Source: a virus. Taken from it: DNA of 30,180 nucleotides. Shown one piece after another: positions 1 to 30,180 of the stretch. Position 1 is the first letter of the stretch. Each line of letters starts with the position of its first letter. Below the pieces are notes generated by a model. That model was not told where the DNA came from. It did no database searches and was given only the letters and a program-made list of their open reading frames with translations. The stretch is taken from positions 1 through 30,180 of the IMG/VR virus record IMGVR_UViG_3300006100_000054; one strand, 5' to 3'. The position numbers and the translations under genes were made by a program.

Positions 1-1
1 A

Positions 2-877
2 TTAGGCAACATCTGTAACTTAAAATGCCGTATCTGTGGGTCGTGGTCGTCGAGCAGTTGGGCTACAGAAGAAATGAATTACCTACCGCCAGGCGAGGAT
101 AAGAAGTCACACATTGCCTATACCTGGTTACGGCAAGGTGCTTGGCCACGCAAGACAACAACATTCTGGGATAATATGCGAGCCCTGTTGCCCAATATCA
201 AGTACTTTGAGTTTACAGGTGGCGAGCCTTGGATGATCCAGGAACACTTTGATCTACTACAATATGCTGTGGATCAAGGACATAGTCGCAATATTGATAT
301 ACATTATAATACCAATGGAACACAATCACCGGATCACGAAGAAATTTGGAAACACTTTGGGCGTGTCGACATTGCTTTTAGTATTGACAATGTAGGCGAT
401 CGTTTTGAATACGAACGCTTTGGCGCCAGCTGGACAACTGTAAACGAAACAATTGATCGTACTCACGCAATGAAAGCCTCTACTTGCCCAAATATTACTA
501 CTCAATTATGTTTTACTATTAACATACAAAATGTCTATTATTTAGATGAACTACTGGCCTGGGCGGATACTAAGAATTTTGGTAGTGTACACTTTAATAT
601 GTTACACAGTCCCGAAGTTATGAATATACAGAATATGACACCCCGAGCACAAGAGTTAGTCTTAACAAAATTAAAAAATACTCAATGGGCCAACAGCCAC
701 TATCAACAAGAAATTGATAATGTAATTAAATTTATTGAATTAGGCGCAGGCAACGAGGGAGTTGAGTTCCGTAGACGTATGAAGGAAACTGATGCATATC
801 GTCATCAAGATTTCAGAGATACACACCCTGAAATAGCCGAGGCCATGGGTTATGCCGCAGATACAAGTAACATTTAA
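2..877 (+). CDS. Radical SAM enzyme, twitch/SPASM type (5' end outside window)
   Basis: The reading frame is open from the window edge, so the true start lies upstream; the ATG at 74 is only an internal methionine. The visible protein opens with CNLKCRIC, the CX3CX2C triad (Cys codons at 14, 26 and 35) that holds the 4Fe-4S cluster cleaving S-adenosylmethionine. It is followed by the GGEP motif that contacts the SAM amino group and by SIDN, a typical core-barrel strand. This is the catalytic half of a twitch-type radical SAM protein; the N-terminal auxiliary-cluster half expected from the two relatives downstream would lie outside the window. Its end overlaps the next gene by 26 bases, so it is the first visible gene of a coupled string. 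The substrate is unknown. The family call is firm; any reaction would be a guess. Confidence 0.88.
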   Translation, partial: LGNICNLKCRICGSWSSSSWATEEMNYLPPGEDKKSHIAYTWLRQGAWPRKTTTFWDNMRALLPNIKYFEFTGGEPWMIQEHFDLLQYAVDQGHSRNIDIHYNTNGTQSPDHEEIWKHFGRVDIAFSIDNVGDRFEYERFGASWTTVNETIDRTHAMKASTCPNITTQLCFTINIQNVYYLDELLAWADTKNFGSVHFNMLHSPEVMNIQNMTPRAQELVLTKLKNTQWANSHYQQEIDNVIKFIELGAGNEGVEFRRRMKETDAYRHQDFRDTHPEIAEAMGYAADTSNI

Positions 878-1640
878 AGATTGCCCTACGTTAGAATTAG
901 ACATTGCCGAAACAGCGGTAGGCTATAGCTATGCCAACTTAATTAAATCTAACTACGAACAAGAGTTTCCTATATTTAGGGACAGGCCCAAATACACAGT
1001 TGAATATATGTTGGAGTTAGCAAGAGAAGCTAAACTAAAACTTGGATGGTCTTGGGAATTTGATCATTATGATGTTGGTGTAACTGCTTTACTACACAAA
1101 GACTTAGAAGAATTATTGGCCAATGGGTTTGATCGTGTACCAGCTGAATTAGATCATTTGTTACACGAGTTACACTATTGTTTACATTTAATACAGTTTG
1201 GACAAAAACAAAAAAGAGATGCTTGGTTGCAAATAGAATGGTTTAATGATGCAGGATTTGAATTACCTGGCACAGATCTTTTCCAGCACACACTAAAATT
1301 TGGCGACTTACGATTACAAAATCCCTATGTAGGGCATGGACCGTTACAAATATTTTTAGAAAAAGATTATACAAATATTTCACAAACTTGTAAATTTCAT
1401 GATTTTGTACGCCCAGGCATTAATATAGTAATTGCCAATTTTGATAAACCTGTTGACGTTGACGCAATTATTTCAGCATTTAAAGATCATGCACCTGAGT
1501 TTGTTGAAGAGCATACAGAAGAAAAAATTATTAGTTATATTGGATACCCTGTGATTGGTCGTGTAGCAAATTTAGATGCATTAGTTGCGGTTGCTAATGC
1601 GCCCGTATTAAATTTAGAAAGTATTACATTCAATGGTTGA
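852..1640 (+). CDS. Unknown protein, radical SAM partner type A
   Basis: No named domain is recognised in these 262 residues. The middle (about residues 75-115) carries LLHKDLEELL followed by a His/Leu-rich helix (LDHLLHELHYCLH), and a glycine-rich segment with LKFGDLRL follows near residue 150. The same order of features (LHNHFERL, then LNNICHEME, then a G-L-L-VG segment and FRDE) occurs in the protein at 4111, so the two look like distant homologues. The gene sits between two radical SAM genes, overlapping the first by 26 bases and the second by 8, which suggests co-translation and shared function. It could be a substrate-binding partner or a second enzyme of the pathway; the sequence does not decide. 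GAGG about nine bases before the ATG supports the start. Confidence 0.8.
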   Translation: MPQIQVTFKDCPTLELDIAETAVGYSYANLIKSNYEQEFPIFRDRPKYTVEYMLELAREAKLKLGWSWEFDHYDVGVTALLHKDLEELLANGFDRVPAELDHLLHELHYCLHLIQFGQKQKRDAWLQIEWFNDAGFELPGTDLFQHTLKFGDLRLQNPYVGHGPLQIFLEKDYTNISQTCKFHDFVRPGINIVIANFDKPVDVDAIISAFKDHAPEFVEEHTEEKIISYIGYPVIGRVANLDALVAVANAPVLNLESITFNG

Positions 1641-2838
1641 TAACTTAAAGTTATACGTACTCGAAGAAGATTATAATATGATGGCCGGAGCCGACTGGCC
1701 AAGTTTTCGCGATTATTTAAATGGCGCTGTTGGCAAAAACCCAACCATACAAAAAGAATTAGATAAATTTACTGAAGAACAAATAGCATTAGGCCCTAAA
1801 AAAGTTTTTAATGTAACCTGGACTACCAAATACCGACCAACAAATTTTGACGACCCTGACCACGACTTAGTTTATAAACGACAGGCATTTAATTTGCCCA
1901 GTGTTAAAACAGGAATAAAACATCGTTGCTATGTGCCATTTACAAATGTAACAGTTGACGTAAATGGCAGAGTATTTGTCTGCCACTGTGATGGATTCGT
2001 GCCTTTCCCTGTGGGACATATTATGGATTTTCATAGTTTTGATGAAATTTTTTCAAGTCCCAAGGCTGTGGAAATTCAAGAATCTATTGCATCCGGTGAG
2101 TATAATTTTTGTGCAGTAGATCAGTGCGGTATGCGATATGCCCCAGGCAATGTAATAACACCTTTGTCCTTATACATACAAATTGATATAAGCTGTAATA
2201 TTACTTGCCCAAGCTGTAGAGAACATATGGTCTTTATCAAAGATGAGCAAATTATTGATGGGTATTTTGTCTGGACCGAACGAATGAAAGAGTGGATTGC
2301 TAAATCAGATAAACCTGTACGAGTAGAATTAGCCGGCGGTGATCCTTTTGCAAGTCTTTTGTACAAGCGTGTGATTGATTCTTACGCAGAGTTATCAACA
2401 ATTAATTTTAGCATTAAAACAAATGCTTTGTTAATGAAAAAGAATTCTGAAACAATTGATAAAATAAAAGACAAAACAGTCTTTAGTATTAGCATAGATG
2501 CAGCTACAAAGGAAACTTATGAAATAGTTAGACGTGGCGGAGACTGGGATCAACTGATATCTAATTTAGAATATTTTTTAACTTTGAATAAAACAGCATT
2601 AGGCAATTTTGTAATACAACGAGCCAATTATAAAGAATGCATAGACTTTGTAAAGTTCTGCCGTCAATATAAACTAATACCAAATTTTACAGCTTTACAA
2701 GATTGGGGCACATGGCACAACTTTGATGAGCAATGTGTACATATTCCAAGTTCACCTCACTACGAAGAATTTAAAGAAATTTTTAAAAACAAAATTTTTA
2801 AAACAGTCAATTTAAGTTCTATTAAGGCATGGCTATGA
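1633..2838 (+). CDS. Radical SAM protein with N-terminal SPASM-like cluster domain
   Basis: This 401-residue protein has the radical SAM triad CNITCPSC at residues 188-195 and an AGGD motif near 234-237 in the place of the usual GGE. Before the core, at residues 99-165, lies a SPASM/twitch-like auxiliary iron-sulfur region: Cys99, the CHCDG motif at 117-121 after a DVNGRVFVC strand, and CAVDQCG at 160-166. SPASM domains are normally C-terminal, so the order here is reversed, as in the gene at 2835. It overlaps the upstream unknown by 8 bases and the next radical SAM gene by an ATGA. No clear ribosome site precedes the ATG at 1633, consistent with translational coupling. Such enzymes modify peptides, proteins or small molecules by radical chemistry; the substrate here is unknown. 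Confidence 0.87.
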   Translation: MVDNLKLYVLEEDYNMMAGADWPSFRDYLNGAVGKNPTIQKELDKFTEEQIALGPKKVFNVTWTTKYRPTNFDDPDHDLVYKRQAFNLPSVKTGIKHRCYVPFTNVTVDVNGRVFVCHCDGFVPFPVGHIMDFHSFDEIFSSPKAVEIQESIASGEYNFCAVDQCGMRYAPGNVITPLSLYIQIDISCNITCPSCREHMVFIKDEQIIDGYFVWTERMKEWIAKSDKPVRVELAGGDPFASLLYKRVIDSYAELSTINFSIKTNALLMKKNSETIDKIKDKTVFSISIDAATKETYEIVRRGGDWDQLISNLEYFLTLNKTALGNFVIQRANYKECIDFVKFCRQYKLIPNFTALQDWGTWHNFDEQCVHIPSSPHYEEFKEIFKNKIFKTVNLSSIKAWL

Positions 2839-4127
2839 CAAAACCCGATACCTTATGTATGGCACCCTGGACGCATACTTACCTTAGTCCACAGACTGAG
2901 CGCCGTATGTGTTGTGCAAGTAGAGAACCTGCACAAAACTTTGAACAGTATATAGACACAGCAAGTGGCACAGGTAAGTATATACCTATTACATTAGACG
3001 AACATTGGAACTCAGATCATATGCGGTCAGTACGTCGGCGCATGATGGCAGGTGAAACACTACCCGAATGTGATGTATGCAATAGTAAGTTATTAAACAC
3101 CGACGTTTACCGTAGTTATTTTAACCAGCTGTTTGGGCATAAGTACTTAGATGCAATGGCAATGACAGATGTTACGGGTTTTACTACAATGAAACCTGTG
3201 TCGTGGGATTATCGCTTTAGTAATCTCTGTAACTTTAAATGCCGTATGTGTGGCGATATGTTGTCCAGCGCCTGGGAAAGTGAACAACGTCAGCATCAAA
3301 TGATTGACTGGACTAATCCAAAAAACAATTGGATGAAGCCCGAAGTAAAGAAAGAAATTGAACAGTTCCAAGACACGCAAATTGAACAAGAGTTTGCCGA
3401 CGCAGTAGAGGAACATCGAGTAGAAGAAGTGTACTGGGTAGGTGGCGAGCCGTTGATGTATGAACAGCATTGGCGGTATATGAAACGTATTGTTGAATTA
3501 GGAGATGGTCCAAATGTTTACGCTCGATATAACACAAATCTTAGTCGTGTTAATTATAGGGGCATTAATCTCTATCGTGACATTTTGGCTGGGCTTCGAG
3601 ACTGGCAAATCTGTGCAAGCATCGATGGTACGGGCCGAATTGGAGAGTATATTCGATCAGGTCTTAATTTTGATGAATGGCTTAAGAACTTCACTGAAGG
3701 AATTACGTACAGCAAACACAGCCGCCAAGTCCGTATGGACTTCACTCTTACTACACCAGGACTCTTTGAAGTACAAAAGATACAAGAACTCGCGAAAACT
3801 CTCGGAGTAGACGTATTAGCCAAAGTAGTTTTTAGTTTTTCCCCGGATATCATTATGTCTCCGCTGGCACTACCTAAGTCGGTATTACACCCTTGGGTAG
3901 ACGAAATAGTTGCCGGCTTAGAACCTGGCGCCCTGCGCGACATAATGGTCCAACTTAAAACCCGTCCCACGTTTGCTGAACAATGGCCCGACACATATCA
4001 ATCAGGTCTGCAACGTGGCAAACAACGCATCTTACGACTTGAACAAATCCGAAATGATCAGTATACTATGCGTGATATACTTGCAGAAAGATCCGAAGCA
4101 TTAGAATGGTATGACTCAATCAGTTAA
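2835..4127 (+). CDS. Twitch-domain radical SAM protein
   Basis: A 430-residue radical SAM enzyme. The triad CNFKCRMC lies at residues 132-139 and GGEP at 203-206. The N-terminal 85 residues carry extra cysteines (Cys8 in LCMAPWTH, Cys26-Cys27, and CDVC at 79-82), the usual signature of the twitch auxiliary cluster in this phage-associated family. An in-frame ATG lies six bases upstream at 2829, but the AAGG at 2824-2827 is one base from that codon and seven from the ATG at 2835, and the latter forms an ATGA overlap with the previous stop. I therefore start it at 2835. It overlaps the next unknown gene by 17 bases. It is probably a paralogue of the first two radical SAM genes, acting on the same or successive substrates. 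Confidence 0.9.
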   Translation: MTKPDTLCMAPWTHTYLSPQTERRMCCASREPAQNFEQYIDTASGTGKYIPITLDEHWNSDHMRSVRRRMMAGETLPECDVCNSKLLNTDVYRSYFNQLFGHKYLDAMAMTDVTGFTTMKPVSWDYRFSNLCNFKCRMCGDMLSSAWESEQRQHQMIDWTNPKNNWMKPEVKKEIEQFQDTQIEQEFADAVEEHRVEEVYWVGGEPLMYEQHWRYMKRIVELGDGPNVYARYNTNLSRVNYRGINLYRDILAGLRDWQICASIDGTGRIGEYIRSGLNFDEWLKNFTEGITYSKHSRQVRMDFTLTTPGLFEVQKIQELAKTLGVDVLAKVVFSFSPDIIMSPLALPKSVLHPWVDEIVAGLEPGALRDIMVQLKTRPTFAEQWPDTYQSGLQRGKQRILRLEQIRNDQYTMRDILAERSEALEWYDSIS

Positions 4128-5193
4128 AATAATATTAAGAAATCCACTGAATTATCGTGATCAAATTGATTATACAATCAATGTATTTGACCACGAACTT
4201 GGTGCTGACTGGACTCAAGCACTTGCGGAGTTACTGCAATCTGGGAACCTGTTAGAAAAGAATTTCTGTTTCATGGGATTTCCTAAAACAGCACGTACAT
4301 TAGAATATCTATGTAACGAACTTAACCAACACGTTCAAACAATTAATAACTTTTTTACAGATTATCAAATTGAAGAAACATTTACACCAGACAATGTAGT
4401 TGGATTTGACTGGGCCGACAATGGCGTTAACCATGAGATAATGAACCGACTACACAATCACTTTGAGCGACTACAAGGTACAGTATGGGGGCTAAGTGAT
4501 TGGTATAAACGTGCAGACTATGAAACCAAATATGCAATTCGTCAATTGAACAATATATGTCATGAGATGGAAAATTTAATTCTCAGTCGACGCAAATTGT
4601 CAACTGACCCATATTGGGTACGTCCAAGCCAAATTACTACTTTTTTAAATGCTCGTCGTTACGATTTAAAAGACACACATCGTCAAGGATTTTTAACCAA
4701 CGGTTATGATCGTGTCTTGGGTGGTGTTTATATGCACTGGACACAAATAGGTAAGACCTTATACGAAGTATTCCGTGATGAAGGTGCACCTGAGCTAACA
4801 GAAACAGTATGCGAAGCTATTACTGAGTTACGTTATTATAGCGGAGAGTTTGATGTTGAATGGGGCAACAATATTACCCTGGGTGGCGGACATTTCTGGC
4901 ACGATAAAGAGCAGTCAGCATTCCGTGAATGGTTGGTTAACAACAATCGCGATCCCGCAGATCCTAAGCTGAGTTTAGGATACTTGCCATTGGGTCAGAT
5001 TGACTTAACTGGCAGTTTTGGTACAACAGATTATAAAACTATTTGGGACACACTAAGCAGTCACTTAGACATATATAGAATAGAAGTAGATGGAGTATCA
5101 GCTGAGTTTGACTACTGCTGGTCCGACGCTACATATAAGCAAATGCAAATAGACATGATGAGGCCAGGATATGATTATAGTAGCCGGGGGTGA
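4111..5193 (+). CDS. Unknown protein, radical SAM partner type B
   Basis: These 360 residues match no named family that I recognise. A helical middle part carries LHNHFERLQG, a tyrosine/aspartate stretch and LNNICHEME (about residues 112-153). Then come FLNARRYDL, a GGVYMHWTQIG segment and FRDEGAPEL. The C-terminal third adds HFWHDKEQSAFREWL and an acidic tail. The order of motifs mirrors the shorter protein at 852, pointing to a shared family in which this copy has about 100 additional residues. I recall similar proteins next to twitch radical SAM genes in marine phage contigs, which fits its position directly after the third radical SAM gene with a 17-base overlap. It overlaps the SGNH-like gene downstream by 23 bases. 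Function unknown. Confidence 0.8.
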   Translation: MTQSVKIILRNPLNYRDQIDYTINVFDHELGADWTQALAELLQSGNLLEKNFCFMGFPKTARTLEYLCNELNQHVQTINNFFTDYQIEETFTPDNVVGFDWADNGVNHEIMNRLHNHFERLQGTVWGLSDWYKRADYETKYAIRQLNNICHEMENLILSRRKLSTDPYWVRPSQITTFLNARRYDLKDTHRQGFLTNGYDRVLGGVYMHWTQIGKTLYEVFRDEGAPELTETVCEAITELRYYSGEFDVEWGNNITLGGGHFWHDKEQSAFREWLVNNNRDPADPKLSLGYLPLGQIDLTGSFGTTDYKTIWDTLSSHLDIYRIEVDGVSAEFDYCWSDATYKQMQIDMMRPGYDYSSRG

Positions 5194-6007
5194 TAGTTTT
5201 GTCTATGGTAGCGAACTATCAGATTGCGATACGTTTAAAGGCGCTCGTGGTAAAAATTTTAAATATAGTCTAAAAACATTTACGGCATTGGTATCTGCAG
5301 ACTACGATTATGAATGCGTAGCCTGGCCTGGCTATGGAAATGATTCTATAGCACGTAGAGTTATCGCCGAGTGTGAGTCTATATTTCCTGAACGTCCAGT
5401 GGTTATTGTAAGTTGGACATTCCCGGGCAGATATGAATTTAGATTTAATTATAGTACCAATCAGATAAACAGTCCGTGGCATACTATTACTCCCTGGACT
5501 GTAAACACTATCGATGCTATTAAAAAAGAATATGCAACCTTTGATGAAAAAACATTAACAGACCAAATAGCCGCATTAGATCGTGCTCAAAAAACTGGAG
5601 TAGCGGATTTTGCTGACACATTCTATCGTCACGTTGGCAATAATGAATACTGGGAAATATATTCTTCACTTAAAGAAATTGTTTATCTGCAAAACTATTT
5701 AAAAACAAATAATATACCATATTTGTTTACCTGTGCTGACAACAGTATATGGTACAATAATACCATTGACAGAGCCGACAACATTATACATAGCCTAACA
5801 GAACAAATACGCAGAGATCAAGAAAATTGGTTTTGGTTCCCAGCTGGAATAAATCCACAGGATACGCAAAGCCCAAGAGGTTTTTATCAGTGGGCCATAG
5901 AGAATAAATACCCAGTAGGAACAACACATCCATTAGATGAAGCACATCAGGCAGCAGCCAAATTAATACAAGGAAAATTCAATGAGTTGGTTAAGAAATC
6001 TGTATAA
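5171..6007 (+). CDS. SGNH-hydrolase-like protein (1)
   Basis: The 278-residue protein begins with a strand and AGGDSFVYG, the GDS block of SGNH/GDSL hydrolases with a candidate catalytic Ser9. The C-terminus carries THPLDEAH (residues 252-259), matching the Asp/His block that completes the triad. Between them, VSWTFPGRYEF occupies the place where the next SGNH-like gene has CAWTDVARLDL, so the two are paralogues. Such enzymes remove acyl groups from sugars or lipids, or in some branches add them; no signal peptide or membrane segment is seen, so it probably acts in the cytoplasm or on the virion. It overlaps the upstream gene by 23 bases and the following 33-codon gene by 26. A role in trimming or transferring an acyl group in the same pathway is inference. 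Confidence 0.82.
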   Translation: MIIVAGGDSFVYGSELSDCDTFKGARGKNFKYSLKTFTALVSADYDYECVAWPGYGNDSIARRVIAECESIFPERPVVIVSWTFPGRYEFRFNYSTNQINSPWHTITPWTVNTIDAIKKEYATFDEKTLTDQIAALDRAQKTGVADFADTFYRHVGNNEYWEIYSSLKEIVYLQNYLKTNNIPYLFTCADNSIWYNNTIDRADNIIHSLTEQIRRDQENWFWFPAGINPQDTQSPRGFYQWAIENKYPVGTTHPLDEAHQAAAKLIQGKFNELVKKSV

Positions 6008-6083
6008 CAGAATCAAGCTGGAAATCCAATACCGTAAAAAATTAAAAGAACTACGTAAACGAGATCCATTTATCTATAAATGA
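5982..6083 (+). CDS. 33-residue basic protein
   Basis: A very short gene bridging the two SGNH-like genes. It starts with ATG AGT TGG inside the end of the upstream gene and its stop forms an ATGA overlap with the next start. The product is strongly basic, with NRIKLEIQYRKKLKELRKRD in the middle and the ending DPFIYK. I recall short phage proteins with a very similar RKKLKEL-KRDPFIY ending in marine phage genomes, so it is probably a true conserved micro-gene and not a chance ORF. A single amphipathic basic helix fits nucleic-acid or protein binding. No function is known to me. Confidence 0.7.
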   Translation: MSWLRNLYNRIKLEIQYRKKLKELRKRDPFIYK

Positions 6084-6772
6084 AAACAATATTGGCCATT
6101 GGTGACAGTTACACCTATGGAGCAGAATTACCCGACGCCGGCCACGAAAGAGGCAACGATGGATTTTTTGTTTACAATAATCCAAGCCAATTTGCCTGGC
6201 CACAGGTATTAGCTAATAAATTAGATTCTTCGGTTACCAATTTGGGATTACCCGGGGGAAGCAATGATAGGATCTTTAGAGTTACCATAGATACCCTAAT
6301 CCAAAATACATACGATTTAGTCATATGCGCTTGGACAGATGTAGCAAGACTGGATTTGGTATTTAACGGACAAGAGCTTCCGGTAACTGCTACCAGCAGT
6401 TGGCATCACAGACAATTTAAATGGTTACCAGAATATTTTGCTCAACACTATGAAGATCGACATGCTACCCAAAGTTGGTTAGTTAAACTGTTAGCACTAC
6501 AAGAATATCTTAAAGGTCGCAATCAACGGTACATTTTTGTTAATATGCAGAGTAACTGGGATTGGGCAAATGATTTAACAAAACTCGATCTTGCTCATTA
6601 TTTAGATCAAGTTGATAGCCAATACTTTTTAGGTTGGAACACCGGAGAAGGAATGACTTGTTGGCAAGGTGATTGTGTTAAAGGACCCGCAGGACATCCA
6701 CTGGAACTTGGACACGAACGAATAGCAGATAAAATTTATGAACATATTGGGAATCTCGGCTGGCTTTCATGA
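6080..6772 (+). CDS. SGNH-hydrolase-like protein (2)
   Basis: A 230-residue relative of the gene at 5171. The N-terminus has IGDSYTYGAEL (candidate Ser10) and the C-terminus GHPLELGHERIA (His206 and His212 region). The middle block CAWTDVARLDLVF corresponds to VSWTFPGRYEF in the first copy. No export signal is visible. The start codon overlaps the stop of the 33-residue gene (ATGA), and the end overlaps the carbamoyltransferase by 35 bases, so the set is tightly coupled. The family hydrolyses or transfers ester-linked groups; in this cluster it may act on a carbohydrate or on the radical SAM product. The strand order GDS...D/H supports an active enzyme, although the Asn/Gly blocks II and III are hard to place by eye. 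Confidence 0.82.
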   Translation: MKTILAIGDSYTYGAELPDAGHERGNDGFFVYNNPSQFAWPQVLANKLDSSVTNLGLPGGSNDRIFRVTIDTLIQNTYDLVICAWTDVARLDLVFNGQELPVTATSSWHHRQFKWLPEYFAQHYEDRHATQSWLVKLLALQEYLKGRNQRYIFVNMQSNWDWANDLTKLDLAHYLDQVDSQYFLGWNTGEGMTCWQGDCVKGPAGHPLELGHERIADKIYEHIGNLGWLS

Positions 6773-8219
6773 CGCTGCCGCTACAGTAATCAACAATCAA
6801 GGCGATATCTTGTATGCTGGACACGCAGAGCGTTACAGCAAAATTAAGAACGATCCTGATCTACATCGAGAAATGTTTTTTGATTTAGCACGTGGTCGTC
6901 ACATTGATCATATTGCTTACTATGAAACTCCTTGGAAGAAACAACTACGCCAGCTATATTCAGGACAGGGCGTAGAGTGGAACAAGTTAACTACCGGCCA
7001 GGTACTTAACAAACAGTTACAGGGATTCTTTACAGGTGTTCCTGTTACAACACATAATCATCACCTAAGCCATGCCGCAGCAGGATTTCAAACCAGCCCC
7101 TACGATCGAGCCACAGTAGTAGTTATTGACGCTATTGGTGAATTTGATACAGTAAGTATCTGGGGTGCTCACTACGACAATGGAGTTGCTCGGTATCACC
7201 GGCTATGGGGACAACGATATCCTCACAGTATCGGATTGTTTTATAGTGCTATGACCAAACGTATTGGACTTAAACCCATGGAAGATGAATATATCCTTAT
7301 GGGCATGAGTGCCTACGGTAGAGATTGGAAACAAAGCGACATATTAGAAAACGACTTTGTTGAAGAATTATACGATGTAAAATTTAAACAAAATTTACAT
7401 CTTGGAGTTGACAATACCTACATGAGTCACGTTAGCCAAGAAGATATTGCCATTGGTGCCCAGGCACTTGCAGAAAAATTAATTTATAATGTAATGGTTC
7501 GTGCCAAGTGTTTTGGCTGGAGCCGCAATTTGGTATACATGGGAGGGGTAGCACTTAACTGCCTTGCTAATAGAAACTTAGGAGACTATTTTGATAATAT
7601 ATGGATTATGCCTAATCCTGGCGATGCTGGTAGTAGCCTTGGCGCCGCCGCTTTGGTTTATGGCGGCCGTCTTAACTGGCGCGATGCTTATCTGGGCCAC
7701 TGCATTCCTGGTCCTTACCCTGTTAACTCTGCCCTGGATCATTTACTTAGTGATCGCATTGTGGGTGTTGCATCTGGTGCTGCCGAGTTTGGACCGAGAG
7801 CCTTAGGCAATCGTAGTTTGTTAGCAGACCCACGTGGCAATGATATAAAGGATAAAGTAAATGAAATCAAACGCAGACAAAAGTTTCGACCCTTTGCACC
7901 GGTTATTCTGGAGGAGTATGTTGATCAGTATTTTGATCTCCCTGATGGTTGGAGTGACAGTAGGTATATGCAAATCGTCGGTTATTGTAGGAATCCTGAG
8001 TTATTTCCTGCTATTACCCATGTTGATGGTACCAGTAGGATACAGACTGTACCAGCTGATGGATCAGGAATCAGAGAATTATTAGAAAAGTGGTATGTAA
8101 TGACTGGCTGTCCAATGTTATTGAACACCTCATTAAACATTCGTGGAGAGCCAATGGTTAACGATCGTGCAGATGCCGATCGCTTTGAAAAATTATATAA
8201 TGTAAAGGTGGTATCATGA
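6738..8219 (+). CDS. O-carbamoyltransferase, NodU/CmcH family
   Basis: The 493-residue protein starts with NILGISAGFHDAA, the standard opening of this family, which fixes the start despite the lack of a ribosome site. The N-terminal Kae1/ASKHA-like domain contains HNHHLSHAAAGF (residues about 104-115), whose histidines bind the metal, and the C-terminal YrdC-like domain carries EFGPRALGNRSLL near residue 350. Together they make carbamoyl-adenylate from carbamoyl phosphate and ATP and pass the carbamoyl group to a hydroxyl, usually of a sugar or antibiotic. Length and motifs are complete, so activity is likely. It overlaps the SGNH-like gene by 35 bases and the next gene by ATGA. The acceptor is presumably the product made by the neighbouring enzymes, which is inference. 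Confidence 0.93.
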   Translation: MNILGISAGFHDAAATVINNQGDILYAGHAERYSKIKNDPDLHREMFFDLARGRHIDHIAYYETPWKKQLRQLYSGQGVEWNKLTTGQVLNKQLQGFFTGVPVTTHNHHLSHAAAGFQTSPYDRATVVVIDAIGEFDTVSIWGAHYDNGVARYHRLWGQRYPHSIGLFYSAMTKRIGLKPMEDEYILMGMSAYGRDWKQSDILENDFVEELYDVKFKQNLHLGVDNTYMSHVSQEDIAIGAQALAEKLIYNVMVRAKCFGWSRNLVYMGGVALNCLANRNLGDYFDNIWIMPNPGDAGSSLGAAALVYGGRLNWRDAYLGHCIPGPYPVNSALDHLLSDRIVGVASGAAEFGPRALGNRSLLADPRGNDIKDKVNEIKRRQKFRPFAPVILEEYVDQYFDLPDGWSDSRYMQIVGYCRNPELFPAITHVDGTSRIQTVPADGSGIRELLEKWYVMTGCPMLLNTSLNIRGEPMVNDRADADRFEKLYNVKVVS

Positions 8220-9052
8220 CACAACGTATTTTAATTATGGGTTTACCTGGTGCAGGCAAAACAACATTAGCAGCAGCTCTTAAACGCTATTTAGAAGAAC
8301 ACGGGGATATTAGCTATGGCCGAGCATTAAATGAATTCATCGATCCCAAGGTCTTAGTAAACTGGTTCAACGCCGATGATATTCGTCGCAAATATAACGA
8401 CTGGGACTTCTCCAATGACGGTCGTATTCGTCAAAGTCTACGTATGTTTCAGTTTAGTATGGAAGCCGGTGGGGACTATGTTATCTGTGACTTTGTTGCT
8501 CCTTTAGTTGAAATGCGTAATAACTTCAAAGCCGACTGGACTATTTGGGTAGACACTATTCGCGAAGGACGTTATGCTGATACTAATGCCGCATTTGTTG
8601 AACCCGAAGTTTACGATTTCCGTGTCACAGAACAGGCAGCAGAAAAATGGGCAGAGTTTATTGGACAACACATAATTGACCGTCGCCGCCGCCCCGTATT
8701 CGACTGGCGGAAAGAAACTGTGCAGATGTTGGGACGTTGGCAACCATGGCATGATGGACACCGCGCACTATTTGAACGACTAATACAGCGTACAGGACAG
8801 GTAGTTATACAAATACGCGACTGTCAAGGCTGGCAAGGTAGTAATCCATTTGAAATAGAAAAGGTTAAATCATTTATTCGTCGCGATTTAGATCCTATCT
8901 ATCAGGGTCAGTATGAAATACAAGTAGTGCCTAACATTGTACATATTGGTTGGGGCCGTGGCGTAGGATATACAAGCGGAGAAGAAACATTTGATGACTC
9001 TGTAACCGACATCTCGGCTACAAAGATTCGTAAGGAACTGGGGCTTGGCTAA
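8216..9052 (+). CDS. APS-kinase-like / nucleotidyltransferase fusion
   Basis: Two domains are joined in 278 residues. Residues 1-165 form a P-loop kinase like adenylylsulfate kinase (CysC): GLPGAGKT at 9-16, then FNADDIRRKYNDWDFS in the position of the APS-kinase substrate loop, and ICDFVAP. Residues 170-278 form a HxGH nucleotidyltransferase: LGRWQPWHDGH near 172-182 and ISATKIRKEL near 266, the motif pair of NadR/NadM-type adenylyltransferases. AAGGTGG just before the ATG gives a good ribosome site. The first domain would phosphorylate APS or a related hydroxyl; the second would activate a phosphate with a nucleotide. Whether it makes PAPS for sulfation or a different nucleotide-activated compound cannot be told from sequence. 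It overlaps the DUF2061 gene downstream by 8 bases. Confidence 0.85.
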   Translation: MTQRILIMGLPGAGKTTLAAALKRYLEEHGDISYGRALNEFIDPKVLVNWFNADDIRRKYNDWDFSNDGRIRQSLRMFQFSMEAGGDYVICDFVAPLVEMRNNFKADWTIWVDTIREGRYADTNAAFVEPEVYDFRVTEQAAEKWAEFIGQHIIDRRRRPVFDWRKETVQMLGRWQPWHDGHRALFERLIQRTGQVVIQIRDCQGWQGSNPFEIEKVKSFIRRDLDPIYQGQYEIQVVPNIVHIGWGRGVGYTSGEETFDDSVTDISATKIRKELGLG

Positions 9053-9242
9053 AAGGATTTGGAAAACGTTGTCTTGGAGATTTATAGGATCCGGGTCAAC
9101 GTTTTTAATCAGTTATGTTGTAACAGGGCAGGCATTTGTTGCCACCAGTATAGCAGTAGCCCAAATTATTGCCAATACCGTTTTATATTATATGCACGAA
9201 ACTGCGTGGGACAAATTTTCACGTAGCTCAGACCAACATTGA
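9045..9242 (+). CDS. DUF2061 small membrane protein
   Basis: Sixty-five residues starting at a TTG codon, with AAGGAA eight bases upstream inside the end of the previous gene. The N-terminal KTLSWRFIGSGSTFLISY and the ending LYYMHETAWDKF are characteristic of DUF2061, a family of two-helix inner-membrane proteins. Two hydrophobic stretches (about residues 16-28 and 33-48) fit this. I recall the family occurring next to or fused with APS-kinase-like proteins, which agrees with the gene order here. Its biochemical role is not known. The last 55 bases are antisense to the end of the convergent glycosyltransferase-like gene. Confidence 0.83.
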   Translation: MAKRIWKTLSWRFIGSGSTFLISYVVTGQAFVATSIAVAQIIANTVLYYMHETAWDKFSRSSDQH

Positions 9243-10297
9243 TCTAAAAAGCCGTTACTGTAAAATCTACGATAATTATGATCTAAGGTAGATTGCATTT
9301 CTTTTAATAAGTCTTCAAGATCACGTAAGTCGTAACCACAAATTTTTTGAATTAGATTTGTAACAGCAGTCATACGTTCTACAGGATCTTCGATAGTGTC
9401 GTAACTTTCGTCCCACCAATAGTCAAATGTTTTAAATCCATAGCTACGTAGATATTTTAAACTACCAGCAGGGCCAACAACAATAAAAGGCATACGACTT
9501 ACGATAGGTTTAAACACTTTTTCTGTTAGATGATCTTTGCGATCCCAGTAGCAAGTTTCGGTAACAACATAGACAAAACTTTCCTGTGTTTCGGGAATAG
9601 CATTTAATGTAAAACTTTGATTGGGAATCGATTGATCTTTAAAGTCTATGCGAAGTTCGGGCAGTTGTTCTACAGTAGAGATTGTATCTTTGATTAGCGT
9701 TGCGTCCAATTGACTTGATTCTAAATGCTCAACATAATCGCCACCATCGGGACAAATTTTACTGTAGCTAACATGTCCGTAGTCTAATAAGTTACGTTTG
9801 GCTAATTCACTGACCAACAATGTACGGTAGACCCTATGTCCTCCGGTCAGTCGATTAAAACAAATATACTTTTTAGATAGTATTCGTTTACCGGGATCTA
9901 TCATCAATGGATGATATCGATAGCCGCGAAACCAATCTGCTGCTGCAAATGCGTGATGGAAGTAATAAGCAGTTGGCCAATTGTAACGTTGTTTTATCGT
10001 ATCCAAGGGCTCGCTATTTTGTTCGGTGGTGACTAATACAAATGGTGCCTGAAATTTTTCTTGAACATAATCAAGTAATCTATGATTATATTCTCCGTAG
10101 ATGGGCTCTTGGTCATAAAATATAAACATAGGGCTATTTTTAACATAACCAGAAATGTGTCCATAGTAGTCAGTTATGGTTTCTATATTTTCTGGTTGAG
10201 TTGCTCCAAAAGGTCGTAGGTAAAGTAGCCTGCGATATGTTACAATAGGTTGAAGTGCCAGAAATATATTTTCGTAGTGACTGTGAATATTATACAT
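9188..10297 (-). CDS. Glycosyltransferase-like protein
   Basis: The 369-residue protein has no signal peptide. The C-terminal half contains ETCYWDRKDHLTEKVFKPI followed by PFIVVGPAGSLKYLRSYGF (about residues 254-290), the pattern of the nucleotide-sugar-binding half of GT-B glycosyltransferases of the exostosin/fucosyltransferase kind (charged donor-site motif, then a 'too large to ignore, move to next' helix with E and K). The N-terminal half is less recognisable (FIFYDQEPIYGEYNH). It is the only minus-strand gene in this part of the window: it converges with the DUF2061 gene, overlapping its end by 55 bases, and diverges from the gene at 10296 with overlapping start codons. It probably adds a sugar in the surrounding pathway or to phage structures. 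The glycosyltransferase call is moderate. Confidence 0.68.
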   Translation of the reverse strand: MYNIHSHYENIFLALQPIVTYRRLLYLRPFGATQPENIETITDYYGHISGYVKNSPMFIFYDQEPIYGEYNHRLLDYVQEKFQAPFVLVTTEQNSEPLDTIKQRYNWPTAYYFHHAFAAADWFRGYRYHPLMIDPGKRILSKKYICFNRLTGGHRVYRTLLVSELAKRNLLDYGHVSYSKICPDGGDYVEHLESSQLDATLIKDTISTVEQLPELRIDFKDQSIPNQSFTLNAIPETQESFVYVVTETCYWDRKDHLTEKVFKPIVSRMPFIVVGPAGSLKYLRSYGFKTFDYWWDESYDTIEDPVERMTAVTNLIQKICGYDLRDLEDLLKEMQSTLDHNYRRFYSNGFLDQCWSELRENLSHAVSCI

Positions 10298-11951
10298 GTT
10301 TGATGTTTTTTATTGGGGACCAAAGCCCAACTTATTCGAATTTGAAAAACCTGCTCAGGATTTAGCAGATGCCGCACGGCAGAGCAAAACCAAGTTCTGC
10401 TGGTATATTTATGGGGGCAACGATTACACAGACTTTAGTTTCGACTTTATACCAGTGCCATGGGAAGAACAGTATATACATGTTTGGCCCGACCAGTGGC
10501 AAGACAATGGCAGAGTTTATTTGATTAACATTGATACGGTAGATCAAAAGCAATGGCATTATCGCAAGGATCAACGGGTACACACCGTTAATCAAGCTGA
10601 CATATACTATGTTGATCATCAAAACGGTACAATAGCACGTCATCAATTTGATGTGTTAAAAGAACACAATCCCAATATCCATAGAACACGTTTTATGGAC
10701 AACTACTTAGACACATTCCGCCGAATCATAAACACAGCTAAAACAGAATATGTTTGGATCATTAATAGTGTTTGTGATTATACTACATTTGATTTCAATT
10801 GGCACCCAAGCCAATGGCAAGAAGAAATGATTCATTGCTTTCCCAGCGATAGTCAACGACGCGGAGATACATTTTACATTCACGTAGAATCGTTTAGCCA
10901 ACAAATGATTGATTTGGAATTACTGGATTGGTTTAATGTTATCAACTATTCAGAAGATCAAAGAGTATTCCGATTTGAAACGCCCAGAAAAATATTCGAC
11001 ACAGATGATTTAGTAACCGAAATTCGCAACTATAAATTTGAAACTCCGTATGTACTATTTACTAACCAACCGGGCGTGAGTCTTTTGGCTACACCTTGTT
11101 TATGGTCACGAAAAGACCGCACGGTACAGCGTTTTACACGCTCGGGTGCTACTGTGTTAGTACCCCGAGATATTAAGGCTGATTTGAAGACGCAAATCTA
11201 CGATTATCCACACCTTGAGGTGCCTGAAACGCAGATTAACGAGTATTATCGCGACAAGAATTTTCCAGGGCTGGACATAGTATACATATCTAACGGTGAA
11301 CCAGACGAAGAACGATGGTATCGGCATTTATGCTATCAAAGCAATACTACCAATATAGAATGGGTACGTGGAGTCAATGGGCGAACAGCCGCTTATCAAG
11401 AAGCTGCACGTCGTAGTACTACACCTTGGTTCTTTGCGGTGTTTGCTAAATTAGAAGTTTTGGGTAGCGACTTTCCTTGGAACGAATGGCAACCAGACTA
11501 TTTCCAAGAACCAAAACACTATATCTTTAATAGCCGTAATCCGCTAAATAACTTAGAGTACGGTCACCAAGGCATTATTGCTTATAACAAAAGATTAGTA
11601 CTTGAAAATAATACTCCCGGCATTGACTTTACACTTTCGCAACCACACGAGTCAGTTCCTATATTGTCGGGAACAGCGCACTTCAACCAAAATCCTTGGA
11701 TGACTTGGCGCACAGCATTTCGAGAAGTGGTAAAATTAAAACATTTTATGGCCGAACAGCCAACAATAGAAACAGAACATAGACTTACAACATGGTGTAC
11801 AGTGGCCAATGGTGAGTTTGCTGATTACTGTTTAAAGGGAGCCAACGATGCTGTTGAGTACTATGCAGAAGTCGCTGGCAATTATGAACAATTAAAACTA
11901 AGTTTTGAATGGGCTTGGTTAAAAGAAAGATTTAATAAATGCAACCAATAA
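10296..11951 (+). CDS. Triple-repeat protein, possible glycosyltransferase-like
   Basis: A 551-residue protein made in part of three diverged copies of one segment, at about residues 22-82, 138-198 and 363-415. Each has a helix, a T-x-x-x-W strand, DF-x-F/W, then a tryptophan-rich turn (PVPWEEQYIHVWP; HPSQWQEEMIHCFP; WNEWQPDYFQEPKHYIF) and a strand. The region before the third copy (LDIVYISNGEPDEERWY, about 327-342) looks like the first strand of a GT-A nucleotide-sugar fold, so that copy may be part of a glycosyltransferase domain; this is inference. I recall similar proteins only as uncharacterised marine phage products. Its start codon overlaps the opposing start of the gene at 10297 and its end overlaps the halogenase by 13 bases, linking it with that enzyme. 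Confidence 0.8.
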   Translation: MFDVFYWGPKPNLFEFEKPAQDLADAARQSKTKFCWYIYGGNDYTDFSFDFIPVPWEEQYIHVWPDQWQDNGRVYLINIDTVDQKQWHYRKDQRVHTVNQADIYYVDHQNGTIARHQFDVLKEHNPNIHRTRFMDNYLDTFRRIINTAKTEYVWIINSVCDYTTFDFNWHPSQWQEEMIHCFPSDSQRRGDTFYIHVESFSQQMIDLELLDWFNVINYSEDQRVFRFETPRKIFDTDDLVTEIRNYKFETPYVLFTNQPGVSLLATPCLWSRKDRTVQRFTRSGATVLVPRDIKADLKTQIYDYPHLEVPETQINEYYRDKNFPGLDIVYISNGEPDEERWYRHLCYQSNTTNIEWVRGVNGRTAAYQEAARRSTTPWFFAVFAKLEVLGSDFPWNEWQPDYFQEPKHYIFNSRNPLNNLEYGHQGIIAYNKRLVLENNTPGIDFTLSQPHESVPILSGTAHFNQNPWMTWRTAFREVVKLKHFMAEQPTIETEHRLTTWCTVANGEFADYCLKGANDAVEYYAEVAGNYEQLKLSFEWAWLKERFNKCNQ

Positions 11952-13186
11952 AATCAATTATAGTAGTAGGCGGTGGCACAGCCGGATGGATGAGTGCTTG
12001 TTATATGGTCAAACAAGGTTTTGATGTAACATTGGTAGAAAGTCCTAACATACCTACCATCGGAGTAGGCGAAAGTTGCCTGCCCGGGTTAGGTATCTTT
12101 TGCGACGCATTAGGACTCAAAGAGGAAGAGTGGATGCCGGAAGCTAATGCTCGCTATAAAATAGGCATCTTCCATCATAACTGGCTACGCAAAGAAGACA
12201 CTCTATGGAAGCATTGGTTCTGTTATGATCGCAACGATTGCAACGGACAATACTACTTAGAGTCCGGAATACTACCTCCGGTCAAAGAAGGCAAATATGC
12301 TTTTCATATTGATGCTCTTGCTTTTGGTCAAATGCTTAAACGTCGTGTAGCAGATCCTGCTGGAGTTAAACACGTGCAGGCACACATCTTAGATATACAG
12401 CAACACGAAAATGGCTATGTAAAAGGCCTGTTATTAGATAACGGTACTACACTATCTGCAGACTTTTACATTGATTGTTCGGGTCCTGCACGTTTGTTTA
12501 GTAAGAAAGTTGGCATCGAGTTCAGCAAGTACGGTGACATACTTAATGATCGTGCTGTAGTTTGCCCACAACCATTAGAGCCCGGCGAGCAACCTAAGTA
12601 TACAATCACCTATGCTGGAACAGCTGGCTGGATCTGGGACACAGGATTAGCACATCGTCGTGGTTGCGGATATACTTACAGTAGTCAGTTTATCACAGAC
12701 GAACAAGCACGGGCCGAGTACTTAACATACTTCCCCAAAACAGATCAGAGCAAGATGCGTATTATTAACTATGACAGCACTTATTCGCATAATCCATTGG
12801 AAAAGAATGTATTGGCTGTGGGATTAGCATCAGGCTTTATGGAACCTCTGGAAGCAACCAGTATCTATTTGGTACAGTATTATTTAGAAACCTTTGCTAA
12901 GTTTGTTAACACAGGACGTAACCCAAAAGTCTACAACAAGGCAACACTTATTCTAACCAAACAGTTATACGACTTTGTCTTGACTAACTATACACTAACA
13001 CAACGCGATGATACAGAACACTGGCGCTATTTTAAAGATTTAGAATCACGTTTGAATACTCGGGATTTGGTATTAGAATGGGCCGCACATGATGATGTGG
13101 GCGAGTGGGCTGTTACCAGAATGTTCTCACCATTTAACTGGTGGAGCAAGGCAACGCATTTTGAATTATACGATCAACGTAAATAA
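11939..13186 (+). CDS. Flavin-dependent halogenase, tryptophan-halogenase family
   Basis: The 415-residue protein begins with VVGGGTAGWMSA (FAD dinucleotide-binding site, residues 9-20) and TIGVGES, then RYKIGIF with Lys74 at the place of the catalytic lysine that in PrnA forms or guides hypohalous acid. The family motif WxWxIP is represented by WIWDTG at 231-236, so the usual Ile-Pro pair is missing. GLASGFMEPLEATS (295-308) is the classic C-terminal motif of the family. Such enzymes use reduced FAD, oxygen and halide to halogenate aromatic substrates. A viral member (VirX1, from a cyanophage) has been described, so a phage halogenase has precedent. No flavin reductase is seen nearby. It overlaps the preceding gene by 13 bases and converges with the aminotransferase gene, sharing 13 bases at their ends. 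Confidence 0.92.
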   Translation: MQPIKSIIVVGGGTAGWMSACYMVKQGFDVTLVESPNIPTIGVGESCLPGLGIFCDALGLKEEEWMPEANARYKIGIFHHNWLRKEDTLWKHWFCYDRNDCNGQYYLESGILPPVKEGKYAFHIDALAFGQMLKRRVADPAGVKHVQAHILDIQQHENGYVKGLLLDNGTTLSADFYIDCSGPARLFSKKVGIEFSKYGDILNDRAVVCPQPLEPGEQPKYTITYAGTAGWIWDTGLAHRRGCGYTYSSQFITDEQARAEYLTYFPKTDQSKMRIINYDSTYSHNPLEKNVLAVGLASGFMEPLEATSIYLVQYYLETFAKFVNTGRNPKVYNKATLILTKQLYDFVLTNYTLTQRDDTEHWRYFKDLESRLNTRDLVLEWAAHDDVGEWAVTRMFSPFNWWSKATHFELYDQRK

Positions 13187-14304
13187 TTTTCAATTACTTC
13201 TATAACCCGAGTAACTTCGCTGTCAGTTAGCTCGGGATAGATAGGCAAGCTCAAGCACTCGCGACTAAATGCTGTTGATTCTCTAAATAGCTCGCGAGCA
13301 TAATCAATAAAATCATAGCCCACTGGCAATTCAAATAAAGGACGATCATAATGGAATTTACTTTCGATTCCATTGGCCGCTAAGGCTTCTTTCAATCCGT
13401 GACGTTCGCTGGTTCTGATTACAAACTTAGACCAGGCACTTTCAACGTCTTCTCTGGGTAGCACTACATCAACATACTCACTTAATTCGACAGTATAGTA
13501 GTTGGCAATTTTACGTCTACGTTCTTGCCACCGATCAAAGTGTTCTAACTTGATCAACATGGCAGCACAATCAGCTTCCGACATTTTACTATTAGTTCCA
13601 AATGCCTGATGATGCATCTTCTTACCGTTATCGCGTAGGTCCATTAGGTCTTCATAGATAGCAAAACTATCTGTAAGTACCATACCACCCGAGCCATAGT
13701 TGTTTAAGTTCTTAGTAGGATCAAAACTCAGCACACTAACATCACCTAAACTACCCGAAGGATGTCCTTGGTAAGTGGCTCCAAAACTTTGAGCAGCGTC
13801 TTCGATAACAAATATATCATCACTAAAGAATTCTGTTTGTAGTCTTAGTTTATTATAATCAACACAATGCCCAAATAGATTAGCATACATAACAGCATTA
13901 ACACCTGCTCCAGTTAAGGCCATATCCATAGTTTCTAAATCTATTAGGGCCGCTGGATCTGTGTCACAAAACACAGGAGTATGGCCAGCATACAATACTG
14001 AGTTAAGTGTAGCGGCAAAACTTAGAGTGGGAATTAATATACGAGAGTCAGCTGGTATACAAGTTTGTTGAGCAAAGATCAGACCTTGCGTACAACTACC
14101 AACTGCCACAGCAAATTTACGATTACATCGACGTGCTATTTCTTCTTCAAATGCCCGAGTAGCTGGTCCATCTAATACCTGTCCCGTGAGGTATACTTCG
14201 TCAATAGCACCCATGAGTTCTTCACGGAGTTCTTTGTATTGACGTTCTACACCGAAGAAGGGAATTTTAATTTTGCTTGCCAATATGGACTTTCTGTAAA
14301 CCAC
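13174..14304 (-). CDS. DegT/DnrJ/EryC1-type sugar aminotransferase
   Basis: A 376-residue PLP-dependent aminotransferase of the nucleotide-sugar type. IPFFGVERQYKEL near residue 14 is the usual start of the family, EDAAQSFGA (168-176) holds the Asp that binds the PLP pyridine nitrogen, and SFDPTKNLNNYGSGG carries the PLP lysine at 198. These enzymes convert a keto sugar nucleotide to an amino sugar. The longest frame begins at a GTG (14304) without a ribosome site; a TTG at 14283 preceded by AGAAAG, giving MASKIKIPFF, fits the family start better but is not proven. Either start overlaps the upstream epimerase gene. With that epimerase it forms a plausible two-gene amino-sugar unit. The gene ends 13 bases inside the convergent halogenase gene. 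Confidence 0.92.
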   Translation of the reverse strand: MVYRKSILASKIKIPFFGVERQYKELREELMGAIDEVYLTGQVLDGPATRAFEEEIARRCNRKFAVAVGSCTQGLIFAQQTCIPADSRILIPTLSFAATLNSVLYAGHTPVFCDTDPAALIDLETMDMALTGAGVNAVMYANLFGHCVDYNKLRLQTEFFSDDIFVIEDAAQSFGATYQGHPSGSLGDVSVLSFDPTKNLNNYGSGGMVLTDSFAIYEDLMDLRDNGKKMHHQAFGTNSKMSEADCAAMLIKLEHFDRWQERRRKIANYYTVELSEYVDVVLPREDVESAWSKFVIRTSERHGLKEALAANGIESKFHYDRPLFELPVGYDFIDYARELFRESTAFSRECLSLPIYPELTDSEVTRVIEVIENYLR

Positions 14305-15233
14305 TGGTGATAACGTACAAAACCTTCTTCTACATCAACTTCAGGTGCAAAACCAAAGTCACGCCGTGCCGCATCGATGTTTAAGGCGCCACGCGAAGGA
14401 AAGTCTGCATCTTTATCACGACATTCAATTGAACCACGTCCTGCAATTTTAACAGCAAGTTCTGCGGCCTGTAGTAAACTGGTACTGTGGCTTTTGGTAA
14501 TGTTATATGTATTATTAACAGCCGCATCGCTTAGTGTAGCTTGTACAATACCACGTGCAGCATCTTCTACATAGGTAAAATCTAACGTTTCACCTGCTCC
14601 GTTGACCTTAAGTGTTTGACCTCTGAGAGCACTAAGCATAAATTTACTAACCACACGATCTTCAACATCATACTCTCCGTACACAGCAGAGGGACGGATA
14701 ATAATATGATCAAAGCATTTACGACGAGTATAGTCTTTAACAAGGTGTTCTCCCATTAACTTCATAATGCCGTATTGTCCTTGCGGACGGCAATTATAGT
14801 CTTCTGTAACTTGATCGTCAAAGTCGCCATAGACCATACTACTACTTATATAAACAAACTTGGGAATATTGTATCGTTTGGTCATTTCTAATAAATTAAC
14901 CAATCCAGTTCCCATTACCTCGGCGCCCCAGACAGGATTGCCACTGACTACTTTTTGTCTTGGAAAACTTGCTAAGTGTATTACAGCATCTGCGTTGAGA
15001 GAAAAACTTAAAAAGAATTCTTCAACTCGTTTAATTTCTCTTAGATCCACATGATGTGTATTTGCTCGCATACGATCTCTGCGAGCCCGATACAGGTATT
15101 CTAATTCATCTGGTGGAATAAATCCGTAGTTGGTCACGCTATCTAAAATAAAGCACTCGTGTCCCTGTGCTTCTAACTGACGTACTACATTATGGCCAAT
15201 AAAGCCGGCCCCGCCCGTTACTAAAAACTTCAT
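14247..15233 (-). CDS. NAD-dependent sugar-nucleotide epimerase/dehydratase
   Basis: The 328-residue protein is an extended short-chain dehydrogenase. FLVTGGAGFIGHN (residues 3-15) is the NAD-binding GxxGxxG loop; the catalytic triad is visible as ISSS (130-133), Tyr154 and Lys158 in QYGIMK; IRPSAVYGEYD follows as in UDP-glucose 4-epimerase relatives. It likely acts on a nucleotide-linked sugar, feeding the aminotransferase downstream. A TAGGAG sequence overlapping the thymidylate synthase stop sits seven bases before the ATG, a strong ribosome site that fixes the start. It overlaps the aminotransferase by 37 to 58 bases depending on that gene's start. Whether it epimerises, reduces or dehydrates cannot be settled from sequence alone. 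Confidence 0.92.
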   Translation of the reverse strand: MKFLVTGGAGFIGHNVVRQLEAQGHECFILDSVTNYGFIPPDELEYLYRARRDRMRANTHHVDLREIKRVEEFFLSFSLNADAVIHLASFPRQKVVSGNPVWGAEVMGTGLVNLLEMTKRYNIPKFVYISSSMVYGDFDDQVTEDYNCRPQGQYGIMKLMGEHLVKDYTRRKCFDHIIIRPSAVYGEYDVEDRVVSKFMLSALRGQTLKVNGAGETLDFTYVEDAARGIVQATLSDAAVNNTYNITKSHSTSLLQAAELAVKIAGRGSIECRDKDADFPSRGALNIDAARRDFGFAPEVDVEEGFVRYHQWFTESPYWQAKLKFPSSV

Positions 15234-15240
15234 AATACTC

Positions 15241-16152
15241 CTAAACAGCCATTTCGGCTTTGATTGCTTCGTGTGATTGATATCCTATTAACTTAATATC
15301 TGCCATGGTGAATCGCGCGATGTCAACAACATCGGGGTTAAGCCAAAGAGTTGGTGCAGGCAAGGGTTCACGCTCTAACTGTTCTTTTACCTGTTCAACA
15401 TGATTAAGGTATATGTGTGCATCGCCGAGGACGTGAACGAACTCACCGGGTGTTAGCCCGCACACTTGAGCTATCATCGCCGTTAGTAGGGAGTAGCTTG
15501 CGATATTAAAGGGTACACCTAAAAACATGTCACAACTTCTTTGATACATTTGGCAACTTAACCGACGATCTTTGCTGACATAGAACTGTGCAAAAGTATG
15601 GCATGGAGGCAAAGCCATCTGATCTAATTCTCCAGGGTTCCAAGCAGATATAATATGTCTTCGACCATACGGATCCTTCTTGATGCCGTTAATTAAACTC
15701 GATAGTTGATCTGTTTCTCTGATAGTAATCCCACCTTCAACACTGAAAGTATGACCAAAATCATTTGAGAAGCTACCGCCTTTTATTACTTCTGGGCTAC
15801 GCCAATGACGCCACTGTACTCCGTAGACACGACCTAAGTCGCCCTCAAATTTAGCCCGGGGCTTCCAATAAGGAGCCTGTGCATTTGGTGTCCAAATAGT
15901 CACAGTACCTTCGCGTGTACCGTGGGTAATCTCAGCAAGACGACGTTCGTCACCTGAGCCTTCGATCATCCATAGGAGCTCGCCTACGCAAGCTCGCCAT
16001 GCTAATTTTTTAGTAGTTACTGCTGGAAATGTTTCGCTAAGATCGTAGCGTTGTTGCATACCAAACAGGCTAATAGTACCTACGCCTGTTCGGTCGTCAC
16101 GTTGTTCACCTTGATTAAGAACTTGGCGTAATGCGTTTAAATATTGGTTCAT
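15241..16152 (-). CDS. thyA: Thymidylate synthase
   Basis: A 303-residue ThyA that methylates dUMP to dTMP using methylenetetrahydrofolate. RDDRTGVGT carries the phosphate-binding Arg21, LPPCHTF the catalytic Cys184, YQRSCDMFLGVPFNIASY the dUMP-binding strand, and DAHIYLNH the C-terminal motif. Compared with the E. coli enzyme there is an extra stretch of about 25-30 residues at roughly 120-147, between the RVYGVQWRHW motif and the dimer helix, which accounts for most of the added length. The start lies inside the upstream DHFR gene (38-base overlap) with no ribosome site, so translation is probably coupled. As in many phages it supplies dTMP during replication. Confidence 0.97.
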   Translation of the reverse strand: MNQYLNALRQVLNQGEQRDDRTGVGTISLFGMQQRYDLSETFPAVTTKKLAWRACVGELLWMIEGSGDERRLAEITHGTREGTVTIWTPNAQAPYWKPRAKFEGDLGRVYGVQWRHWRSPEVIKGGSFSNDFGHTFSVEGGITIRETDQLSSLINGIKKDPYGRRHIISAWNPGELDQMALPPCHTFAQFYVSKDRRLSCQMYQRSCDMFLGVPFNIASYSLLTAMIAQVCGLTPGEFVHVLGDAHIYLNHVEQVKEQLEREPLPAPTLWLNPDVVDIARFTMADIKLIGYQSHEAIKAEMAV

Positions 16153-16621
16153 ATTTTATAAATGTTGATTTGCGGTCATTTGATACAAGAGCTCTAACTG
16201 GAGTAAACCCAGTTAATAAACTTTTTAAATCTATCTTAGTATCTATTTTATATGAACCTTTGAAGTGTGTCAAATGAATTTGATCAAATAAATCAGAACA
16301 TGCTTCAATTAATTGTGGTCCACCTACGACCCAAATGATTTGATCAGGATGTTGTTGCTCAAGTGCCAATACCTTTTCAACAATGTCACCATTAATTTGT
16401 CCGGCAAATTTTACTGGTTTCTTGCTGGCAACATATACTGTTCTACCATTTAATGGCTTAGGCATTTTAGGGTCAGCCCAACTACGACTACCCATAACAA
16501 CCACATGCCCTGTGGTAAGTTTTTGAAAGTAGGCCAAGTCTTCGGCGTTATGGGGCCAAGGTAATGTTCCTTGAAAGCCCATACCGCCGTAGTAGTCTAC
16601 GGCGAATATAGCATTAATCAT
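16115..16621 (-). CDS. folA: Dihydrofolate reductase
   Basis: At 168 residues this is a standard-length DHFR. The start reads INAIFAVDYYGGMGFQG-LPWP, with the Met20-type loop (GMG) and the folate-binding LPWP; VVVMGSRSW is the NADPH-binding strand, and IIWVVGGPQLIE is the GG motif with following helix. It regenerates tetrahydrofolate consumed by the thymidylate synthase encoded directly downstream, whose start it overlaps by 38 bases. Its ATG overlaps the stop of the preceding unknown gene (ATGA), so it belongs to a longer transcript read from higher coordinates. No resistance-type or fused domain is visible. Confidence 0.95.
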   Translation of the reverse strand: MINAIFAVDYYGGMGFQGTLPWPHNAEDLAYFQKLTTGHVVVMGSRSWADPKMPKPLNGRTVYVASKKPVKFAGQINGDIVEKVLALEQQHPDQIIWVVGGPQLIEACSDLFDQIHLTHFKGSYKIDTKIDLKSLLTGFTPVRALVSNDRKSTFIKYEPIFKRITPSS

Positions 16622-16965
16622 AGATCTTTAAGTAATGAATCTGTAAAAGGTTGTACTGCTTTAGCGACGTGATCGACGCTGATAAAGAAATCCACGTTTT
16701 TAATAACGCGATCTAATTTGTGTAGCTTTTCGTTTATATCTGCTTCAAGATCCTCGGGTGCTACGCCTTCGGATAATAACTGTTGTACGTCTATATCAAC
16801 TTCTGTGCCATCAATTAAATTAACTGTAAGTCCACGGAGAACAGATACAGGTGCTTCGGCTTTGTCGACCTCTGCAAGTATCTGTTTCCATTTAGCACGT
16901 TCGGAGATAGTTAATTTAAGCCGCTTGCTTTTTCTTGGCTGTTGTTTTTTTGGTTGTTGTGCCAT
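16618..16965 (-). CDS. Conserved phage protein of unknown function
   Basis: These 115 residues start with a basic stretch (QQPKKQQPRKSKRLKL) followed by an all-alpha or mixed body with LTISERAKWKQIL, a DGTEVDID strand and a C-terminal VDFFISVDHVAKAVQPFTD segment. I recognise no named domain, but the composition is ordinary protein and I recall similar sequences from T4-like marine phages. The start lies 50 bases inside the end of the upstream gene and its stop forms an ATGA overlap with the DHFR gene. A basic tail followed by a compact domain could bind nucleic acid or a virion partner; that is a guess. Confidence 0.8.
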   Translation of the reverse strand: MAQQPKKQQPRKSKRLKLTISERAKWKQILAEVDKAEAPVSVLRGLTVNLIDGTEVDIDVQQLLSEGVAPEDLEADINEKLHKLDRVIKNVDFFISVDHVAKAVQPFTDSLLKDL

Positions 16966-17590
16966 TTGTTGTTGTCTTAAATGATGATGCTTCTTGTTCT
17001 AACTTCTCAGCTTCGGCCAATAACTGTTTGGCTTCTAATTTCATCTTAGCAGCTTGTGCGATGCGTTGGCTTGCTATTTGATCATCAGTTAATACATCAC
17101 CAACTGTGGCATTACCAGAAACTTCTACTGGTTGTGTACGGCTTGAAGGGCTTACACCTACTTCTCTACCTTCTTTCTTACCAGTCATTCCAGCACCTTT
17201 GTCTAAATCAGCTAAACGTTTGATAGCTTCTTCACCAGTAGCCATTTCGTTTAGAATCTTGTTCAATTCGTCGAGACGAACAGTACTCTTAGCGTTAGGT
17301 GTAACAACAACTTGATTGGTTGGAACTTTTTTCAAGTAGCCAGACTTATGACATACTTCTAAGCAGTTACGTCCATCGGACATAGTATGGCGGAATAATG
17401 CATCAGCCAACTCTGCAGAGTTTTGTCCTACAGCACTTTCTAATACAGCCATAACTTCGTTGTGTACCAATGATGGTAACATGTCGCTATACAATACCAA
17501 ACACATGTGCTCGTCGCCTGGAATCTGACGGTATGCCAATACGATCTTTTTATCGGCATGGCGGCCGACGTGTTTTAATACTTGTGCCAT
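16916..17590 (-). CDS. Conserved phage protein with coiled-coil and Lys/Thr tail
   Basis: The frame is open to a possible ATG at 17611, but AAGGAG lies seven bases before the ATG at 17590, giving MAQVLKHVGRHADKK, so I start it there (224 residues). The N-terminal 95 residues form a compact domain (KKIVLAYRQIPGDEHMCLVL, then LADALFRHTMSDGRNCLE). The rest is helical with AAKMKLEAKQLLAEAEKLEQ, a likely coiled coil near residue 185, and a tail rich in Thr and Lys ending KKKQAA. I recall close relatives of the first part in T4-like cyanophages, where it is unannotated. The tail shares 50 bases with the downstream gene in another frame. A structural or accessory replication role is possible; the sequence does not say. 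Confidence 0.85.
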   Translation of the reverse strand: MAQVLKHVGRHADKKIVLAYRQIPGDEHMCLVLYSDMLPSLVHNEVMAVLESAVGQNSAELADALFRHTMSDGRNCLEVCHKSGYLKKVPTNQVVVTPNAKSTVRLDELNKILNEMATGEEAIKRLADLDKGAGMTGKKEGREVGVSPSSRTQPVEVSGNATVGDVLTDDQIASQRIAQAAKMKLEAKQLLAEAEKLEQEASSFKTTTNGTTTKKTTAKKKQAA

Positions 17591-17591
17591 T

Positions 17592-17852
17592 TTATTCTCC
17601 TTGTGGCGCATCAGCGGCCGGAGTTTCCTCTGGTGCTGGTGCTTGTGCTGGTGTCAATACACCTTGTGCTTGCAAAAATGTAAATAGTTTATCATGCAAG
17701 GCTCCAACAGCAGACATCTCGTCGGCTTTAATTGCACCGCGTTGAGCTACTACTTGGATAGTTTGTAGAGCAAGCATAAGATCAGCAAGGCTTAAACTTG
17801 GGCCCTGTGGTTGTGCTTCTTGCTCTGTGGGTTGTTGTAATTCGTCAGACAT
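17592..17852 (-). CDS. Small conserved phage protein
   Basis: Eighty-six residues with Gln/Glu/Pro-rich ends around a conserved helical core (SLSLADLMLALQTIQVVAQR, then GAIKADEMSAVGALHDKLF). Acidic, no membrane segment. I recall the same core in unannotated proteins of T4-like cyanophages, always next to the gene that follows here, so the pair is probably functional together. CGGAGA lies about eight bases before the ATG. The last codons include the GGAG used as the ribosome site of the downstream gene, so the two are translationally linked. The 65-base gap upstream holds a possible late-type promoter. Confidence 0.82.
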   Translation of the reverse strand: MSDELQQPTEQEAQPQGPSLSLADLMLALQTIQVVAQRGAIKADEMSAVGALHDKLFTFLQAQGVLTPAQAPAPEETPAADAPQGE

Positions 17853-17882
17853 GTGTTTCTCCGTTTAAAAATTAACTATAGT

Positions 17883-17890
17883 TATTTACG
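17883..17890 (-). promoter_or_regulatory. Possible T4-type late promoter box (weak)
   Basis: On the minus strand the gap upstream of the gene at 17852 contains CGTAAATA, six of eight matches to the T4 late consensus TATAAATA. The palindrome TAACTATAGTTA follows directly. It is one of few intergenic spaces in this string, which makes a promoter here reasonable, but the match is imperfect and no convincing -35 is seen. Confidence 0.3.
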
Positions 17891-17917
17891 ACCTACAGTT
17901 AGAACGGAAAAATTTTC

Positions 17918-18211
17918 TTACCAATCTTCTCGCTTGTTAATAGTATCTAAAATTAGGCTAAAAAAGCTGGCTTCTCCGGGTATTTCGAATGCAGCTATTT
18001 TTTGGATGTATATAGGGGTGTTTTTATCATCGCCACCGGCATATTCGTCGCCTACATAAAATCTACCCATTAGATTTTCCCAGATCCAATCGGTTATTAC
18101 TTTATCGCTGACATGGCCATCGAAGCGTATAGGGGTAAAGTGCGGAGGACAATGTTCCATTCTCCGCAGGCCAAAAACCGCTAAGGGATTGACTTCATTT
18201 AGCTTTAGCAT
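17918..18211 (-). CDS. Conserved phage protein of unknown function
   Basis: The frame is open to 18259, but residues before the ATG at 18211 are low-complexity lysine/asparagine and overlap the upstream gene by 65 bases; the start at 18211 (MLKLNEVNPLAVF, 97 residues) overlaps it by only 17. The core reads RRMEHCPPHFTPIRFDG, then ITDWIWENLMGRFYVGDEY, then AAFEIPGEASFFSLILDTIN. I recall this pattern (CPPHF, WI-ENL-GRF, E--EASFF) from unannotated proteins of marine T4-like phages. No function is known to me. No strong ribosome site is visible, so the start is the less certain part. Confidence 0.72.
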   Translation of the reverse strand: MLKLNEVNPLAVFGLRRMEHCPPHFTPIRFDGHVSDKVITDWIWENLMGRFYVGDEYAGGDDKNTPIYIQKIAAFEIPGEASFFSLILDTINKREDW

Positions 18212-18524
18212 GTTTTTCTTTGAGTTCTTTTTTAGTTTCTTCTGAAACTTCGCCCTCAAGAATAGTCAGTTTAAAGTCTTCGGCAGTAGGTTGTTCGATA
18301 ACGATTTTCTTTAGCAAACATTCATCTGCTGTAGCTTTAAATGATTCTACCACGTCAAACTGTCTTGTGATCATTGCAATTTCGCAGGCTCTGGCCAAGT
18401 CCTCGAGACGCATTTCTAATTCCATAATACGTTCAACTGCGGCATCTAAATCTTCGGGTTTGTTGATTAATTTAGCCTCGGGTACCGGGGGTAAATCCTT
18501 TTCGTCAACTGCTGTGGTAGTCAT
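18195..18524 (-). CDS. Helical acidic phage protein
   Basis: A 109-residue protein without recognised domain. After a short disordered start (TTTAVDEKDLPPVPEAK) comes a long helix with AAVERIMELEMRLEDLARAC, which looks like a coiled coil, and a C-terminal segment ending in lysines (KKELKEKHAKAK). Predominantly acidic in the middle. The gene begins one base after the stop of the 56-residue gene upstream and its end overlaps the next gene. It fits the run of small T4-like phage genes but I cannot assign a role. Confidence 0.78.
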   Translation of the reverse strand: MTTTAVDEKDLPPVPEAKLINKPEDLDAAVERIMELEMRLEDLARACEIAMITRQFDVVESFKATADECLLKKIVIEQPTAEDFKLTILEGEVSEETKKELKEKHAKAK

Positions 18525-18525
18525 A

Positions 18526-18696
18526 TTATGCTCGTTTATTAAGATGATAGTTAAGTGTAATTAGTACAATATCAAATACAACGCCGGGCCAATTACCGTG
18601 GCTAAATTCATGTACGGCATCTAAGGCCAACCAACCAATAATAAACCAAGTAATTTCTGTATAATAACGACGATACCAATTTATAAATCCATTCAT
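18526..18696 (-). CDS. 56-residue membrane protein
   Basis: A small gene filling what would otherwise be a gap of about 170 bases. It starts with ATG at 18696, in an ATGA overlap with the SGNH-like gene stop, and ends with TAA one base from the next start. The product begins MNGFINWYRRYYTEITWF, continues with a hydrophobic stretch IIGWLALDAVHEFSHG, and has a second hydrophobic part WPGVVFDIVLITLNYHL. Two membrane segments are likely. I recall closely similar NWYxRxYTEITWF proteins in T4-like cyanophages. Function unknown; possible inner-membrane protein altering the host. Confidence 0.78.
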   Translation of the reverse strand: MNGFINWYRRYYTEITWFIIGWLALDAVHEFSHGNWPGVVFDIVLITLNYHLNKRA

Positions 18697-19091
18697 TTTG
18701 TTTCCTTAACAATTTGTTTGTATCCGGCCCAACTTGGGTGAATACCATCTGGTTGTAAACTCTTAATAGGCAAAACAACATCACCATATTCGCCCGCTAC
18801 TTTGCGTACAATCTCTTGAATGTCGGGTTTAATAGCAGGTAATATCCAGTATACACGATCTGCCTTTGTTAGTCGACGAATTGTTTGCAATTCTTCTTCG
18901 GTCTTTACGTACTTGTGATCATTAGTACCTAAACTAATGATAACAGTCTTGGCCTGGTATGGCGCTTTATCAATATTCTTGTTAACCCATTGGTAACTGT
19001 TAATACCACCCTTGGCGATTACAGCACACTCACGATCGAACATCTGCGTTCCTACAGCGATACTATCGCCCATAATTAAACATTCTAACAC
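18693..19091 (-). CDS. Short SGNH-hydrolase-like protein (3)
   Basis: This protein shows all the classic blocks: MGDSIAVGT (catalytic Ser), a conserved Gly region (AKGGINS), ISLGTNDHKY (the Asn block) and PDGIHPSWAGYK (Asp/His). It is therefore a more canonical SGNH hydrolase than the long copies at 5171 and 6080, and probably active. At about 132 residues it is short for the family. An ATG at 19106 also opens the frame, but GGAG eight bases before the GTG at 19091 makes that the better start. No signal peptide is seen. It overlaps the upstream gene by 7 bases and the next by ATGA. A deacylase acting on peptidoglycan or glycan is typical; the substrate is unknown. Confidence 0.85.
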   Translation of the reverse strand: MLECLIMGDSIAVGTQMFDRECAVIAKGGINSYQWVNKNIDKAPYQAKTVIISLGTNDHKYVKTEEELQTIRRLTKADRVYWILPAIKPDIQEIVRKVAGEYGDVVLPIKSLQPDGIHPSWAGYKQIVKETK

Positions 19092-19318
19092 TTTAACGTC
19101 TCCCATATTAATGTTGGATCATTCTTTGGTACTGCGGCCACACATTCAATATAACCTTTGTCAAATGCCTGTGCAATAATATCAGCATAGGCCTTTGGGC
19201 AAGTGGGATTGATTAAAATACCCGCACGGTTAGCTATAGTAAAATCACCTTGCAGTTGAAAACCGGGATCGCCTTGTTGTAGGGTAACCCAAGGACTTGA
19301 GCTCACAGTAAATGTCAT
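19085..19318 (-). CDS. Small conserved phage protein
   Basis: Seventy-seven residues, with PWVTLQQGDPGFQLQG near the N-terminus and RAGILINPTCPKAYADII in the middle, then a KGYIECVAAVP strand. I recall proteins with the RAG-x-I-x-P-x-CPK-x-Y pattern in marine T4-like phages, unannotated. The start forms an ATGA overlap with the stop of the 33-residue membrane protein upstream, and AGGTGAAGA lies just before it. No membrane segment or known domain. Confidence 0.8.
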   Translation of the reverse strand: MTFTVSSSPWVTLQQGDPGFQLQGDFTIANRAGILINPTCPKAYADIIAQAFDKGYIECVAAVPKNDPTLIWETLKC

Positions 19319-19416
19319 TCTTCACCTATTAGTTTAAGAATATGAATAATCAAAACGCATAGCACAAAAGCAATAGCTATTATACAAAGTGCTTCAGCGA
19401 TCCAATTTTCAATCAT
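19315..19416 (-). CDS. 33-residue membrane protein
   Basis: A micro-gene fitting exactly between its neighbours: its ATG overlaps the stop of the VWA metallopeptidase (ATGA) and its own stop overlaps the start of the next gene (ATGA). The product is one hydrophobic helix, with AEALCIIAIAFVLCVLIIHI after MIENWI, then a short charged tail KLIGEE. Such single-span peptides in phages can be holin-like or host-membrane effectors; nothing in the sequence decides. The precise double overlap is the main evidence that it is real. Confidence 0.72.
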   Translation of the reverse strand: MIENWIAEALCIIAIAFVLCVLIIHILKLIGEE

Positions 19417-20645
19417 TTCTTGGCCTCTTCCTCATAGTGTGCCCAGATACCCCACGGTGGCTCACAGTTAGGATTACCTTTGATAATCCATACAGTATCA
19501 CAGTAGTTCTCTTCGCCCCACTCACCAAACGGCATACCGTCAGTAAACATGATAAACTTCTTAGGCTCAATGCCATTCTCTTTCATGAATTCCCAGTTAG
19601 CCATAAAGTCTGTACCGCCGCCACCTTGTGGTTGGTATTCGGCAATGTCACGCAAGTTATCTGAGTTAAAATCTTCTGGATTGTAAACTTCAGTGTCAAA
19701 CGACCAAACTTTGATATTGTATTCTTCGTAGGCTTCCATGATACCACGGATTTCGCTTAAGAAGCATTTGATATCATCACCACCAATACTGCCCGATGTA
19801 TCAATAGCAATACATACATCAATCTGTTCGCCTGGCTTGGCAGCAGGTAGTATAGCATCCATATGCCAAGATTTACGGCCGGGACGAGCAAAGGTATAGT
19901 CGTTTTTAATGGTACTTTGGATTTGTTGCTCCAACAGTTCCTTCCAACCAATCTGTGGCTCTGTTAAATCTTTAATAAGACGTTTAACACCACTTGGCAA
20001 GTTACCTGCACCTGCGGCCTGTGCGGCTTGCAGTACAGCTTCTTTGATCTCATCACGGATAGCTTTCTTCTCAGCGTCGCTGAGTTTGGGCTTTTTACCG
20101 CCGTTACCTTCTTCATCGCCGTCACCATCTAAATGCTCATCTAACAGCATCTTAGCGAGATCGTCCATGTTAATTTTGTTGGCATTTTTCATTAAGTCGT
20201 CGTAGACTTCTTCTGCTGACATGCCTCTGTACTTAGAATCGTACAATACACCACATACTGTGATCTTTTCGCCAATCCGTTGCTCAATTAAATCCGCATT
20301 AACGCAGAAGTCGTCGGCAATGTTCCAAATCTTAGGATCACGTTCATTACGTCGACCCATATGGTCATAAACCGCATGAAGAACTTCGTGCCCTACAAGA
20401 AACTCTACCTGCTTCAAGGGCATGTTATTAACGAACTCGGAATTATAATAAAAACGACGTCCGTCTGTTGCGGCAGTAGGACACCAATCATCGGCATTGA
20501 CCAAATTCATACGTGTAGCAAGGTTACCAAAAAATGGTGCTTTAAGTAGCAAACCAATACGTGCTGTGATCAGTTTTTCACGAGCCGCGGTATCTACTTT
20601 AGGGTCTGTCTTTGGGCGTTCTTTAGTTAATTCTGCTGTAGTCAT
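19413..20645 (-). CDS. VWA-like domain metallopeptidase (MoxR partner)
   Basis: A 410-residue protein of the DUF2201 type, a zincin-like domain joined to a von Willebrand A-like domain. HEVLHAVYDH at residues 86-95 is the zinc site, followed by NIADDFCVNADLI (108-120), the second family motif. AIDTSGSIGG (280-289) is the MIDAS metal site of the C-terminal VWA fold. A linker around 172-186 is very acidic and glycine-rich. An upstream ATG at 20666 is in frame, but it sits at the predicted transcription start, and AAGGAA nine bases before the ATG at 20645 supports the shorter form. Next to it, upstream, is a MoxR AAA ATPase; MoxR/VWA pairs act as chaperone-like remodelling machines. It has its own promoter. 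Confidence 0.9.
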   Translation of the reverse strand: MTTAELTKERPKTDPKVDTAAREKLITARIGLLLKAPFFGNLATRMNLVNADDWCPTAATDGRRFYYNSEFVNNMPLKQVEFLVGHEVLHAVYDHMGRRNERDPKIWNIADDFCVNADLIEQRIGEKITVCGVLYDSKYRGMSAEEVYDDLMKNANKINMDDLAKMLLDEHLDGDGDEEGNGGKKPKLSDAEKKAIRDEIKEAVLQAAQAAGAGNLPSGVKRLIKDLTEPQIGWKELLEQQIQSTIKNDYTFARPGRKSWHMDAILPAAKPGEQIDVCIAIDTSGSIGGDDIKCFLSEIRGIMEAYEEYNIKVWSFDTEVYNPEDFNSDNLRDIAEYQPQGGGGTDFMANWEFMKENGIEPKKFIMFTDGMPFGEWGEENYCDTVWIIKGNPNCEPPWGIWAHYEEEAKK

Positions 20646-20672
20646 AGTCACGGATTCCTTATTCATACTTAT

Positions 20673-20701
20673 ATTATAACACTTCTTGAATTACTGGTCT
20701 G
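20673..20701 (-). promoter_or_regulatory. Promoter of the VWA metallopeptidase gene (CAGACC class)
   Basis: Minus-strand TATAAT (20673-20678), a 17-base spacer and CAGACC (20696-20701) in the -35 position. The sequence after the -10 reads ATAAGTAT, sharing the TATAAT-N4-GTAT pattern with four other promoters here. Upstream of the -35 is the conserved GCGA box. The predicted start of transcription falls at or beside 20666. Confidence 0.75.
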
Positions 20702-20719
20702 TCGCTTTTTTACAACACT
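20696..20719 (-). repeat. Upstream promoter box, copy 1
   Basis: A 24-base block covering the CAGACC hexamer and the sequence upstream of it. It matches the block at 25867-25890 at 22 of 24 positions (forward GGTCTGTCG, a T-run, then ACAACACT). A third, shorter match lies at 21938-21959. Its position over and upstream of -35 suggests a binding site for a transcription regulator. Confidence 0.7.
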
Positions 20720-20736
20720 TGTCACAGTATAAAATT

Positions 20737-20770
20737 GGGGGACTTACGGGAAAGGAACCTGCCCCCGTCC
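20737..20770 (-). terminator. Possible hairpin terminator after the MoxR gene
   Basis: On the minus strand a GGGGG run and a CCCCC run separated by 20 bases, with an alternative stem ACGGG/CCCGT inside, are followed by AATTTTATA. It lies 14 bases past the MoxR stop and upstream of the promoter of the next gene, a sensible place for termination. The stem is interrupted and the T-run short, so the call is weak. Confidence 0.35.
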
Positions 20771-20783
20771 GTGACTAAGCGGA

Positions 20784-21884
20784 TTACTTACCAGACGCCG
20801 CGATAATGTACTTACCGAAACGTGTATGGAACTCGTCAAACGATTTCATCTTACCAGGTACCATTGGTAGATTATAAGTGGTTAACGCTACACGAGCACC
20901 CATAACAACCAACTCTGTGGAAAAATTCTCCATCATAAACTTGAGAAAATTATCCGCCTGGTCATGCCATTGTTGGAGTTTATCTTTGCCCAACTTGGCA
21001 AATTGTTCCTGTAATTCGTAGCACATGGCAACAGTCAACGAGTACATAGCTGATACTTCTTTGACCTTGAGATCTTTAACCTTGCCTTGCAAAATGTCTG
21101 CTGGGTTAGGCATCTGTCCAGCAACCTTACGGTGTGCCATAAACTTAACAGCCAAACCTTCACCTACTGTACCTGCGATCAAGTCAGTCAACTCTGCGTC
21201 TGTAGCATCTTCATCTTCCAAGAACTGTGACACGAATGTCCAAGAGCGTGGAGTAGCGAATGCACGGCTTGCGGATTTAGGATCAAAGTCCATTAAGTCT
21301 TGTTTGGCAAAACCAATGTAACCTACCACGTCCTTATGGATGTTATTATTAACTGCCCATGAAAACCATGAGTCAAAGTCCTTACGCATTTCCAAGTGAA
21401 CGAAACGGTTAGCAAGTGGAGTAGGCATACGATATGTAACACCTTTGTCTGACTCACGATTACCTGCGGCTACGATTACCACATTGTCTGGCAATTTGTA
21501 TTTGCCTACACGACGATTCAAAATCAGCTGATAACCAGCGGCCTGTACAGCTGGAGCCGCAGAGTTCATTTCATCCAAGAATAAAACTACCACTGGATAC
21601 TGACTGGCAAGCTCTTCATCTGGCAAGTCGATTGGGGGAGCCCAATCCATAACTTCTTTGTTCTTATTAAAGAACGGAATACCGCGAATATCTGTCGGCT
21701 CCATTTGACCTAAACGCAAGTCAATCATATGGCCGCCAAGTTCTTCAGTTAAACTTGCAACGATTTCGCTCTTACCAATTCCGGGAGGACCCCATAGGAA
21801 TACTGGACGTTTATTTTTGAAACAACGTAAGATACGGCTACGGGCTTCTGTAGGGCTAACACTACGATTCTCAGTCACGGACAT
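20784..21884 (-). CDS. MoxR-type AAA+ ATPase
   Basis: A 366-residue AAA+ protein with GPPGIGKS (Walker A, residues 32-39), VVLFLDEMNSA (Walker B, about 99-109), an AAGNRES sensor-1 segment and the TPLANRFVHLEM motif that includes the arginine finger region. This is the MoxR branch, which works with VWA-domain partners to remodel or load metals into protein complexes. The partner is encoded directly downstream (20645 to 19413), but each gene has its own promoter and a possible terminator separates them. AAAAGGAG is six bases before the ATG. In phage the target is unknown; an effect on host or virion assembly complexes is inference. Confidence 0.92.
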   Translation of the reverse strand: MSVTENRSVSPTEARSRILRCFKNKRPVFLWGPPGIGKSEIVASLTEELGGHMIDLRLGQMEPTDIRGIPFFNKNKEVMDWAPPIDLPDEELASQYPVVVLFLDEMNSAAPAVQAAGYQLILNRRVGKYKLPDNVVIVAAGNRESDKGVTYRMPTPLANRFVHLEMRKDFDSWFSWAVNNNIHKDVVGYIGFAKQDLMDFDPKSASRAFATPRSWTFVSQFLEDEDATDAELTDLIAGTVGEGLAVKFMAHRKVAGQMPNPADILQGKVKDLKVKEVSAMYSLTVAMCYELQEQFAKLGKDKLQQWHDQADNFLKFMMENFSTELVVMGARVALTTYNLPMVPGKMKSFDEFHTRFGKYIIAASGK

Positions 21885-21914
21885 TTACTTCTCCTTTTCT
21901 TAATTGATACACAT

Positions 21915-21943
21915 ATTATAGCAAATCTTGAATTACAGGTCTG
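21915..21943 (-). promoter_or_regulatory. Promoter of the MoxR ATPase gene (CAGACC class)
   Basis: Minus-strand CAGACC (21938-21943), 17-base spacer, TATAAT (21915-21920), then ATGTGTAT. The GCGA box upstream of -35 continues to 21959 with a partial match to the other two boxes and overlaps the last codons of the gene upstream. The leader of about 30 bases contains the strong ribosome site. Confidence 0.78.
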
Positions 21944-21949
21944 TCGCTT

Positions 21950-22282
21950 TTAAGCAACAGCCTTGATTTCTAATACCTTTGCTGGGTAAGCAATATGACC
22001 ATCGAACTTGAGTTGGCTCTGCTCAAACTCTGTCATAAAGTCATCGGCCACTACACCATACCCAACAATGTACTGACGGCTACCTACATCATTCCACTCA
22101 ACTTCTGGGCGGAAGTAATTGACCAGCTCGGCAATGGCTTCGTCACTACGACCAGCTGAGCCCAATGGGTAGAAGAAATCCTCACCGCCTTTGAACTTCC
22201 AATGCTGAGGGCATTCACCTTCTCCGTCCCAATCATGGGCACCATAGTTTTCCATGTACTGACAAGTGATATGTAATTTCAT
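21950..22282 (-). CDS. Conserved phage protein of unknown function
   Basis: A 110-residue acidic protein. The first part reads HITCQYMENYGAHDWDGEG with a following PQHWKFKGGEDFF, both patterns I recall in unannotated phage proteins (Y-x-ENYG and HWKFKGG). The rest contains ELVNYFRPEVEWND and ends with a hydrophobic strand. No membrane segment or catalytic motif is evident. It is transcribed alone from a sigma70-type promoter and has AGGAG six bases before the ATG. The stop codon lies within the upstream box of the MoxR promoter. Confidence 0.82.
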   Translation of the reverse strand: MKLHITCQYMENYGAHDWDGEGECPQHWKFKGGEDFFYPLGSAGRSDEAIAELVNYFRPEVEWNDVGSRQYIVGYGVVADDFMTEFEQSQLKFDGHIAYPAKVLEIKAVA

Positions 22283-22311
22283 TGCCGCTCCTGTTTAATT
22301 ACTATACTATT

Positions 22312-22340
22312 ATTATAACAAACCTTGAATTTTGGGTCAA
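22312..22340 (-). promoter_or_regulatory. Promoter of the gene at 22282 (TTGACC class)
   Basis: Minus-strand TTGACC (22335-22340), exactly 17 bases, TATAAT (22312-22317), then AATAGTAT. This is close to the ideal bacterial sigma70 promoter. The spacer shares CAAAATTCA with the promoter at 22819. Confidence 0.85.
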
Positions 22341-22345
22341 CCAAA

Positions 22346-22789
22346 TTAGTTTGCTTCGTATGCTGGACGCAATACATTTTCCATCCACCATTGACGATGT
22401 GCAGCGGCCTGTTTAGGGCTCATTGTAATGTCAGCTTCTTTAGGCTCTGGCTTTGATTTTTTAATTTTAAGATTAGATGTCTTTACTGTGGTAAACAGTT
22501 TTTTTTGCACCGGTTTCTTAGCAGGACGAGCAAAAGGATTTTCGTCCTTGATCAAACTGGTAAGCAGGCCTGTAGCCTCAGGTGTATTATGATTAGGATA
22601 TGAAATGGCTAAGTTAGTGAGTACATACTTAGCGGCATCATTCTTAGTCATTGGCGTAGGCAAGATTGCCATTGAAATGTCTGTATCACCAAGTTTAGCC
22701 AACTGTTGGGCACGGCTAATTTCGTTAGCAGTACGGAATTTTAAAACACCATTCATACGGCTAAAACCTGCAAATTGAACTGTCGTCAT
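22346..22789 (-). CDS. Conserved phage protein of unknown function
   Basis: A 147-residue protein starting MTTVQFAGFSRMNGVLKF, then SRAQQLAKLGDTDISMAIL, a pattern I recall in unannotated proteins of large myoviruses. The second half is a basic linker (KKPVQKKLF, KIKKSKPEPK) and a tail with AAAHRQWWMENVLRPAYEAN. No enzyme motif. It is a single-gene unit with its own promoter and AAGGAG seven bases before the ATG. The N-terminal part may be a small globular domain tethered by a flexible basic linker; DNA binding is a possibility only. Confidence 0.82.
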   Translation of the reverse strand: MTTVQFAGFSRMNGVLKFRTANEISRAQQLAKLGDTDISMAILPTPMTKNDAAKYVLTNLAISYPNHNTPEATGLLTSLIKDENPFARPAKKPVQKKLFTTVKTSNLKIKKSKPEPKEADITMSPKQAAAHRQWWMENVLRPAYEAN

Positions 22790-22818
22790 TGCTACTCCTT
22801 ATTAGTTACTATACAAGT

Positions 22819-22847
22819 ATTATAGCAAATAATGAATTTTGGGTCAA
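22819..22847 (-). promoter_or_regulatory. Promoter of the gene at 22789 (TTGACC class)
   Basis: Minus-strand TTGACC (22842-22847), 17-base spacer, TATAAT (22819-22824), then ACTTGTAT. The stop codon (TGA, 22844-22846) of the 50-residue gene upstream is inside the -35 hexamer. Confidence 0.87.
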
Positions 22848-22996
22848 CCGAAATCTGCACTCTTTTTGTGCTTGGGCTGGCGTTTATAGCGGGTTTTGAG
22901 CTCCACTTTTTTAGCCTTAAAGGGACTGTTGCTCAAAAACAACACCTTATGAGCACGAGTTTTTTGTGGGATTTTTACAACGATTTTATCCATCAT
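22844..22996 (-). CDS. 50-residue basic protein
   Basis: A small gene filling the space between two promoters. It starts with a double ATG (22996 and 22993) and ends with TGA within the -35 of the next promoter. The product is strongly basic: MDKIVVKIPQKTRAHKVLF, then SPFKAKKVELKTRYKRQPKH and KKSADFG. I recall similar short proteins with an FKAK/FRAK-x-V...Y-R...KHK-S pattern in T4-like marine phages. The -10 element ends six bases before the first ATG, so the message probably has no leader or almost none. The antisense frame is also open but has no such support. DNA or RNA binding is plausible from charge alone. Confidence 0.75.
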   Translation of the reverse strand: MMDKIVVKIPQKTRAHKVLFLSNSPFKAKKVELKTRYKRQPKHKKSADFG

Positions 22997-23002
22997 ACTG
23001 TA

Positions 23003-23031
23003 ATTATACAATAAGATGAATTATGGGTCAA
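23003..23031 (-). promoter_or_regulatory. Promoter of the 50-residue gene (TTGACC class)
   Basis: Minus-strand TTGACC (23026-23031), 17-base spacer, TATAAT (23003-23008), then TACAGTAT. The stop codon of the RelE-like gene upstream (TGA, 23028-23030) lies inside the -35 hexamer, the same arrangement as at 22844. Confidence 0.85.
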
Positions 23032-23474
23032 CAGCGGGTTAATTGCTTGGCCAGGTTTTTTTGCTTGTTGATATTACCGGGTGTACCAGTTCCGCTTTCT
23101 TGATGTGAAAAAATACCGTAGAGTTGAACTACAGTAGGGTTTTTTCCTTCTATGGTATAGAATACGCTGAGATCTCTTGTTAGGTGTGCGTGACGTAATT
23201 TTGGAACAGCACGAGCCAAAGGGCCAGCATTGATAAAAGGTGTATCACTACTACCAAATTGTTGCCCTGGGTTTGCAGTTTTGGCCTGTGTAAATTCTTT
23301 AAATTTATCCGACAGTCCGGGATAGTTTTTAGTCTTTTCTGCAAAGGTACGATTAAACAAATCACAGGCTTGAAATTTTATACTGGTAGATACAGTAGCC
23401 TCGGTTAAGGTTTCTGTCCAGGGCCCTTGATGTGCCTGTAGAATAAGAGATTCAAATATATCAGTAAACTTCAT
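23028..23474 (-). CDS. RelE/YafQ-like protein
   Basis: The frame extends to 23579, but the first 35 codons overlap the upstream gene; the ATG at 23474 (MKFTDIFESLIL, 148 residues) lies four bases after the upstream stop and is the natural start. The C-terminal part resembles the RelE/YafQ toxin fold: RAVPKLRHAHLTRDLSVFYT, then VVQLYGIFSHQESGTG and a final KNLAKQL. The D-L-S-x-x-Y and L-Y-G-x-F-x-H pattern is what I recall from unannotated phage relatives. The N-terminal 60 residues are helical. No partner antitoxin is obvious. It closes an operon with an ABC-ATPase/GNAT fusion and a nuclease-like protein. Whether it cuts mRNA is unproven. Confidence 0.75.
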   Translation of the reverse strand: MKFTDIFESLILQAHQGPWTETLTEATVSTSIKFQACDLFNRTFAEKTKNYPGLSDKFKEFTQAKTANPGQQFGSSDTPFINAGPLARAVPKLRHAHLTRDLSVFYTIEGKNPTVVQLYGIFSHQESGTGTPGNINKQKNLAKQLTRC

Positions 23475-23478
23475 ACTA

Positions 23479-24543
23479 CTATTTAGTAGTACCAATATAC
23501 TCGTGGCTGTAGCAAAGTCGTCCTGCATCACGTGCGGTAGTGGTTCCACCATAGCCGGGCATTTTACGAGTAGTTCCATCTTTGTTCAAGTAACTGCCCA
23601 GGCGTGATTTTAAGTTAGTACTGGTAGGACGCCATAAGGGAGAATTCTGCCGATGTTCGCCAAAACTTGGATGGGCAGTTTTGCTAAAATATCTTAGCCC
23701 CCGGCTAACATATATTTCAGCAATGGCATCGCTAAATTTAGTACCTATGCCCATTCCTTGAAATTCAGGAAGAACTACAGTACGATGACCACGCCAGTAA
23801 CTGTGAATATCTCTGTTAGTTGAATGTATCGCGGCATGAAACGCCACTGGTTTGTCACCTATTAGGCCTACATAGTAATGAGCTGATTTACTTATAGCAG
23901 TATCTAAATAGTGATACTTACCGAAATATCGCCAATAGTCCTGACTTGTGCTTCGGATGGTGAGTGTAAGTTCTGGTCTTGTCCCCAGTCGAAGAAGTGA
24001 CCTCCGATTATCTAATACCTGTAGGTCGGTATCGTACACCCAGTCTGGATCTAACCAGTCTATAATATCTCTGTGACAACTTGCAATGTATAGCGGCTGA
24101 CCTGTGTTGGCACGATCATAATATTTTCGCATACTTAAAGCAAGACTTTTAGCAGTATCGCGATCCACTACTGATGTAAATTCATCTATTATATTGATAC
24201 CTTCATCTAAGGCTTTGGCCATTTCAAAGCGATGAAACTCACCATTGCTTAATGTTGCAGGTGAGCGGAACCATGCAGGAATAGTACGCAAGCCACATGC
24301 CAGTAACAGTTCTTCACCACGTTCAGGCGAACTAAAGTTATCAATAACGGTTACATCCTTATTAATTGTATCAACGAGATTTTTATCAACGGAATCCACT
24401 GTACGCAATATTGTACTCTTGCCTGATCCCGATGTACCTACGATTAACACGATCCCTTCGGTAGGCAGGTTGGGAATCGTAACGTTGGGCTCTTTATAGT
24501 CCTTGATATCGTACTTCTTTTTAATTTCGTCTAAGTAACTCAT
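23479..24543 (-). CDS. ABC-type ATPase fused to GNAT acetyltransferase
   Basis: The 354-residue protein joins two enzymes. Residues 25-185 are a compact ABC ATPase with GTSGSGKST (Walker A, 36-44), LSNGE (signature, 98-102), INIIDEF (Walker B, 116-122) and CHRD (H-loop region near 156-159); no transmembrane part exists, so it is not a transporter subunit by itself. Residues 195-330 are a GNAT domain, with VVLPEFQGMGIGTKF (about 256-270) as the acetyl-CoA-binding motif and FGKYHYLD before it. I recall similar fusions in phages, all of unknown function. It overlaps the nuclease-like gene upstream by ATGA and is followed after four bases by the RelE-like gene, so the three are co-expressed. Confidence 0.88.
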   Translation of the reverse strand: MSYLDEIKKKYDIKDYKEPNVTIPNLPTEGIVLIVGTSGSGKSTILRTVDSVDKNLVDTINKDVTVIDNFSSPERGEELLLACGLRTIPAWFRSPATLSNGEFHRFEMAKALDEGINIIDEFTSVVDRDTAKSLALSMRKYYDRANTGQPLYIASCHRDIIDWLDPDWVYDTDLQVLDNRRSLLRLGTRPELTLTIRSTSQDYWRYFGKYHYLDTAISKSAHYYVGLIGDKPVAFHAAIHSTNRDIHSYWRGHRTVVLPEFQGMGIGTKFSDAIAEIYVSRGLRYFSKTAHPSFGEHRQNSPLWRPTSTNLKSRLGSYLNKDGTTRKMPGYGGTTTARDAGRLCYSHEYIGTTK

Positions 24544-25262
24544 TTAATTGAATCTGCCATTGTTTTAAAAATTGCTTTAAGCTCTTCTGTAGTTTTACAA
24601 TACTTTGTCTGCCACTCTTTATAAAGTTCTGGCTCGGTAGTAGCATTAAAGTTCCAGCCAATTTGGTCTTGACGTTTTTTATCTAAGTTTTCTTGTAGGA
24701 TCTGTAGACGTGCTTGATTATCACCTTTGATCTTGCCCGAGCCCTGACTTGAGCCTAATGCTGTATAGAATTTATCATTACCATGTTTATCTTTTTTAAA
24801 GGGTGTAACTGCACGGGAGTGTATTTCTTTGATTAATTCGTCTTTGGTAAGGAAAAAATATTCAACAGTTTTTTCGTCCCAGGCCTTCATAAAAAGATAT
24901 CCGGCTAAATCTTCATAAAACCTTAGTTGGCCGCCACCGATAGCATCACCTGACGAAAACGAAACTTTAAGTTCAATATTATTTTTGCCTGGTACTAATT
25001 TGTCTCCGGCTACTAAGTCACCAAGATCTAACCCCTCGTCATCATTCTTTTTATCGTAACTTAGAGAGTCTTTTTTCTTAGTACCTGTTTGAAAAGCAAC
25101 CCAGCCCTCAATAAATTTTTCAGCTGATTTTTGCTTCATAGCATGATAGTATTCATACATTTCTTCGTATGGGGTATCATAGTAGGAATCAATAGATTCT
25201 AAGAGACTACGAATTTCTTCGGTCTCTTTTCTGTTTGCTTTAATGCGGTCAAGTAATGACAT
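24540..25262 (-). CDS. Possible PD-(D/E)XK-type nuclease
   Basis: A 240-residue protein without a certain family. Residues 94-112 contain an N-I-E-L-K-V strand and IGGGQLRFYED, which fit the E-x-K strand and the following Gln/helix of restriction-type PD-(D/E)XK nucleases; Asp82 or Asp87 would be the first acidic residue, with Glu97 and Lys99. A strand pair with YFFLTKDEL follows, as in many of these folds. The N-terminal 60 residues are helical, and the C-terminal part is basic (QENLDKKRQDQIGW). AGGAAA precedes the ATG by five bases, and its stop overlaps the ABC-GNAT start. The nuclease call rests on motif spacing only; it could equally be an unrelated structural or regulatory protein. Confidence 0.6.
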   Translation of the reverse strand: MSLLDRIKANRKETEEIRSLLESIDSYYDTPYEEMYEYYHAMKQKSAEKFIEGWVAFQTGTKKKDSLSYDKKNDDEGLDLGDLVAGDKLVPGKNNIELKVSFSSGDAIGGGQLRFYEDLAGYLFMKAWDEKTVEYFFLTKDELIKEIHSRAVTPFKKDKHGNDKFYTALGSSQGSGKIKGDNQARLQILQENLDKKRQDQIGWNFNATTEPELYKEWQTKYCKTTEELKAIFKTMADSIK

Positions 25263-25273
25263 TTATTTTCCTA

Positions 25274-25810
25274 TTAAATTTCTATTGTACTACCTTTACC
25301 TTTAGAATAAAAGATATGATCACCAATTTGTTTAATACGATTATTGGGATCTGCCCAATTTGGTGCCTTGATATAGTCTGCATGATAAAGCAAACTCTTT
25401 TCTAAACCCTTGACACGATAGCCTTTAAGTGCATTTAGAGCAATAGTATGACTACGAGCATATAGATCAGGATCGGGCTTGTGCAGTCGTTTTAACAAAG
25501 TCCACGAAAATTGATATGGAGCATATACTACAGAACAAACTGTATTACCCCAACGGCCAGCACGAATTCGATTAAGGGTTACGGTAGCCACTGCATATTT
25601 ACCAATGTCAGTTTGATTGCCAGCTTCATAATAAATGTTTTTAGTTAAACATTCAACATCGTGTTTGGTATAGTTAATACCGTGATTAGTTTTAATAATT
25701 ATTTCTTCAATTTGATCAACTCGGTTATTTAAAGTTTCAGTTTTAAAATCCAGCCGAATCAACAATAAAGTAATAATTACACCAAATACAATTAATGTCC
25801 GATCTTTCAC
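25274..25810 (-). CDS. Cell-wall hydrolase, SleB type, with N-terminal membrane anchor
   Basis: The C-terminal 125 residues form a Hydrolase_2/SleB domain: CLTKNIYYEAGNQTDIGKYA with the candidate catalytic Glu62, VTLNRIRAGRWGNTVCSVVY, FSW, and HADYIKAPNW with His143. It cleaves peptidoglycan glycan strands in the known family. The N-terminus is a short hydrophobic helix (LIVFGVIITLLLIRL, residues 6-20) followed by a helical linker, which fits a signal-anchor (SAR-like) endolysin. The frame is open to an ATG at 25852, but that lies upstream of the predicted -10; GAGGT eight bases before the GTG at 25810 makes this the better start (178 residues). It heads the operon with the nuclease-like gene. 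Confidence 0.86.
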   Translation of the reverse strand: MKDRTLIVFGVIITLLLIRLDFKTETLNNRVDQIEEIIIKTNHGINYTKHDVECLTKNIYYEAGNQTDIGKYAVATVTLNRIRAGRWGNTVCSVVYAPYQFSWTLLKRLHKPDPDLYARSHTIALNALKGYRVKGLEKSLLYHADYIKAPNWADPNNRIKQIGDHIFYSKGKGSTIEI

Positions 25811-25842
25811 AATCAATACCTCTAAGGTTACAATGATAATAC

Positions 25843-25872
25843 ATTGTAGCATAAATGGTATTTGTTGGTCTG
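25843..25872 (-). promoter_or_regulatory. Promoter of the SleB gene (CAGACC class)
   Basis: Minus-strand CAGACC (25867-25872), an 18-base spacer and TACAAT (25843-25848). The -10 is weaker than at the other promoters, but the upstream box matches that of the VWA gene. The predicted start of transcription lies about 25 bases before the chosen GTG. Confidence 0.6.
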
Positions 25873-25890
25873 TCGTCTTTTTACAACACT
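25867..25890 (-). repeat. Upstream promoter box, copy 2
   Basis: Block matching 20696-20719 at 22 of 24 positions; the two differences are a C/T swap at the tenth and eleventh bases. It lies wholly between the stop of the gene at 25896 and the SleB gene, so coding constraint does not explain it. Confidence 0.7.
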
Positions 25891-25895
25891 CTAAC

Positions 25896-26270
25896 CTATT
25901 GATTCGCTTCTAAATTATTTAGGTAAGTAGGCAAATCACCACCATGAAGCTGTAGCATAACAGCATCTTGTTCGCTCATGACCATTAGGTTAGACAAGGT
26001 TTTAATAAAGTAAGGTTGGCCAAGCAATCTTTCAAGCTGAAGTAATTGTTTGGGTAATATTTTTTCTTGTAGTTTAACTTCGTGTAGTTTAAGATCGGTG
26101 TGTCGTTCAATCCAGGCATAGCCAACTTTGGTTAATCTAAGACTGTTACTGTTAATTGAATTATACCACCATTGATGTCCGACACCTGGCCAGTCGGCAC
26201 CGGGACTGACCATGTCTATTAGGTCTTGGGTCCACTGGCTTTGAGTTTTACGGTTTGTAGATAGTGTCAC
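25896..26270 (-). CDS. Conserved phage protein of unknown function
   Basis: A 124-residue protein whose middle reads VGHQWWYNSINSNSLRLTK, then VGYAWIERH, a pattern (S-L-R-L-T-x-x-G-x-x-x-I/F) that I recall in unannotated proteins of T4-like cyanophages. The C-terminal half is helical (EKILPKQLLQLERLLGQPYF). No catalytic motif. It overlaps the upstream gene by 23 bases and is the last gene of that string before the SleB promoter. Confidence 0.8.
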   Translation of the reverse strand: MTLSTNRKTQSQWTQDLIDMVSPGADWPGVGHQWWYNSINSNSLRLTKVGYAWIERHTDLKLHEVKLQEKILPKQLLQLERLLGQPYFIKTLSNLMVMSEQDAVMLQLHGGDLPTYLNNLEANQ

Positions 26271-26538
26271 CTTGCTTGAGTAAGACTACGGTGAATTTGT
26301 CAGTCTTGAATAAGGTGTTGAGTTTCTTGGCCAAGTTGATAGCATGTCCGGAATTACTAAAGCTGCATTTTTTGTACTTTGGTCCTGGATAGGCCACAAG
26401 CATATTTGCAGTCTTAAGATTAATAGGTTGGTTGTCATAGAAGACTGCCCAGATGCCTTCGCTGGATAATACTTGGTCACTTTTGTAACTTGACTTGTTT
26501 ACGTGTTCGAGAAGCACGGTAGGTTTTGGTCTACTCAT
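26248..26538 (-). CDS. Conserved phage protein of unknown function
   Basis: Ninety-six residues beginning MSRPKPTVLLEHVNKSSYK and containing GIWAVFYDNQPINLKTAN, YPGPKYKKCSF and SGHAINLAKKLNTLFKTDKF. I recall very similar proteins in T4-like marine phages, all unannotated. Basic, no membrane segment. The gap upstream holds GATAAATA, a possible late promoter, so this and the next gene may form a separate late unit. Its end overlaps the following gene by 23 bases. Confidence 0.83.
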   Translation of the reverse strand: MSRPKPTVLLEHVNKSSYKSDQVLSSEGIWAVFYDNQPINLKTANMLVAYPGPKYKKCSFSNSGHAINLAKKLNTLFKTDKFTVVLLKQGDTIYKP

Positions 26539-26561
26539 AATTGAATTCCATCTATACTTTT

Positions 26562-26569
26562 ATTTATCT
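26562..26569 (-). promoter_or_regulatory. Possible T4-type late promoter
   Basis: GATAAATA on the minus strand, seven of eight matches to the T4 late -10 box TATAAATA, lies in a 47-base gap 24 bases upstream of the ATG at 26538. No sigma70-type -35 accompanies it. A chance match in AT-rich DNA cannot be excluded. Confidence 0.4.
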
Positions 26570-26585
26570 TAGAAAACGGCGTATA

Positions 26586-26804
26586 TTATTTAAAACCGCC
26601 CCCGTCCATGGTAATTTCAACTACTTCATCTGTTACCTGAGGTTTTCCTGATAATTCAGCTATATGTGCTAATAGTGCAAAAATATCGTTGTGTAAATTT
26701 CGCGCCTCTTGAGCAGTCAAAATCAGGTTTTTGCCTTGGGTTTGGTTCATAACACGCACTTTATCGTTAAACATCTTTGTGTGTATGCTTAGTTTATTGT
26801 CCAT
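26586..26804 (-). CDS. Small conserved phage protein
   Basis: Seventy-two residues. FNDKVRVMNQTQGKNLILTA is followed by a helix QEARNLHNDIFALLAHIAEL and an acidic tail with VVEITMDGGGFK. I recall this motif set, especially DKVRVMNQT and the MDGGGF end, in T4-like cyanophage proteins of unknown role. AAGGAAAG lies three bases before the ATG. It overlaps the upstream gene by 11 bases. Confidence 0.82.
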   Translation of the reverse strand: MDNKLSIHTKMFNDKVRVMNQTQGKNLILTAQEARNLHNDIFALLAHIAELSGKPQVTDEVVEITMDGGGFK

Positions 26805-27270
26805 TGACTTTCCTTAATTGTTCAGACATGTATTCCTGAGTTTTAAATGGTCCTTGATATTCATATCGATTTAATGTAATTGCTTTTGGACAATAAGCAC
26901 GAGCCCAGTTATGATTAAATTTAATAATGTAATATCCGGCACAAAAATAACTTTTACTTTTTGCTGTCTTGGTAAAAATTGGCAAATGTTTCTGTACATC
27001 AAACAGTACGTTATGCGGTCTATGCGGAGTAGGGTAACCGTAGATTTCATAAATTTTATTTTCTGCTGGTTTGGTTTTTTCAAACTTAACAAATTCAATA
27101 TTGTATTTTTTACTTAACAATTTAATGTTAGAAAATACTTCACGTTGGTCGTCGTGTACATAAGCAACACCGCCTTCGTCAATGGCCTGGATGGTAGCAA
27201 TCTTTTCTCCAGACTCCTCTACAATCCAAAATTTATTTTTTACTACAGGTTTGGCTACAATATCATTCAT
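26794..27270 (-). CDS. Conserved phage protein of unknown function
   Basis: A 158-residue protein. The N-terminal half reads KFWIVEESGEKIATIQAIDE, then GGVAYVHDDQREVF and IKLLSKKYNIEFVK; the C-terminal half has EIYGYPTPHRPHN, FTKTAKSKSYFCAGYYII and a final RYEYQGPFKTQEYM. I recall nearly the same order in T4-like cyanophages, so it is a conserved core gene of that group, without known function. Mixed alpha/beta, no membrane segment. The start overlaps the stop of the DUF3307 gene (ATGA). Confidence 0.85.
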   Translation of the reverse strand: MNDIVAKPVVKNKFWIVEESGEKIATIQAIDEGGVAYVHDDQREVFSNIKLLSKKYNIEFVKFEKTKPAENKIYEIYGYPTPHRPHNVLFDVQKHLPIFTKTAKSKSYFCAGYYIIKFNHNWARAYCPKAITLNRYEYQGPFKTQEYMSEQLRKVNGQ

Positions 27271-27629
27271 GCGATTAATCCAATCATTGTTATATAAGTC
27301 AGTGAATGTAAGTATTGGTCAAATCCCAACAACCACCAAAACTTTTCACTTGTATCTGGTCGCCAGTTATAGCGAGCATTTAGTCGCATCTTTGCCCAAT
27401 CGATATGATAATGTATGATCATATCTGCAACAGCAAATGTTAATGCTAATTCAACATCAATCCATACAAAGCAGAGATACGTACCGATACCGTGTAGTCC
27501 GGCGTGTATTAAGCCACCCGGATGGCCATAGGTGCCTTTGTTTCGCCATTGGTATTCCCATTGTAAAGGAAAGTCAATGACAAAATGTTTTGTAACTAAT
27601 AAAAACAACATGAATACTACAAAGTTCAT
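27267..27629 (-). CDS. DUF3307-type membrane protein
   Basis: A 120-residue protein with several hydrophobic helices. KHFVIDFPLQWEYQWRNKG, then HAGLHGIGTYLCF and MIIHYHIDWAKMRL match the DUF3307 pattern (H-x-x-x-D-x-L-Q, a central His pair, and HY-x-DW). Such proteins lie in the inner membrane and have no established activity. AAAGGG lies before the ATG. It follows the paralogous-pair gene upstream by one base and overlaps the next gene by ATGA, so it is part of one translation string. Confidence 0.8.
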   Translation of the reverse strand: MNFVVFMLFLLVTKHFVIDFPLQWEYQWRNKGTYGHPGGLIHAGLHGIGTYLCFVWIDVELALTFAVADMIIHYHIDWAKMRLNARYNWRPDTSEKFWWLLGFDQYLHSLTYITMIGLIA

Positions 27630-27630
27630 A

Positions 27631-28014
27631 TTAACCCTTTAGACAACTCATGGTTACAATCTTGCCAAGCTCTTTGTCAAAGTCGGCATCTTCGCCGATG
27701 ATGTAGAGCTGTGGTTGCGGTGCTGATTGGCCAAAATAAACACTATTTTGATGATCATTGATTTGTACAACCCAGCCGCCATTGGCCTTGGCAACACTAA
27801 AATTAATCGCAGCATTACCATTTATGTTAATAGTTGGTTGGCTTGGCGCTACACTTATACCAACTGCACCGGCACCCAGTGTATAGGTCATTTGCCCTGG
27901 GGAATTCATTGTATACGACATTTCTTTTTCCTTTTTATATGCGTTTGTAAATTTAGTTTTGGCCGGGGCCGCTAACCAATTTAACAATCGTACTCTTAGA
28001 TCTGCAAAAATCAT
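27631..28014 (-). CDS. Phage protein, paralogue of the one at 28651
   Basis: A 127-residue protein with a basic first part (LRVRLLNWLAAPAKTKF), a low-complexity middle (GQMTYTLGAGAVGISVAP) and a conserved end: INFSVAKANGGWVVQI, then LYIIGEDADFDKELGKIVTM. The end matches that of the gene at 28382 (LSFNVMPAQGGTIVQI...GEDIAKTIGHIVSM), so they are paralogues. Two starts are possible: the ATG at 28014, in an ATGA overlap with the upstream stop, and the ATG at 27921 with AAGGA seven bases before it. I keep the longer form because the paralogue also has a basic N-terminus, but both products may be made. Role unknown. Confidence 0.78.
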   Translation of the reverse strand: MIFADLRVRLLNWLAAPAKTKFTNAYKKEKEMSYTMNSPGQMTYTLGAGAVGISVAPSQPTININGNAAINFSVAKANGGWVVQINDHQNSVYFGQSAPQPQLYIIGEDADFDKELGKIVTMSCLKG

Positions 28015-28385
28015 AGTGCTTTTTCTTCCTGTTCGGTTAAAGCTACCATGACTTTAACTTGGTACATGGCTTTTTCTAAATTGGCTACAGCATCGGCAAC
28101 TCCGGGATGCCGTTTAGCCAATTCCTGCATACGCTGTTCTTCGTGCATTTTTTTAGTAGCCCAATCTAAAGCACTGATGGCCATACCGCTCAGACTAACT
28201 TCAGCAGTTTGGTAGCCCATGCTGATCCAACTTGAGCCATCAAAAACTTCCATGCCACTGCCGTTTAAACGGATCATACCCTGCATTGGGTTATTTGCAT
28301 TGGGGCTAACATAAGGGTTATTACTATAACCACCGTTGACCTGTAGGTACCCATTGTTAGGTCCTGATCCAATACTATTAATCAT
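28011..28385 (-). CDS. Conserved phage protein, possibly virion-related
   Basis: A 124-residue protein with an Asn/Gly-rich start (SGPNNGYLQVNGGYSNNPYV), then NPMQGMIRLNGSGMEVFDGS and SWISMGYQTAEVSLS, and a helical second half with MHEEQRMQELAKRHPG. The G-x-I-R-x-N-x-x-x-x-x-x-E-V-x-D-G-x-x-W segment is what I recall from tail or decoration-type phage proteins, but this is weak. Both ends are ATGA overlaps, with the two paralogous genes on either side. Confidence 0.8.
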   Translation of the reverse strand: MINSIGSGPNNGYLQVNGGYSNNPYVSPNANNPMQGMIRLNGSGMEVFDGSSWISMGYQTAEVSLSGMAISALDWATKKMHEEQRMQELAKRHPGVADAVANLEKAMYQVKVMVALTEQEEKAL

Positions 28386-28651
28386 ACTCTTAACAACTCC
28401 ATACTAACAATATGTCCGATAGTTTTTGCAATATCTTCGCCTTCGGGGATAACGTGGGTAGTGTTATTATTACGATCTGTTTTACGATCGTAGTGACGAA
28501 TCTGCACAATAGTTCCGCCTTGAGCTGGCATAACATTAAAAGACAAGCCTTCTACGTCAACTGCCCTGGCACCTGTGTTTACCGCAACTTCTACTGGATA
28601 GCAGTCTTCTTCCTGTAGCCAGCGTCTTATTTTACGTTTTAACCAATTCAT
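28382..28651 (-). CDS. Small phage protein, paralogue of the one at 27631
   Basis: Eighty-nine residues. A basic helix MNWLKRKIRRWLQEED opens the protein, followed by LSFNVMPAQGGTIVQI and a C-terminal GEDIAKTIGHIVSMELLRV, which parallels the end of the protein at 27631. No named domain. The gene overlaps the exonuclease upstream and the next gene downstream by ATGA. Two related proteins flanking a third small gene suggest a three-part complex or a local duplication with insertion; function unknown. Confidence 0.8.
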   Translation of the reverse strand: MNWLKRKIRRWLQEEDCYPVEVAVNTGARAVDVEGLSFNVMPAQGGTIVQIRHYDRKTDRNNNTTHVIPEGEDIAKTIGHIVSMELLRV

Positions 28652-29637
28652 TCTGGATACCTTGCTGTTAAAAAATCTACAAAACCTTGTATGTTATCAC
28701 TGATACGCTTTAAATCGTATTTGCCGCAGAACTTCATAAACTTAGTTCCAATCTGCGGTATATCTTTTGCTACGCTGTTGGCGGCAATAGTTTCGGCTAT
28801 CCATAGTTTAACATGATCGGGCTGTGCTGTTAAATCTACTAATTGTACATTACGTAGATAGTCATCTAATACACGATGTTCAACACCGTTATGATCAGTC
28901 CAACGCTGTAACATTAGATTATTCCACGCAAAGCCTTTTTTATCGCGGTCTTCGTAGGCTTCGGTGAGCCCAACTTTATTTTTACTTCCAACTTTCCTGA
29001 CCCCCGGGAACGCACTGAATATGTTGTCTGTGGGGTCACCTCGCATACACTTTTCAAAAAGGATCCAAGCTGGATTAGGGATGGTTTTGTTTTCTTTAGT
29101 TTTTTTATCTTTGACTGGGGCACCTTTTTTGTCAAATATGCCTTCAATAGTGTGGAGTTCATCTGCGATCCCGTTGTATTGCGTTACATTTGTTGCTAAC
29201 AGTTGATGAAAATCTGTGTCGCTACTGACAATCACATGCTCATCCTGTGGGTGTGCCTGTATCCATCCTGCCACCAGGTCATCTGCTTCCAACGACTCGT
29301 GCCGGAGAACAGTACAATTGGACTTTTCGTAAAAGAACGTTTTAAGTTCATCAAAACTTTCCCAGAACAAACGATCTTCTTCTTGTTCTGTTTCTGTAAG
29401 TGCTGCTCTCGCAACCGCACGGTTTGCTTTATACGGGGCATAGAAATCCTTACGCCAGCTACGGCCTTCTAAACATATTACCACGTGATCGGCCCGTTGA
29501 TCACGATAGGCTTTAGCAATACTGCTAAGTGTTACGTGTACAGCGAAACCCAAACGGTCCCATGTATCACTCTGACGATGTGCCGCATGACGAGCACGGA
29601 AAAAGGTATTGGCGGTGTCTACAATTAGATATTTCAT
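28648..29637 (-). CDS. rnh: 5'-3' exonuclease, RNase H/FEN type
   Basis: A 329-residue member of the FEN/T4 RNase H family. Metal-binding residues appear in order: Asp7 (LIVDTANTFF), the WRKDFYAPYKANR arch segment (61-73), SLEADDLVAG (Glu117, Asp119, Asp120), SSDTDFHQL (Asp140, Asp142) and RGDPTDN (Asp201, Asp204). The helix-hairpin-helix FPGVRKVGSK follows and binds duplex DNA. It removes RNA primers and 5' flaps during phage replication. The length fits T4 rnh (about 305) with a modest extension. It is transcribed from its own TTGACA promoter; the -10 ends six bases before the ATG, leaving no room for a ribosome site. Confidence 0.93.
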   Translation of the reverse strand: MKYLIVDTANTFFRARHAAHRQSDTWDRLGFAVHVTLSSIAKAYRDQRADHVVICLEGRSWRKDFYAPYKANRAVARAALTETEQEEDRLFWESFDELKTFFYEKSNCTVLRHESLEADDLVAGWIQAHPQDEHVIVSSDTDFHQLLATNVTQYNGIADELHTIEGIFDKKGAPVKDKKTKENKTIPNPAWILFEKCMRGDPTDNIFSAFPGVRKVGSKNKVGLTEAYEDRDKKGFAWNNLMLQRWTDHNGVEHRVLDDYLRNVQLVDLTAQPDHVKLWIAETIAANSVAKDIPQIGTKFMKFCGKYDLKRISDNIQGFVDFLTARYPE

Positions 29638-29643
29638 GTAGTT

Positions 29644-29672
29644 ATAATAGCATATATTGATTATTGTGTCAA
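29644..29672 (-). promoter_or_regulatory. Promoter of the exonuclease gene (TTGACA)
   Basis: Minus-strand TTGACA (29667-29672, a perfect -35), a 17-base spacer and TATTAT (29644-29649). The -35 lies inside the last codons of the upstream gene. The predicted start of transcription coincides with the ATG at 29637. Confidence 0.75.
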
Positions 29673-30180
29673 TAACTGTTGGATATATTTTTGGTATAAA
29701 AATTTGGCCCAGGCACGATGTGCATCGGCACCATAATGGTATGAATCTGGGCGAACTGTTTTAAATCCTTGATTTTTTAACCAATAATAGTAGGTATAGT
29801 CTTGATTGTACGGTTCGATGTAACAGTCATCCCAGTCAAATTTTGGTGGCGGAACTGGCATAGAATGGCTGGTAATTTGTCCTGTGCCAATTGGAGCAAA
29901 GTCTGTATAGGTATTAAAAAATAAATGTTTTACGTTGAGTTCGTTGAGCTTGGTGTGAAAATCAAATATTCGATTATGCCAGGCAACCATTTTAAGTTCT
30001 CTGGTGACATAGTCCTGATCGATAACCCATTGTTTGTATTTATCTGCTAATTCTGACGGAACTGTATCACTACCCCCGGCGGTAACTTGATAGTAAGTAC
30101 CGTTGTGTAACCACTCTTCTCGTTCCCAGGTACTCCATCCAATTATGATAAGATCGGGTTTCTGTACAGGCAATCCTTGT
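29661..30180 (-). CDS. SGNH-like protein (4), start outside window
   Basis: The frame is open to the window edge; the TTG at 30173 is probably internal, so the N-terminal GDS block is not visible. The remainder has IIIGWSTWEREEW, which parallels VSWTFPGRYEF and CAWTDVARLDL of the SGNH-like genes at 5171 and 6080, and ends with PDSYHYGADAHRAWAKF, where Asp and His would be the last catalytic block. It is therefore most likely a further member of that phage family. The middle (WHNRIFDFHTKLNELNVKHLFFNTY) is a helix and strand as expected for the fold. It is followed by the exonuclease promoter, whose -35 overlaps its last codons. Confidence 0.78.
   Translation of the reverse strand, partial: QGLPVQKPDLIIIGWSTWEREEWLHNGTYYQVTAGGSDTVPSELADKYKQWVIDQDYVTRELKMVAWHNRIFDFHTKLNELNVKHLFFNTYTDFAPIGTGQITSHSMPVPPPKFDWDDCYIEPYNQDYTYYYWLKNQGFKTVRPDSYHYGADAHRAWAKFLYQKYIQQLLTQ

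Follow-up and report, generated by a model that had tools for sequence, protein, structure and literature searches.

On the minus strand of a large phage, a gene for a nuclease-like protein is followed directly by one that joins a soluble ABC ATPase and a GNAT acetyltransferase in a single protein, and then by a small third gene, raising the question whether the three form one conflict system or are separate pieces of cargo. The window analysed here is a virus record of 30,180 bases, a fragment of the phage genome, in which the three genes lie on the minus strand. The three open reading frames listed in an earlier, sequence-only reading were verified at their coordinates. They lie in a slot between two conserved genes, delimited by the following features:

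26248..26538, minus strand: conserved gene flanking the slot, which served as an independent anchor (its pattern occurs in 599 stretches of viral contigs)
25274-25852: cell-wall hydrolase gene (Pfam Hydrolase_2), 11 nt upstream of gene 1
24540..25262, minus strand: gene 1, PD-(D/E)XK restriction-endonuclease-like protein of 240 aa (AlphaFold2 model, PDB matches and methyltransferase pairing in relatives)
24540..24543, minus strand: ATGA junction in which the stop of gene 1 (R) overlaps the start of gene 2; a methyltransferase gene occupies the junction in relatives
23479..24543, minus strand: gene 2, soluble ABC ATPase with a C-terminal GNAT domain, 354 aa (Pfam, phrog_11143, family alignment)
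23028..23474, minus strand: gene 3, 148-aa protein with no family match, starting 4 nt past the gene 2 stop
20784..21884, minus strand: AAA (MoxR-like) ATPase gene, a conserved gene that bounds the slot at its opposite end

Gene order and the third gene

The three genes had been read as co-translated. Genes 1 and 2 overlap and a gap of 4 nt precedes gene 3, but the hydrolase gene stops only 11 nt short of gene 1, and the three are thus part of a longer series of genes in one direction. Because tight spacing is general in the window, spacing by itself is no evidence for a three-gene unit. Genes 1-3 occur together solely in the window and in one near-identical contig, L002 (99.94% identity over 8685 bases, with five mismatches and the same R/ABC-GNAT junction), and the three genes as a unit were therefore given up; rare co-occurrence was the outcome that the earlier reading had itself named as refuting its proposal.

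Gene 3 has an open reading frame of 183 codons whose start sits inside gene 2, an unlikely start; position 23474 is plausible and gives the 148-residue protein. No match was found in Pfam, PHROGs, PADLOC, NCBIfam or the PDB sequences, with RelE, ParE and YafQ profiles included, so the RelE/YafQ-like end once assigned to this protein finds no sequence support in any library searched. Beyond the near-identical contig its sole relative (L232:8767-9183, 54% identity) lies in an unrelated context with no ABC-GNAT gene near it. Gene 3 is probably unlinked cargo.

These results bear on the proposal that the locus is a three-gene, Septu- or Gabija-like or toxin-type competition system with gene 3 as a RelE-like toxin. 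As in Septu (PtuAB) and Gabija (GajAB), a soluble P-loop ATPase adjoins a nuclease, and in PADLOC gene 2 gives a weak match to PtuA (E 7.5e-4). This match is confined to residues 24-72, and that to GajA to residues 26-51 (E 0.08), covering little beyond the P-loop around Walker A; genes 1-3 gave no match to PtuB or GajB, and gene 2, unlike the ATPases of those systems, carries a GNAT domain. Membership in Septu or Gabija was rejected on the P-loop-only matches and the lack of PtuB and GajB matches. With gene 3 showing no detectable RelE similarity and the trio not conserved, a competition system of this kind is very improbable.

From the end of gene 3 onward, three near-identical promoter-like elements are found on the minus strand (22312-22340, 22819-22847 and 23003-23031), all within 720 bases. 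Each consists of TTGACCCANAATTCA, a 17-nt spacer and TATAAT, is close to consensus, and has no expected occurrence in shuffled sequence. The -35 part recurs once, in contig L024, just ahead of a relative of the gene at 22346-22789. The repeats (22312-23031) suggest separate transcription of the genes downstream of gene 3, and may be marks of short, separately transcribed cargo genes there. Beside the MoxR-like ATPase gene, the gene at 19413-20666 (minus strand) carries the PHROGs name HNH endonuclease; its protein has a DTSGS motif of the VWA type as well as an HEVLH motif, and the name looks doubtful.

Gene 1 and its methyltransferase partner

Searches of Pfam, PHROGs, PADLOC, NCBIfam and the PDB sequences gave no convincing family match for gene 1. 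Its fold was examined in an AlphaFold2 model (pLDDT 81, pTM 0.81). The best PDB matches of the model are NhoI (Z 6.9), PvuII (6.7) and the N-terminal domain of Eco15I (6.6), followed by Hjc resolvases (5.4) and EcoRV (3.8). As the top matches are all PD-(D/E)XK nucleases, the nuclease fold is well supported by the model, though the Z scores are moderate, and the suspected nuclease is upheld. Relatives of gene 1, found in few contigs, share 30-81% identity and have in common D79, G81, D82, E97, K99 and a GGGQ stretch (109-112). The presumed catalytic residues, including the E97/K99 pair whose conservation had been proposed as a check, fall in two segments:

25017..25028, minus strand: residues 79-82 (D-L-G-D), presumed acidic part of the PD-(D/E)XK site; D79, G81 and D82 invariant in six relatives
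24966..24974, minus strand: residues 97-99 (E-L-K), presumed catalytic E-x-K; E97 and K99 invariant in six relatives

The reading frame is intact and the pairwise dN/dS is about 0.06 with no excess on the window side, a measure in which dS is saturated and recent loss of a partner methyltransferase (M) would be invisible.

In all other contigs with a member of the gene 1 family (L083/L047, L005, L084, L085, L014, L362 and L363, the last a near copy of L014), it is overlapped by the gene that follows, which encodes a methyltransferase. In this partner of 374-409 residues, motif IV (SNPAF) lies towards the N-terminal end, and both GEVFTP and FIDSMCGDGQFL lie towards the C-terminal end; the protein matches Pfam N6_Mtase at the cut-off. 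Judged from these motifs, the gene 1 relatives and their beta-order DNA methyltransferases are type II-like restriction-modification (R-M) pairs, and the order R, M, ABC-GNAT is seen in L083, L005 and L014. The methyltransferase gene is absent from the 30,180 bases of the window, including the junction of genes 1 and 2. Gene 1 is therefore better described as the R member of a type II-like R-M pair, with M missing at the locus. It resembles type II systems of the PvuII/NhoI-like PD-(D/E)XK class in its nuclease fold and in the methyltransferase pairing of its relatives, and differs from them in the lack of a methyltransferase at the window locus and of a sequence-level match to solved endonucleases.

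The window is thus a natural case of R plus ABC-GNAT without M, and gene 2 could have taken over the protecting role of the methyltransferase, giving a phage-borne, acyl-based and ATP-dependent R-M pair with a type II-like endonuclease. The comparative data on such replacement are mixed. When loci were anchored on another nuclease of these modules, c35, the gene was followed by ABC-GNAT in 3 of 13 cases, by a methyltransferase in 2 and by neither in 8; a general rule that ABC-GNAT replaces the methyltransferase was rejected on these counts. We consider a takeover of M's role at this locus rather unlikely.

The ABC-GNAT family of gene 2

Gene 2 matches Pfam ABC_tran and Acetyltransf_1, both above the cut-offs, and phrog_11143 over its full length (E 3e-82), which confirms a soluble ABC ATPase joined to an acetyltransferase. 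An alignment of 18 family members (30-83% identity) shows conservation of Walker A, the signature, Walker B with the catalytic Glu, the H-loop and, in the GNAT domain, the QGxGxG motif. All of them are intact in the window, the Walker residues that were to be checked among them:

24415..24438, minus strand: Walker A, residues 36-43 (GTSGSGKS); G36, S38, G39, G41 and K42 invariant in 18 relatives
24181..24186, minus strand: Walker B Asp and catalytic Glu (D120, E121), invariant in the family alignment
23743..23769, minus strand: GNAT motif A, residues 259-267 (PEFQGMGIG); P259, G263 and G265 invariant, G267 nearly so

The family is present in 81 of 50,697 phage records, in 259 confirmed stretches of viral contigs and in 479 stretches of bacterial and archaeal genome contigs. 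It is already known, contrary to the impression that the locus matched no described system. According to an earlier prediction cited in a survey of jumbo phages (PMC7824862), which names phage pT24, a GNAT domain that is coupled with an ABC ATPase would give DNA bases an acyl modification of uncharacterised kind; Tenacibaculum phage pT24 indeed carries a gene 2 homologue. With this family, PHROG 11143, gene 2 shares full-length homology and both active sites. Gene 2 is an ABC-GNAT family member in an unusual neighbourhood: in the window's clade the gene follows exchangeable R-M or nuclease genes, whereas a ParB-like gene precedes it at most genome loci.

In bacterial and archaeal genome loci, a ParB-like gene lies directly upstream of ABC-GNAT in 50 of 77 cases by a family HMM, and the upstream gene matches Pfam ParB_N in 17 of 62; its PDB relatives are Noc and Spo0J. 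The order ParB-like, ABC-GNAT is common there (L255-L334), often with the terminase large subunit next. It is also annotated in phages LE4, Jace, Sisko and Pmp13, and is indicated by alignment in EastWest and P335. In the window the upstream gene is an R gene; the ParB-like gene is a common neighbour and no defining feature of the family. A formyltransferase gene lies downstream in three of the L255-L334 loci and likewise in Pseudomonas phage Komp_PAO1_1.

The position next to terminase is among the observations that would fit a different target. Gene 2 might acylate a host or phage protein or RNA, its ABC domain recruiting it to a nucleoprotein complex in packaging, replication or translation, with the nuclease as an incidental neighbour. 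GNAT enzymes have a broad range of substrates, and the same survey cites phage members that modify the RNA polymerase of the host. The partners of the family point instead to DNA, as they are ParB-like proteins, nucleases, DNA methyltransferases and Mom. A protein or RNA target is unlikely in our estimate.

A Mom-family gene (PF25680) lies directly downstream of ABC-GNAT in L052, L053, L055, L056 and L058. Gene 2 itself is no recognisable Mom: PF25680 is not among the Pfam matches listed for it up to E 1, and hhalign finds no profile similarity between its GNAT domain and these Mom-family neighbours, a weak negative as the Mom alignment is shallow. Mom homology of the GNAT domain was set aside on this result. 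The likeness to phage Mom and to the jumbo-phage Mom-REase fusions described in PMC7824862 is that a restriction-like nuclease neighbours an acyltransferase of the GNAT superfamily, which is the reasoning put forward for Mom-REase fusions; the difference is that gene 2 has an ABC ATPase fused to it instead. By analogy, the locus may work like a phage-borne R-M pair or a Mom-REase pair.

Restriction modules upstream of the fusion and possible function

In 47 of 51 close relatives of gene 2 (71-100% identity, near-duplicates counted), the three preceding genes include some of the R-M, nuclease or DAQHR/c0 kind. Eight of these loci have R with M, six a large helicase/methyltransferase gene, seven an R-like gene without M (including L002, the near twin of the window), 23 a DAQHR/c0 module and three HNH alone; the labels are partly from motifs read by eye, with Pfam support for the methyltransferases and HNH in several representatives. 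The pattern holds in 28 of 31 loci in the home slot and in 19 of 20 in other contexts, and the spacing is 10 nt or less in 49 of 50. Within the slot, restriction-type genes occur in 18 of 22 loci with ABC-GNAT and 8 of 30 without it (p about 1e-4, near-duplicates and near-identical matches removed first), a contrast overstated to some degree because the queries came mostly from ABC-GNAT loci. In the window's phage clade ABC-GNAT is thus the part that stays constant, while the restriction or nuclease modules upstream of it are exchangeable, and its pairing with a nuclease is supported as a class. The suspected conflict unit survives in this form, as a gene 1/gene 2 pair in a phage conflict island, and not as a three-gene system.

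Two kinds of upstream module stand apart from the gene 1 family. The large helicase/methyltransferase genes (L016, L018, L030, L031, L042 and L050) have an Eco57I-type methylase domain and resemble type ISP-like R-M. The c0/c1 module is a two-gene unit found in many large-phage contigs (L165-L242, for example L165:3453-5555); its proteins are one of 350-410 residues with a DAQHR motif (DndB/ParB-like) and one of 185 residues with invariant FEH..P, N and H residues. An AlphaFold2 model of c0 (pLDDT 93) has no strong PDB match, with a weak one to a C-terminal part of ScoMcrA (Z 4.4, 114 residues aligned), and an assignment of c0 as an HNH nuclease was dropped for that reason. The c0/c1 module is possibly an undescribed restriction-like system.

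The trio region is probably a slice of cargo from a large phage's hypervariable island of restriction and conflict genes, where ABC-GNAT would modify or protect nucleic acid. We tentatively favour, at a level somewhat short of probable, a phage module for self-marking and cutting, with gene 2 as its constant marking part and the nuclease as its swapped cutting part. Judging by ABC ATPases and GNAT enzymes in general and by the published prediction, the ABC domains of gene 2 would bind phage DNA under ATP, and the GNAT domain would move an acyl group from acyl-CoA onto a nucleic-acid amine, most likely of a base. The acyl mark would shield the replicating phage genome from host restriction, perhaps also from the co-encoded nuclease, and the gene 1 nuclease would cut unprotected DNA of the host or a competitor. 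We favour such a module because gene 1 is conserved and has a nuclease fold with an invariant D/E-x-K, because both active sites of gene 2 are conserved, and because M directly follows R in every other contig of the gene 1 family. The upstream modules in 47 of 51 loci, the enrichment within the slot, the published acyl prediction and the Mom-family neighbours in L052-L058 argue in the same direction. Against it stand the missing Mom profile similarity, the mixed c35 loci, and the ParB-like partner near terminase in genomes and other phages, which fits packaging or another DNA role as well.

Also against it are the loci collected from other anchors, where ABC-GNAT is rare. With the slot gene at 26248..26538 as anchor, only 4 of 78 new loci had it, so that it is no core gene of the slot; with c0 as anchor, which nearly always adjoins the DAQHR protein, it lay near about 8 of 78. 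Together with the c35 loci, these low shares indicate that the restriction modules need no ABC-GNAT, although the ABC-GNAT of this clade almost always has a module. The main rival to the self-marking module is accordingly that of independent cargo in a busy slot: gene 1 would be an orphan R after loss of M, or with M elsewhere in the phage, gene 2 a separate anti-restriction or other gene, and the two would share a slot because conflict genes accumulate there, with no coupling between them. Many conflict genes occur in this hypervariable slot with no ABC-GNAT beside them, the c0/DAQHR and c35 modules mostly lack it, and M may lie beyond the window, which is a fragment. The association nevertheless persists in 19 of 20 loci outside the home slot and is enriched inside it. 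Uncoupled cargo is a serious possibility that we judge somewhat improbable.

Pairing R with ABC-GNAT might enable a phage to mark its genome and to cleave DNA other than its own. ABC-GNAT fusions are found by the hundred in phages and bacterial genomes, their chemistry is so far only predicted, and swappable restriction modules next to a conserved endonuclease without its methylase turn this into a concrete question for chemistry, namely whether gene 2 protects DNA against gene 1. If it does, the pair would represent a new class of DNA self-marking; if it does not, the partner data would still narrow the search for the substrate.

In the other half of the window, positions 74-15233 hold metabolic genes, relatives of a Nol-like carbamoyltransferase, a tryptophan halogenase, a radical SAM protein, an aminotransferase and a nucleotide-sugar epimerase.
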